Shown: positions 1 to 64,000 of the stretch, one piece after another
Layout: the number at the start of each line of letters is the position of its first letter
How positions within the stretch are numbered: the stretch's first letter is position 1
NCBI GenBank assembly: GCA_022539475.1
Contig: VCMS01000187.1
Span: 1 to 64,000, forward strand
Length of the DNA: 64,000 nucleotides
Reading direction: 5' to 3'
Source: Gracilaria domingensis
Taxonomy: Eukaryota > Rhodophyta > Florideophyceae > Gracilariales > Gracilariaceae
Made by a program: the position numbers and the translations under genes
The notes under the pieces: model-generated
What the model was told of the DNA's origin: nothing
Seen by the model: the letters and a program-made list of their open reading frames with translations, nothing else
The model's database searches: none

Positions 1-156
1 TCCGTGCGATTAATTTAAGAGATGCAAGCTCTCAAGTCGGCTGCACATCTTTCGTATCGGTACCATTGGATATCTCACAGCCGTGCGCCCTTGGGTTTTC
101 AGAGATGCAAAAGTCGTAGCCACCACCCAGGTGCTCCATGAAACTCTCGCAATCCT

Positions 157-348
157 CTACATCTCGCCCAGTAGCAATTTCCAAACAAACGCGTGCATTG
201 ATGTACTTCCATGCATTTGACCCTGTTTCGGCAGGAATGTTCTCCCCCAGCTCTTTCCCAGAGTACCGTCAAATATCACTATCACGGCGCAGCCATTATC
301 GAATATTTCGTTAGCCAGCTGCTGAGAGGTTAACTTCGTTGGCGCCAT
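157..348 (-). pseudogene. TPP-like HAD phosphatase, N-terminal fragment (left copy)
   Basis: The start matches the right-arm HAD gene at 27547 (QQLANEIF-NG-AVI). HAD motif I, normally DxDGT, is here IFDGT, so it is degenerate. The frame is lost soon after. The next homologous sequence runs on towards base 1 and out of the window. The gene is on the minus strand and points out of the duplication. It is a decayed copy of a host-type gene. Confidence 0.6.
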
Positions 349-359
349 TAACTTCCTGA

Positions 360-1070
360 GTTATACATTTTTGAAAGCCTTTCGAAAAGGGTTCGTTTTG
401 CAACATGAGTGTGGGATACGAATGAACGGATGTATTGAGTCTTCACAATGTGTTCTTGTATTATAAAAGAGTGTAAAACGACACTATTCCGGCTATTCGT
501 AGTCATGTTTAAAAACGGTCCTACTACGACAGAAGCTTTTGATCGTATTTGCAGTAAAGAAAGATGATTTAGTCATAAATTATATTGTACGGTTCAAGAT
601 TCTCTGCGAATCCGGTAACAGAAAACTATCGGAATCCATCCTCTCAACATGAGCTTCAGAATCAAGATCAGTTAAATAACAACAACCTCCATTGAAAGGG
701 TTCGAAAACCACTGATAAATAAGTTACCTACGTTATACGGGTGGCCCAAGTATTGCAAAGCCTTATAGTTCTTCAGAAATATCACAATCTCCCTGTACTC
801 GCTTTTGTTACTAGTATTCCGGTCAACTTTATCGACTGTGGAATGCACCACTTTCCATCTAGCAAAATAAACTTAGAAAAGTATTAGTAACGATGGAGTG
901 TAGGATTTAAAGCGGGCATATTTGAAACCACAAGCAAGACGATCAGCGACTATAAGTAAGTTGTAATATGGAACAGGCTCATTTCGATTAAAGTACACCT
1001 ATGATGCGTTTAAATCTCTCTAAGGCTTTACCAATCACCAGTAAACATCTTATGTGTTCTAACCTGAAAG
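360..1070. other. Intergenic spacer of the left arm
   Basis: AT-rich sequence between the HAD and reductase-like genes. It aligns in reverse with about 26930-27540 of the right arm. I see no ORF of note, no RNA gene and no clear regulatory site in it. Confidence 0.5.
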
Positions 1071-2015
1071 CTGGACGAGAATGGGAGGGGATAACTCTTT
1101 CTCTAACACACGTGTTGACGTAGGTTTGTATGAAAAAGGTCAGCGGGTCACCCGTCCCTAACAGATAGTTTCTTCTTTGGATTGGCGAAGATAAAACTGC
1201 TAGAAGACGCCAGTTCCTGAAACTGAAAGTCGGAGAAATACGGAAAGTCCAACGAGCAGGTTTTCCCGACTCATCGTCAAGGATGCAAGCTCGTCCAACG
1301 TGTCTCTCCGCTCCAGGTTGAAAGTAGTACCTGTCCCTTCAGCTCGAAACTAATCTCTCAACATGCTCTTTCATTATTCGTGAGCAAAACCCCGTACATG
1401 CACCTTCGTAGACGACCTAACGTCCATAGGAATGAAACCTTTAGGACCCGACGATGCTGAAAGCTGATAGCCACACGGGCTTCTCATAATAGCTTACGAG
1501 AAATGTGTCTTCGTCGACAACCCCGCAAGTGAGACCCATAGACCTAAACCTGTCTGCAACGTTGGAGGCCCACTTTCCTGTTGCGACAGTGAGACCATCC
1601 GGACTTTGAGGAGTGACACCATCCTGCGAAGCTGCGTTTCTTGAGGGGACACCAACGTATAGGACAACTTTTGAACATTTCTCCACACCGAGCAGCGAAA
1701 CCAAGGGTATGATGTCTCCATTCTGAAAGAAAACGATATTCTCTCTCAGCGAATAAGGGCAAGCCTGAATTACGTCTCCAGGGTGTTCGTTCTTCCACAA
1801 ACTAGTATCTGTACATCAGAAAGATGAGAGGTAGCAGCCATGCTGTAGAATTCGTGTGCGGAAATGACCATATCTTCTTCGTTCGCAAGTATGGTACTTA
1901 ACGCCCCATTCCAACAATAAGGCCCGAGTCCTTCGGTGGGAGATGAGGTTTGAGGGAAGTCAGAGTATCTGGGACTCGGAGGCGGAGTGGGAGGCATGTC
2001 GGACTGGGAGTTCAT
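1070..2015 (-). pseudogene. Ketopantoate-reductase-like gene (left, broken copy)
   Basis: Reverse-strand copy of the open gene at 26018-26920. The best open stretch (1441-1800) covers the middle of the protein, including the CGRTNTLE-like and FFQNGDIIPL segments. The N-terminal part is in another frame at 1770-2015 and the C-terminal end near 1070-1430 has no long frame. It therefore has several frame breaks. The conserved start ATG lies near 2013. It tells us what the right copy looked like at duplication and is unlikely to make a product. Confidence 0.7.
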
Positions 2016-2426
2016 TGCAAGTGTTCGATTGTTTTTGTGTGACGATAAAAATGGAAGATGGAGCGGAGAACTGCTGGGGTAAAGAGTGATACTTAAGTAC
2101 AAACGGTTGGAAAGCGCAGAACGGGAACATGGTTGACATTGTGAAAGTGAGCGAAATGTATGATATGTGATTGTACTAATGAATGATAGGGCTTGTATGA
2201 GACGACAAGCCACAAAGTGTGATGATGTTTTATGAAAAGTAGGTGGAAGAGTAGAAAGTGTACAATGAATGAAACTGATTTCGAACCTGAGTTGTAAAGT
2301 AGTTGTAAAGCACGAGTTAGGGGAGCTTGAATACAGGATGAACGGAGCCACTTTGGCTTCATAAATGACCGTGAACGGGTTCTATAGCTTCACTCGGATT
2401 GCCATAATTAAAAGGATGGAGTTGGG

Positions 2427-2732
2427 TTGTGCCCGAATACGTCTATAAAGGTCGTAGAAGCACTTATGAAGGAAGGAGTTGTAGACATGTTATTGTTGAT
2501 GACGGTGGAGCCAGGGTTTGGAGGACAGGCGTTTATGGAGGGTGTTCTTGATAAGGTGCGACATGCAAGGGAGTTGTACCCAAGAATAGGGATACAGGTG
2601 GATGGGGGTATTGGACTGAGTACTGTGAAAGGAGTAGTGAAGGCCGGTGCAAACATTTCAGTTGCAGGATCTGCCATCTTTGGCTCGAGTAACCCAGCTC
2701 ATGTCATAACTGGTTTTGGAAAGGCTGGTTAG
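2427..2732 (+). pseudogene. rpe: Ribulose-phosphate 3-epimerase, C-terminal half (left copy)
   Basis: About 100 residues match the second half of ribulose-5-phosphate 3-epimerase, the pentose-phosphate and Calvin-cycle TIM-barrel enzyme. Visible are the phosphate-binding EPGFGGQAF loop, the catalytic VDGGIG aspartate and the VAGSAIFG loop. The N-terminal half with the metal-binding His and first Asp is missing; only a few further epimerase-like codons can be read just upstream, in a shifted frame. The same truncation is seen in the right arm, so it is older than the duplication. The gene faces the reductase-like gene head to head. Confidence 0.8.
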
Positions 2733-2810
2733 AGATAGTAGCGTAAAATTATTGTTTATTACATTGTTACCTTTACGTGTTATCATGACTATATTCTCCG
2801 TCTCCATTGG

Positions 2811-3125
2811 AGATGTATTTCTCTTGTATCACAACCGGGAAAGAATGTGAGAGAACATCAGTATATCCCCAGTGGACGCTGAGAGGGAGGATGAACTACT
2901 CTACGTGGTATCATTGTTACCCATCCGGTGTCGAGTGGTGACATATTCTTTTTTTGTCCACAACCCACACAGGATGTGACGGAAGAAGAAGATGCCCCCA
3001 GTCGAGACAGAGGGTGAGCTACTCTAAGTACAATCACTATCCCTAGCTTGCCTCCACTGGCAATATCTTCCTGTTTTGCTATAACCATCGAGTGAGGTTA
3101 TAGTGGAAGAGAAAAATATCGCCGG
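2811..3125. repeat. About 125-base tandem repeat, 2.5 units (left arm)
   Basis: Successive units start near 2811, 2935 and 3060. Each holds a TGT(ATC)ACAACC-like segment, a GATGTGA-like segment, a CCCAGT-GA box and a TGA-CTACTCTA box. Parts of each unit can pair with each other, for instance the ATAACC/GGTTAT arms near 3081-3110. The array lies between the epimerase fragment and the coiled-coil ORF and may be its upstream region. Confidence 0.6.
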
Positions 3126-3370
3126 TCGAGGCGAGGTGGGTGGGGACTATGTGAGCGCGAAAGAGAGGACAGAGGGGTGCTTAAAGAGTGGAAGGTGCGG
3201 AGGTGTACAGTACATGTTTTCGCGGGAAATGGGATGAGGGAAACAGGGACAATCATGGTGCTGGATATTAGCCCGTGTGGTTGGACAGTGGGGATGGACA
3301 GCACAGTTTAGCTCGATTGCACTGTATCGCAGCGGAAACTTCGATCCAACTACTACTTCTTCTTCTGAAG

Positions 3371-4259
3371 ATGTCGAACGGATACGTGAACGATAAGGAG
3401 CTGTTGGCGCTGTTGGAGGGGAAGGAGGTACCGCCGACGCCGTCACCAAAGCGGGAAGAGGAGGTGATTAAGGCGGCTGGTCGGATGTCGCAGAATCAGG
3501 AAATGGCCGATGAAGAAGAGAAGTGTGAGGCGAGAAGAGGGGATGGTGATGAGGTGGAGAAGGGTGTAGAATTGGAGGTGGAGGGGGTCGCAATGGAGGG
3601 AAGGGGTGCGGTGCATCTGAGTCAGTTGGAAGTTGGAGACCAGATAGAGAGTGGGGGCGGAGAGGGTGGGGATCTTGGGGTTGGTGATGAAGGAGCAACT
3701 GGACGATGGAATTGTGGAGATTGTAACGGAAATGGGCGGTGTGGTGCTGAATGGGGATGGTAGTGGTGTTTCGGTTGAGGCGATTTCGAGCCTGCGGAAT
3801 TCGTTGTCGGTATTGGGAGTGGAGATGAGAAATCATGTGTATGGGATAGTGGAGTGTGCGGGAAGGGAGGTTCGATAGTTGCGGGAGGAGAATAGGGTTC
3901 TAAACGAGAGGTTGGACGTGCTGGAGAAGGAGGTGAAGGAGCTGGGCAAGAGGCAAAGATTGGTGGAAGAGGAGACGGTGAAAGGACGTGTGGAGGAAAA
4001 GACGGAGAAGGGAAGTGTGGGAAGGGTGGCGGTGCAGAAGGGGTCTCCTGTGACACCGAAGACAAAGGGTGGTGGGGTTGGGGATGGGAAGAGCCGTCTG
4101 AAGAAGAGGCGTAAGGAGATGAAGAAGGTGGTGGAGGAGGTGCCGCGGGAGGGAGTGGGAGCTCCGGTGGTGACTGGGTTTAGGAGTGCGGCGGAGGTAG
4201 CGCGGACTGCGAAGGGGATTCTGAGGGGACAGGAGGAGAGAAGGATGGGAGGGATGTGA
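3371..4259 (+). pseudogene. Coiled-coil, Lys/Glu-rich protein (left, interrupted copy)
   Basis: Plus-strand copy of the right-arm gene at 23731-24660, starting with the same MSNGYV-like N-terminus at 3371. The reading frame is interrupted, giving blocks at 3275-3763, 3651-3878 and 3879-4259. The family is unknown to me. The long proline-rich frames on the opposite strand are shadows of it. Confidence 0.55.
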
Positions 4260-4639
4260 AGCCGTTTGGGCGAGGCGGGTATACGAGAAGGGGGAGGGTT
4301 GTCCACCTGACTTCTACAAAATGACGTTTGCGGAGACGAAGAGAGAGGATGCGAACGCGTGATGGGCGAGAAATGGGTAAATAGCGGGGGTGGTGTGGAC
4401 TGGGAAGAAGTGATGGGATGATTGAGGTGGGATGAGTTGCGATTGGCATTGCAACATGGGAGAAAATGGAAACGCAAACTAGCACGAGTGCAGTTTTGAG
4501 AGAGGGTTGCGGAAAAGAGTGAATGGGGTGGTGCGGCGAAGTAGAACCTCTACAAAAACTAGGGGACCCAAGAACTAAACTGCGCGAGATGGAATTTAAT
4601 ATTCCAAAATTTCTTAATTTTTTGAGTGCCAGCCTCTGC

Positions 4640-7200
4640 CACCCCCTCGCGCGCCCCAAATAGCCCCAAAACTAGCTTAGTTTCCAAAGCGAACAGACTA
4701 TATTCCACTTTGCAGAACACAGACGATAATTTTAGGATACTGAACGACGAAGAGTACGAGGCCTTTCAGGAGCTACGGGACAGACTGATCTCTCCACCTG
4801 TTTTGGCCTTATCCGTACCGGGACGTCCGTACCTGCTGGACACCGACGCGTGCGATGTCCAGGTTGGCTGTACTCTACTCCAGCACCAACCAGATGGGAA
4901 GGAGTACAAACCCGTTGGGTATTGGAGCCGTTCCATCTCGCGGGCGGAGCGGAAGTACACGACCACCGAGAAGGAATGCCTCCCGGTTGTGTGGTCGATG
5001 CTTCTTTTAAGGCCATATCTGGAAGGTGAAAGATTCACGGTGGGGACTGACCACCATTCGCTGAGGTGGATCCTAAATTTGGCCGACTGTACCGGACGAC
5101 TGGCACGCTGGCGCCTACGCTTGTCAGAGTTTGACTTTGACGTGGTGCACCGCGCGGGTGTCAAACACCAAGCTGCGGACGCACTGTCCCGTTTGGAGAC
5201 CGAGGGTCTCGATGAAGGACCTCTTGAGGACGACATACCCTGCTTTGCAATGGAACCCGACTGGGACTGTGATTGCTTCGTGGCTACAGTCCAAGAAGAG
5301 GACACCCTTTACGAGAACGTCCTCATTGATTGGGAGGACTCTGACAGCGCGAACGAACTCTCAGGGAATGATGATGTACTGGCCGTGGACACGGAGCAAA
5401 GGGAAGTATTGCCTATCCCAGCGGGTGAACTTCTGGCGGAGCAAGCGAAAGAGCCGTGGTATAAGGCTATCGCTGAATCCGTTGGAAAGCCTCAGTCCCG
5501 CTTCGGGTACGACCATCACAGTTTTCTTTCAAGGACCTCACCCCTGGACGGTGCAATTCAGCGCCTGTTCCCTCCAACCCTGCGGGACCGCGTACTATAT
5601 CTGTCGCATTATCCAAGATTGGCTGGTCATCCTGGAGGGAAGAAAATGTACGCGACCCTCAGACGGGACCTCTTTTGGCCATTCATGACGAATGACGTTT
5701 ATCAGAGCGTCAAGGATTGCCGGTCACGCGCTGCGACGCGAGGTACGCAGCACAAGCATCAGAAGTATCTGAAGCTTTTTCCCGCAGTGGGTTCTCTCGA
5801 ATTTGTCGCTTTGGACATACTGGGGCCACTCACGAAGACCAGACATGGGAATCGCTTTATCTTGGTCATTACTGACCACTTCTCCAAGCTGGCTGGCGCA
5901 ATTACCTTACCGGCTACAGGAGCTAACAATATCGCGCTTGCCTTCTGGGAGCACTGGGTATTCCCATATGGGGCACCCCAGTACTTACTGACCGATAACG
6001 GACCGCAGTTCGTCGCGAAATTCTTCGAAGTCCTTTGCGGGGATCTAGGTTTGCGTCATTTGCTGACGGCGGCCTACCACCCGCAGACTAACGGACAGGC
6101 GCAGCGTTTTAATCGAACCCTCGTGGGACGCCTTAGGCATTACGTGTCCGAACACCAGCGAGACTGGGATGATTTCGTCCAGCCCTTGGTCTTCGCATAC
6201 AACTCCCAGGTCCATGGGACCACCGGGACAACACCTTTTGACTTGGTGCTAACACGACACCCGCTTGGGATCGTCGTCGACGCTCCGAGTACCGCATTCT
6301 CCCCAGCTGGGTCTGAGAATCCGAATTCGGTCACAGTGAAACGTCAAACCCGCGCCCGTATTCGGTACCTCCTTTCGAAGGCCTAAGCGACAATGGACCG
6401 TGTCCAGCGACGCTACAAGGCTGATTTTGACTCCCGTGTACGGGCTCAGCTTTCACTTTCCCATGGGGACTACGTCTTTTTAGACCGCCCTCCGCGGAAA
6501 ACGACGGAGACTGCGGAGGAAGAAGGTATTTCCCGCAAGGTCCTTCCTAGAACAACTGATCCCTTTCGGGTTGTCAAAGCCACAGACACAACCCTGACCA
6601 TCTTGGACGGCGACCTGCACGACATGGTCTCAATTGACGGTGTCACGAAAGCCGCACAGAGTTTTGAAGCGACTGAGTCACCCACGACACAGCCGGAGTC
6701 GTCACAGCCCGCATCAGCCCCGCAGGGAACACCGACGTCGTTTTCCGAGGCGTCAGACCCCAACGGAAATGCTCCTTCTGAGCCACAGTTTACTGGTCCT
6801 AAACAGGTCACGGTCGATCCCACGACCGCGCCTGAACCCTCTGGGACACCTCTCCCAGACATGGAACTCCCGCCTGAACTCCTCGAGGAGGAAGGCGGCG
6901 ATTCCCGCGAATGGGTTGTAGAAAAGGTCCTCGACGAGGGAGTGGCCTGTGATGGGTCTGCAATGGTCAAAGTCCGGTGGTACGGTTACACGCCCTCGAG
7001 AGACCCTGAGAGCCTCTCTACAACGTTCCCTTTAACTTTGTCGCTCGCTTTCGTGCCCGGCGCGATCGCACACGCTCGCGTAACTGAACGCAACCTCTTT
7101 CGAGGACTTTGGAGTGCTTTTCCGGTTTTGGGAAAGAAAAATTTCGGCATAGTCTCTCCCCGGCCATGACGGTCAAAAATTTTCCGGCGGGATAGCGCTG
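4640..7200 (+). mobile_element. Ty3/gypsy chromodomain-type LTR retrotransposon fossil
   Basis: Pol remains in the usual gypsy order: the end of the reverse transcriptase, an RNase H domain (about 4780-5200), an integrase with zinc-binding and DDE core regions (about 5590-6270), then a C-terminal tail with a chromodomain-like segment (about 6905-7000). The 5' part with gag, protease and the main reverse transcriptase core is missing, cut off at the inner edge of the inverted duplication. It is broken, with a 5' truncation and a decayed 3' end. The long open integrase stretch suggests moderate age. Chromoviruses of this kind are abundant in plants, fungi and red algae. Confidence 0.85.
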
Positions 7201-8100
7201 GTGTAAAGTTCATATGGGTCTCGCGAAGGCCTTCGGAATGCTTCGCAATGGTGTCGGAGAAGTTTGGACCCCTCCGTAATGATCTAGGACGACTTGACAC
7301 ACTCGCAGTAGCAAGCAGCCGACCTTTTGAGGACTGTGCACACCCGGTGCAGCGCATCACATTGCTGGCATGCGCCGTTGCACGCACGGAACGGCCAAGT
7401 TGGACACTCGCGCACTTTGGCACGCTCGAAGGACCCACGTGGGACACGCGCGCGCCATGCACAAGCGCCCGCGCCGCTATGCGCACTTGCAAGCGTGCCA
7501 AACGCCACGTGGCCTACGCCTGTGGGTAGCTGATTGGGTATACAGTATTGCCGGTAGCCGCTACGCCGCCAGGCACAATCAAAAAGTATTTTGATGGGCC
7601 GCGCACCCCAAATCCGGCATTGCAAGCCGCCGAAACGGCCGCGTTTCCGAGTTACGGGCAAAACAAAGAATCAACGTTTTCGAGCCCATCTAGGAGGATA
7701 ATTTCCGGCGCGAATTTTTTGATTCGCCTTGCAAGTAACCCTCTAGGAAATCAGCCGAGTCCGGCCTATTCACCTATCGAAGACATGCCTATTTGGCCGC
7801 CGCGCGTACTGTGCACCTCGCAGCCTTGCTTGCACGTGCCGTGCGCACGCGCGCAGTGCAGCGCACGCGCGTGCGCGCCGCCAACGGCTCTCCGTTTTAC
7901 CCAGCCGAGAGATCTTGGCACTTGGAGCCCAAGCGCGCTCCAAGAAGGAAAGGGGACCGAAGCAGGGCTCAATTCACGCCATGAGCGCCGTGCCGCACGC
8001 TACGCACCCCGCGCGCGCATCGCCGAAGTGCCCGCGCTGTCCCTCGAGAGAGATGATCGCACCGCAAACGCGCCGCGACCACGCGTCCAGCTAAGAAGAA
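7200..8100. other. GC-rich degenerate sequence, probably LTR-derived
   Basis: Rich in GCGC, TGCGCACG-like and CACGTGGG-like runs, with short overlapping frames on both strands and none convincing. It follows directly on the gypsy fossil and probably holds decayed terminal-repeat or leader sequence. No gene is supported. Confidence 0.35.
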
Positions 8101-10600
8101 ATGGAGAAGCTGAAGCTCTTCATTGACTCACACGAGCTGAAGCGCCCTACGCATTCCTGCCACGGGTACGACGGCTACGACGGACCGCACCCCCCAGGCC
8201 GTTCAAGTCTAACTCGGACGGTGCGAAAGAAGACTCATCCATATATGACTAGTACAGTGAGCAAAGCCCAACGGGACCATCGCCCACCAGAGAGCCAGGG
8301 ACGCATCTAGAATGCCCCTTGTTTGGACCATGCCCGAGGATGAGACGACCCGTACCGGGGTCAACACCCGTTGGGACCGGCAAACGATACGGCCCATCCG
8401 GGATATGTGAGCAGTCCTTCGAACGCCCGCAGCTCGTGGCTGGGCGACTGTGATTCGTAGCTCCCAACAGGGTCAATGAAAGTTGTCTCTCGATCAATCC
8501 ACGTTGTACCCCCACGGGAAGGAAATCATACCAGTTGGGAAGCAATGTTTACCGTCTACGTCGAGTGTTTCTGTACAGTGCGTATTCGGAAAGAACCCTA
8601 CGGGAGGATACAGGAGCAAACTGAAGCGCCCGGAGAGGGATGCCGATGAGTGAAAAGTACCCAGCTGGGAACCAAAGTCTCGCTGCATCGGGGCGTCTCT
8701 ACCGTACCTTCCGTGGCCTGAGAGGAAAGTACTAAGCTTCGTAACGCGGTGTGCGCCTACTAGCTCTTCCTCAAAAGGACAGTCTGCTACACATCTACGG
8801 GCTCTATTCGTGACTCCGCCCATGGCCTTTCACCCCTTTGGAACTTCTGAGGATGGTTAGAACCTGCTTTTGCACACTTGGCATCGCTGGAACCCGCGTG
8901 GGATTCTCGCATTATAGAGCAAGCGCGAACCCTGTTTCGGTCGTAGCTTGCCCAACTGGGATCCTGATTGGTCTGGAATTTGTTTCTGGTTTGCTTATCA
9001 GACTGTCGACCCAAACGAGATTTTTCCGCACTCAGGCTCGCCGTGTCGCATCGCTCGCATGCGCTTCGCAGCGATTGTAAGAATCGAAACTCCAGCAATC
9101 CTTTGCGTCTGTCGCCGGTACTTAATTCGGTCGGGTGGCCCACTACGAAACTCCTATGATCTCTACCTTGCTGTTTCGCGATCGCAGTCGTTCGTGACCC
9201 TCTCGGGATTTATTCGTTTGTTAATTTGTCTCACGCAGAGACCTCAAGCCCTTGGGAAGCCGCTCCACTCGCTGAGGCGCAATGGTCGCTCAACGGGCGA
9301 CATATTCGCCCATAGAGATTCTGGCGGCTTGCATTTTATGAAGCGCGCTGCCAATGGTCGTGGTGCCCCAACCGGAAATCCAGCGACACGCTGCACATTT
9401 CCACAGCCCGTGAGGGAATCGACGGCGCTACCCTTGGGCATGAACTTCCCCATTGGGGAAGGTCCGTTCGAGTTCTCTGGCCAACCCAATGGGACTTCTT
9501 CGATCCGAGGCAACCGCGCCCCATGGGTATGCCGGAGCTCCAATGACGGGCTCTTCGCCGTGTCGGTCAGCCGCAGCGCTCACGTGCTCATTCGTCGCCT
9601 ATCGGGAATTTTAAGGAAGACAGGACCTGGGTCGCCGTGCTGCTCGCCACATGGGTAACGTTCGCACTGCGGGCGATGTGTGCCGCTCCCTCGCGCGTTG
9701 CGTTGCGTACGATGGTCACCCCAATGGAATCTTGGTGGACTACAAATTGGTGTTCAGTGAGGACTACAATCGTGGTGGCTCCCCGAATGGTAGTGTTTGG
9801 CCACCCTCAGGACGAGGCCAGGCCTAAGAAGGGGAGTCTGTAGTGCAGTGAGAGGCACCGCCCACACGGGTGCATAGTATTAGTTTATTTAGTTAGTGTG
9901 CACAGGGTGCACCTCGGGATCCCACACGTGTAGGGTTGTGACAGTTGTCGTGTCACCCTTCGGGACCCCCCTTATAGGTAGATAGTTTATTATTTTCGAC
10001 ACGTGGCTTGTGCCCGTGGGAGGTGCACTGAAGCATCTCCCGCCGGGCATAGCTCATCGTGGTAAACCTCAAGCACCCCCTAGACGATTCTTTCATCATC
10101 TAGTTTTTCACAAGGGTCATCCCACCGTCACTACCGGTGCTGCGCGCCTATCTCGCGCCCCGTTGTTAGCGTCCGTTGAGTGCTCCTTCGTCCCCACTTG
10201 GGTGCTGTGCAATTTGTTCCTTTATCAGGGCATAGTACGTTGTCACGGCCTGTGGGTGTGCTACAACAATCAAATTGGATTAAATCGTCGTGCATGTAAT
10301 GCACGAGATGTGGAATGTGCTTATCCAGTTCTGTTTTGTTCAAGTAAACCTCCGCTTCCAAAGCACGCCGCACCAACTACTAACCAACACCAGAGTACCG
10401 TTGCCATATCTTTGTTTGCGTGCGACTCTGTGCCTTTCGCAAGCGCTTTCGCGCAAGGTAAAAAACTGGAACAGGACGCACAGCCCTGTATTCAATCTGT
10501 GCCCTGTCTTGCGGTTGTCGTGTGGTTCCGATTTTTCCTTCGACGGCTGCCACGAATGGGTCTCCATGAACCCCTAGAAGCCTATAGCGTCAACCCCTAC
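8100..10600 (+). mobile_element. LTR-retrotransposon-like fossil with a 3' terminal region
   Basis: A degraded stretch in which the short word CCC-AA-TGGG-A and variants recur a dozen times between 8260 and 9800. Near 9650-9830 a frame reads as a Pro-Asn-Gly-rich C-terminus. It is followed by a purine tract (AGAAGGGGAGTC) and then TGTAGTGCAG at about 9839, the usual layout of a polypurine tract and the start of a 3' LTR. The region 9839 to perhaps 10600 would be the LTR. It is heavily broken, so family assignment beyond LTR type is uncertain. Confidence 0.45.
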
Positions 10601-10891
10601 TAATTTGCCAGCGGTGATAGGGCTCTCTAGCAGTTTACTGTTTTAGCGGTAGCCAATTAAAATAGTACAGGTGCGGGACGGATTATAGCGTTATAGAGAA
10701 GTTTGATACGTACAGGGGAGGGTCGCGATATAGTGCCGAACTGAATAGTGCCTGACACAGTATAGTGCTACCCCGATCGGCGTGGCACAACTCTTTCCGC
10801 CAAATGCCGAATCACAGTCAGTCAGCATAAATGCTGACTGCAAAGTGTAACATGCGTTTGCTCCTTTCCTTGTCTCCAGAGCCGTCCAAAT

Positions 10892-11950
10892 ATGACGATT
10901 AATAAGATCAAACAACGCAGAACGCGTTTGTCCAAAGATCAGCAAATCGAGGCAGCGGAACTTCTCAGCCGCGTTCACCATGCAGAGACTGTTATGAAAC
11001 AATTTCTGATTAGCAGAAGGACTGTGACCAACATTCGTCGCAAGACAGCAAGCTTATGTCGAGCAGCGCTATCTTCCTCTACCTCGCTTGCCCTCAGAAG
11101 CAATCGATCGGCAGTCTATCATGACATAGAAGAAAAGCTTATTCCTTTTGTGTCCTTTGCTCGCGCCAGCAAGCTACCTGTTACAGCCTGTGTTCTGCAC
11201 GAAAAAGTATTGCTCATTCGCGATCGGCTTTCTCAGAACGCTAAAAAAGAGGAAGCGAAAAAGGCGTCTTGCACGATTCCGTGCTTCAAAAGGATGGGCG
11301 GCAAAATTTGTACGTCGTCATGCACTGAGATCTGTTTCTCTTTCCGGGGAAGCAGGAAGCGTTGAAGTAGCACAAGTTGCCAAACATATCAGACCTGCGC
11401 GAAGAGCTCGAAGATTATGATTTGGGGAACATTTTCAACGTCGACGAAGCAGGTCTTTTCTTCCGGCTTCTGCCCAAACGAACTTGTATCACGCAAAACG
11501 AACATCGTAAATCCATGTCTGGGATGAAGGCGATGAAAGTAAAAGACCGAGTAGCAGCCTACGTGTGCACCAATGCAGACGGTTCGTTTGAAGTGCCTAT
11601 GGCAATCATCGGAAAGTCTGCTAATCCTTTCACTGAGTGCACCTGATCAGGATCCTTTCTCCGATCAACTTCGTGAGGACGTAACTGCCTACGATGTGTC
11701 GCGATAGCTGGAGATCCAGAATGATCATGATATACAGGACGCTTTGGTACAGGACGAGCTAGAGAGTGTAATCAGCACAAGCATGACTGTCAGTGCGGAA
11801 AGCGAGAGCGAGACTGATTTTGATGTTGATGGTATAGACGCAGACACGAAGCCAGAACTGCTATCGGAAACGGAGATCAAATATTTGTTTGCGTGTATTG
11901 AGTCTATTTGCTCAAAGCAAACTGACTGGGATGCCTACCACTTTATATGA
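10892..11950 (+). pseudogene. Pogo/Tigger-type DNA transposon transposase, broken
   Basis: The N-terminal part (10892-11365) resembles a CENP-B/pogo helix-turn-helix protein (KQRRTRLSKDQ, then a DIEEKLIPFV-FAR region). The next frame (11377-11646) has the DDE_1 signature: NIFNVDEAGLFFRLLP with the first catalytic Asp, KDRVAAYVCTNADGS and MAIIGKSANP. The C-terminal half of the DDE domain with the remaining acidic residues is absent. After a gap comes an acidic tail (11744-11950). One frame change plus an internal deletion leave it inactive. This is a plain cut-and-paste DNA transposon. Confidence 0.8.
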
Positions 11951-12039
11951 ATAGCAAAGAGCTCGCTGTTAAGTGCTAAGCGCAGCAAAAGCAGAGGGCG
12001 ATCCCGTCAACTTTTAATAACGGAGCTGTTCAATGAATG

Positions 12040-14230
12040 AATGAGGCCTTTATTTAGGAAAAAGCGGAACAGCGCTTTTGTTACGGAGCCGCGTGGGCCT
12101 CCTGTTGGAGGGCAAGGCGTCGTCGGTTGACCGCCACAGCTGTAAGGTGTAAAACGGTTCTCTCGAGTAGCCGCATTAGCGTATGGTATTCTGTGATTGG
12201 ATTGGAGCCACGGATACTGCTGGTGTACTCGCCAAGTCTATGGCAGAAGTCTTTCGTGGAGGCGCCGAGTTCCCCGTGGACTTCAAGGCCGATTGGAATG
12301 AATTTCACGTTGTCCTTCGCACAAAAAGGGTTATACTTTCTCCGCTTTCCTAATTCCACTTTTTTTGCTGCGCTCCCTGCGGTTTGGGATGCCGGTGTGA
12401 GGAAGGGCAAGCTCTTTGGACTAACCACGGTTACGTCTAGGCCTACTTTCTTGTCGTAAAGACGAATATCATCAATGAGCAAGTCGAGTTGCCACTGCGC
12501 ATTTTCATCCAGATGTTGTTGTGATGGGAATTTCCATTCTCGAGTGACATACAGGCAGAGCGGTGGCCGTTTCAGTATGAGAAGAGTCAAGCTGCCCTAC
12601 ATGAAGAGATAATGCTGGGAGACGTATCCAAGCTGCTTTGGAAAGACCTTAGCCTCCCTTGCTGTAAGGAAGGCATGCTCTACTCCCTCCGGCATCTTAC
12701 ACCTCTCTGTTAATGCGCGTGAATCCCCTTCGCTGTTGAGCCCCAAATTCATTGACTTCAACTTCTTTGAAATGCCCGGGATAGGTCTCAGCGTGTATGT
12801 CACTTTACAAGCCCCCGCGCAGTAGCGTAAGAGAGTAAGTGACATGTTCGGATCATTCAAGCTGATGAGTTCGGAGCAAAGCCGTGCTTTTTTTCGCGTC
12901 CAGATTGCAGCATTGCTTCAATTGCGTTGCAGTGACCAAGAGAAGACCCAAAGACTTTCACGGCAGCTGCGGATGTGATTGTAGCAGGAAACTGCGGTAA
13001 TGACGGACGGGTCCACCACCATGCAAATGCCTTTCGCATGTTTGGACGGTACCCCACTTTGTTACCTTCACCATTGAGCATTTGTATAAACTAGGCCGCC
13101 AACCGTCTGTTGATGACGACGTTGCCATCATCGGAGTAGAAAAGATTCAGCACCGGTTGGAAATGGTTTTGTAGCTTGAGAAAGAGGGGGTATAGCGTTA
13201 TTGCGAAAAGAAGTGGGATGAGTGGATCACCTTGCTGCGTTCCTGTTTTGCTTTCGATGATAAATTCGCCAAAGCCGAGTGGTATTGGCATGTGATAACA
13301 GAAGTGCACAATCCTTGCCATTTCCGGGCAATGCGCTATTGTTTCGGTTAGCATGAGATGACCTTCAATAGAGTTGAACGCATTCTGGGCGTCTATGCTC
13401 AGCATTATCAGGTTTTCACCTCGTAACTTGTTTCTGACATTTCTGAGTATACGAAGGATGGCTTCGTTACTGCACTATTTTCCCACTCCGAGTTGGTGCG
13501 GCCGCAGGTATAGTTTGACAGTCGGGTTTCGCGAGACTATAGAGGCGATCATGCTCGCTGTGAATCGCCGCCAAACGAGGCCAATTGCCAGTGGTCGTAA
13601 CTTTTCGGAGTTCGGTTTTTCAATGCCAATAAGGTTCCCAGTCGCAATCCATTGGTGTGCTGTGCTGGGGAGCTTGCCGGCGATCACATGGTTTAAAAAT
13701 CTTGTCAGTTCTGAGAGAATGGGTCGGTCGGGTGGCTCCTCTCCCCAGGAGGAAGCAGAATACTTCAGAAACATCGGTCTCATGCCATCAGGTCCGGGAG
13801 AGGACGATTTCAACATTTGAGGTAATGTACGTCGTATAAAGGCCTCTTGGCGGCAGTTCGTCTTGAGGTGTCGGGGAGACATGTATGTTTGGGTCAGGAT
13901 GAAGGTTACGTAGCTTACTTGCTGCTTCGTATGAGGGGGCTACTGGCTCTGATCGAGACTGAAGGATCTGGCATGCCTTTGTGTACTCACTGACATAAAA
14001 GGCTTTTCTTGCTTTCCGTTGTTTTCTGGCTGTGGTTCGTACGACGGACGCAATCTGAGGTGAGTGGTGCCGGCCTGATCGAGGAGTGTGTTACATTCGC
14101 CGAGCATTGCCAGCTGAATTCGTCGCTTAACGGAGCGGTGTTCGGACGAGCGATTCCTGTTTCTGGGTTCTCCATGGCCGTTTCGTCTTAAGACAATTTT
14201 GGGATGGATATTAGGCGGCTTAGGCATTGA
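12040..14230 (-). pseudogene. LINE-like non-LTR retrotransposon: reverse transcriptase and C-terminal domain
   Basis: The minus strand carries reverse-transcriptase pieces in order. 13475-13882 has SSPGPDGMRP and NLIGIEKPN-EKLRPLAIG. 13091-13405 has LSIDAQNAFNS, GTQQGDPLIPLLFAI and the catalytic YSDDGN box. 12081-12590 is a C-terminal domain with LDVTVVSP and a K-RKYNPFCA-NVKFIPIGLE stretch, which I read as a possible restriction-like nuclease domain. Frames are broken at four or five places. The 3' end near 12036 has a short (TCAT)n tail read on the minus strand, typical of some LINEs. Confidence 0.75.
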
Positions 14231-15400
14231 ATTTTCGAAGCCGTCGTGCGCGCGGTGTTGAAGTTGTGAAGCAAGTTGTAGTACAACTTGATGTAATTCA
14301 GCAGAAGAGAGCGAGGAAGGTACTCTACGGTGGGGACTCGTAGATCTGAAATCGCGGAGATTCTTGGACAGTCACCGACAGTAGGTTGTGGGGTCATTTG
14401 CGTACGAGTTTGTGTCTGTTAGAGGGCTTTTTCCAGATAAGTTGCCGGGAGACGGTGAGGGTTTAAAGTGCAGGTCCAACTGTGTCAGTTTGCAAAGCAG
14501 CATACCGGTTGCCAGAGTTGCTACTAAGGGCATGCGTGGGGGCTGTTGAGAGAGTTACTTGGCCTGTAGATGCTGGCGTTGGTGGTGCATTGAGCGCTTC
14601 GATAGCCATACTTGTGACTGCGTTCGTTGGAAGAGTTGTGCCGATGCGGGGCTGTTATTGGGTCGGAGCGTTGTTGTTGGGTTCCCGACGCGACTTTCGA
14701 CGTGAAAGGGGTTCTAAATCACTCATCAGATGTTGTTGCTTGAGAGCTTGGAAGCAATGTAATTCATGTTCCCGTAACACACCTGCGAAGAATAAACGAG
14801 GCCTCCAAAGCTTTGACGGCGATTAAAGTCGAATGATTTCATTGCGCAGTTGGGCTGTCAGTGCGTGGAGGTCTGCCGAGAACGTGCCGCCGGGGAACGA
14901 GTGAAGGAGGTCGTTGACGCATCGGACGTTGATTATTGGCAACTGTTTTAGACCGCATTGACGTAGAATCATAGCATGGAAACGGTCCTAGGCAGGTTTG
15001 ATGATTGGAAATGCGCTTTCAGTGCCGAAGAAAAGGAAGCTACGGGTGTCACTCGTTTTGACTAAGGTCACCGATTTGCGCACATCCGCTTCGGATAAGC
15101 AACAAGTGATGTTCAAAGGGTTTTGCATTGACGCTTGAGTCTCTGAGGTTCGTAGGAGGGTGTAGCGCTTTTATTCGTGTCTCAGAGCACTCATTGCGGT
15201 ACGGTATATGTGATTACTGCCTTTCTTTAATAGTACGAATCTGTGGGGGTCAAAAATGTCTTCGGTTTCTTCTAAATCAACCGTTAGGGCCGGAAGTTTA
15301 GATGGTTTGGGGTATGCCGACTGTGAGAGGTGTTTCTTCAACACCTGGGCATACGTGAAGTTTGTTAAGCTGTTCAAGGCTTAGCCTGGTTGGTCAGCCT
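14230..15400 (-). other. Probable 5' part of the LINE, badly decayed
   Basis: Only short frames remain, such as 15171-15377 and 14188-14397 on the minus strand. Their position upstream of the reverse transcriptase fits an ORF1 or leader region, but no domain is recognisable. Confidence 0.3.
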
Positions 15401-16200
15401 ACATTGCCTGATATCAAATAGTGCCACCTCATTTTCAATGACACCAGGTGCCACTGTAGAGTAGACAACACTGTATAGTGAACCCTTTTAACAATGCACC
15501 CCTCTTTCAGTAGACAATTTTTATCGAGACAAGAACCTTCTTACGCAAAATACGTGTAGACCATCGTGAGCTCCAGAGAGTCTCTCAAGCCCATATACAG
15601 AAGGGATTTTGGCACACAAGCCTGGCCTAGATATGGAAGCAAAGCAATCGTTATCTTTGTTCAGTGCACACTGCATTTACTAATTTTCGGAGTGAGTCTG
15701 CACGACCACGAACAGTTTCTGCCTGGCAGAAATTGTTCGTCGTCATCCAGGGTTACGCGCGAGGAATATATTGCTTGTTTTCCATATGAGACGATTGGCA
15801 AGCTCTGCTACAAGTAAATCTTTCGAATGTACTACATTGACCAAGGCAAAAATTCATCCCAATGATTAAAATTTAAACAAAAAAACGCGCCGTGTGCGTT
15901 TACCAGATAACTTGGAAGTTATCTATATCGCTCGGGTCTCTTATGCATTGGAACAGGATAAACCAGATTCTAGAGTGATAAAGAGAAATATATGATACAG
16001 AAGGTCGACAAATGGATAACTCCTGAAAACACAATTCTAAACTTGTATGGGCATATTTTCGCAATTTGGTATACACAAATCGTGATTTGTGTGTACACAA
16101 ACGCTGTAGTTGAACTTGCCTCTCTATCGAGCAAGGTTGATTGCGTGTGTGCACAAACTCATTCTGGCACACAACGGCCAACTTTCGCGACCTAGATCTG
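15400..16200. other. Intergenic, nothing recognised
   Basis: AT-richer sequence with short frames only, for example 15566-15817. There is a small inverted repeat near 15904-15924 (AGATAACTTGGAAGTTATCT). No gene or element is supported. Confidence 0.4.
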
Positions 16201-16720
16201 GCCAGATCGCCCCAAATAAGCGCGCCACTGCTACGCAAAGCTAGGGCTGCTCTCGGATTGATCGCGAGACAGCTTCGCGCCACCGCCGCACGCACCAAGA
16301 ACTACTCTCGAGTTGGTCGCGCCGTCGCACTGCGTTTATACCGCACGAACCAAGAGCTGCTCTAGATTTGATCGAAAAGCAGTAGCGCTTCACCGCGGCG
16401 CGCAACAAGATTTGGATTCGTTTCGATCGCGGCACTGCAGCGCGCGGGCAGCCCTAGAAGCTGCTCTCGTGTTGATGGCACGGCCGCGCCCCACTGCGTC
16501 GGCGCCAGGCGCACCAAGGGCTGCTCCAGATTTGATCGCGGGGCAGCAGTGCGCGGGTGCCAGAAGCTCTAGAAGCTGCCCTCGTGTTCATCGCACCACC
16601 GCACTGCGCCGGCCTGGCGCGCACCAAGGGCTGGTGTCTAGTCGTTCGCGGGGCAGCGGCGGGCTGCAGCCGCGCAAACTAAGTGCTGCTATCGAGTCGA
16701 TTGCGCTTTTGATTCACAAC
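16200..16720. repeat. Diverged GC-rich minisatellite
   Basis: About five loose copies of a unit carrying AAGAGCTGCTC-AGATTTGATCGCG, then a CAGC-GCGC-CACCGC stretch and GCGCACCAAG. They recur at about 16230, 16290, 16355, 16500 and 16620 with uneven period and many substitutions. One frame happens to be open (16313-16837), but the repeat explains its composition. No protein is inferred. Confidence 0.55.
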
Positions 16721-17187
16721 TCGTTGTGCCTCTCCGATGGTATCGATTCGTTCACAACTAAAGCTTTGGTGTGTATCTGCAGACGCTTTTCAGTCGAGCG
16801 TGCTTCTGAATTAGGAACTATTTGTGGTCTTCGGTGATCGTTACAGCTGTCTTCGCTTTCCGAGCACAGTTACATCATACTTGAAACTTTTTGCCTGTGC
16901 TTCATTTTATGCAACGAGGACTTGGAACGAACGGCCACGCCGAGTAGCGGAACTGAAATAGGAGAATTGAGCGGGGGCGTTTGTGTTTTTTACATCGCGG
17001 GGCTTTACAACGCCTTCAAATCGACATTAAAGCGAGGGTGAGAAGTAGATGTGAAAGAGGTGTCGTGGTTCTCGTACTCCGGAAAGGAAACGTTCGCGCT
17101 ACAGTCGTCGTAGCTCCATAGAGCGTTCGAATTTTGCCAGACTTCTTGATGCTGAACCTTGGTTTGTTTGCACACGGCTTAAAAGAA

Positions 17188-17952
17188 ATGGATGTTTTGG
17201 AGCAAAGTCAATCGCAGCCAAGCTCCCATGCGCAACCTCCGCTCACTGCTACAATGACAGAGACAGAAAAGTTTGCCCCATCAACTGTACCCTCCTTAAC
17301 AACAAACGGGAATGAATACGGACACCGTTCAAACCAAGAACGTACACCTCCAATTGAGAGCAGACTCCGAACTTGTCAAGATATTGGGTATGCGAGAGGA
17401 CTAAACGTACCACACAGAGCAGTATTCGGACCCCAAACGGGGAACTCCCTGCCCACTTCACGAATGGGTAGTGCCACGCGAACCGCGATGCGACCACCGA
17501 TAGCGAAGAAGAAGAAGTCGGCTACATCACGTGCATCTCGCACGCCACCCACAGGAGGGAGAGGAAATGGTTTCACACAAATAAAAATCGATTATCTACT
17601 TGATGTTTTGGAGGAGCACCTCCCCGTTGGCAAGGATGTATGGAAGGCGGTGCGAAGACTGCATGATTCGCGCTTTCCGGAACAAGAGCAAAATGTCGAT
17701 TCTTTGAAGCGAAAGTTCTCGGCCCTCCACAGGAAGAAAACTCCAACCGGAGACCCACACATACATGCCGACGTAAAGAGAGCGAATTATATACGAGAGC
17801 AGATTTCGGAAAGGATTGACTTGAGTAAGGATGATGCAGCGGAGGATGTTGCCGAGGAGTGTTTCTGTGACACTGATGGATTTCCAGATCTAGATGACCC
17901 CAACGATGAAGTAGGTGCTGCAGATCCTGGGCCAGGAAGAGATAGTCCTTGA
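17188..17952 (+). CDS. Myb/SANT-like DNA-binding protein of a PIF/Harbinger element (DUF6818 type)
   Basis: The frame is open from 17134; I prefer the Met at 17188 as start. A Ser/Thr-rich N-terminal half with basic patches (MRPPIAKKKKSAT) leads into a domain of about 100 residues. It starts GNGFTQIKIDYLLDVLEEHLP, has a conserved Trp (KDVWKAV) and ends in the KKTPTGDP-I signature seen in transposon-linked SANT-like proteins. The tail is acidic. Harbinger elements need such a partner to bind terminal repeats and bring the transposase into the nucleus. It is convergent with the transposase at 18430-19638. It looks intact, unlike its partner. Confidence 0.65.
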   Translation: MDVLEQSQSQPSSHAQPPLTATMTETEKFAPSTVPSLTTNGNEYGHRSNQERTPPIESRLRTCQDIGYARGLNVPHRAVFGPQTGNSLPTSRMGSATRTAMRPPIAKKKKSATSRASRTPPTGGRGNGFTQIKIDYLLDVLEEHLPVGKDVWKAVRRLHDSRFPEQEQNVDSLKRKFSALHRKKTPTGDPHIHADVKRANYIREQISERIDLSKDDAAEDVAEECFCDTDGFPDLDDPNDEVGAADPGPGRDSP

Positions 17953-18075
17953 CCAAACACGGAAACGTCGAGAAGCTTAACACCCAATAGAATATCACAG
18001 TCCCCTGGGCGATTTTCACCTCGACCGTTAATACGCAAGCGCCACGTAGCAACAGAGAAGAAAGACAATGACCTG

Positions 18076-18351
18076 ATGTCTATATACAAAATGAGTTTAT
18101 TAGAGGAGCAAAAGCGAATAGCGGAAGAGCAGGACCGCAGGTTGCAGGAAAGAGAGGATGAAAACGCAAGGCATGAAGAAGGAAGACAAAGGCCGGAGGA
18201 AGAACGGGTGGCAGATCGTGAGCGCCGTGAGGAAGACAATAGGCGTCAAGATCGATTCATGGAGATGATGATGATTATGGCTTTCGTCGGGAAGGGCAAT
18301 ACGTCGCATTGTTCCTCATTTCCGAGCATGGACAACGAAAAGGATAAGTAA
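18076..18351 (+). CDS. Charged coiled-coil segment, continuation of the Myb-like protein
   Basis: 91 residues, almost all in heptad-like charged helix (EEQKRIAEEQDRRLQERED and on), ending in a short hydrophobic Met-rich part. It follows the Myb-like ORF by 124 bases on the same strand. In related Harbinger partners the DNA-binding domain is followed by a coiled coil, so the two may be one gene joined by an intron or split by a frame break. Confidence 0.5.
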   Translation: MSIYKMSLLEEQKRIAEEQDRRLQEREDENARHEEGRQRPEEERVADRERREEDNRRQDRFMEMMMIMAFVGKGNTSHCSSFPSMDNEKDK

Positions 18352-18429
18352 AGAAATCAGCATAGTACTACTTTTGAACACTCATTAATAAAAACTTTAT
18401 CTTGTAGGCCCCAGCGTGCTGTTGGCACG

Positions 18430-19638
18430 CATTCTAAAGTATAAATCGCAAGAAGCAATTGGCTTCGCTGCTCAGGTAGGGCATAAACGTAGCCAATACC
18501 TGATTCAATCGGACCAAACGAGTGCGTATGTTAAACAGCAATGCAGTAGTGAACAGCATTACTTTTCGCTCGCCTCTCTCTTCGTAGGTCATACGATCTT
18601 TGAAGCGAGGAAACGTGCCTTGCAGGGCACGTATGCCCTATTCAGAAGCTTTGCGCATAGACGTGGCCTGCCATAAGGTGGTTACCAATTCTCTGTCACC
18701 ATTGCAAGATAAAACTGGATCCTGTGAGGATTTGATAAGGAAGGGAACTCTGCTTTGGAAAAGGCTGAATAAACGACACAGCGTCCACCACAAATGCCAA
18801 ATTGGGTTTCCAGTTTTCTATATACCCCTCCCCATTCCGCAATATTAGAATCATGCATAGACCCAGGAGCATTCAGAGCACATGCAAAAATGAGCCCGTC
18901 CCGAGCGAAAACAGAAACATTTCCAACATAATGATCATGCCTCCATCCATTGTAAAACATGTTCTGTATTATATCATCACCAGATTGCTCTAAAAATGGC
19001 TTCAATCCGTCTGCAACACAGTCAACTTCCTTAGGCATAGATTATTTTGCAAAAAGTAACTGCTTGAAATTCCTGAATCTCCATATCGTTTAGCTTCTCT
19101 ATGCGCGCTGTAGGCTCTTTTGAAAGTACCTTGAGAAGAAGAGGGCATCCAAAACGTAGAAGAAGAGAACAGAGGCTGTGATTTCAAACACCAGGCATAG
19201 CAACATTTCAGAACCTCTAGTTCTGTTCCATGACAGAACTAAACCCAAGCATTGAATAGAAGACATGCTTCGAGGTCTACCACTTGAGGGATTGGAAATG
19301 CGGCGTATATACCCATGCTGAGAATAAGGTAAGTATGTTTTATAAATTGGAGAAAACCGACCCTGAAGGTAATTGAAACTACGAACATCAAATTTAGTCA
19401 ACGTTATCATTGCTTGGTCATTGCCGGAGTGAAGTAGAGTTGAGAATGCCGACAAAGAAGGAAGTTGTAATGTTATCCTTTGAGTACGGCGATCTCTGCA
19501 TTGTCGCCCATAACGCGTTAGTTTGTGCCTAAAAGAAATTCGTTTAAGATGATTTTTGTTTTGAAAAAGCATTAGAAGAATGACCTTGTGACTAAACATA
19601 TCTATGCCAAGGAATGTGGTTGGGTAGCTTGTCGACAA
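18430..19638 (-). pseudogene. PIF/Harbinger (DDE_Tnp_4) transposase
   Basis: On the minus strand, 19099-19638 gives the N-terminal helical part, with F-TLLHSGNDQAMI, a SFNYLQGRFSPIY stretch and LGLVLSWNRTRGSE. 18682-19038 gives the catalytic core: VADGL (first Asp), then NMFYNGWRHDHYV and NAPGSMHDSN. The second Asp, normally VVDSAF, reads VVYSAF, so it is lost. The last part (18440-18680) reads ASE-stop-GIRALQGTFPR in another frame, so the third acidic residue is followed by a stop where Trp is usual. At least three disabling changes are present. With the Myb-like gene it forms a two-gene element. Confidence 0.8.
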
Positions 19639-20214
19639 GATGTTCGTCTTTGAAGCCTTCGTCGGCGCACAGATTTGGGATCATATTTGGCCATGCTGGA
19701 TCTCTGTGGACTCTCCAGATAACTTCATGGCTGCGAGATTGCGCAATGTTTTGGTAACGATGTCATTGCAAAACAGTCTTGTTTTGCCGCATCTTGCCAT
19801 TCTGACATCATTCTCCCTCGGGTTGACCTCGCCCAAGTCTTCTAGTATAAAAGTGAGCTTTGGTGCACGGCTTTTGCTGCCATGCTCCAATAGAAAAACG
19901 AAAATGCCACCCTCCCGTGCCACATTGGGTGCAATCGGTTTCATATAACGTAACTTATGCAGCTTCTCGTACACAAAACCTTCTTCGCGCTGTCCTTCTT
20001 TTTTTGTGTATCGAATACAAATCATGCTCAATGAAAGCGATCGCAGTACTCCATTGCCGCCAGATTTGGTGTTTCGTTGACCAAACTGCTACACCAAAAC
20101 AGTGGCTTCCGTGCCAAAAGCAAGGGACAATAGACTATAAAAGAACTTGAGTACAGACCAATTTCTTCTCTTGTTTGCAACAGAGCAAACCATTTGCTCT
20201 TGCAACGATAAACG

Positions 20215-21656
20215 ATGACGCTTGATCGTGAACATGTTCGCAAGTTAGTATGGCATTACTTTAATGAACCTAATCAAAGCTTTGCGGGCATCGGCAGACG
20301 ATTTGGCCTCACGGGTGGCCAAGTGAGGCACGGTTGGTTTCGCTTCTTGGAGAGTCTTAACGGCAACCACCCGTTCATTACGAAGATATTGTCTTAACGT
20401 ATCGTCAAGGTGATCGCACTCCAGCATTGACTGCAAGTGAAGAACAAAACATTGTCGAAGCAGTCCGATATTATGCAGATCAAAACACTACCATAACCAG
20501 ACAAGGCCTCTGTGATCTCACGGAGCAATACGTGAACCTCCTTCCTGCATTTAGACAGAGAGCCATTCCTTTCAAAAACGGGAGGCCTTCCTGAGCTTGG
20601 ATCCAAACCTTCTGTACTCGTCATCCCGATCTGCAGTTCAAAAGTGTGCAAGTCATGGAAGACAAGAGAGTCAACGCAGTCACCAAGGAAGTTTTGTCCG
20701 AACATGTTTGCCGTCTCAATGCCGTCATCGAAAGATACAATATCGGTGACCCCCGTCGTATCTTCAACGTCGATGAAACCGCGATTGCGTTCAAATGAGT
20801 TGTCGGCCGCAGTCTGGGGAAGGAAATTGGGGCAACCGATATACAGCTGGTCCAGACACCGTTACGCACGAGAGAAAGTCTCGATCATGTCACTGTGATG
20901 CCGGTTATCTCCGCCGCTGGCGAATGCCTCACAAAATCAACCATCTTTCCAGGCAAACAGGCCCATTGTCGCCGAGTGTTGGGCCGTGTGCCGACGCGGC
21001 ATGGATTTTTGCCCAATGCGCATATCTTCAAGCGCACCCCTGCCGGCGTCGACAGCGCAATATTTATGGAATGAGCCAAGAGGTTCGTTGAAGAACTGAA
21101 ATACCATCAATCTAATCAAGATTACATTTTTCTGATTTTGGATGGGTTCGCGGCTCATGTTGAGTATAATGTTCTCGAATTTCTCAGCAAAAACAAAGTC
21201 GTGGTCGTTGGGCTTCCATTGCACAAATCTCATATTTTCCACCTGTAGGATGTGAGTTTTTTCTTTTCATTAAAATCCCATCTGCAGCGTTACATTCACG
21301 AATTTGCGAGACAGAAAAATGTGTTACATGTCATCCACATCGCGGAATCTATAGCCAAAGCGCTTCTTAATGCATGTACGTATTCAAACATAGTGTCAGG
21401 ATTCGAAAGAAGCCGTGCATGGTGTCGAGATGTGTACAAAGCTTTTAATAACCCACTGAAGAAGGTTGTGGACGATGCTGACGAAGCGGAAAATGTGGGG
21501 TGGAAAAAACTGATCGAAACGTTTTCCTCGATGGCACAGTCCTCGGTGAGAGATGAAGATGTTCAGGAGAAAGAAACGGTCAGGATAAGCTCAAGGAGAG
21601 GTGTCGTGTTCACAGCGGCAAGCGTAATGAACGCTCTGGCAGAGCGCAGTATATAG
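20215..21656 (+). pseudogene. Second pogo/jerky-type transposase remnant
   Basis: 20215-20397 encodes a helix-turn-helix start (HYFNEPNQSFAGIGRRFGLT). Further downstream, mixed frames read IFNVDETAI, a TVMPVISAAGECL stretch and, near 21120, IFLILDGFAAHVEYN with the second Asp of a DDE_1 domain. 21252-21656 continues with a SGFERSRAWCRDVYKAF part typical of the end of that domain, then a basic tail. Four or so frame breaks are visible. It is a different lineage from the element at 10.9 kb. Confidence 0.7.
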
Positions 21657-21799
21657 CTCCGCACCAAGGCTCCCAGTTCGGTGCAGACCAATGATCGTGA
21701 GAAAAAGAGAGAAAGAGCCATTTCGCGCTGCGTCACCTTGAGCGGCTTGCTCCGGGCGGTGCACTTTACAGGTCTGCATTGAATGCAAGAAGTCGAGTT

Positions 21800-22640
21800 T
21801 TTTGGTGCAAACTTTCGACGGGAAAACAACAAGCCGCGTCGCGGACGAGCACCTCAGGGTGTTCGGGCCCTGCTCCCTGTGAAGGGCAGTCGAGCGGCAG
21901 AACCCTCCGATAGGGCCAACACGAGCCGGGTGTAAGTCCAGGTGGCCGCGATCTGGGCGTGCAGTCGGAGGTAGAAGGGGTAGAATCGGCGTAGGTATCC
22001 GGATGGTTCCGGCGAGCCACAGCGAGTGGGGGTATCCAGCCCAACGGTATGGGACGACACAAGATCAACAAACGAGCCGCACTGCGGAGCACTGACTCGC
22101 GATAGGCGGGAAAACTCCCGAGACAAATGGGACAAACCTACAATGTAGGGCAGAGTAGCGAAAGCCGTAAGACGGAAATGAAAACAATAAAATAGATAAG
22201 ACAAGTGCCGTGACGACGGATTAGTACTCCTCAGGGACGGAGGTTGGTTGATCAACCCGGAATTGCGTCGGTATTCCCCAGGATGGGGCTTGTGACCGTG
22301 CGCAAGCGGCAAGAAGATCAGAGCCAAAGGCCTCGTTGAGGTTTACTTCCCGTACAGTGGGGGCAAGTGCCGCCACTTATATACGGCACTTGAAAATATC
22401 AATTAAAATATCTAACTATCCGGCGCTGCCGGCCAATACACTACAGGTGTGCCCCCGTGGCAGGCTTGCCACGGCGCCCGCGTAATCGGGCCAACGTGGC
22501 ACACGTGTGCAGAAATACCACCCTTCCTAGGCATACCCCAAAATAGGGGCACTACCACAGTAGCCTCTCATAACCTGGGGTGTCGAAGCCGGTAACGGAT
22601 CAACAAACTATGAAAAGCACTTCGGTGCATCCCCACAAAG
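21800..22640 (-). mobile_element. LTR-like fossil, minus orientation
   Basis: Read on the minus strand it has a promoter-like part with a TATATAAG box near 22376-22383 and a GC-rich upstream half holding a short inverted GGCAAGCCTGCC-type motif. A long leader with no gene follows. This layout suits an LTR and leader of a retrotransposon. No coding domain is left and no second LTR is seen, so it is broken or solitary. Family unknown. Confidence 0.4.
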
Positions 22641-23262
22641 GGCGCTTTGCTCTACAAGTTTGACGCGCTTTTCGAGCTCAGAGAGCACTTTGAGCAAGAA
22701 TGCGGTGGCTGGCGTAGGTGATGAGAACCTTCAAGGCAATTGAAACGCCGCAATTTGGCATGCAGCCAAGAGGTCTCGTGTATTTGGTTATTTCAAAGTT
22801 ATGCGTTTCAGATCGTTTTGGCTTGTTTTAGGAGGTCAATAAAGCCAGTCTATCTGCTTGGTTCTTCTTTTCTGTCATTTCGCTGTCGTTTTGTCGAGAG
22901 ACCACCCGTTTTGCTTTGTTTCAGTGGTGAGCAAACTGAAATTAGGAGCCATCTACGGTTCAATTTGGTGTCTCAACCTCAATCGAGAAGGTAACGGGAA
23001 AAAATTGCATCAGCAATATACATCTCTACTGTTATCGATAACAGCCATGAAGGATGTCACAAGGAATAGCAAGCAGCTACATCCGTCGTGGAGCATGCCG
23101 CGCGTTTCAAGAAACCTCCTTGCGCGACCGCGCTCAATCGAGACTATTTGATCGCGTCGTACGGACGCCATGCCGCGCCACGGGGAGTGCTTATAACGCC
23201 GAGGCCGCGGCCACAACGCTCCTAACTTTCTCCCTGTGTCCTTTTTTTTCGAAACTTCCCTT
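22640..23262. other. Spacer between fossils and the right arm
   Basis: No ORF of note. It ends at the inner edge of the inverted duplication, next to a T-rich stretch at about 23240-23250. Nothing else is recognised. Confidence 0.4.
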
Positions 23263-23730
23263 CGTCTGTGTTCTGCAAAGTGGAATATAGTCTGTTCGCT
23301 TTGGAAACTAAGCTAGTTTTGGGGCTATTTGGGGCGCGCGAGGGGGTAGCAGAGGCTGGCACTCAAAAAATTAAGAAATTTTGGAATATTAAATTCCATT
23401 TCGCGCAGTTTAGTGCTTGGGTCCCCTAGTTTTTGTAGAGGTTCTACTTCGCCGCACCACCCCATTCACTCTTTTCCGCGACCCTCTCTCAAAACTGCAC
23501 TCGTGCTAGTTTGCCTTTCCATTTTCTCCCATGTTGCAATGCCAATCGCAACTCATCCCACCTCAATCATCCCATCACTTCTTCCCAGTCCACACCACCC
23601 CCGCTATTTACCCATTTCTCGCCCATCACGCGTTCCCATCCTCTCTCTCCGTCTCCGCAAACGTCATTTTGTAGAAGTCAGGTGGACAACCCTCCCCCTT
23701 CTCGTATACCCGCCTCGCCCCAAAACGGCT

Positions 23731-24660
23731 TCAAATCCCTCCCATCCTTCTCTCCTCCTGTCCCCTCAGATTCCCCTTCGCAGTCCGCGCTACCTCCGCC
23801 GCACTCCTAAACCCAGTCACCACCGGAGCTCCCACTCCCTCCCGCGCCACCTCCTCCTCCACCTTCTTCATCTCCTTACGCCTCTTCTTCAGACGGCTCT
23901 TCCCATCCCCAACCCCACCACCCTTTGTCTTCGGTGTCACAGGAGACCCCTTCTGCACCGCCACCCTTCCCACACTTCCCTTCTCCGTCTTTCCCTCCAC
24001 ACCTCCTTTCACCGTCTCCTCTTCCACCAATCTTTGTCTCTTGCACAGCTCCTTCACCTCCTTCTCCAGCACGTCCAACCTCTCGTTCAGAACCCTATTC
24101 TCCTCCCGCAACTCTCCAACCTCCCTTCCCGCACACTCCACTATCCCATACACATGATTTCTCATCTCCACTCCCAATACCGACAACGAATTCCGCAGGC
24201 TCGAAATCGCCTCAACCGAAACACCACTACCACCCCCACTCAGCACCACACCGCCCATTTCCGTTACAATCTCCACAATTCCATCGTCCAGTTGCTCCTT
24301 CATCACCAACCCCAACATCCCCACCCTCGCCTTCATCTCCCCCACAAACCGCATCTCCCTGTCACCCTCTCCGCCCCCACTCTCTATCTGGTCTCCAACC
24401 TCTAACTGACTCAGATGCACCGCACCCCTTCTCTCCATTGCGACCCCCTCCACCTCCAATTCTACCCCCTTCTCCACCTCATCACCATCCCCTCTCCTCG
24501 CCTCACACTTCTTTCCTTCATCAGCCACTTCCTTCTTCTGCGACATCCGACCAGCCGCCGTAATCACGTCCTCTTCCCGCTTTGGTGACGGCGTCTGCGG
24601 TACCTCCTTCCCCTCCAACAGCACCCACAGCTCCTCATCCTTCACGTATCCGTTCGACAT
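23731..24660 (-). CDS. Coiled-coil Lys/Glu-rich protein, open copy
   Basis: 309 residues from the Met at 24660; the frame is open a further 32 codons upstream. The N-terminal half is acidic and low-complexity with a TPSPKRE motif. The middle (about residues 165-215) has leucine heptads around REENRVLNERLDVLEKEVKE, a strong coiled coil. The C-terminal part is basic, with KSRLKKRRKEMKK that may be a nuclear signal. I do not recognise the family; it could be the first ORF of a retroelement or a host protein. It is interrupted in the left arm, and the strict codon conservation of the coiled coil between arms argues that it was once translated. Confidence 0.55.
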   Translation of the reverse strand: MSNGYVKDEELWVLLEGKEVPQTPSPKREEDVITAAGRMSQKKEVADEGKKCEARRGDGDEVEKGVELEVEGVAMERRGAVHLSQLEVGDQIESGGGEGDREMRFVGEMKARVGMLGLVMKEQLDDGIVEIVTEMGGVVLSGGGSGVSVEAISSLRNSLSVLGVEMRNHVYGIVECAGREVGELREENRVLNERLDVLEKEVKELCKRQRLVEEETVKGGVEGKTEKGSVGRVAVQKGSPVTPKTKGGGVGDGKSRLKKRRKEMKKVEEEVAREGVGAPVVTGFRSAAEVARTAKGNLRGQEERRMGGI

Positions 24661-24904
24661 CTTCAGAAGAAGAAGTAGTAGTTGGATCGAAGTTTCCGCT
24701 GCGATACAGTGCAATCGAGCTAAACTGTCCTGTCCACCCCCACTGTCCAACCACACGGGCTATATCCAGCACCATGATTGTCCCTGTTTCCCTCATCCCA
24801 TTTCCCGCCAAAACATCTACTGTACACCTTCGCGCCTTCCACTACTTAAGCGCCATCTCTCTGTCTCCTCTTCGCGCTCACATAATCCCCACCCACCTCG
24901 CCTC

Positions 24905-25225
24905 GACCGGCGATATTTTTCTCTTCCACCATAACCTCACTCGATGGTTATAGCAAAACAGGAAGATATTGCCAGTGGAGGCAAGCTAGGGACTAGTGAT
25001 TGCACTTAGAGTTGCTCACCCTCTGTCTCGACTGGGGGCATGTTCTTCTTCCGTCACATCCTTTGTGGGTTGTGACAAAAAAAGAATATGTCACCACTCG
25101 ACACAGGATGGGTAACAATGATAGCACGTAGAGTAGTTCATCCTCCCTCTCAGCTTCCACTGGGGATATATTGATGTTGTCTCACATCCTTTCCCGGTTG
25201 TGATACAAGAGAAATACATCTCCAA
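24905..25225. repeat. About 125-base tandem repeat (right arm)
   Basis: Reverse-complement counterpart of 2811-3125, lying between the coiled-coil ORF and the epimerase fragment. Unit order and internal hairpin potential are the same. Confidence 0.6.
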
Positions 25226-25299
25226 TGGACACGGAGAATATAGTCGTGATAAAACGTAAAGGTAACAATGTAATAAACAATAAATTTATGCTACTATCT

Positions 25300-25605
25300 C
25301 TAACAAACCTTTCGAAAACCAGCTATGACATGAGCTGGGTTACTCGAGCCAAAGATGGCAGATCCTGCAACTGAAATGTTTGCACCGGCCTTCACTACTC
25401 CTTTCACAGTACTCAGTCCAATACCTCCATCCACCTCTATCCCTATTCTTGGGTACAACTTCCTTGCATGTCGCACCTTATCCAGAACACCCTCCATAAA
25501 CGCCTGTCCTCCAAACCCTGGCTCCACCGTCATCAACAATAACATGTCTACAACTCCTTCCTTCATAAGTGCTTCTACGACCTTTATAGACGTATTCGGG
25601 CGCAA
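25300..25605 (-). pseudogene. rpe: Ribulose-phosphate 3-epimerase, C-terminal half (right copy)
   Basis: It carries the same features as the left copy: EPGFGGQAF, EVDGGIG and VAGSAIFG. Just upstream the sequence can be read as KDGVGLRPNTSIKV, the epimerase segment before it, but this is preceded by a stop unless one base in a run of four A is skipped. The first half of the barrel with its catalytic residues is absent. Promoter and start of the reductase-like gene lie where the missing half should be. Confidence 0.8.
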
Positions 25606-26017
25606 TCCAACTCCATCCTTTTAATTATGGCAATCCGATTGAAGCTATAAAACCCGTTCACCTCATTTATGAAGCCAAAATGGCTCCTTTCATCCTGTAT
25701 TCAAGCTCCCCGTAACTCGTACTTTACAACTACTTTACAACTCAGGTTCGAAATCAGTTTCATTCATGGCACACTTTTTACTCTTCCACCTACCTTTCAT
25801 AAAAGATCATCACACTTTGTGGCTTGTCGTCTCATACAAGGCCTATCATTCATTCAGTACAATCACATATCATACATTTCGCTCACTTTCACAAAGTGAA
25901 CCATGTTCCCGTTCTGCGCTTCCCAACCGTTTGTACTTACGTATTACTCTTTACCCCAGCAGTTCTCCGCCCCATCTTCCCTTTTTATCGTCACACAAAA
26001 ACAATCAAACACTTGCA

Positions 26018-26920
26018 ATGAACTCCCAGTCCGACATGCCTCCCACTCCGCCTCCGAGTCCCAGATACTCTGACGTCCCTCAGGCCTCATCTCCCGCCCG
26101 AACGACTCGGGCCGTTATTGTTGGAAGGGGGCGTATAGGTACCATGCTGGCGAACGAAGAAGATACGGTCATTTCCGCACACGAATTCTGCAGCATGGCT
26201 GCTACCTCTCATCTTTCTGATGTACCGATACTAGTTTGTGGAAGAACGAACACCCTGGAGACCGTAATTCAGGCTTGCCCTTATTCGCTCAGAGAGAATC
26301 TCGTTTTCTTTCAGAATGGAGACATCATACCATTGCTTTCGAAGCTCGGTGTGGACAAATGTTCAAAAGTTGTCCTATACGTTGGTGTCCCCTCAAGAAA
26401 CGCAGCTCCGCAGGATGGTGTCACTCCTCAAAGTCCGGATGGTCTCACTGTCGCAACAGGAAAGTGGGCCTCCAACGTTGCAGACAGGTTTAGGTCTATG
26501 GGTCTCACTTGCGCGGTTGTCGACGAAGACACATTTCTCGTAAGCTATTATGAGAAGCTCGTGTGGCTATCAGCGTTCAACATCGTCGGGGCCTCAAGAG
26601 GTTTCATTCCTATGGACGTAGTCGCTACGGAGTGCAGTACGGTTGTGCTCACAATAATGAAAGAGCTGTTGAAGATAGTTTCGCTTAAGACAGGTACTAC
26701 TTTCAACCTGGAAGAGACCGTTGGGCGACTTCTTGCATATGGGAAAACTCTCGTTGGCTTCCCTACTTCTTTCTCCGACTTTCAGTTTAGGAACGCGTAC
26801 TTCTACGACTTTTCCCGCCAAGAAAGAAACATTGTAGGCGGTGACCCCGCTCCTTTTCATACAAACTACGTCAACGTTGTTAAGGAAAAGTTATCCCCCT
26901 CCCCATTCCCCCAGCTTTGA
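26018..26920 (+). CDS. Ketopantoate-reductase-like NAD(P)-dependent oxidoreductase
   Basis: 300 residues from the Met at 26018, the start conserved in the left copy; in-frame codons upstream are probably leader. A Ser/Pro-rich N-terminus leads to a Rossmann fold: AVIVGRGRIGTML holds the GxGxxG dinucleotide loop (about residues 27-39). The middle has ILVCGRTNTLE and a NLVFFQNGDI segment as in the ApbA/PanE-like family. EKLVWLSAFNIVG begins the helical C-terminal domain, which ends with a KTLVGFPTSFSDFQFRN stretch. Substrate is unknown: members of this family are often annotated as ketopantoate reductase without proof. It lies divergent from the epimerase fragment and upstream of the HAD gene, suggesting a small sugar or cofactor gene group. 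Confidence 0.65.
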   Translation: MNSQSDMPPTPPPSPRYSDVPQASSPARTTRAVIVGRGRIGTMLANEEDTVISAHEFCSMAATSHLSDVPILVCGRTNTLETVIQACPYSLRENLVFFQNGDIIPLLSKLGVDKCSKVVLYVGVPSRNAAPQDGVTPQSPDGLTVATGKWASNVADRFRSMGLTCAVVDEDTFLVSYYEKLVWLSAFNIVGASRGFIPMDVVATECSTVVLTIMKELLKIVSLKTGTTFNLEETVGRLLAYGKTLVGFPTSFSDFQFRNAYFYDFSRQERNIVGGDPAPFHTNYVNVVKEKLSPSPFPQL

Positions 26921-27546
26921 GGTTCGAACACATGACTTTTCGGTGTTGTAAACCTTTTAGAGATAGTTAAACATAAAAGTTACTTTATCGAAATGACCTG
27001 TTCCTATTACATTACTTATATTGTTCGTCCTTCTGTGGTTCAAATATGCCCCTTTAAATCCTACATCCGTTATCACTAATACTTCGCTAAGATTTTGCTA
27101 GATAGAAAATGGTCATTCCATATCATTAAAGTGCACGATACTAGTAACGAAACAGGTACAAAAATTGTGATATTTCTGAAGAACTAAGCGTTTGCATTAC
27201 TTGGGGCACCCGTATAAAGTAAGGTAAACCTTTTATGGGTTTCAACCCATAATGGAGGTTGTTTTACTCTTCTTGATTTCTAAGCTCATGTAAAGATATT
27301 TACAGTTTTCTTTACCCACTTGAACCCGTACATATAATTTATGACTAAATCATCCTTTCTTTACTTCAAATCGATGCAAAAACTTCTCCTCCTAGTAACG
27401 TTTTAAAACAGTACTACAATACCCGTATATGGTCGTTCGTAGACTCTTTTTATACTACGAAACACCTTGTGAACATCAATCACATCCTTCTCATTCGTAT
27501 ACCCACACCCATTTGCAAAACGAACCCTTTCGAAAGCTTTCAAAAC
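26921..27546. other. Intergenic spacer of the right arm
   Basis: AT-rich, matching about 360-1060 of the left arm in reverse. A short near-palindrome TGGGTTTCAACCCAT lies at about 27236-27250. No gene is seen. Confidence 0.45.
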
Positions 27547-28439
27547 ATGTATAACTCAGAAGTTAGAGCCCAAGAAGTAACTCCTCAGCAGCTGGCTAAC
27601 GAAATATTCGAAAATGGCTACGCCGTGATTAGTGATGTTGACGGTACTCTGAAAAGAGCTGGGGAGAACATTCCTGCCGAAACAGTCAAATGCATGAAGT
27701 ACATCAACGCACGCGTTGGTTTCGGAATTGCTACTGGGTGAGATATAGAGGATGCCGAGAGTTTCATGGAGCACCTGGGTGGCTACACTTTTGGCATCTC
27801 TGGAAACCAAGGCGCACGGGTGAGATTATCCAATGGTACCGAAATTGATCAGGACCTTGACAGGGAAGGCTACAAAGATGTGCAGCCGAACTTGAGAGAC
27901 TTGCACTCTCCTTAAATGAATCGCACGGACTTCACGAAGAGCGTCAACAAGCAGTGGTGAGCACTAGAAAAGACAGTGGACTCCCTAACTTCACGTACAA
28001 TGGACTGTCGAAGTGGAAAACAGAAGTTAACTCCGGTATTTCAAAAGTGTTGACATCCTTTCCGAACCTGGTTGCGTACCCTCAGGATGAAAACTGTGAT
28101 ATAGGGGACATTCGTTTCACGAAAAATAGTGGGGCGCTAGCCTTGGTTGAAAACGACCCCCAGTTCGACACACATTTAATCGTTGCTTTCGGGAATGCTT
28201 CCAATGATGGCCCTCTATATGAAATGGCAACCCTGGCAGTTCATGTGAAGGGAGAAGACCATTCAGCAGCGGTAACATATCTTGTTGATGGCGTGGAGGA
28301 CGTGCATGAGACCATCAGAAGGGTGGCAGAACTGTACGGGTACAGAAAATGCAAGTGTCAAAGGTTTAGAAATGCTCTTGGAATTTGTTTCAAGTGCTAC
28401 GATGCCTTAATACTTAGCTATGATATGAGATCTCAGTAA
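27547..28439 (+). pseudogene. TPP-like HAD phosphatase, broken copy
   Basis: It starts MYNSEVRAQEV and keeps HAD motif I as SDVDGTL with the nucleophile Asp. The match to the paralogue at 28470-29330 then meets a TGA at 27739 exactly where the paralogue has Gly (TGG-DV). Further breaks follow before a long open end at 27954-28439 with DSGLPNF-YN-LSKWK and AFGNASNDGPLYE. Trehalose-phosphatase-type HAD proteins normally have GDD-T-DE at that last place. It ends 30 bases from the stop of its convergent paralogue. Confidence 0.75.
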
Positions 28440-28469
28440 TAAAAGTGTCGTGTATATCTCAATACCCTT

Positions 28470-29330
28470 TTATGAATCTTGGTGGTTTTTATCGTGCTGC
28501 TTTTCCTCGTAGCCGTACAACAGAGCCACCAACATAATTGTCGAATGTACATCCTCCACGCTTTCGAACAGGTTGTGTACTCCACCCGGGATACAATCTT
28601 CTTTGACGTGAACGCCGTACACGCCTACCTCATGCAAAGGCCCGTCGCTCAAAGCACTTCCGAACGTCACGACGTCATCCGTATCAATAAATCTCGGTTC
28701 ATTATCCACAAGATTTTCTCCTCCGCTTCCTTTTGTGTATCGCTTGTCCACAATTTCGCAACTTTTATCGCCGGGATAGATAACAAACGCATCCATCTTC
28801 TGCAACAGGTCCCCAATAGCAGAATCCACTTCTTCTTTCCACTGCCACAGTTTGTTGTACACGAAATTGGGAAGGCCACTATCACTTCTGGTCTCCACGA
28901 ACCCCTTGTCATCATCATTCACAATACCATGCCTCCTATTCAAATCCCTTGCCAGGAACAGTAGTCCGTCAACAGTGTGGTCAAGGGTGTGATCATTGAA
29001 TGCACCCTTAATTTCCCTCTCGTCAGAGAAACGCAGGAAAGCTCCATGATTCGCCGAGACACCAAACTTATAGTCTCCGAGTCCTTCCATTTTCCCCTCC
29101 ACGTCGCCCACATCACCCCCTGTGACAAGTCCGAAACCAACACGTTCGTCAATGAACTTCATACACTTCACAACTTCTTCTGGAATTGACTCTCCTTCTC
29201 TTCTCAACGTTCCATCAACGGAACTTAATATACCGTAACCATTGGCATATATGAACTTAGACAAGGTATTTGGTGAAATTTCCGCCAAGTCTCTCTGTTC
29301 CTCTGCCATTTTTCCTGATACAGTCACCAT
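28470..29330 (-). CDS. TPP-like HAD-superfamily protein, nucleophile replaced
   Basis: 286 residues, open from Met 1 at 29330. The order of motifs fits the trehalose-6-phosphate-phosphatase branch of the HAD family: VDGTL-REGESIP, VGFGLVTGGDVGDVE, a GVSANHGAFLRF segment, a cap region, then FGSALSDGPLHEVG and a C-terminal VHVKED--GGVHNLFESVEDV. In motif I the first Asp of DxDGT, the catalytic nucleophile, is Ser (SSVDGT), and the GDD motif near the end is also changed. It may be a binding or regulatory pseudo-enzyme, or a decaying gene that is still open. No introns needed. Confidence 0.7.
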   Translation of the reverse strand: MVTVSGKMAEEQRDLAEISPNTLSKFIYANGYGILSSVDGTLRREGESIPEEVVKCMKFIDERVGFGLVTGGDVGDVEGKMEGLGDYKFGVSANHGAFLRFSDEREIKGAFNDHTLDHTVDGLLFLARDLNRRHGIVNDDDKGFVETRSDSGLPNFVYNKLWQWKEEVDSAIGDLLQKMDAFVIYPGDKSCEIVDKRYTKGSGGENLVDNEPRFIDTDDVVTFGSALSDGPLHEVGVYGVHVKEDCIPGGVHNLFESVEDVHSTIMLVALLYGYEEKQHDKNHQDS

Positions 29331-29630
29331 ACTGCCACAAGTACCGCATAGACAGGAACTGCATATACTTCTCTTAAAAGCAACCTTAAGTGCAGTTTCA
29401 GAAGTGTTAGGACGCTACATGTTCAATTGCGAATTGAATGGTGCCACCAATGATGTTAACGATACCGAGCATGTGGCATGTTGCAATTAGACGCAACTGG
29501 ACCAAAGACGTATGACATTTGTTCAATTACCAGCCTGCCGCACCTTTTCTATGTTCATATGTATAGCCTTGTAATAGTATACTACTCTTAATACTCGCAA
29601 GACACACATAATTTACTAATCATCTCATTC
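29331..29630. other. Spacer between the HAD gene and the chromatin element
   Basis: AT-rich, no ORF of note. The left terminus of the large element at 29.6-43.9 kb should lie here, but I could not identify a terminal inverted repeat by eye. Confidence 0.4.
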
Positions 29631-30971
29631 TCATCCACTTCGAGGCGCTCGCAGCCTCATTATTGGCAAATCGTCATCACTACTACTCTCGAGCACTTCG
29701 GTTCTACCGGCGTCCGCTTCCACACCAATCTCCACGACCACTTGGTCTTCGTCCATGTCAACCGCCCCACCCTCCTTATCGGACAACAGTTCATCCTCCG
29801 CCTCCTCCTCCTCGTCACCATTGACAAACGTGGGTCGGAAATCCCGCACCCGGTGAACAGCATCAGGTAGTGCGTAGCCCTCTGGTACCATGTACATGTG
29901 GTATCTAACCAGCAAATCCATAGACTCGGGCCTATCCACCTTGTCCTTCCCACTTGCTCCAGCATGTGTCACATCACCACGGCCCACGAATACAGAGTAC
30001 GGTGGGATGATTATCTTCTTCGCTGGATACACCTCCGACATCACTCGCAACTGTTGGTTGTTCATCCCCACCAGTTGATGGCTTCCAGCGCTCACCCAGA
30101 GAGGAAAGCCCTCTTTCCCAGAGGCCATTACAAAGTATCCGGGGTTGCCAGTATTCATTGTTTCCTTCGTAACCAGACCACTGAAGTCGGTGTGCAGCGT
30201 CTGGCGCTTGCACTTTCTCGTCGTCCCCAGAAATCGACCACCAGTTTTCGGAGTGTACATCTTCACAGCTTCCCTCTCATTGTCCCATAGTCCCAAAGCC
30301 GCAGCAATTGTACCCATTCGAACATCAAGTAAAGCACGCGATCTTACAACCCACCTGAGCTCCTCATTATCCTCCGGCTTCTCCACAGTACCCCAACGTG
30401 TCGACATCACTCTCCCCTCAAATGGTCCATCGCTACCGTCCTTCCATCCTTCATCATCGTTGATTATTTGAACAAACGACTTCTGTTCCTCTCCTTTCCG
30501 TATATCCGGCATCGCTCCATACTCATTCTCGAAGAAGTCCACCAACTTCCCCGACACATCTCCGAACTCCCGAACTTCTTCCAACTCCTCCCATTTAGGG
30601 ACACCATTATCCGTCGCAAAGCCATCAAGCACGCAATATCCATTCTGCCTTAGCTCAGCTTGCATTCGGGCGAAGAACATTTGCCCAAATTCGTCATGCT
30701 CCTTCGCAGCAACCCACAGCACCTCTTCATCATCCATACCTGTCGGTCGAGTACGAGGATACTGCATACCAAATGTCTCCGCCCGTAGGCGATGTTCAGC
30801 CCTTGCAGCGTGCCAAAAGACAAGATGGTGTACATCTCTGAGATTCGAGACACTTAGCAGCTCCGACCTATGTCCCTTCGGCAAGTGAATGACTCTGAGC
30901 CAGGGGTCCTTGTGCTCAATTACGTTCTTCCCTGCCATTCCTGCGGTCTCAGCCTGGCATACCCGCACCAT
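29631..30971 (-). CDS. 2-oxoglutarate/Fe(II) dioxygenase-like protein
   Basis: 446 codons are open from 30971; the next Met is residue 12 (MAGKNV). The double-stranded beta-helix ligands of the superfamily are visible: H260-T-D262 in RQTLHTDFSG, a distal H336 in GRGDVTHAG, and R356 in LLVRYH for the 2-oxoglutarate carboxylate. Spacing is as in phytanoyl-hydroxylase-like members. The C-terminus is very acidic and repeats EEEEAEDE and VVVEIGV-type runs. Substrate unknown; in this setting a base on DNA or a residue on chromatin is the natural guess. It overlaps an upstream short ORF by 52 bases in another frame, so it may be the C-terminal part of a longer ParB-dioxygenase polypeptide. Confidence 0.65.
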   Translation of the reverse strand: MVRVCQAETAGMAGKNVIEHKDPWLRVIHLPKGHRSELLSVSNLRDVHHLVFWHAARAEHRLRAETFGMQYPRTRPTGMDDEEVLWVAAKEHDEFGQMFFARMQAELRQNGYCVLDGFATDNGVPKWEELEEVREFGDVSGKLVDFFENEYGAMPDIRKGEEQKSFVQIINDDEGWKDGSDGPFEGRVMSTRWGTVEKPEDNEELRWVVRSRALLDVRMGTIAAALGLWDNEREAVKMYTPKTGGRFLGTTRKCKRQTLHTDFSGLVTKETMNTGNPGYFVMASGKEGFPLWVSAGSHQLVGMNNQQLRVMSEVYPAKKIIIPPYSVFVGRGDVTHAGASGKDKVDRPESMDLLVRYHMYMVPEGYALPDAVHRVRDFRPTFVNGDEEEEAEDELLSDKEGGAVDMDEDQVVVEIGVEADAGRTEVLESSSDDDLPIMRLRAPRSG

Positions 30972-31523
30972 GATGGGTTCAGTGGGCCATCATATGGGTC
31001 ACCTCGAACAAGTCCGTGCTCCTCAGATTCCGGAAGAGCTGTAGGTAACTCGTCATCAAATGACCCCCCACCTGTCTCTTGCTGATCGTCTGGCACAGCA
31101 TCGTTCTCGACGGTGACAACCCGTGGAACTGTCACAGAAAGAAGCTCATCGTCATCCACAAATGCAGAACTGCCTGCGTTCTCTGCATTCGCTCCCTCCC
31201 AATGCCACGAACTGAACCTTCATCGACCTTCCTCTGAGCACATGTTCATTTAGTTGAGACATCAGGTCATCCGGTGTCATGCTGTTCAGAGTAGATCTCA
31301 TCTGTTGTGTGAAAGTCTTTCTCCGTTTCTTCCTCGGCGGAGCCCGCTGTTCTTCTTCAGAGCTATCCAGAACTTCTATGGCACCTCGATTTCGGCCGTG
31401 CTCAATTTCCCTATAACTCACCTGCGCCCGTTCTCGTGCACTTCTTCGCGGCTCCCCTTCTTCACTGGCAGATGTTGCAGCAGCAGCAGCGGGAGTCCTC
31501 CTCTTCGTCACGGACTGCTTCAC
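30920..31523 (-). CDS. Basic/acidic low-complexity linker ORFs between ParB-like and dioxygenase genes
   Basis: Two short frames, 31152-31523 (123 codons, basic, with PPRKKRRKTF as a likely nuclear signal and EEGEPRRSARERAQ) and 30920-31159 (79 codons, acidic). Neither has a convincing own start. The first continues open upstream past the ParB stop in the -1 frame, across a CCGCCCCCG run. The second could be reached by a one-base change at a GGGAGGG run. They probably join the ParB-like and dioxygenase domains in one protein, by homopolymer errors in the assembly, short introns or frameshifting. Confidence 0.45.
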
Positions 31524-33580
31524 TGGTGCGGGGGCGGAATTACCTTGAGCATCGTCCGCAATCGATTCTGAACGGAAGTCGTGGCAGTTCTAATTGAGTT
31601 CGTCCTGCTCCGAACACGCGGCAATGTGTTGAAGTTCACAACTTGTCCCAAAAGGAACTGATACACAGCTGCGTTGTTGTCTGGGTCTTCAACGTCATCT
31701 TCATTCGATGGAGCAGAAAGACTGACTTCGCGTTTCAGGAACACTTCCATGGACTCTTCCTCGTTCAGTTCATTCCTCACTGCTCTAGCCGCGCGGAACA
31801 GAGACACTGCTCTATCATAAAAGAAACCTCGAACCTCCTCAAAGCTTTTCCATTGCTTTGTCTTCGTCGACTTGCCCTTCAATAGAAACATCTGAAGACA
31901 ATCAAGAATGAAGGAAAACTCCTCCGCATCCAAAACATATAGCGGAGTATGGGACAGATGTGTGAGACCTATGTCACTCACAGTCTCACATATATCCTCG
32001 AAATGGGCCAGCATTCCCTCACGAGACATGAGTTGCAGGGCGACATTGGCATATCTCAGGTACTGACGCTCTTGCACAGTCCCAATCAGTTGGCTCTCCT
32101 TCAACACTTCTGTCACTTCTGCAGGATCCACGTCTGCCGGCGTCACCCCCTCAACATCTTCAATTAGAATGGCGACCACACTAACTATAGAGTGTATCTT
32201 GTCTGCAAACATCATCCTTCGCATGGTACTCGTCGACTCATTGAGGTACGAAGCAACACATAACAATTCCTTCATCCCAATGGGCCTCCCATCTCTTCGT
32301 ATCAGCAGATTGCAACGCCAAAACTTGGCTAATCGCTTCCACTTCGGTGCACCAGTCGCTGCCAAATATTGTATAGCTTTCAGACGATGCAAACCATCTA
32401 CAATGAAGCACTTCTTCGTTAGGCGTCCCTTGTCAGTATCCCTCTCTCCCGTAGTAGCATCTTGTAAGGCCACCACTGGAGAACCCATCGACTGCAATAT
32501 CCCCCGCTCCTCCATACTCTTCACAAGGGCTTCAACGTGGCGTTTACTTACTCCACGGAGTAAATTGGGCGGAGTGTCGACCAGAGTGATGTCAACAGTA
32601 ACAACAACCATCCGGTACTGATTGAGGTTCACCTTTGGTACCTTCTGACGAATTCGTCTGTACGTCTTGCTCCGAGTAGGTGTCCCTTGTGTTCCAGACC
32701 GCTCGCCAGAAACACTTGAACGTGCCATTCTTGCGGATAGAAGCACAACGTCATCGTCCTGCTGCTCCGCAGTTTCTGGTGCAGTTTGGGGTACAGATGG
32801 ACCAGCTCCTTGCGCGGATTGCGCATCCGCGTCTGGAAGGGGACCTTTCATGATCTCATCTTCCTCCTCTTGCACAGCCGTCCCCTGCTGAACCGTCTGT
32901 TTCGACGCAGAAGATCCCCTTGTGTCGACGGTCTGATTCATCGCAGGAGAAGCCCTTTTCGACGCAGTGGGCTTCGTAGCGGAGGTAGACTTTGTTTGAC
33001 CTGTCCGCTTCGTAGCTGGGGATGCTCTCGTCTCCATAGACCGCTTCGTAACAGACGACGGACCTGCCCGCGGAGGTGCTACTGATGCGCTACCTCTCGG
33101 TGTTGATGAACTTCGAATTGGCTCCGTGCGGCTTGTCGGCGTCATCACCTCACTCATAGCGCTCACCGTTCCTCGCTTCGACGCCGGAATGCTGGCTGCC
33201 ACCGGTTCCATCATTTTCTCATCCCAAGGAGCGGCCGTCCGGAGATCCTGGATATATTGTGGAAGATCCAGGCCCTCCGCCCGGTAAGGGTAGAACGTCT
33301 GACCGCTTCGACTGATGAGAATATTATGAACCACCACAAGACCTGGGTCCAATTGCTTCCCGTGCAACTCGCGGCGTAGAACACTTCCAATTCCGTGCAA
33401 CAACGCTTCCCCGACTATCACCTTTCCTTCATCCTCAATATCCATCTGCAGAGAAACCCGCATTCCACCTTGCAATAATCGAGTGCTCCGCCGAGTGCGA
33501 GGAGTCACGCTTTGCGTACGCTTCGAACACGAGTTGGCTTCATGTTGAACAGCTATTGCAGTGAAAGGTGTTTTCAACAA
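31520..33580 (-). CDS. ParB/sulfiredoxin-fold domain protein
   Basis: Open for 686 codons; the first ATG is codon 40 (33463), since the 33580 codon is TTG. The N-terminal 80 residues are globular. Residues 150-310 are low-complexity with recurring TKR/ATK/SPA words and acidic stretches. Residues about 335-480 form a ParB-like domain: GVSKRHVEALVKSMEERGI, then PVVALQD, then VDGLHRLKAIQYL (394-406), which matches the (D)G-HR--A nucleotide-binding loop of ParB N-terminal domains. A helical C-terminal part follows. Bacterial ParB binds palindromic parS DNA and hydrolyses CTP; other members modify or nick DNA. The gene reads away from an array of palindromes at 33.97-34.72 kb. Eukaryotic nuclear examples are unusual. 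Confidence 0.65.
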   Translation of the reverse strand: MLKTPFTAIAVQHEANSCSKRTQSVTPRTRRSTRLLQGGMRVSLQMDIEDEGKVIVGEALLHGIGSVLRRELHGKQLDPGLVVVHNILISRSGQTFYPYRAEGLDLPQYIQDLRTAAPWDEKMMEPVAASIPASKRGTVSAMSEVMTPTSRTEPIRSSSTPRGSASVAPPRAGPSSVTKRSMETRASPATKRTGQTKSTSATKPTASKRASPAMNQTVDTRGSSASKQTVQQGTAVQEEEDEIMKGPLPDADAQSAQGAGPSVPQTAPETAEQQDDDVVLLSARMARSSVSGERSGTQGTPTRSKTYRRIRQKVPKVNLNQYRMVVVTVDITLVDTPPNLLRGVSKRHVEALVKSMEERGILQSMGSPVVALQDATTGERDTDKGRLTKKCFIVDGLHRLKAIQYLAATGAPKWKRLAKFWRCNLLIRRDGRPIGMKELLCVASYLNESTSTMRRMMFADKIHSIVSVVAILIEDVEGVTPADVDPAEVTEVLKESQLIGTVQERQYLRYANVALQLMSREGMLAHFEDICETVSDIGLTHLSHTPLYVLDAEEFSFILDCLQMFLLKGKSTKTKQWKSFEEVRGFFYDRAVSLFRAARAVRNELNEEESMEVFLKREVSLSAPSNEDDVEDPDNNAAVYQFLLGQVVNFNTLPRVRSRTNSIRTATTSVQNRLRTMLKVIPPPHQ

Positions 33581-33968
33581 TACGCTCGCTCTGGACGATA
33601 CAACAACGGAGGCGAGCCTTTAAAAGGCGACTTACGCTGGGCACCCCCGCTTTCGGCAGCTCCTCCCAGCGCACTGCCAGTCTCGTCCGTGTCCTGTCCG
33701 TGGCCGCTCGCACGCTGATTGTACGCTTTAGAGTCGTGGAGTTCGCGCAATGATGACTCACGCGAGCAATGGTCGCGTTCTCTAATCATGCTCTTCAAAT
33801 GCTTTGCATAGTAGTCAAGAGTACACTCATTCACTTCCATGTACAGCCTACTCCCGCCAATACACGTGGACAGCGGCGCCAACGTACCGGCGGCCGGGTG
33901 TAGCGAAATCACTGCGCGGCGGCGTGTTTTGGGAGGTCCCGGGAAGGCACCGGAATGTTGCGATTTTA

Positions 33969-34040
33969 TGCCCGCGGGCGGGGGGGTCGGTCGTGTTAGG
34001 GTAGGTACCCTAACACGACCGGACCCCCCGCCCGCGGGCA
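33969..34040. repeat. 70-base palindrome, copy 1
   Basis: GCCCGCGGGCGGGGGG arm, inner GGTCGTGTTAGGGTA, then the reverse arms. Nearly perfect, with a small mismatch beside the CGGTC box. Confidence 0.9.
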
Positions 34041-34074
34041 TAAATCGCACATTTTTCAAAAAATCGCCAAAATG

Positions 34075-34143
34075 TGCCGCGGGCGGGGGGGTCGGTCGTG
34101 TTAGGGTAGTACCCTAACACGACCGACCCCCCCGCCCGCGGGC
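34075..34143. repeat. 70-base palindrome, copy 2
   Basis: Same arms as copy 1, with centre GGGTAGTACCC. One base is missing from the outer left arm. Confidence 0.9.
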
Positions 34144-34175
34144 ATAAAATCGCACATTTTTCAAAAAATCGCCCA

Positions 34176-34259
34176 GAACGTGCCCGCGGGCGGGGGGGTC
34201 GGTCGTGTTAGGGTACCTACCCTAACACGACCGACCCCCCCCGCCCGCGGGCACGTTCT
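34176..34259. repeat. 70-base palindrome, copy 3
   Basis: Same core; pairing extends outwards through AGAACGTGCCCGCGGG on both sides, so this is the longest of the five. Confidence 0.9.
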
Positions 34260-34534
34260 GGCCACATTCTGGCACCCTCCGGAGACCTCCCAAAACACTC
34301 CTCCCGGCACTTCCTGTACCCACTGCGTCACCTTAGTGCACCATCCCGTCATCTTAACCCTCCAGACACTCCCTAATTTCCGTGATGGTGCACTGAGGTG
34401 ACCATCCCGTCTTCTCCACCCTCCAGCACTCCCTAATTTCCGGGATGGTTCACTGAGGTGACGCAGTGGGTACAAGAAGTGCCGGGAGGAGTGTTTTGGG
34501 AGGTCTCCGGAGGGTGCCAAAAAATCGTCGAAAA

Positions 34535-34610
34535 CGTGCCCGCGGGCGGGGGGGTCCGGTCGTGTTAGGGTAGGTACCCTAACACGACTGGACCCCCGCC
34601 CGCGGGCACA
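34535..34610. repeat. 70-base palindrome, copy 4
   Basis: Same core, GGTCCGGTCGTGTTAGGG type, centre GGTACC. Confidence 0.9.
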
Positions 34611-34644
34611 TTTTGGACGATTTTTTGAAAAATGTGCGATTTTA

Positions 34645-34720
34645 TGCCCGCGGGCGGGGGGGTCCGGTCGTGTTAGGGTACCTACCCTAACACGACCGGA
34701 CCCCCCCGCCCGCGGGCACG
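34645..34720. repeat. 70-base palindrome, copy 5
   Basis: Same core and centre GGGTACCTACCC, flanked by TTTTTTGAAAAATGTGCGATTTTA-like spacer that also separates copies 1 to 3. Confidence 0.9.
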
Positions 34721-35066
34721 TTCTGGTCACATTCCGGCGCCTTCCGGAGACCTCCCAAAACACTCCTCCCGGCACTTCCGGCAGTGATTTCGCTGCACAC
34801 GCCGTACACATATATCAAACTAGAGAAAACTAGCGCTTCACACCCACTTGATCCGCGACTTTTAGCACAATACGGGACCGTTGCAATAGCTCCGAATCGC
34901 GACGTGGCCGACACGCGACGCTATCGCTCCGACACGCGACGCTATCGCTCCGAGCGGACACGGACACGGACGAGACTGGCAGTGCGCTGGGAGGAGCTGC
35001 CGAAAGCGGGGGTGCCCAGCGTAAGTCGCCATTTAAAGGCTCGCCTCCGTTGTTTGCGCTGAAGCG

Positions 35067-35807
35067 ATGGATTCCACCGATGTTGGAGAGGAGATACATC
35101 CTATCGACATGAGTGCTCCGCCTCCGGCGTTCCATGCATATGTCAGACTTTTCTTGGTTCTTCGCGATGCTTTGGCAAACAGCGATGGAGGCCCTGATCG
35201 GCCACGGGACGTGGGGTTTAGAGGGTTAATAGAGTTCTGCGCCGAGAACTATAAGGATATTCCGGAGGCAAGGAAGATGTTTGAGGAGGCCACTAACTCC
35301 AAGAACCTGCAGAACTTGACACTGCAACAGCTGCGAAAGAGTGTTGTGAATAACAAACCTGTGGAACAGCGATATCTTGTAACGAAGCTTCTTGACAAGA
35401 AGGACGGGGATGAGGACCAGAGACTGCGCGATTTTTTCCTTCTCTCTATGGATATGGGTATATACCTACCGGTGCGATGCCTGGTTGGTTATTTCATGAC
35501 CAGGAGAAAGCAGGTTCTGAAGACGACAGTGTTCATCCCACCAACAGCTGTGAACCCATTTGAGGTCGTTATATACTTATCATACCTCGGCCACATAATG
35601 GGAGAGAACGACAACATCCGAATGATGAAGAAGAAACAACCGAAAAAGAAACGAAAAGTGAACCATGCACCAGCTGTGTACATACCCACTTTTACGTCGT
35701 TCTCCAAAGACAACTGTGATCGACTGGGATTCGTATCAGTGAGGTCGTATGGGCATGGAGTTGTTTTGCGGCTCATCTTGGATACACGAACGTTCAGCAC
35801 ATGGTGA
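35067..35807 (+). CDS. Uncharacterised protein with an SV40-type nuclear localisation signal
   Basis: 246 residues from the ATG at 35067, just after the right copy of the palindromic promoter. The N-terminal 150 residues look helical and globular. At residues 192-198 the sequence is PKKKRKV, identical to the classic SV40 large-T signal, within a KKKQPKKKRKV cluster. The last 20 residues overlap the methyltransferase ORF in another frame. It may be a separate targeting subunit or the N-terminal part of the methyltransferase protein. Family not recognised. Confidence 0.65.
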   Translation: MDSTDVGEEIHPIDMSAPPPAFHAYVRLFLVLRDALANSDGGPDRPRDVGFRGLIEFCAENYKDIPEARKMFEEATNSKNLQNLTLQQLRKSVVNNKPVEQRYLVTKLLDKKDGDEDQRLRDFFLLSMDMGIYLPVRCLVGYFMTRRKQVLKTTVFIPPTAVNPFEVVIYLSYLGHIMGENDNIRMMKKKQPKKKRKVNHAPAVYIPTFTSFSKDNCDRLGFVSVRSYGHGVVLRLILDTRTFSTW

Positions 35808-37476
35808 AACCATACATTTACATGAATATGCAGACGTTGAAGTATACAGCGCTAGAGACACGGGAGTCTGGTTATGCCCCCCGAGCCAGAGTACTCGATT
35901 CAACACAAAGGATGTGCCACAGAGCAGTACTAGTGGATCGGTGGAGACCTTGAGTGATGAATGCGATACAAACCTGCGAATACTGGCTAAGGAGTTTTTG
36001 ACAGACCTCGAAACCATATGCACCCACGATAGCCTCTATAGCTTACGGGTTGATCAGATGAGGAACTGGATAGAGTTTTCGGAGATACGGATGGATACCG
36101 TATCTAGCTCTGACTCCGGTGAGTTGCCTGCTCGATTTCAGAAGTTTTCGGAGTTGCTATGGAAACCGATACAGGATATGCGTCATGCGGCAGGGTTCCA
36201 TGTCGGCATTCACGCGAAACCTGATATTGAACTGACGAAAACCCCTAAAACTTCCGGTAATGCCGAACCTTCTTCGACCAAGTCTGCCCCACCCCCACCT
36301 CGTCGAGAGTATATGAACCTCGTGAGCTCCGATAGCGACGAGTTCGAGAAGCCGGTGAATCTTGCGGAGCATGAATCTCGGGTTGCCGGTTACAACATCC
36401 AAAAGACTGGTATTGAGCCGCCCATGAAGGGGATATCCAGTCTCCTTCGAATGAATATGGACAAGGTGTGGAAGGGGATGAGAAAGTCACACTTTGTAGC
36501 GTACAACTGTGACATGAAGGACCTGAGGCACACACACGAAACGTTTGTGAATCAGAGTGAGATTTTATGGGGTGAGGCACAGCTTGTCCTAACAGACCCT
36601 CCCTTTAACACTCGAAGGAAGAGGAACAAACGGAATAGTGGTCACGATGTCTTCAGTGAGGAAGACATGATCCGTACGGCTGACTTAATAAGTTCCGCGC
36701 TTCGGTCAGGTGGGCACTTCATTATATTCTGTGCCATGGCACAGTTTCATGTGTGGCACAGGATACTTTCGGAAACGGCGAGTACGAAAGATGAAGCTGG
36801 AAGCGAAGGTAAACCAGAACTCATGCCTTCGTTTAAAGTGGATGCGAATCCACTGGTGTTCATCCGGGATCGCAGTAATGTTGGAGGGAATCCACGGAAG
36901 TTTGGGATACAGCCCGTAACGGAGTACGCCGTTCATGGGGTGAAGCGTGGATTGCGACCATCGGAGGAAGCCAGTCTTACTCCATTTGAGGAGAACAATT
37001 TCATTCCTTCCACTTTCCCGGCTAACAGGAATGTAATTGACCGGGTGCCCAAACCGAGGGCGGGGGAGTGGTTGACATGGAAGGTACATGAGCCAGGTAG
37101 CTCAGTACCAGGTGGGCAGTACATAAGACCGGAGCAGAAGTCGAGGGAGTTGATGAAGGAGTTGATATGTCGCTTCACAAGACCGGGTGATCTTGTCATG
37201 GACATGTTCGCGGGAACTTTTTCTACGGGTATGGCGTGCCTATCGCTGACAAAGCATAGGAAGTTCTTGGGGTGCGAGAAGAATAGGCCATGTTTCAGCC
37301 ATGCGAAGCACCATCTAACGACTCTTATGGCCGAAGTTATTCGGGGGGGAAGAATGACATCCTGGTTGAACAGGAGGTGGTGGATGCGGCTTCAACGACC
37401 TATGAACGGGTTCCACATCGGGACCGAGGTCGGCTTGAATGGGAGGCTCCATTTGGTTACCCCCAGTACCAAGTGA
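35749..37476 (+). CDS. Beta-order DNA amino-methyltransferase (N6A or N4C type)
   Basis: 575 codons. Residues 283-287 are DPPFN, the catalytic motif IV (DPPY/F type). Residues 485-491 are DMFAGTF, the S-adenosylmethionine-binding motif I, preceded by PEQKSRELMKELI (motif X like) and followed by FLGCEKN (motif II). Motif IV before motif I is the beta order of bacterial N4-cytosine and N6-adenine methyltransferases such as CcrM. The 200-residue region between them would be the target-recognition part. Residues 1-240 are unrecognised. After motif II the protein probably continues in the 37290-37763 frame, because both frames are open around a GGGGGGG run near 37345. Confidence 0.75.
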   Translation: MGMELFCGSSWIHERSAHGETIHLHEYADVEVYSARDTGVWLCPPSQSTRFNTKDVPQSSTSGSVETLSDECDTNLRILAKEFLTDLETICTHDSLYSLRVDQMRNWIEFSEIRMDTVSSSDSGELPARFQKFSELLWKPIQDMRHAAGFHVGIHAKPDIELTKTPKTSGNAEPSSTKSAPPPPRREYMNLVSSDSDEFEKPVNLAEHESRVAGYNIQKTGIEPPMKGISSLLRMNMDKVWKGMRKSHFVAYNCDMKDLRHTHETFVNQSEILWGEAQLVLTDPPFNTRRKRNKRNSGHDVFSEEDMIRTADLISSALRSGGHFIIFCAMAQFHVWHRILSETASTKDEAGSEGKPELMPSFKVDANPLVFIRDRSNVGGNPRKFGIQPVTEYAVHGVKRGLRPSEEASLTPFEENNFIPSTFPANRNVIDRVPKPRAGEWLTWKVHEPGSSVPGGQYIRPEQKSRELMKELICRFTRPGDLVMDMFAGTFSTGMACLSLTKHRKFLGCEKNRPCFSHAKHHLTTLMAEVIRGGRMTSWLNRRWWMRLQRPMNGFHIGTEVGLNGRLHLVTPSTK

Positions 37477-37763
37477 TGCCTGGACATATTACTCAGTTCC
37501 TAGGAAGATACTGGAAGGACTGGGACTTTGTCGACAAGTGTGGAGAGCGTACTGTAGATCTTTGGGAGGAGAAGTACCGAGGAGCTCTGAATCTTATGGA
37601 TATGCATATGCTGTTGACTGTTGAAGCCAATCGATATCGCTTACATATAGCATCTTCTAAGATCGACATCCCCGTGCTGGTATGGGGGTGTTCACGGAAC
37701 ATAAGATATTGGCTGGGGAAACTATCTGTCATTTCTATGGAACTTTGGTATACACGGATCTGA
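37290..37763 (+). CDS. Linker and N-terminal SET part, -1 frame after the methyltransferase
   Basis: From about 37345 this frame reads on from the methyltransferase: GGKNDILVEQEVV, a WKDWDFVDKCGERTVDLW region and then RYRLHIASSKID, which is how the first strand of SET domains starts. It ends in this frame after the SET-type residues, and the next frame (37682) takes over with GVFTEHKILAGE. I take it as part of one methyltransferase-SET polypeptide. Confidence 0.5.
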   Translation: MFQPCEAPSNDSYGRSYSGGKNDILVEQEVVDAASTTYERVPHRDRGRLEWEAPFGYPQYQVMPGHITQFLGRYWKDWDFVDKCGERTVDLWEEKYRGALNLMDMHMLLTVEANRYRLHIASSKIDIPVLVWGCSRNIRYWLGKLSVISMELWYTRI

Positions 37764-38233
37764 CGAACCGGAAGGAAAGACACTTAACGTATGGAAGTGG
37801 CTGTCTCGGAGCAACTCCAGTGCGGTACAAGTTGTTTTCTATGATGGTCACTGTGACTGGTACGGAGTTTCTGCACCTGAGGAACAGACCAGGACAGGCT
37901 CAGGATAGAAAGGAGAGCGAAGTCTACATTGTCCCGGCGCCTTTTTGTATCGGGGGCTACATTAACGACGCCGGATATCATGCCGGGGATCCCGATTTAT
38001 CGGAGCCCCGGTCAAACAGGACTCGAAGTGCCAATGTGCAGGTGGTGGAAGCGAAGTCCGTGATACAGTTCAAGTCAGACCTTTCTAACTATGCTCTACT
38101 TCGTTGTAGAGCAGTAAGAGATATTGAGAGGGGCGAAGAGTTGTATTTCGACTACGGAGAGCAGTCGNCAATTACGAAGAGCAGTACGCCGGACTGGCTC
38201 GACTTGGAGCATAATGAGTTTCACTACGAATAG
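37682..38233 (+). CDS. SET-domain lysine methyltransferase-like region
   Basis: 183 codons. It has the SET order: GVFTEHKILAGETICHFYG (first motif), a YINDAGY segment in place of the usual NHS-C motif, a downstream N-V pair, then LLRCRAVRDIERGEELYFDYGE, the closing motif with the catalytic-site Tyr. The sequence has one undetermined base (38168). In another frame just after the stop, KYACECCSC resembles a post-SET cysteine cluster. Likely target is a histone or other chromatin lysine. The N-terminal strand lies in the previous frame. Confidence 0.65.
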   Translation: MGVFTEHKILAGETICHFYGTLVYTDLTNRKERHLTYGSGCLGATPVRYKLFSMMVTVTGTEFLHLRNRPGQAQDRKESEVYIVPAPFCIGGYINDAGYHAGDPDLSEPRSNRTRSANVQVVEAKSVIQFKSDLSNYALLRCRAVRDIERGEELYFDYGEQSXITKSSTPDWLDLEHNEFHYE

Positions 38234-38252
38234 AAAGTAAATATGCTTGTGA

Positions 38253-38750
38253 GTGTTGCAGCTGCCTGCAATACGCGTTGTTGTACATGTACACTGGAGC
38301 TCTTCATCTGTAACGGCGATATTTGCGACCCATTGGGCACCTCAAATTCCTAAAAAGCAGGAACTGCGGAGTCTCTTGGAATATCTGAACCATGCACCCC
38401 CCCCACCCCCTCCCCCCCTCCCCAACAATTTCGTTTCATTACCCTGTTTATCTCCACAACATGGTATAACGCCGAGAAAGCGAAATAGTACGCAGCGAAA
38501 CAAGAGTGGACAGAAGAAGAGAAGAGCATCGGATGATACGAATCAGGCTACAAGCACCGCACTTCCTAAACGGAAGTCGTCCTCGACGAAGGAGAGAGTC
38601 AGTGGGCGTTCTTCTACAGTACTCTCTCGCCCATCTCGCAGCGGAGCGTCTTCCGGGATTGCGTCAAGAATTCGTGATCAGCGAACGATGTCGTGCCGTC
38701 AACTGCCGATAATGCAAATCGTGCATCTGTCTCTGCTCTTCAGAAGATGA
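38253..38750 (+). CDS. Basic, proline-rich low-complexity ORF
   Basis: No ATG near its start; contains a PPPPPPPLP run from a poly-C tract (38395-38425) and KRNSTQRNKSGQKKRRASDD, a likely nuclear signal. It probably belongs to the N-terminus of the coiled-coil protein that follows, with the junction not resolved. Confidence 0.35.
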   Translation: MLQLPAIRVVVHVHWSSSSVTAIFATHWAPQIPKKQELRSLLEYLNHAPPPPPPPLPNNFVSLPCLSPQHGITPRKRNSTQRNKSGQKKRRASDDTNQATSTALPKRKSSSTKERVSGRSSTVLSRPSRSGASSGIASRIRDQRTMSCRQLPIMQIVHLSLLFRR

Positions 38751-38784
38751 GGTAACTCGGCCCAGCGGGTCAGGACAGGAGGGC

Positions 38785-40742
38785 ATGACAACTGGAACTG
38801 AAGAGGTTCGTATGACACCAAAACCTTCATGTCCCCGGCCGATACCGAAGACCGGAGCTACTGGGGCGCGGGTTACGCCGCCCAGTGGATCTGGACAACA
38901 AGGGACAATGACGAGAAGTCGTGAGAGCCCTAGTATATTAAGATCGTCACGTCCATCCCTGTCTTCCCCTCTTTCCAGAACGGGGGCCGTTGCAGCTCGT
39001 ACGAGGCCCAACTCATCTGATATACCATGCCATGGAGGAGGACAGACACGGGAGTTGGAGCTCGGAGCCGTGCCAAGGGTGGACACAGAACGCCTGCAGC
39101 CTCTCGTTTCTAAGGGTATGGCACATGAGGATAGATCCGATAACGAAATAACACCGAATCCTGCGGCATTACCGGGGCCTGTCGCCGAAGAAGCTATGGA
39201 AATAAAGGAAGATATCCAAACTGGTGTGAATTCAAGCTCTATGAACAGACCTGATCTTTTAAATGAACTGAATTGCTTGAAAGAAAAGGTTAAGACGCTG
39301 CAAGAGAACTTGATGGTTCGGGGAATTCTAGTGAAGGTCGCCCAAGAGCAGAGTAAGGCTTTGAAAAAGAGGCTTGAAGAGAAGGATCTAGTCATGGAAG
39401 GGCTAAGAGGGGCACTGAAACAGGAGGGAGATAGGAGTACACGTGCTGGTGAACCTGGGCAGACAGGTCGAAAGAAGAATAAAATTGAGGTGTGCGACGA
39501 GTTTCGAGGGGTTGCTCGAGCAGTGTATCACAACATGTTGACGTGGGCAAGGAGAGAAACAAGTGAGCTATGGCTCGAAGGTGAGTCGCTCACCCGAAAT
39601 TGGGATAACCGTGCCGAGAAGGTGGAAGACGCAACTGAGAGTGGGGAAGGGCTTATTGAGCCGGAGAAAGGTGGTTCATACATGGTTCCTAAAAACCCCG
39701 TGGAGCTCTTGGGCAGTTTTGGCATGTTCACACCGTCGGTAGAGGGGGGCCAGATGCTTTGCTGAAGAAAATGGTTGAAAGCGAGTTGAAGGAGTTGAGC
39801 TGGGAAGGTATTAGAAAAGCATCTCTTACCGACAGGTGTATACTGGAACTTTGTGCAGATATGTGCCTTAGGCAGAGAATGCGGCAGGCCATGAGTGACG
39901 TCTTGGGCGTTCGTAAGAGAAATACGAGGGATAAACTATTTCTGCTCCTGGGGTACGATCTGATTTGGAGAAGAACAAAGCTGGTAGAAGAGAATGCTGA
40001 CGAACTCACAATGCAGTTGAAGGAAGCGCAGGAGAACATACTGCGTCTTGACGAAAATGGTGTACCGAACACTTCATGGTGGAGAAAAGCCCCATTTGTT
40101 CGTCTAAAGTACTCCAATGCGGACAATGTCGAGGATATGCCGACGGAAGATCAAGACTTGTTCTTCCGAAACCGTGTCGGGGTACAAGTGCTGAAGGAGT
40201 TTATTGGGTATGATGTGGAAGACAAGGATACGGGCACCTTTTTAGATGGCACAATACTATTGCTCGCACGTTTGGACGCTTGGGTGTTGACGGTTGTGAG
40301 CCTTCTAAGTACGGATGTGTCAAGGGGTGGCCAGAGACAGAAAATGTTTACAAAGAAGTTTGCCCAACTGCTACCTCTGTGTTTAAAGAATGTTCTGGGG
40401 GATGTTAGGCAACGTGTCTTGAGGACCAATTCCAGCGAGTTTCATAATTTTGGAACGACAACGGAAGATTGGACTAAGGTTCTTGGTAATGACATGGGAG
40501 AGGCTACATTTGGATATCGAATGCCGTCGAACGGAAGACTTTACCTCACTGTGAAAGAACAATTTTTTATTGACAGTGTGAGCCGAAGATTGGGGTCTAT
40601 TATCGATTGCTTCGTTGGTGAATGCGAGGAAGGAGATATGGAGTTCAAGGAAATGGACATGAACGATTTCGGAAGTAACACAGGATCACAAGAAAAGGCA
40701 CCACAAGGTGAACATGTAGAGAATGAAGCCCTTAATGTTTAA
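38785..40742 (+). CDS. Coiled-coil protein of the element, two frames joined at a G run
   Basis: 38785-39765 gives a Ser/Pro-rich start and a coiled coil (ELNCLKEKVKTLQENL and a second helix KALKKRLEEKD). 39759-40742 gives a globular helical part with FLLLGYDLIWRRTKLVEE and LFFRNRVGVQVLKEFIGY. The first frame ends at 39765; the -1 frame is open across GAGGGGGGCC near 39745, where a slip would give one protein of about 650 residues. The heptamer G-GGG-GGC is in the right phase for -1 slippage. The stop at 40740-40742 overlaps the stop of the transposase. Function unknown. Confidence 0.55.
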
Positions 40743-43700
40743 GGCTGTACAAGATCAACGTGCTCAGTTGGTCCTTCATCTGAATCATGATAGAATCGAT
40801 TGATGTAGAATCGGTGTTGAAACCATTGAAGTGGAGGAAAAAAAGGTGGAGCAGGGTAGTTTGATCGAACAACATGGACAGATCCCTGTAGTGCAGAAGC
40901 CGGAACCATCCCGTACCAAGGAGTTAACTCTACGATAGTCTCCGCTTTGGAATGACGAGGGAACGGAAGAGTGTGGTTCTTTTCATCGTTTGTAGCCCAC
41001 CGTAAAGATATGCATTTCAATATGTGGTCGATGTTTGTTGCGGGGGGTAAAACCTCGAAATACCGGACGAATGCCACCTCTGGTGCGGTAAGTGCAGAAT
41101 CAAGGAGAGATATTCGAATCAGAGAGACTACCTGGGCAACCCAAGTCTCTGAATCTTCTCCGCTTACCAATACAGTGGAAAACTTTGGCTTTCTACTGGG
41201 ACCAAATGCTGGAGAAGCGAAGACACGTTGGATGATGGGGTATTTGGGTCGTCCCAGCTTAAGTGCCTTAGAAGACGAATCGAAGTGTTCAAGAGTCGGA
41301 ACGAAACCGCCTTTCACGAGGGCCGAATTCACCAGAGTTATCCTTGTCTTTTCTGGGAAGTATGTAATAGAGTGCTCATCCAGTGTTTCTTTCACGAGAC
41401 TGAGGAAAGGAGGAAGGGCCTGTTCACCAATCTGATCAAGAATCGACCTTGTGTCCGTACTTGAGAACATCTCTCTAACAGCAGTCCATGTTTTTGAACT
41501 GGACATACTTGAAACACAATGTTGAAGAGCTCGTAAAGTGAAAGAACGCCCTCTCATTGCAAACCGAGGAAGCTGTGTGGAAGTTCCTGGTAAACCTGGA
41601 TTACGCTGGTAAGGAGTATTGCCATTCCATTGCTTTCTAACATGTCCGTGCTCAATGGAGCGAATAGTCTCCTCCACAGCCGTTGCTGTTCTTCTGGACG
41701 TCTTTTTGTAGTGTCTCTTAAATAGCAGGTGTGCATGTTCGTATATGCCTGCGCAGTAGTACTTGATACTTCCCAGACGGCGAATATCGTCCACGAGATG
41801 ATCGAGAAGATGAAACTTCAGAGTTCCCAGTCTGGAGGGATGAAAATGCGCCAGAGTCTTTGTTGCGGAACGCTTGAAGGCTTCAATCTCCGAACTAAGA
41901 CACAGGAGAGAGCTTTCAGTCCAATACGGGTCACGATTGTATCTGAATAAGGTCGAGAGCAAGTCCGAATACTGAGAGAAAACGGTTGTGATTGGGGCAA
42001 CGTCCTGTTCTCCACAGCATATGTCAAAGAATGCTCCTATGAAGGGAAAGACCATGTCAAGTGCTTTGTAGTTTTTGGCCTCCAGCATTCCACGGAGACC
42101 GTCTTTCGTGAAGATACCATTCAAAGATTTGCCTTTCTCCTGCGTGGAGAAATCGATATGTAAACATTTGGCAGAAGAATCGCGTTCTATGGCAGCTAGA
42201 ATTGCGTTTGCATGGTTGAGAAGTTGGGTGCGTATCGTTCGAAATGAACGCGATGCAGATGTTCCTATTGTGGTGCACAGGGTGTCTGACTGCAGTCTCT
42301 CGATTGTGGCCGTTTTTATCAACTTTGAGATGCCGAGATGCAAGTTGTGTAATGGTTTGAATGAGAACAGACTGTATGGAGACAATCCCGGGATCATTCC
42401 AAGGCTTACGGAAGTTTCGAGGAACGAAGGAATGAGAGATATGGAATTTGAACGCATCAGAGTATCCGCTTGAGATCTCCTCTCCCTCGCACAACGTGGA
42501 CGTCTTTCCGCCTCGTCTTTTTGTGCATGTTGCAAGATAGCTGTGTATGTCTTTCGGATGCTTTTCGTGTGCTTTTGAGAACGTCCGTTGAATGAGGTGG
42601 GAATAGGACTGCATAAAGATGAGCGAGGGGCTTTGCATCTATGACATGGGCTTTCCGTTTTGGTCCCATGAAGAATGGACAGAATGTCCTTAGCCTCAGG
42701 AATATAGGCACAATAACTTGCGAGCAGAGGATGGCACACTCGACTTAGTTTGTCTTCCCCGATGAACTGAAAACCTTTCTGCGTGAGATTTAGAATGGGC
42801 TCCAGGACTTGACGAAGAGATTCTTGAAAGATTTGCATCCTGGACTCGCGTAGAGACTTGCTAGAAACAAATGGCATTGCGTCTGCTTCAGATGCGGAAA
42901 CCTCGATCAGTGTGGTAGGGAAGTATGCCACTACTGTGAGGTCATCACGGATACACTTACGGCGAAGCTCGTCGGAGAAGTTGAGAAATATGAGGTGAAG
43001 AGGATAGGCGGTAACCGATGTTTGCTTTAGAGTTGTTGAAGACTTATCGGTGTATACCTGCAGAAGACCTACGAAAGATTCACTGTAACTTATTTCTTGG
43101 GAGTACCACACTATTCTACTATCCAAAGAGCCCATGACTATTTCCTTAAGTTTTGAGGTGGCGTCTCTTGCGAGAGAGCCGGACATGGGGTGAGATATTT
43201 TCGTGGAGTGGGTCTGAGGTATAGGGTGGAAGAATGTGTTTTCGTTGTTAGCCAACTGGAGCTGTTTCACAAGTGTCTGAACGGGGTCTCTCGTGTAGAG
43301 GGTGGCGCTGAACTTACATCCTTCTGGCGAGACATTTCTGCGATTGAAACCGTCCTTTGAGGCGTATCGTTCGAAAATGGCGTTCTTCAGTTCTGTACAG
43401 CGCTTGGAACTTGTTATGGTCTCGTTGAATCGCTTTTGCGAGAATCGCGGGTCCCGAAGTAGCCCAATTAGCTCGTCAGCCTCACGATGACCAAGGTCGG
43501 AAGCTACTGAAGCCAGACAAACCGTGAGATAATCCATATGCAAATCACCGAGGGTCTCCTCAGAAGGCACTGGGCGGGAACTGCTTCCGTGTTCTCGCTC
43601 TAATGACGCGGGACCCGGGGATGGAGAAACACAATGCGAAGTGTCCGGAATGGGAGGGGCGCACGGAGTGGGGTCGACGATGTCCTCGGACACCGGAGGC

Positions 43701-43918
43701 TCGGGAAGGCGACAAGGGGCAGTGACCGTTTCGGAAGATGCGGGCGCGGGTGCGGAAAGCTTGAGACGTTTGCTTCTCCGAATGGGCCGGGTATTGTCGT
43801 CTTCCAGCGCTGCTTTCAGACGAAACGGGCAATTGTTGACATGCTGTTGAAGAGATAAGACTCCTCGGCGAGTAACGAAGGGGCACCCACGCTTCTTATG
43901 TGTACAGTAGTAGACCAT
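40739..43918 (-). CDS. Plavaka/KDZ-like (CACTA-related) transposase
   Basis: 1059 residues, uninterrupted. Residues 5-30 form a C2HC zinc finger (YCTHKKRGC, then LSLQQHVNNC). After a disordered stretch comes the family core: SVTAYPLHLIFLN-SDELRRK, AYFPTTLIEV, RQVLEPILN, then GEDKLSRVCHPLLASYCAYIPEAKDIL, and a CHRCKAPRS cysteine motif. FKPLHNLHLGISK corresponds to the D-LH-LH-G block; the first position is Pro here, not Asp. LKFHLLDHLVDDIRRLGSIK and KRHYKKTSRR follow. Order and spacing match Plavaka-type transposases of fungi. It looks whole and so may be recent. The upstream leader is 43919-44100. Confidence 0.75.
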   Translation of the reverse strand: MVYYCTHKKRGCPFVTRRGVLSLQQHVNNCPFRLKAALEDDNTRPIRRSKRLKLSAPAPASSETVTAPCRLPEPPVSEDIVDPTPCAPPIPDTSHCVSPSPGPASLEREHGSSSRPVPSEETLGDLHMDYLTVCLASVASDLGHREADELIGLLRDPRFSQKRFNETITSSKRCTELKNAIFERYASKDGFNRRNVSPEGCKFSATLYTRDPVQTLVKQLQLANNENTFFHPIPQTHSTKISHPMSGSLARDATSKLKEIVMGSLDSRIVWYSQEISYSESFVGLLQVYTDKSSTTLKQTSVTAYPLHLIFLNFSDELRRKCIRDDLTVVAYFPTTLIEVSASEADAMPFVSSKSLRESRMQIFQESLRQVLEPILNLTQKGFQFIGEDKLSRVCHPLLASYCAYIPEAKDILSILHGTKTESPCHRCKAPRSSLCSPIPTSFNGRSQKHTKSIRKTYTAILQHAQKDEAERRPRCARERRSQADTLMRSNSISLIPSFLETSVSLGMIPGLSPYSLFSFKPLHNLHLGISKLIKTATIERLQSDTLCTTIGTSASRSFRTIRTQLLNHANAILAAIERDSSAKCLHIDFSTQEKGKSLNGIFTKDGLRGMLEAKNYKALDMVFPFIGAFFDICCGEQDVAPITTVFSQYSDLLSTLFRYNRDPYWTESSLLCLSSEIEAFKRSATKTLAHFHPSRLGTLKFHLLDHLVDDIRRLGSIKYYCAGIYEHAHLLFKRHYKKTSRRTATAVEETIRSIEHGHVRKQWNGNTPYQRNPGLPGTSTQLPRFAMRGRSFTLRALQHCVSSMSSSKTWTAVREMFSSTDTRSILDQIGEQALPPFLSLVKETLDEHSITYFPEKTRITLVNSALVKGGFVPTLEHFDSSSKALKLGRPKYPIIQRVFASPAFGPSRKPKFSTVLVSGEDSETWVAQVVSLIRISLLDSALTAPEVAFVRYFEVLPPATNIDHILKCISLRWATNDEKNHTLPFPRHSKAETIVELTPWYGMVPASALQGSVHVVRSNYPAPPFFPPLQWFQHRFYINRFYHDSDEGPTEHVDLVQP

Positions 43919-44280
43919 CGAAAGAAGAAATGAAGGAGAAACGACGACAAAGACGGCAGAAGAAGGTCCTTCGAGGAGAGAAGGAGGTCATGCGTCAGTC
44001 AAGTTCGACGTCAAGCTGAGAACGGAGAATATATTTTGAGTTTAAATCACGTGCTTTCGTTCAAAAAGGAACGTAAATACACGTCGACCTCAACACAAGA
44101 GTGTACTTCTCGTATTATCTACCACTGGTTATAAACCTGTGGTTTCCCAACGTTGTACGCTGTACACTTGTCCAATCTCGCACAGAAAAATAAATCTCTT
44201 CCCTCCGCCGCCGCCGCCGCCCGTCCGACGTCCGACCTTTTGTTACCGTCGTGATCCGTGCCATCCTCGCGTTCTACTCC
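43919..44280. other. Transposase leader and right flank of the element
   Basis: Purine-rich leader (AAAGAAGAAATGAAGGAG type), then AT-rich sequence. The right terminus of the element should lie here; ACCACTGGTTATAAACC near 44123 starts with CACTG, as CACTA-type ends do, but I found no partner on the left. Confidence 0.35.
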
Positions 44281-44288
44281 GCTCCGTG

Positions 44289-44342
44289 GTACTTTTTTCC
44301 GCCCTCGCACTCGCTACGAAGCGCGAGGGCGGAAAAAAGTAC
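44289..44342. repeat. Perfect hairpin, 20-base arms
   Basis: GTACTTTTTTCCGCCCTCGC and its exact reverse complement with a 14-base loop. Confidence 0.9.
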
Positions 44343-44613
44343 GACGGATTACGAAGTAGCGTGCTGAGAATGGATTCCATTAAGCGGAAATGAAGCGTAC
44401 CTCATTCTCTTTCTCCGCCCTCGTCGGACGCCTCCATAAAGCGGACAGCATCCGTATCTCACGGATGTATTCCGTGCAGTCTTTCCGTGCAGTCTTTTCG
44501 TACGTGCTTCCATTTCCTTCTACGTATCTTTGTTCTAAACCAACCAATCCTCACCACGTCTCTTCGCGCTCTGCGACATGTAAACGGCAGGAAAAAGGCT
44601 TTGGGTTACTTTT

Positions 44614-45450
44614 GCGAGTTACTAGGTCCCTCGACTTTTCTAGCGCAATCTTTCTGTTCTGCTCTTATCAATGGTACGTTCTATCGCATTTCAACTGTAC
44701 AGGTACGACCAATTTCATTTCGTCTCTCAAGATCGATCTCTGGATGTTCGGGATAGGCGATTCTGGTACTTGGTTGGGACATAGGCTGCTCTCTCGTTTA
44801 TCGCATCTTGCGGTATGTTTGCTGCATGGGCATTCTTGGTGTCCTTGGTTGTGAGTTCTCGCTTCGACACCTTTTCGCGCTTTACGATGATGGTGGGCTG
44901 GTAATCTAACCGATCCCTTTCCTTCTTCTTCTTCCGTTTGCGAGTTACTAGGTCCCTCGACTTTTCTAGCGCAACGTTTCTGTTTTGCTCTTATCAATGG
45001 TACGTTCTATCGCATTTCAACTGTATCCAACGGAGCATTGACTAACATATGGATACTTTCTGCTTGCGTATACAGGTAAACGACCAATTTCATTTCGTCT
45101 CTCAAGATCGATCTCTGGCTGTTCGGGATAGGCGATTCTGGTACTTGGTTGGGACATAGGCTGCTCTTTCGTTTATCGCATCTTGAGGTATGTTTGCTGC
45201 ATGGGCATTCTTGGTGACCTTGGTTGTGAGTTCTCGCTTCGACACCTTTCGCGCTTTACGATGATGGTGGGCTGGTAATCTAACCGATCCCTTTCCTTCT
45301 TCTTTTTCATTTTGCGAGTTACTAGGTCCCTCGACTTTTATAGCGCAACGTTTCTTTTTTGCTTTATCAATGGTACGTTCCATCGCATTTCAAATGTATC
45401 CAACGGATCATTGACTAACTTATGGATACTTTACGCTTGCGTATACAGGT
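44614..45450. repeat. Three tandem units of about 325-375 bases with an intron-like segment
   Basis: Units begin with GCGAGTTACTAGGTCCCTCG at about 44614, 44939 and 45314. Units 2 and 3 hold a segment of about 52 bases with GTATCC, a TTGACTAAC branch-type motif, a pyrimidine stretch and TATACAG. In unit 1 nearly all of that segment is missing, leaving CTGTACAGG. The repeats look like duplicated pieces of a gene with a small intron. Frames on the minus strand that share EGPSNSQ and RLPAHHHRKARK are probably chance openings, as the splice signals are on the plus strand. Confidence 0.65.
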
Positions 45451-45496
45451 AAATGACTTTTGATGCGTACGTAGCTCACGAGTTGCAGGTGCAGGT

Positions 45497-45545
45497 TCCT
45501 CAAGTAGGGAACCATGCATCTGGGCATGGTTCCCTACATGAGGAA
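45497..45545. repeat. Hairpin, 22-base arms with one mismatch
   Basis: TTCCTCAAGTAGGGAACCAT against ATGGTTCCCTACATGAGGAA, loop about five bases. Confidence 0.85.
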
Positions 45546-45547
45546 CG

Positions 45548-45580
45548 GAGAGGATGAGGCGCTTCGCGCCTCATCCTCTC
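45548..45580. repeat. Perfect hairpin, 15-base arms, loop TTC
   Basis: GAGAGGATGAGGCGC, TTC, then the exact reverse complement. It follows directly on the previous hairpin. Confidence 0.9.
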
Positions 45581-45626
45581 GGAGTGCGTATTTGTTCTAC
45601 CGATACAGCCGATGGTGGACGTGCAG

Positions 45627-45646
45627 TCTGCGGCATCTGCCGCAGA
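45627..45646. repeat. Short perfect hairpin, 9-base arms
   Basis: TCTGCGGCA, TC, TGCCGCAGA. Third in a row within 150 bases. Confidence 0.75.
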
Positions 45647-45649
45647 TTG

Positions 45650-47598
45650 CGCCTACACCCGCTCCATCATGGGGATATGGTACATGTAATATAGCGAAGT
45701 AGTGGTTAGCAAAAGCGGTCGATAGAAGAAGAGATACGAATAAAACGGTATGATTTCATAATGGGCATCATCTGTACTAGCACTAGTATTCCATGCGTTG
45801 CAGGGTATCATTCCGCAGAAGGTATCGTGTAATGTGCACCTTAATGGAAACTGAACCTAGACTTCGCGAAATACAGTTCAGGTAGCCCTCGACTAAAGAA
45901 CTAGCACGAGTGGAAAACCCACCAGTATTTACTGCACAGCGATTCTGGACGACCCAAGCAATTATCTCCAAATTTTGAAATAATTGATCTCGATATTTTT
46001 TCAAAAACTTTACTGGACGACCCTTGCCAATTTCTGGACGACCCTCGCCAAAAACTAGCATCTGCAAGAGACAGACGTTCGAAGGCGATGGGCAAACGAC
46101 GCTGTGGGTTTCCAGTGGAAAAGTTCATCGTCTCGATGAATACCATTCTGCGACGCTTACACTTCGAAGAAATCGAGCGCATGGTTATGACCAAAGGCGT
46201 ACTGCCTGCTGTAAGTGCTGCCTTCTTCACTAGGCCTCCCGCCGGCGCGTGCACATGCACGGTGCAAGAAAGGGTTATATGAAACATCATAACGGGGTTG
46301 TACTTGTGTGACTTATGCGAAGAACATGAGAAGTTATGCCATTGTTGCAGGCGCGTGCAAGTGCACCCCAATGTACCTTAATCTGCGCGATTGAAGATTC
46401 AGAGCCGATTGTTCGAGTGGCTTTGAGACTCGTTTAGTACCATCCATGCATTTAAAAGTGGGGTTTCTGTTTTGATGACTGTCAGGGAAAGTCCACAAGC
46501 AAAGAAATTGCCACAATATGAAGTAGTCTAGAAAGTAGCTATGGGAGGACAGTATACCACTCCATGAGTTAGAAGTAATACAAATTTTCTGCGTTTCTAC
46601 GAGCAAAGTTCTTCCACGAGCAACGCGGTCAACGAAAACGTATTCGCCTTGGATGGGTGCAGACGGCTTGCGGCTTCCTTGTCTGGAACGCCAGCCATCT
46701 CAGCAGTTTTCAAGTTCGTTTTGAACGCCTTTCCCGCGTCTATTGTCACATTTAGGGCCTTCTGCGTACAATTCCTCACCAAATGTTCGCACATTCCTAG
46801 CATTGACATATGTTTTCTCCTTTTTCTCAACAGTAATTTGATCCCTTACTTCTTCCATTGTGTTCAGTTCATCAATAATGCTAGCACCTTCTTTTGCAAA
46901 TCTGACACCAGTTCGTGTGCGTTCACACTCACAGCAGTAGCATCATTGTTAAAATGACGGACGTCGGTCTTGGCATTCACAGCTGTCTCCACCGTGTCTT
47001 TAAACAAGTGAGAAGACGTGCATGATCTAGCCCTCGCCGTAAAATGGCTTTCAATAGGTGCGCGCTCGCTCGAGATCGTAGTTTTTATTGCAGTGTACAC
47101 TGAACAGGTTGATCTCTCGCAATTTTCATATCCCAGACAGTCGCACGTATATCACGCTTGACACCAATCCAGGAAACACAAGCTACCGCCTTGATACTTC
47201 AGGCATGGTCCTGACAAAGCAGCCTGTGAGCACGGGCACCAGTCTTCTTCAATAATGACACATTCCGAGCTTCAAGAGCAATGCAACGTGTGCAACGAAT
47301 ATTGCACAGATCTTGATTGACCCTTTCCGGTTTCCAAATTTGTAAACTCATGGAATGGCCCTTAGGGGCGTTCCAGCAGTTGATGTGATTGCGAAAAAGA
47401 AAAACTGAACAAGAGGCAAACCAATCGAAATTGAACATGTTGGGTAGATGCTATTTCTTCGTTCGTTTCCGTCTGGCGATTCCGCTGTTCTCCAGACAGA
47501 AACGGACCACACCACGTTCTGCGCATGCACCCCGTAAGTGGAAGGACTAGTCTTCCTGGTCTCCCAAATGCACCCGTCCCTAGTCATTCTCGAGTTAT
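45650..47598. other. Decayed, unrecognised sequence
   Basis: Short frames on both strands (45783-46067, 46597-46830 and 47199-47438 on minus; 46088-46282 on plus). TGGACGACCC repeats three times at 45948-46040. Probably transposon debris; no domain can be named. Confidence 0.4.
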
Positions 47599-48978
47599 GT
47601 GCGCAACCGCACGCCGGTAGAAAGAAGCATGAGCTCTACTGCAAGCCTTAAAAATGACGCACCTTGTACACCCAAAGCCCAAACAGAGAGCACTGCATCA
47701 CACACAACCGGACCAGTATTAGTGACGCCGACAAATGTGCTAAATGTAGTGCCAAACACACTAGAAAAATCGACCGCTCTCCTGCAACACCACAAGTTTT
47801 ATACGGCCGATTGCAAGCAGGCTTTAAAACAGCTACATATTATCGGAGCTCAAAATGCAAAGCTTAGCACGAAGAGAATTGTCATTGGGACAAAACTCGT
47901 GCAGCGCGAAATAGAGTTAGGTGATCTTTGCAACCTAATGGATGGATCTTACGATCCAAGCGATCCGGTGTACTTCCGGTTATTGCACATACAAGGCACA
48001 ACGGTGCGCATCACCAAAACGTCATCAGGAGAAGAGGCTGTTCATTGGAGCAGTGGTGACAAGCCCGTTATCAAAGGTGGAAAAATACAGATTGGACAGC
48101 CTCATGGGCTCCGCAATGATCGATTACCTGATGGACGCCGCCCGTCTTTTGAAGCAAATGAATACTGTCGACTGCTACACGTTCTAGGAGACACAAGAAT
48201 GGCGTCAACAACGCAAAGATTAATGCGTTGCCTCACACGAGAAGAGCATGATGCTGACACAGTTGATCTCTGGACGGAAAGAGTTGCTCCCCTATTTAAT
48301 GATGTTACATTCAAACCAGAACCGGTGCGAACATTCTGTGGAGGAGTTGCTTTGAGTGACATTATAGGTATTGACCCTTCAGCAAGACCATATTTGCGGG
48401 ACGGTAGTGTGCTTAAAAGGAAGTTCGGAGAATTTAAAAGCTTTTACGGTACCTGCAAGTCTCGCTTCGAAAGCTCTGGTCAGGGAGATCCAGAAAGGTT
48501 CGTTTATTACTCCGGTGGTCGGACCTATATTATGTACGCCCATTGCTTCCTGCAGCTGCATCCAATAATGGCTCCTTTGGCAACTCGAGCGCTAAGTTTT
48601 GACGCACAGAGAGAGGAAGGGGTTGCGGAAGGCGTGCGACCGAATGTCTCCAGTTCCACCATAGTGCATGAGCACAAGCGTAAAAAGCAAAGACTTGTAT
48701 CCGAAGGGCACGGTGCAGCAATAAATGAGCTGATTTCTGCTCTGCAACCGCCGGATGAGGTCGTGACAAAAGACCTCGAAGCGGCAGAGCGTGAAAAAAT
48801 GGTGTACGAAGCGCTACATGCAAGGGAGCGTTGGAACAATGCGGCAATGAGCGCTATCGAGAGAGCGAAATATTTAATGGAAAAGGCAACAGACGATAAG
48901 GAAAGAGATGCGATACGTAGAACGCTTCAACGATCTATTGAAAGCCTTGCCGCAGGACCTCGTTCATCGCTGGTCTAG
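47599..48978 (+). CDS. Unrecognised 459-residue protein
   Basis: Uninterrupted frame; the first ATG is codon 11 (47629), because the first codon read is not a clear ATG context. The N-terminus is Thr/Ser-rich. The centre has LTREEHDADTVDLWTERV, PLFND-TFKPEPV and IDPSARPYLRDG--LKRKFGEF, a layout I associate with DNA-binding partner proteins of protist transposons, without certainty. The C-terminus is a long charged helix (ALHARERWNNAAMSAIERAK). No neighbour in the same orientation. It could be a domesticated or still mobile element's accessory gene. Confidence 0.55.
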   Translation: MRNRTPVERSMSSTASLKNDAPCTPKAQTESTASHTTGPVLVTPTNVLNVVPNTLEKSTALLQHHKFYTADCKQALKQLHIIGAQNAKLSTKRIVIGTKLVQREIELGDLCNLMDGSYDPSDPVYFRLLHIQGTTVRITKTSSGEEAVHWSSGDKPVIKGGKIQIGQPHGLRNDRLPDGRRPSFEANEYCRLLHVLGDTRMASTTQRLMRCLTREEHDADTVDLWTERVAPLFNDVTFKPEPVRTFCGGVALSDIIGIDPSARPYLRDGSVLKRKFGEFKSFYGTCKSRFESSGQGDPERFVYYSGGRTYIMYAHCFLQLHPIMAPLATRALSFDAQREEGVAEGVRPNVSSSTIVHEHKRKKQRLVSEGHGAAINELISALQPPDEVVTKDLEAAEREKMVYEALHARERWNNAAMSAIERAKYLMEKATDDKERDAIRRTLQRSIESLAAGPRSSLV

Positions 48979-49169
48979 TTAAAGTGTGTAACGCAGTGGT
49001 ATCCTTGGATTTGGCCAGTACCCATCACGTTAAGAGTGAATGGCTCCGACGTTCACGTTGGTCTCACAATGTCGTTCCATCTGTAAACGTTATAATTGAG
49101 GACTTGCATCAAGTTGCTGAGCAGTTATTTGCTGCCGTTGCCCTCGTGAAGCACGTTGCATGAGCGCGC

Positions 49170-51228
49170 AGTCACCTTCTTTTCCAAGCTCTTCATAACG
49201 TCTCCACAAAGTCGTCCACGCTGCACTCGCCGTGCGCCTTGGCCGCGAGGTGAATGCCGTTGCCAAACATGTTCACGATGTGCACCAGCGTCAGTAGATC
49301 TTACCCCCTCCAGCTCGATCCTCCAGTACGACAGCACGGGCGCCATCGCGGTCGTCTTCAAAGTCCGAGCCGTTTTCATCCGAGGTAGAGTGATGTCCAA
49401 ACCCACTAGCTGCCGCTCCTTTCCACTGAGCTGCAAAACTGTTCCCAGCATTCGCTGCGTTGTTCGCAGCACTTACGCTCTCACTGTCGATCATCTGTTG
49501 CAGACACAAAGCTATATGCAGAAGTTGCGCCGTTTGTACTTCTCCAAGTGACCACTAGTACTCAGCATTGAAGGCAGTCCAAGAATTATGCTTGCTTTCG
49601 AATGTATTCTCTCAGACAACTGCAGCTTCCGCGTCTGCGATCCTATCAAACGAAGAGTAGACCGCATGCCAAGTGCGTTTAGAACATGCTCCGCATCTAT
49701 GTACATGCATAACATCAGCACGGAAAACAGTCGCTGCGGCACATTGATCTCGTCGTCTCTCGTTCCCACGCATCGGTCACCAGCTCTCATAGCGATTTCG
49801 ATCGCAACATCTGTCAACATTTCAGTCGGTCGCGGACTAATCTTCTCAAGATTCAGCAAAAGATATTCGGCAATCATAGTCCCAAGAACGGCATCCCCAT
49901 CATCATACGCCGAAGACCACAGGTTGCGTATGATGTTCACAAACGTACTGATACCGTTTTGCATGTGTGCAATAGGGGGCATATCGTACATGAGATAGCC
50001 TTCAATAGCATCCATCATTTGTTCAACGTGGTCACCCGCCCATTCGTTGAACGCTTTTGCCATTTTCCCTATCATAGCGCGCAAAAATGGAGTCAGTTCA
50101 ACCTGGTGTTCACCAAGTTGAACGATGAGTGCACCGAGAACGTCAAGGAGCTCTTCCACAAAAACCTGATGATTCTCTTGAAACATCCTTTCCAAGAGCA
50201 CCTGCAGCTTCTCAATGGAGAGCAGTAACTCTTTCTTCTTCTCTAGCTTAGGTCGACTCCATTCACCAACAGATGAAAGTACTGACGATATTAGGTACAG
50301 AACCTGAGCCGCAGTGAACGCCAGCTCATGGTCTTCGTCATCGCCATGAGCAAGAATGCTTTGCGCAGAATGTTTGAAGGCGGCTATCAGTCTCTGTAGG
50401 ACGGGATGAGCAAGCGGCATTATCTCATCCGGATATCGAACAACGAGCTTTTCCAGCGAAGGAATGAGAGAATAGTAACTGCCGGTCATGTTATCCATCA
50501 GACCCAAAAGACGCTGCATCAGCTGCGGTGCAAACGTTCGAATCAGTTCTTCTAGACCGTCCTGGTCAATCACATACTCCAACGCACCAGCAGCAGCGGC
50601 TTGTACAGGAAGCTCCCTATCAGACAGCAGTGCGACACATCCTCGCGAAGATGCTTCCAGGTCACTTCCAAAATTCTTGCAATTCACATGAGGCGACCTG
50701 CCCTAGCAACCAAGCTGCTTCAGAACGTAACAAACCAAATTCTGATTGCAAGTCTGGGTGAACATGTTTCTTGAGAATCATTAGAAAGGTACTAGACAGT
50801 TCTGGTTTCGACATTAGCTTGCCCTTCACGCCTGCAAGAGCAGCAAAAGCGCCAACTTTTTGAGGAGATAGATTCAGGCGTTGGGGACAGTTAGGAGCAG
50901 CGGTAAGAAAAGGATTGAGAACAGCATCATGCAGGTACTGTAGGAAGGGGAGGACAGTTTTCCTAGATCGCAAATCAGCCATCTTCGACAACAGATTCGA
51001 CGCTGCCATGCGCGGCAAAGTGAAGTCATCAGTGAAATCATATTGCTTGCATACATACTCACTGGGATCGCCCATCCACACTTCCTCCTCGGCATCTGAG
51101 AAGCACAGATACGAAAAGAGGACGCGGGTAAGCAAATTGCTCACGTGCGGGTAAGCGACAGCCCACAGATTTGCGGTTTCTATGCACTCGTCAACATAGT
51201 CCAGAGCGATATGTAGTGCAACGCTCAT
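49170..51228 (-). pseudogene. Importin-7/8-type nuclear transport receptor, truncated and frameshifted
   Basis: 50662-51228 has the DPSEYVCKQYDFTDDF segment typical of importin-7/8 and Nmd5/Sxm1 HEAT-repeat receptors, then SKMADLRSRKTVLPFLQY. 49512-50687 continues with HEAT repeats, including ELPVQAAAAGALEYV and YSLIPSLEKLVVRYPDEI. The two frames meet at CELQEF: one extra T in a TTTT run near 50670 breaks the frame. An acidic tail (SDENGSDFEDD) lies at 49291-49509 in a further frame. About the first quarter of the protein is missing, since the frame stops 12 bases before 51228 next to LTR-like sequence. Confidence 0.8.
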
Positions 51229-51239
51229 CTATGAGTATT

Positions 51240-52030
51240 CTGACAAGACTTAGTCATATTTCCCGTTTACGGGTTTGCCTGGTATACACCAATATATGAC
51301 TAGTAGTTACTAGTGGTTGCCATTGAGATGGTTCGGACACGTGGGGCACGGTGGAGCTGATCGGAGGTTGGCCACTACACGTGGGCGGTTGCCACAATTA
51401 GTGGGAAGTTTAGTTAATATTATTTATTAATTCTAGTTAGGACACTACTTAGTGCGACGGCGTCGCCACCGTCGCACCAGTAAAGTGCCCCAACCAGGGT
51501 GACCCTACTGACGGATCTTGGCTCTAATCGTTCACGCCTTCGGCGGTGCTCGAATCCTAATCGGAGAGACTCCCCGTTGACACGGTTCGTTTATCCACCC
51601 TGCGTCCTCTAAATGAACCCAACTGTGAGAGTGTTTTACCGCTGTTTGTCGCGTTCGCCCCTGTATAGGGAAAGCCCCGGCAGTACGCCGTTATCCTTCG
51701 TCACTTTGTCGCGAGGCCCCACCACGTAGTGCTCTCGCTCTCCTTTTCTTTTTCTCTTTCTTTCCTCCAACCCTCTTCCGAGGTATTGCACACCCACGTG
51801 TCGTGGTACTCCCTTCTCCGCTCCACTCTTTCTATTTCAACTCTCATCGCCCCGTCGTGACGGTTTGGCCCCGGTCTTACATCCGGCTCGTTGTGCCATT
51901 CCAGAGAGGCTCTGTTCGCTTCGCTACCCTCCGTAGAGGAAGATCCCGAACGTCTTCGTGGTGTCTTTTCCCGCTCACGGGTTGCACTACACGATATGGG
52001 CTACGCGCTAACTAACCTCATAGCCGAGCA
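51240..52030. mobile_element. LTR-like fossil next to the importin pseudogene
   Basis: A stretch of about 790 bases without coding domains, with TTAATATTATTTATTAATT near 51413, a GCGACGGCG-CGCCGTCGC inverted motif near 51455-51475 and long C/T-rich leader sequence. Composition and layout resemble the other LTR-type pieces of the window. It is broken or solitary, and it lies where the importin gene is truncated, so it may have inserted there. Family unknown. Confidence 0.35.
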
Positions 52031-53800
52031 GCCGAGGCTTTTAAGACAGAGGGCGGCGGCGGGGGCGACAACGGGATCAGGGATGGCGGAGAGGCGGGGG
52101 AGGGCGGCGGCATGGCCTGGATGAGGGCGCCCAGTGTGCGAGAAGCGCCTTTGCGGCGGCGCGTTCGGCGACGGAAGTGGAGAGGGTGGCGAGAAGCGCG
52201 TATGTAAACGACTTGACGTTGGCGGCCCATTGGGGGATATCCCCCGGGTATAAGCGGATAAGGGATGGGGGGTGGAGAAGGGGGGGTTACGGAACGCCCT
52301 GCTTGAGGCGTGCTTGGGGAGGGGTGAGGCTGTAGCACTGGACGCACCCGAGAAGTGGTTCTACGCGGGCGTGAGGAGAGAACCCAGCAGTGAGCTGCGC
52401 TTGAAAGAAGTGCGCGCTGCTCGAGGGCTTCGACGTGCACGGTGTTCCCCTGCAGCGGTACGGCAACGACAGGAGCGTGGTGCAGGTGCGGTTTGGCATC
52501 GTGGAGCTGCGCGACTTGGCCGTTCGCGCCGTGAAGATGGACCCGTCGCTGCCAGCGGTGGTCGCGGGGGCGGCAGCATCGTCAACGGTGACGGCGACAA
52601 GGCCGGCGGTGTCGTGGCAATGGTGAACATACGCGAGCTGCCGTACGAGGGCATGAATGAAGACAGTGTCCGCTTCGTAGACGACATCGCGCACGCTGCT
52701 CTCCACACCGTGCGCGGGCTTCAATAGCACGACGAGGAATGCCCATGTCGGGCACTGGGGCGACACCGGCCGGTTTTCATGCCTTCATTGGACTGGCGAG
52801 GCCTTTGACACCTGTACAACGTGATAGGCATACCAAGCAAATGGGCGGCGCCCATTGGGTGCGCGCTACATCGAGATCACCCTGTCGCAAAATATCTCCC
52901 ACCATTCCCGTGCCTCGCGTCGGCCATCCGTTCACCAGCTCCTCCGCCGCCGAGCCCAAAGTCTCCTGCGCCTTTGTCGCCTGATCGCTGCTTGTTGCGG
53001 CCTCAGAACCCGGCTTCGCCGCCTCGAGGCCGCTCTTCGCGACCTCGCCCCTTCGCTTCTGGGTCTTGAACCCCAGCTTCGCAAGCTGCCGCCACCGCCG
53101 CAACGGTGCTGCCACAACCGGTGACCCCAGCGAGTGCGGTAACGACCACGACCGCCCCTGCGCACCCGGATCCCTGCCGCCGTTAGCCGCGCGCGCGATG
53201 GAAGGAGATTAAACCGTAACCCGTACTGCGCGCCACACTTGAGCGCTTCATGCCGCACAACGCTCGTTACACGACGAGTGCCAGCAGGTAAGCGCCAACT
53301 AGGGGCTGCAGCAGCCCGTTGGAGACGTGATGTGGCAAGCAGCGCGCTAGGTCGCCGTCGTCGATGGGCAGCTGGAGCCTTTCAGAGAATGGTGGCGGAC
53401 ATGTACGCGCTCTTGCAGCCGCGCTGTTACGCGCGCGCCACGCTCCTCCTAGCGGCGACCATCTCAGTGCCACGAAGAAGTACAGAATGATGAGCAGCAC
53501 GCGCACCGGCCTTCTACCCCTCGCACCCCGCATGCTGGACGCTTCCGCCGCCATAGACGAGCTTCCTTCTAAGCGATGCATCTCACCATGGACGCTGGCT
53601 CTGAGCGCCGCTCCGTGTTTTCGTCGAGCTCGGGAACCACACTCTCACGTCGCTCAGTGATGGGGCTGCCACCGCCGCCGAAATCGCCGTGAGCGCCCAT
53701 TCCACCACCACCGACTTCACCCGCGTCCCTCGCTGCATATATATCAGTGACCCGCCGCTGCATAACGGCGAGCAGCTACAGTCCTAACACGCATATCCTT
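52030..53800. pseudogene. GC-rich coding debris, unrecognised
   Basis: About 65% GC. On the plus strand 52410-52730 reads, in two frames, GFDVHGVPLQRYGND, VQVRFGIVELRDLAVRAVKM and NIRELPYEGMNEDSVRFVDD, which has normal protein composition. On the minus strand 53267-53581 has a membrane-anchor-like VRVLLIILYFFVAL near its start. Neither is a complete gene. They are pieces of one or two genes of different base composition from the surroundings. Confidence 0.35.
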
Positions 53801-54042
53801 GTCCCTGGTTCGTGGCAAGAGCCGTACCATCCAAAACACCATCCGCGTGCAGAACAGAGATAGCAAAAAAAATCCAGCATGGCACAGAAGAGGGTGTGCC
53901 ACGATCTGTAGCCCACAATGTGCAAGAAGGAGAATCACATTAGCGCCTCGATGCCGTTCTGGAGAAGATCACCAAGATGCGGATTGAAAACCAGAGCGAA
54001 AGGAACGGCTGATATAGCTTGTGATACACAACTTTAGATTTT

Positions 54043-55350
54043 CTACTCATGTAAGAGTCTACGGCGAACCAAGCCAAGAGCTTCAAGCTGGTCAGCGATT
54101 CCCTCGCAAAGCGTTGAAGACTCACGACTCTGATTTCGCCCTCGCATACTTTCCTGTTCCATGTGCAAAATATCTTGAAAGTGAACAAATGGTGTACCAG
54201 TCACGTGGTTATCCTCATGCGTGGGGATCATCTCGAAGAGTGAGGAATCACTGTTCGAGATTATGTAGTTATGCAACTTGCAAGATACTTTTACTATTAA
54301 ACTTACCTTTTGCAGTAGATAGCGCAAAGCAGACCAAAATATACCAAAGTGACAGATAAGCATTCCAAAAGCTTGCTCCACAACTGTGCAAAACAATGAC
54401 AGGTATGCGTTGAAGGCATCTTTACGCTGTGATAACAATTCGCGAGGAAACGGTGTGAGAATGGCTTTTTCATTCGAATAGGCATCATCAACCACTACGG
54501 CTGCCCACCTTGGTAAAAAAGAACTAGTCAGGAGCTTGTACAATTTTATAGCGCCGAAAGCAGTCAAATCATGCGTTTCTCTTGAATGCCGTGCAGATAC
54601 AAAGCAGAATCGATAGTCAGCTTGTACTGCCGCTTGAACACAAATGGCGAAAAATAATATCTGATTGAAGTACTTCCGCGCATCGGGGATCTCCTTACAT
54701 CTTCGCGTCTGAATTTCTACTGCAAGGCCATCGAGAGCGGCAATAACACCATGAAGTGCTGTTTTTCGCATTGCGCAAAACATGTCCGCGTTTTGAATCC
54801 ATTCGGATTCTGTTCGCTGAAAACAAAGAGATGGTAGACTATCATTTAAGGCAAAAAATGTTTTTTAGAAGACGGCATAGACAGTAGAGAACCCAATGCC
54901 GTAAGGCTATCCAACATCCAAGTAGCTAGCTCCGGCTAATATGCGGAGGGTAACAAATAGCATTACTGTAGCTTGTACTGTTTGTCTGAAAAAGCAAGTG
55001 TTTCTTTGTCTGCGCTGTAGTTTTTCGCGAACAAGATTGCACACTTTCTCGAACTGTGTTTTTGAAAGCCAATACATTCTCTTGAAGTAGATATTTGGAA
55101 ACGTCTCCAAATGATTCTTTATAAAGAACGATGGAGGCAATATATATTACCTCGGATGCTGTATTGGTAAACACTGCGCGGCTTGCAATATGAAATCAAG
55201 ATTTGCTGGCAGATTTGTGTTATTTAACCGCTGAGATTTAAGAGCTCTTAACAGAGCTGATTGTTGCAGCAAAGTGCGGCAGAGGGACCGTTTCTGTCCG
55301 CTCATGGTGAAGATTTTGGTTGTTGTGAAGAAAGGTCCACGTGGGGCCAA
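54043..55350 (-). pseudogene. Second PIF/Harbinger (DDE_Tnp_4) transposase
   Basis: 54043-54783 holds the catalytic core with all three acidic residues: GVIAALDGLAVEIQ, AAVVVDDAYS and TVVEQAFGML, plus FVSARHSRETHDLTAF. 54907-55140 gives the N-terminal helix-turn-helix part (KTQFEKVCNLVREK and ILAGASYLDVG) in another frame, and 55147-55353 a further start piece. The core is intact but it is separated from the N-terminus by 120 bases with stops, which might be an intron or decay. It differs clearly from the element at 17-19.6 kb. Confidence 0.8.
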
Positions 55351-56060
55351 CACTTGAATGCACTCTTGTTTGGAATTCGAATGTCGTTTTGTTTCGTTTA
55401 CTGATACTCATAGAACACGTTCTACAGTTGAAATAACGGAATGAAAAAATTTTTTGTTTCCTTTTCCGAGCGTCATCAACTCGTAGAACGGGCCTTAATG
55501 TGCTCGTCAGAAAAACAAAGTTAAGGCGCAAAAACCTTATTCCGCAGCGCTGTTTTAGTATCTATGGTATGTGTATGGTTGGTAAAATAATATTACCTGC
55601 ATTGTGTATACGAGCAAGATGATGACGTGCATGACGCGGAGGAAATGGTTTCAGGAGGGCGCAACTGCGTGCACCTGAAGCCACGTCCTCCACGTGAGAA
55701 TATTATGTGTAATGCATTATGTGAGCAGTCACGTGAAGGGGGGGATCCGAATGTTCACCGAATCCGTAGCGTGGGATCATTGCATCTTTGCACGGGCGTG
55801 TCCTACACTCATTGGCTGATTAAATGTGTGTTTTCTTGTCTATGCTCGTTTCGCTCTGCGGAATCTCCTGAAACCGTCCTGTGGTGCAGCATTGGTTCGC
55901 ATCTTTGCATCGCATCGAGAAGAGCGCGCGCACATGGAGCGCTATCGGTGAACCGCCCTCTGAGCCGCATGTGACTCCATCGGATCCGGTCAAATTAGGT
56001 TCAGAATGTCTCATGCTTTCTATCACAGCGTTGTCGTTCCTGTGCGCGCCTGTCCAGACT
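55350..56060. other. Intergenic upstream of the 56.2-kb gene
   Basis: No convincing ORF. Contains ordinary mixed sequence up to the promoter near 56074. Confidence 0.4.
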
Positions 56061-56069
56061 GATCATCGA

Positions 56070-56085
56070 CAGCGTATAAAAGGCT
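56070..56085 (+). promoter_or_regulatory. TATA box of the 56161 gene
   Basis: CGTATAAAAGGC, about 80 bases before the ATG at 56161, which leaves room for a leader of about 50 bases. Confidence 0.6.
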
Positions 56086-56160
56086 CTGTTTCTGTGTCCA
56101 ACATCCATCCCCCTTGTTCGTGTGGTTGACATTTTTTGCCGTCCTTGCTCCGTTCTTAAG

Positions 56161-57237
56161 ATGACTCTGCCTCCGAATTGTGAAAAAGGCTTGCCTTCTC
56201 CGGACCACTTTGCCCTCATCGTCTCATTGAGAAGCGCACTTGCTTTCATATTGTCTATATTATTGTCCCCTTTGTTGACACCTATCTTCCTCAACCTGCC
56301 ACGATGTTTCCTTACGCGAAAAGTGCAAAACATCTCCATGTTCACCCTTCGTTTCTTGACCTACGTTGCGAATGTTCATGCTCATATTCCTTTGCGTACC
56401 CTCCGATCAGATAACAACCCCTCTTGGCTTCCTTTTCCGTTGGTGTCCGAGTGGATTTCGCCTCTACCTGATGGTCGCTACATTGTAACTTATGATCAAC
56501 CTGGTCGTTGGATGACCAAGAAACAGCTCAAACAGCTTCGTGATTCTCTCCGATATATTGCGACCGAATCCGTAGAATGCGTTCCAAACCATGCAATCTT
56601 CAATGCGTCCGATGCCTTTCTCAATCGCGTGGTGTCTATTGTTTTTGACCAAGATCAACCACTCGGCTTCTGTGCTGTGCTCTATCTCCCTGGCCCCCTT
56701 GTTGAAGACGGTACCATGATTCATCTGGGACTCACGATGATTAGTCGCAAAGCTCGCAAACAGCGATTGCAGAGCTCGTTGTTGAGCAAATGTCTGCTTG
56801 TGGCTACCATTAACTTGTGTGCCTTGGAGTATTATGTGACTAATATTGCTGCATCGCCCGCGGGTATTGGAAGTGTCTGTGACTATTTCAAGGATGCCTT
56901 CCCCCACTATAATGGTTTCGTTCGCAGAAAGGATCACCACTTGCGAATTGCATGTCATATTTTGAACAACTTTCGACACGAGTTTGGCTGCAGTCAGTTT
57001 GCCAAGTTTGATGAGTCTACATTTGTTGTATATTCTTCCAATGACGCTCGCGGCGGTGGAACTCACCAATTTATCAGACCTGACGGTACTGCGGTCTCTA
57101 GATATCGTGACGATTCTTGTGACAAGTTTGTGCTCAAATTCCTCGACTTAACGCGAGGTGATGAGATGTTTCAAGTGGCCACTATGAATGTGTTTTACTC
57201 GTTGTTCAGCTTCTTCAGTCGTCGAGTGCGAAGTTAG
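56161..57237 (+). CDS. Unrecognised 358-residue protein, possible GNAT-like fold
   Basis: The ATG at 56161 follows a TATA box at the right distance; the frame is open a little upstream. Residues about 20-45 are hydrophobic (AFILSILLSPLLTPIFL), one membrane segment or signal anchor. The middle has GFCAVLYLPGPL, then IHLGLTMISRKARKQRLQ, a layout that resembles the acetyl-CoA-binding strand and loop of GNAT acetyltransferases, and a conserved-looking NIAASPAGIGS. The C-terminus is hydrophobic then basic. One exon. The GNAT idea is weak inference only. Confidence 0.6.
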   Translation: MTLPPNCEKGLPSPDHFALIVSLRSALAFILSILLSPLLTPIFLNLPRCFLTRKVQNISMFTLRFLTYVANVHAHIPLRTLRSDNNPSWLPFPLVSEWISPLPDGRYIVTYDQPGRWMTKKQLKQLRDSLRYIATESVECVPNHAIFNASDAFLNRVVSIVFDQDQPLGFCAVLYLPGPLVEDGTMIHLGLTMISRKARKQRLQSSLLSKCLLVATINLCALEYYVTNIAASPAGIGSVCDYFKDAFPHYNGFVRRKDHHLRIACHILNNFRHEFGCSQFAKFDESTFVVYSSNDARGGGTHQFIRPDGTAVSRYRDDSCDKFVLKFLDLTRGDEMFQVATMNVFYSLFSFFSRRVRS

Positions 57238-57239
57238 AT

Positions 57240-57960
57240 TTTTTTGTTTACATCTTTCATTTTAAGGTGTCTGTTTTTTTTGGAGTTTGCAATGCTTTCA
57301 TTCGAATACTTGTTTTCATCTCGAAGCCGAACGATTGAACAACATTCCACATGGAGGTGTCGCAAGCTAATCTCCTGTCACCATAGATATACACATACTG
57401 TACGTGTAGAGAACAGTAACATCTGTTACTGTCTATTATTATCGTGTTTAGTTGAAACAAATGCATGAACTTGTAAATCTGCTATCACTTGAGTCATCCA
57501 CAAGTAATCGCACCTTTAATGTAGCACCTATCTAGGCATTGAAGCGAATGTTGGGTATCATTCCACAAGTTGAAGGGGAATTACATCTATCAACGGTACC
57601 GTCCAAAGGTACTCTCTGAAGTGATTTGAGACAAATTCTGTGAGATCATACCTTCAATGTACAGAGGGGTAGGAGTGCATATCCGACTAGTCCAGTAGTC
57701 GAAACGCGGAAAGCCTAAAGCTGCTATTTTGCGAAAGATTAATATTTCATCGTTGTGATGTGATGTGTTTATCATCATGGCGACATCATTGGCCCACTGC
57801 CTTGGAGACGTGTGGCTTACGCCGTGATTCCTAAACTAGGAAAGTGAGCTGGGTGATATAAATGCAGTCCTGCAGCATTGGGATAGTACAGAAAGCACTG
57901 CGAGCGTGGACGATCTATACTTTGGTCATAGACGTCGTACAGCTTTAAAACTCGTCATGA
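57240..57960. other. Intergenic
   Basis: No gene recognised; short frames on both strands only. Confidence 0.45.
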
Positions 57961-58027
57961 CGGATACACAGAAGTGACTTCGGAAGTGACTTCGGAAGTG
58001 ACTTCGGAAGTCACTTCTGTGTATCCG
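57961..58027. repeat. Palindrome with inner tandem repeat
   Basis: Arms of 21 bases (CGGATACACAGAAGTGACTTC and its exact reverse complement). The loop is made of further GGAAGTGACTTC units, each itself nearly self-complementary. Confidence 0.9.
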
Positions 58028-58147
58028 AACTCCTTCTAGATCAAATGAACTCAAAAAAAAGCCTAGAAGATTTATTTTATCTGTTGCACACAAGCACGAA
58101 ACTACGCTCCGCAAGCTAAGGACAAGCTTGATATCAATAAAAAAATA

Positions 58148-58621
58148 TCAGTTCTTGTTCTTCTTTCTCCTCCGCTTCTTTTGGCCAAAAACTTGAATCC
58201 AATACATTCCCATACGCTTACTCCGAATAACGTCGATCCCAATATCTTCAGCCCTTGGGTCAAGAATATGTCTCCTATGGCCCTCACTCTTCATCCAATC
58301 ACTCATAACCTCCTCACAAGAGTCTTGATTTCTAGCTAGATTCTCGGCTCCCCATGCATAACGATAGCCAACAGCAGTCAATCTCTCGCCAAGAGTAGAC
58401 CCATGGGAATGAGTGATGTGTTTGTTTTCATTAGCCAAAGACCTATTGTATCTTCTTGCGCATTTGCAAAGTGTTTTGCTCAGCCTAAGAGAACTGAGGT
58501 TTTTTCTCTTCCTCTTTTCATTGGTCACCTCTAGAATGGTTTCAATACTAGATTTTCTCCATTCGCCATCGGCTTCCTTTGCAGCGCGTCTTCTTCGTTG
58601 CTTATGTTTGCATTCGGGCAT
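58148..58621 (-). CDS. CAP/SCP-domain protein 1
   Basis: 157 residues from the Met at 58621. I choose this over the open Met at 58675 because a TATATAAAAG box (about 58681-58690) lies only eight bases before the latter but about 60 before the former. CAP (SCP/PR-1-like) landmarks: HSHGSTLGERL, YAWGAENLA, VMSDWMKSEGHRRHIL and IGIDVIRS---YWIQVFG. The core His and Glu residues are present. There is no signal peptide and the C-terminus is very basic (KKRRRKKNKN), so it may be nuclear or cytoplasmic, unlike most CAP proteins. Paralogue at 60103-60690. Confidence 0.85.
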   Translation of the reverse strand: MPECKHKQRRRRAAKEADGEWRKSSIETILEVTNEKRKRKNLSSLRLSKTLCKCARRYNRSLANENKHITHSHGSTLGERLTAVGYRYAWGAENLARNQDSCEEVMSDWMKSEGHRRHILDPRAEDIGIDVIRSKRMGMYWIQVFGQKKRRRKKNKN

Positions 58622-58677
58622 GATGGAAAGTTGGAAGGATGACAGAGAGCCGCGAAAGAGGCAGCGTCCAAACATAT

Positions 58678-58705
58678 TCTTTTATATAAATGTGATTGGG
58701 GAATG
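58678..58705 (-). promoter_or_regulatory. TATA and CCAAT boxes of CAP gene 1
   Basis: On the minus strand CCCCAATCAC is followed within ten bases by TATATAAAAG, about 60 bases before the chosen ATG. Confidence 0.6.
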
Positions 58706-60102
58706 AACTGCCAAGAATGTTTCAAAGAAAGAGGTGGGCATTTGTATGAATTGCTTTTAAGTGCAGATTGCACCAGGCCCCTTGATATTGCAGACGAAAC
58801 AAGACAGAAGAGATAGTTATGACTGGAGAGGGGCCCTGCATAGAAGTTATTCTCTCAAAACATATATTACCTTCGGGTAGCGCTTGATGCATTTGCATGC
58901 TTTCATGATCGAATTAGACCAAGATAGTATTTATTCATAACTTGTAGCATCGGAGGAAAGATGTAATGAATAAGAACAGAGCATCAAACTCCGAGAGGAA
59001 AACCTGCTTTTCATTTGAATACGTTTAAAACTGGTTTAAAACTGGTTTAAAACGTTCGATTTTATTCAAAAGGTTTTTTGAACAATTCTATACCCCAGAA
59101 TGTATTTATGAGGCTTTCCACATTAGGAACCATGCATCATTATTGCGGTGCTCATATGGATAAAAAAAAACGCTAATTTTCACACTGCCAGTGCCGCGCG
59201 GTAGGTTACCACAGGAGAGGGCTAAAGTGACGGCTAAGGCTAACCTTCCAGTTTCAGGGCCCGAGCTCCGCTATTTCACCATCATCATCATCACTCTACA
59301 TTGTAGAGTCTACAACACGTTCACGAAGCGGGCAGTGGCGATTGGACCTCCTCAACAATGATATGCGGTTCAGCGCGAAGCGAGAGCACCCCGTAGATGA
59401 CCGCCGGGGCCTCAACAGCGTGAACTTTCAGCATCTGAGGAGACTTAAGCGAAAGCCTCGAGCCTCACAAATTACTGCAGTTCTAGCTCCGCGGATCATG
59501 CCGACCTCGCTACGTTTGGACTCGATGCTCACGGCGGCCTTGTAAGTCAGGGAAACGCTTCTCTCGCCGTGGAGACGAAGAAACAACCGCTGTCAATCAC
59601 TAGCGCTGGATGCTAACCGCCGAAGCCCACGCAGCGACGCTATTTGCGTAATCAACACCTCTCTGAAATTTGGTCTCGTGCGCTCGTTATTCCTTCCGAC
59701 TTATTTCTGTCAGAACGACGAGTTCGTCTCTGTATTGAAGAGTGAGCAAAATCGTCTTCGTTCGAACGTCAACAAGACAAAAAAGGGGGAAAACTAACGT
59801 CCTCCGCTGCGTTGATGACCTCAGCCGTTCCAGCTCATATGCCTGGCGCAGACAATAAACGCGCTGAAGAGCAAGTGTTCATTACCCGACAACTTACCCA
59901 CTGCAAAAGCAACACGCAAAGGGATGATACACGAGCTCCAGCATGAATATACAGACGCGAAATATCGGCCCAAATCGGTAGAATGCCGAACCCCACAGAA
60001 CGACAAATTCAGCTTAGTACGACGCGGGTATTGGTAACCACAGGAGCAACGCATTCGCACATGGCATCATAACTTTGCGCATGAACGCTGTTAGAAATGA
60101 GG
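58706..60102. other. Intergenic between the two CAP genes
   Basis: No gene recognised. A short direct repeat TTTAAAACTGG (three times) lies at about 59024-59052 and a CATCATCATCATCAC run near 59279. CTCTACATTGTAGAG at about 59294 is a small palindrome. Confidence 0.45.
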
Positions 60103-60690
60103 TCATCTACTCGCGAAGAGTTGTGTCCAGTAGAGGCGTCCATCCCAGCCGCGGCTAACACCCAAACCCATCAAGTCCACCTTGCTGCTAAGTAAATTCC
60201 GTCGATGACCCTTACTTCGATACCAAGAGCGAAAAGCCTCGTCGACTGTGCGGTGTCCCGACGCAACATTCTCGCCAGCATATCGAAAGTCGAATTGGGC
60301 TTCCTTCAGCCTTTCAGTAAGACGAAAGCCATGACGCCCTTTATGCGTAGCCTTTGCCTTGCTCCCCTGATACTGACTATGTCTCTCCGCAATGTGCGAA
60401 AGCGAGGAAGAGAGTTTGACCGAACGCAATGAACTTCGTCGTCGCAGATGGTTGGTAAGCTGCAGCAAACGGTGCTGTGCCGTGCGAAGATCCGGAAGCG
60501 GGTGTGGGTTGCGGGGTGGTGATATTATGTAATACACTGGTACGAGGATATGTCGTTGAGGACCATGACGAAGCGCCAGTCGTAGTGCACCTCGGCTGAA
60601 GAAAAGCAAGTCAGTATATTCGCGCGTACTTCTCGCTGACTCAAGAAAATGTGGGGCCGCTTACCGAATTGCGCGAATGGGGTTAAGCAT
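60103..60690 (-). CDS. CAP/SCP-domain protein 2, two exons
   Basis: Exon 1 is 60665-60690 (ATG then eight codons), exon 2 is 60103-60595; the 69-base intron has GTAAGC at the 5' end, TACTGAC as branch site and TTCTTCAG at the 3' end. The joined frame is 172 residues. Without the intron the frame has no usable ATG, which supports it. CAP landmarks: HGFRLTERL, YAGENVASG, RSWYRSKGHRRNLL and LGVSRGWDGRLYWTQLFA. The N-terminus is basic with a short hydrophobic stretch (ILVPVYYII), perhaps a weak anchor or transit segment. Confidence 0.8.
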
Positions 60691-62068
60691 ATCTAGTAGC
60701 TTCTCGAGAAAGTCAGACTTTCTGTACGCTTTCCGCCCTCGCCCTGTAGTCGCAGCTTTCGTCCCGTGAAGTTTGCGGTACCTTCGGTACACAAGAGTTA
60801 TTCGGAAAGGTGGGCGAACCTCAGCATGTTGGCAGAAACGTGGATGAACCGTCGGAGGGGCATGTCCTTACATTACCGTGGGTGCTGCAGCCCGGCCAAC
60901 GATATAAGGATGGAAGGCTATGTTAAGGATACAAGGCTACCCCTCGTATCAAAAACGCAACATTCTGCACTCAAAAACAACAACAGGACTGCAGGGCGAC
61001 CACTGCGTCGCCGCGTGGATATCAAAATATTTTCAATTCTTCTACGCAAAGTGCCCTACCTTTTAGCACCAAAACCCCTTATCGTGTATCACCATAGGCT
61101 ATGGTGATACACGATAAGGGGTTTTGGTGCTGAGCACCCTTTGACGTCAAAGGTGAAGTTATTTGAGGATAGTATCCTTCCAGGGGTGACATGGTGCCAC
61201 GGTTAGATGGATTTGAAATCAACATTTCCTTGCAGTTAGAGGAGCAAGCATTTTATCCACCAATGCAGTGCCTGGGGATCTTTACAAATGAGCAGAAGAT
61301 GGAGCTTCATGCCTCATATTTCTGTCCCAAGGTTAGTTGGTTTAAGAAATTGGATGCCAAGACCGGAGTATGCGTTGCTCTCTAGAAATTCTCTAACTTG
61401 CAGATGAATTCACGGTTCCGGTCGATTTGTCTCAGCATTCATGCTTTCCCAAGCGAACGCGTTATCATCGCCTGTATGATACCGTACAGTCTTTTGAGAT
61501 CGAGGTGATCTTCAGGCAATAACCCTTTCTAGAGTTCGCGCTACCTTTAGTGCTGACAAGGCTCATCAACCAAGCATTCTAACTGCTATGGAACTACCAC
61601 GACGACTGGGGTAGAGGACAAGTTCTAATTAGCTTGTCCGCAAAGCAGTTTGACTCACTTGAAGTCATATACGAACAAGGCCTATATCGAGATATCTGAC
61701 ATGCTCTTATTGGCGTCTTGAAATCGACATTTGCATAGTTACTAGTTTTGAGCAGTTATGATATCCGTTATACTGGACGCATCTTAAATCAAGCTCTTTG
61801 ATGACCTTTCCTCACATCTCACTCCAAGATGTTCACGAGAGACACGTGAACTTAGATTCCATCAGTACGAAAGCGCCCTCAAGAGTTGTTGGACACTGGA
61901 AAATGGACGTCTGTTGGCACTTGTGATACCACCATACTCTCCTCAAGCAAGAGGCCGCGGTACTATTCTGAGCAATAGCAGATTGTCTTTTCACCACATT
62001 ATTTATGTGAGTTTCGTACCAATCTCGTTTGCGCAAAGCACCCGACGTACTCACGACCCCAACTTTCA
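60691..62068. other. Intergenic, with a palindrome at 61065
   Basis: A plus frame at 61191-61385 looks accidental. No gene recognised between the CAP gene 2 start and the protease end. Confidence 0.4.
61065..61131. repeat. Perfect 67-base palindrome
   Basis: 33-base arms (start AGCACCAAAACCCCTTATCG) with a single-base centre, no mismatch. Such perfection points to recent origin or active correction. Confidence 0.95.
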
Positions 62069-63158
62069 TTACTCCCATTCTTTTTCCGGGCTAGCATCTA
62101 CCAATTCCTCTATTCCTATCCGACGATTGTCTTCTGACTGAGACCCCTGTCTTTGCCCATTCCTGTGCTGACCTGGGGTCTGTTCCATTATGCGAAAATC
62201 GCTGTCAAATCGCCCAGCGAGTACCTTTCGAATCGCAGACTCGTACCTTGACAGTCGAGCGTACCATGCAACCCCACCAACTTCTGCACAACCGCCCGTT
62301 GAGAAGCTCGTGCTTCCAAACTGAGTCAATGTGTTGTTTTTGTTTTCATAGAATAACGGCCCGCCACTGTCACCATCTGCGCAGTTGTGCAATGAAACCA
62401 CACAGAGAAGAAAGGGGGAAAGAAATCAATATGGTGAGTTGACAGTCGCATCATTTTCGCGCGTACTTTAAGAGTCCTTTGTACATACAGCATGTGTCTG
62501 TAACTCCTTTTCTCGGAAATCCCATGGATGTGGCACAGACTTGCGCTTTTTCGTCAAGAACTTCCCGAATGCTCCTCGTTTCGCGATCATAGCATATATC
62601 GAAGGCTTGTACTATCACACGCGTTTGCATGGCGCTTACGGCTGGTGTCCCACTCTCATCCACGGACCCATACCCAACCGCGGTAACCGCAGTGCCGTCT
62701 CGGGGAGCATTTCCAATCGTCACTGGATGATAAGCCTCTGTCGCTATGGAGTCGTTCAGCTCAAGAAGCGCTACGTCGTGACGGAAGTCGTTGAATTCTG
62801 ATTGATACAGCTTGTGGACGTATATATTGTCCAAGTAGTATTTACGTTCAGATTCATCTGGAATCGTCTGGTTAGAAGCCACATAGACGAAGGTTTCGGT
62901 CTTGTCCGCATCATCCAGAAATCCGTACGCATCAACACAATGAGCAGCAGTTAAAACCCATCGTCTGCCGACTACTGTTCCAGTGCATGAATAATAGAAC
63001 CGGTCAAATGTTATAATCTGAATGTATGCCAAGTGCTGGACAAGGGTAGAAGACGCAGCACGCCCGCCGACCACCCGCTTCTCTTTGGTGCTGTCGGCGC
63101 TTCGAAGAAGCAATAAGGTCGCGACAGCGACTAGCAAACATGTACGCCTCATCACCAA
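62069..63158 (-). CDS. Secreted trypsin-like serine protease (S1), two exons
   Basis: Exons 62489-63158 and 62069-62376; the 112-base intron starts GTATGT and ends GCGCAG. Joining gives DTCYGDSGGP, the classic motif with Asp189 (trypsin specificity) and Ser195. Residues 1-23 are a signal peptide (LLVAVATLLLLRSADS). KRVVGG is the activation site. TAAHC has His57 and DVALLELN has Asp102. All three catalytic residues are present, and cysteines fit the usual pairs. The C-terminal tail of about 40 residues after the protease fold is polar and charged. Chymotrypsin-family proteases are uncommon in algae, so acquisition or a special role, such as defence or digestion of surface protein, is possible. 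Confidence 0.85.
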
Positions 63159-64000
63159 CGGTGAAAGGCGTACCTAGAGAGGAAAAGGCTCGTAGAACCC
63201 CCGTACACATAAGGTGGCTTTCACGTATTCTATCTGAATCGAGACGATCTTCGGCATGCATGCCGTAGTCCGTTATTTCCCTCTGCTACAACTAGATGCA
63301 CTGAGGAAATCCATCACCCCAATACCACACCCGGAACAATCATTCTGTCAACAGCCTATGCATAGCTTTTCTATTGGGCCTTTCCCATATTGCCGTACAC
63401 GGCATTATCACATCTTATACCTGGCCATCTACTTTACGAGGAGGTGCGAAATCCTGGCCCAGTATGCATGAACAATATATTGGTGTGGGATGGTTGTCCC
63501 CAGCGATTCCTTATGGGAAGCGGTCCATTTTTGTGACTTCGTGTTGTGACTGTGCAGAAGAGATGTACTGGTACTAGTGTCTAGAGAGTCTGAGAGATAA
63601 GAGAATTTCAATGCGGTGCAAAGTGATGTGGATATTCTCCATTTGTTTATACCGACAGACAAAGACATTTCAATGGATATTTTCTGGAAGCACCGGTATT
63701 GTATTCTCCACAGAAGTAACGCTTTGCATGAAGCACCTGACACCCAACCTTTACTTCGCAAGTCATATGCCTTTTATCGGAATATCGTTTACTGAGATAC
63801 GAAACCCTTTCTATCGCCTAAGCGATTAGTAGCAAAATACATTTCGCAGATCTGTGGTTGCTCGTATCAGAGCTTTTTTCCAGTACATGGAGAAATGAAA
63901 CGGGCTCTGTCGGGAAGAACATAATCCGGTGCGAACTTGTGACACTCTCTGCAAGCTCTTTCCATATCATCGTATGAATGTATTTCCATGAAAAGGTGGC
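63159..64000. other. Upstream region of the protease gene
   Basis: No gene recognised up to the window end; only short, overlapping frames on both strands. Confidence 0.4.

Follow-up and report, generated by a model that had tools for sequence, protein, structure and literature searches.

DNA transposons bearing TET/JBP genes, including TET+ Plavaka elements, have already been described in fungi (Kojima 2025, PMC12730594, of which a part was available), and the same part of that paper cites HarbingerS and MuDR of Phytophthora as SET-bearing transposons. Plavaka giant repeats of Amoebidium have been described with tyrosine recombinases, and dinoflagellate or red-algal hits are mentioned in the accessible part of that report (PMC11244446). 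Here we analysed a 64,000-nucleotide stretch of DNA (the window) and propose that a giant Plavaka-type transposon within it moves a transposase gene, a coiled-coil gene and two predicted fusion genes, methyltransferase–SET and ParB-like–dioxygenase-like, as one unit with a self-marking circuit. We put the probability of this reading at roughly 60%.

Extent and copies of the element

A preliminary description had set the limits of the element at about 29.6–44 kb. Those coordinates turned out to be the interior of a 22,815-bp element, which was delimited by shared match starts, exact junctions, inverted ends, genome-wide end counts and a test for target-site duplications (TSDs):

23263..46077, plus strand: whole transposon, 22,815 bp, flanked by TT and TT
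23263..23277, plus strand: left terminal inverted repeat CGTCTGTGTTCTGCA, from the exact junction
46063..46077, minus strand: right terminal inverted repeat, reading CGTCTGTCTCTTGCA on the minus strand, with 12 of 15 bases the same as the left
44606..45457, no strand: subterminal tandem repeats of about 374 bp, from repeat analysis

All 28 matches listed for the left boundary begin at window positions 23252–23265, and on the right none of the matches listed runs across position 46087. The inverted ends of the 22.8-kb element are CGTCTGT..ACAGACG, at which the transposase presumably cuts, and GGGTCGTCC is present three times within the final 500 bp. The window is rich in repeats: it contains sequence of retroelements as well as a second copy in inverted orientation. 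A 2-bp TSD was found in 15 of 25 copies, compared with 49 of 600 mispaired flanks that served as a control; a 1-bp TSD was found in 7 of the 25 and one of 3–9 bp in none, with lengths tested up to 9 bp. The sample consisted of 20 end pairs matched by eye, all of which fall within the 45 pairs described below, and five both-ended copies chosen earlier; among the 20, the right flank of one (C2, 481821) and both flanks of none had been seen beforehand. By copy size, the 2-bp duplication was present in all nine of the roughly 10-kb copies, 3 of 7 at 12–15 kb and 3 of 9 at 22–23 kb. Its scarcity in long copies may reflect misassembly, recombination or little recent full-length movement.

The 77.9-Mb genome, which is probably algal, holds hundreds of whole or shortened relatives of the transposon. 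In it, the exact 21-mer of one end is found at 493 places and that of the other at 478, against 0 for the reversed controls. Positions were listed for 100 of the 493 and 100 of the 478 places, and pairing took the 98 left and 87 right listed ends on contigs up to C60, leaving out those on C62–C67 (2 left, 13 right). This gave 45 pairs; 40 of 85 neighbouring ends less than 30 kb apart had no proper pairing. Protein-level matches were scored for the best 95 of 702 oxygenase-like and the best 68 of 819 ParB-like candidates. Because the positions listed and the candidates scored are partial sets, the numbers of copies and of pairs given here are samples or minimum values.

The preliminary description had held that these genes move together, and that finding them singly at unrelated loci, or finding transposase copies that end before 40.7 kb, would speak against it. 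Copies extend beyond 40.7 kb. On the first point, among 22 oxygenase-like matches on contigs C1–C60, 13 have an exact element left end 6.1–6.8 kb away and 9 do not, four having no listed left end at that distance and five having one at another distance. Two 10-kb copies that were sampled keep the ends and the palindromes and have lost the methyltransferase–SET gene and most of the ParB–oxygenase gene; such shortened copies are common and have spread without the enzymes in cis. Further copies, ends, inverted repeats and TSDs were all found in the host genome, and many copies share their ends, inverted termini, 2-bp duplications and gene order, which argues that the genes do move together. Their compact packing was borne out as well.

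Transposase and cargo genes

The genes and intergenic features of the element are as follows:

23731..24756, minus strand: ORF for a coiled-coil-like protein in the left third (ORF analysis)
25766..26920, plus strand: ORF of 384 aa with a Rossmann-like start and no Pfam match (ORF, pN/pS)
28470..29330, minus strand: HAD-like hydrolase ORF (PF08282, E 4.4e-5, 23.8 bits, cut-off 20.9)
29631..33580, minus strand: predicted ParB-like + 2-oxoglutarate-dioxygenase-like fusion gene, one 1305-aa ORF in copy L049
29634..30971, minus strand: putative dioxygenase-like part, with HTD, GSH, GDVTH and LLVRYH motifs
32171..32659, minus strand: ParB-like core (GVS.RHV ... FIVDGLHRLKA), from sub-threshold profile matches given below
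33602..35054, no strand: intergenic block separating the divergent fusion genes, with 93-nt inverted repeats at its borders (33602–33694 and 34962–35054)
33993..34693, no strand: five palindromes GTGTTAGGGTA(1-2 nt)TACCCTAACAC in longer hairpins (pattern search)
35067..38233, plus strand: predicted fusion gene of an N-terminal region, beta-class DNA amino-methyltransferase and SET, a single ORF in copy L050 and broken in the window
38253..40742, plus strand: coiled-coil protein gene, one ORF of 810–868 codons in copies L001 and L002 (2 of 8 copies) and split in the window
40739..43918, minus strand: Plavaka transposase, 1059 aa (PF18759; CHRC and HLLDH motifs)

The start of the 384-aa ORF resembles, as we take it, ketopantoate reductases. 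Cargo beyond the transposase, the coiled-coil gene and the fusions is apparently passive.

The transposase had been described as whole-looking and Plavaka/KDZ-like. The Plavaka part of this stands, as the ORF matches PF18759 with an E of 2.3e-17 and 63.6 bits (cut-off 26.3). In the window its residue 405 is Tyr; Asp is found in all 12 loci in which the motif was located, out of 15 examined. KDZ transposons have a KDZ transposase and a TSD of 7–8 bp, and KDZ membership was rejected here because Plavaka is the sole profile match and no TSD in the 25 copies exceeds 2 bp. The window transposase has CHRC at 425 and HLLDH at 703, ahead of YEHAH at 726, and copies L001–L008 contain a CHRC-type motif in 7 of 8 cases and HLLDHL in 8 of 8; the candidate catalytic residues were placed by position. 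In EnSpm, Mirage, Chapaev and Transib, C(2)C and H(3-4)H lie between the second D and the last E (PMC12730594, available part), and CHRC and HLLDH of the window transposase conform to these two motifs.

The cargo had been listed as separate ORFs, which proved to be pieces of fusion genes that are single ORFs in other copies. The window copy is decayed, with a methyltransferase–SET frame interrupted by single-base differences and one N, a ParB–oxygenase gene split into three ORFs (31520–33580, 31152–31523 and 29631–30971), and the Tyr405 transposase. Methyltransferase–SET is one ORF in one of three copies read; in L050 it spans at least 1016 codons with both Pfam domains above cut-off. Both domains can be assigned firmly from sequence, and here the preliminary description held up: the methyltransferase part matches PF01555 (E 1e-15), phage profile PHROG 67 (E 3.3e-23) and PDB entries 5hek, 5hfj and 6pbd, and has the beta motif order, with DPPF ahead of DMFAG (FxGxG-type), while the SET part, histone-methyltransferase-like, matches PF00856 (E 2.9e-8, 32.4–34.5 bits, cut-off 22.4).

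The second gene probably fuses a predicted ParB-like DNA binder to an oxygenase, and contigs C79, C81, C241 and C296 have equal stop-free open frames across the two parts. Both assignments are weaker than had been claimed. For the ParB-like part, the best match is PHROG ParB at a sub-threshold E of 0.0085, followed in Pfam by GmrSD_N (E 0.12); Pfam ParBc gave no match in this part, and a rival sub-threshold match to DUF1335 (E 0.26) overlaps the same stretch. The oxygenase-like part is a putative dioxygenase by its motifs, of which HTD, a distal H and R are what we take to be the 2-oxoglutarate/Fe(II) dioxygenase signature (HxD, distal H and R on a double-stranded beta-helix). In L049 they stand at 1119 (HTD), 1191 (GDVTH) and 1212 (LLVRYH), and the complete set was present in 10 of 11 loci, with L021 lacking three. 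No Pfam family at E≤10 and no NCBIfam model matched this part, in HMMER searches whose filters drop most very weak matches; TET/JBP identity is unsupported, with no match to a TET/JBP profile. PDB searches of both parts gave nothing or chance-level matches, and single-sequence structure models were too poor for use (pLDDT 32 for the oxygenase-like part and 34 for the ParB-like part).

Selection and alternative explanations

The transposase (pN/pS 0.42, 0.27–0.65), methyltransferase (0.34, 0.18–0.74; 3 sequences) and ParB-like (0.63, 0.42–0.98) genes show purifying selection. The value for the dioxygenase-like part is 0.66 with an interval that takes in 1 (0.38–1.25), that for SET alone is 0.77 from very few changes, and that for the coiled-coil gene is 0.98 (0.39 to unbounded). 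Genes of the left third look neutral, with wide intervals (HAD-like ORF 0.99, 0.48–2.78; 384-aa ORF 0.88, 0.54–1.76).

These left-third values and the dioxygenase interval, together with the frequency of shortened copies and the two sampled without the enzymes, would fit an account in which the giant Plavaka transposon is real but its enzymes serve only for anti-silencing or are passengers, with no write/erase circuit or ParB docking, and the palindromes are simply a promoter working in both directions or a foldback element nested inside. We regard this account as unlikely, though a serious contender. Set against it are the constraint on the transposase, methyltransferase and ParB-like genes, the lack of internal stops in 64 of the best 95 oxygenase-like matches and 50 of the best 68 ParB-like matches, and the near confinement of the palindromes to the element (49 of 50 sites listed, from 1079 places in the genome that fit the pattern extended by one base on each side).

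If the element were a DNA virus, endogenous or degraded and of Polinton-, adintovirus- or giant-virus-like type, its size, its bacterial/viral-type methyltransferase and the match of that enzyme to a phage profile would be accounted for, and adintovirus-like insertions in Amoebidium do contain Dam methyltransferase genes (PMC11244446, accessible part). We rejected this origin as very improbable, given the Plavaka transposase, short terminal inverted repeats and 2-bp TSD; none of the scanned proteins of the element is a capsid, polymerase B or packaging protein, and a scan of viral contigs, which detects close relatives only, found no relatives of three element proteins. That unrelated repeats and genes happen to lie near a transposase, as the retroelement sequence and second inverted copy of the repeat-rich window might suggest, is scarcely credible and in its plain form is refuted by common ends, identical gene order and TSDs across many independent contigs.

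Discussion

Returning to the transposon with a self-marking circuit, writing, reading and erasing of marks are predictions from the domains. Because the element carries methyltransferase–SET and ParB-like–oxygenase genes, it may both set and remove its own chemical marks. The methyltransferase–SET protein would place two kinds of mark on the element, N6A (or N4C) on its DNA and lysine marks, and the ParB-like–dioxygenase protein would read the palindrome array and oxidatively remove marks, which would keep the element expressible or time its excision against host silencing. The array lies between the divergent fusion genes; it may control both of them and also be where the ParB-like part docks. 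From these features we infer a self-marking or anti-silencing role. A more specific version is a self-contained switch, in which a bifunctional DNA-N6A and lysine writer marks the element and its shortened relatives, and the ParB-like–dioxygenase protein docks on a parS-like array, spreads and erases. We consider it decidedly doubtful in this full form; if it were true, the element would set its own on/off state and act in trans on the whole family.

Transposons are commonly viewed as something that DNA and histone methylation act upon. An element present in many nearly identical copies, some naturally intact and others shortened, and bearing a DNA methyltransferase–SET writer together with a putative eraser, would make it possible to ask directly whether mobile DNA can determine its epigenetic state and whether transposons make part of the 6mA or 4mC in a genome of this kind. 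The methyltransferase–SET fusion would also connect DNA marking naturally with histone marking.

The gene set had been thought new. Dioxygenase- or SET-bearing transposons are in fact known (PMC12730594, available part), whereas our literature search found no transposon with either a methyltransferase–SET or a ParB-like–dioxygenase fusion. Like TET+ Plavaka, as described in the part of that paper available, this element combines a Plavaka transposase with a predicted dioxygenase gene and a 2-bp (2–3 bp) TSD. It differs in its length of 22.8 kb, in the additional DNA amino-methyltransferase–SET fusion, and in a dioxygenase-like part that is joined to a ParB-like part and gave no match to a TET/JBP profile. 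Fungal PlavakaA and PlavakaB termini are given there as TGT..ACA or CATCA..TGATG; the termini here match neither, and the element is therefore placed in neither subgroup. HarbingerS and MuDR resemble it in carrying a SET methyltransferase gene on a DNA transposon, but their transposase differs, and here SET sits behind a DNA methyltransferase in a fusion (same source and part). For the Amoebidium Plavaka giant repeats, the accessible part of the report describes no methyltransferase–SET or ParB–dioxygenase fusion (PMC11244446). The methyltransferase itself is like the beta-class adenine methyltransferases of the CcrM/DpnA type in its PF01555 domain, motif order and PDB matches; unlike them, it is fused to SET and lies inside a transposon, in a genome that is probably eukaryotic.

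Element boundaries, copies and mobility

The preliminary description had proposed the genes at 29631-43918 of the window as one mobile unit, and had named several copies with the same gene set and common ends as the support to look for. We searched the window's own genome assembly (77.9 Mb, 680 contigs) and found many copies with sharp ends in common. When 14-27.9 kb of the window was used as the query, 28 of 28 listed matches began at 23252-23265; with 43.7-56 kb, no listed match passed 46087 and many ended at 46074-46087. The middle of the element is colinear across many contigs. The ends carry CGTCTGTGTTCTGCA and, inverted, CGTCTGTCTCTTGCA, and we therefore placed the element as follows.

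23263-46077: whole element, 22,815 bp, delimited by its end sequences

Exact 21-mers from the left and right ends occurred 493 and 478 times in the assembly, and their reversed control patterns 0 times; the positions of 100 left and 100 right occurrences were listed.

Listed ends on contigs up to C60 numbered 98 left and 87 right. Among these, 45 neighbouring pairs were correctly oriented and 6.4-24.3 kb apart, with spacings clustering near 10.3, 13-14 and 22.8 kb. Improper pairing was seen in 40 of the 85 neighbouring ends less than 30 kb apart; we attribute this to nested copies, decay and contig breaks. The flanks of 25 copies (20 of the 45 pairs together with the copies in the window and on contigs C2, C165, C318 and C409) showed a 2-bp target-site duplication in 15 and a 3-bp duplication in none, against 2-bp agreement in 49 of 600 mispaired control flanks. 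At locus L028, a sister copy has another element inserted in its transposase gene, with one junction seen. Common ends, oriented pairs, 2-bp duplications and colinear copies all support the earlier suggestion that these genes move together. We conclude that the element is a genuine giant transposon of the Plavaka type, present in high copy number and bearing two unusual fusion genes; these data establish its structure and mobility.

The duplication was found in 9/9 copies of about 10 kb, 3/7 of 12-15 kb and 3/9 of 22-23 kb, the last being the main weakness of the claim for a full-length (22.8 kb) element. We read its scarcity in the 22-23 kb copies as misjoining of long repeats in the assembly, because many contigs end inside the element, or as recombination. 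Contigs that start or end within it include C35, C215, C228, C288, C310, C359, C429, C463 and C645; such breaks indicate that the element disrupts assembly, and long copies may be misjoined.

Transposase, fusion genes and selection

The transposase is Plavaka, so that the Plavaka part of its earlier Plavaka/KDZ-like label stands. It is open from stop to stop (1099-1100 codons) in all eight sister copies (L001-L008). The coiled-coil gene is a single open reading frame in 2/8; within this gene, at window position 38966, all eight sister copies are longer than the window copy by approximately 107 bp.

A single reading frame of at least 1016 codons at locus L050 (contig C164) contains both methyltransferase and SET, with both Pfam domains above cut-off, and a 462-codon frame at L102 joins SET to the methyltransferase's motif-I half; in the window copy the two are broken apart. 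The ParB-like and oxygenase-like parts form one 1305-amino-acid reading frame at L049 (C296), and the same stop-free frame was reported for both parts at four loci (C79, C81, C241 and C296). The ParB-like and dioxygenase proteins of the preliminary description are fused in intact copies, as a candidate ParB and a candidate dioxygenase. By our row count, internal stops were absent from 64 of 95 oxygenase-like and 50 of 68 ParB-like matches scored in the assembly. On contigs C1-C60, 13 of 22 oxygenase-like matches had an exact left end 6.1-6.8 kb away on the expected side, four had no listed left end on that side and five had one at another distance. Among the best matches, to which both lists are limited, an oxygenase-like match lay within 4 kb of 28 of the 68 ParB-like matches.

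Pairwise pN/pS, with intervals by codon bootstrap, was 0.42 (0.27-0.65) for the transposase, 0.34 (0.18-0.74; three sequences) for the methyltransferase and 0.63 (0.42-0.98) for the ParB-like part; these three proteins are therefore constrained. Constraint was not detected by this measure for the dioxygenase-like part (0.66, 0.38-1.25), SET alone (0.77, from very few changes and without an interval) or the coiled-coil parts (second half 0.98, 0.39 to unbounded). The left-third genes look neutral, with wide intervals (HAD 0.99, 0.48-2.78; 384-amino-acid reading frame 0.88, 0.54-1.76).

Palindrome block

Five palindromes with GTGTTAGGGTA..TACCCTAACAC cores lie between the two divergent fusion genes, and the folding of 33600-34560 far exceeds that of 20 shuffles (z -32). 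The cores (33993-34693) include the telomere-like string TTAGGG/CCCTAA. Such palindromes occur at 1079 places in the genome; of the 50 distinct ones listed, 49 sit within 13 kb of an exact element end, on its inner side. At least one listed palindrome lies in 11 of 13 end pairs on C2-C9, all 11 being shorter than 21 kb; the other two pairs (21.4 and 22.9 kb) may have imperfect palindromes. In two copies of 10.2-10.3 kb, on C19 and C27 and read as 400-base samples, junction 28870/32621 is common to both, and DNA from the palindrome block to about 41.1 kb is missing. Junction 34913/41118 was read in C27 only, which has further junctions at 27004/27982 and 28029/28744, both consistent with the C19 sample spacing. 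Both copies retain the two ends and the block; the methyltransferase-SET gene is absent from them, as is most of the ParB-oxygenase gene. We infer that the block functions in cis; the ParB-like protein might bind there.

Surrounding sequence

An inverted second copy of the element's left part, at window 1-4725, adjoins retroelement sequence with RNase H and integrase domains; C96 (L030) has the same junction, its retroelement flank 97.9% identical over 524 bp. The retroelement remnant (4626-10266), presumably Ty3/gypsy, has many copies in the assembly, and its match starts where the inverted copy ends. Elsewhere are a tandem array of approximately 55-bp units (16215-16671; the listed family has six members, five of which resemble the reference at 60-71%), a reading frame with DUF6818 (17134-17952; PF20681, E 2.4e-9) and a dispersed repeat (47364-55495; also C36, 98118-105469). 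In the C318 copy, the element's right end directly adjoins a piece of this repeat. Within the repeat, we take the frame at 54043-54783 to resemble a Harbinger-type nuclease. A separate frame at 62451-63158 is, by its TAAHC motif, a trypsin-like serine protease.

Proposed mechanism and comparison with known transposons

In our model, the transposase would cut at the element ends, possibly aided by subterminal GGGTCGTCC repeats. The methyltransferase-SET fusion would mark element DNA and chromatin, and the ParB-like-dioxygenase fusion would read the palindrome array and take the marks off. These marking, reading and removal activities are predicted from the domains.

In titles and abstract openings, with few subscription papers covered, we found no report of a transposon with a methyltransferase-SET or ParB-dioxygenase fusion. 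Individual features have precedents: passages of Kojima 2025 (PMC12730594) describe TET/JBP dioxygenases carried by fungal transposons, Plavaka among them, target-site duplications of 2 bp in PlavakaA and 2-3 bp in PlavakaB and, as cited there, SET genes in HarbingerS and MuDR, and part of another report describes giant Plavaka repeats in Amoebidium (PMC11244446).
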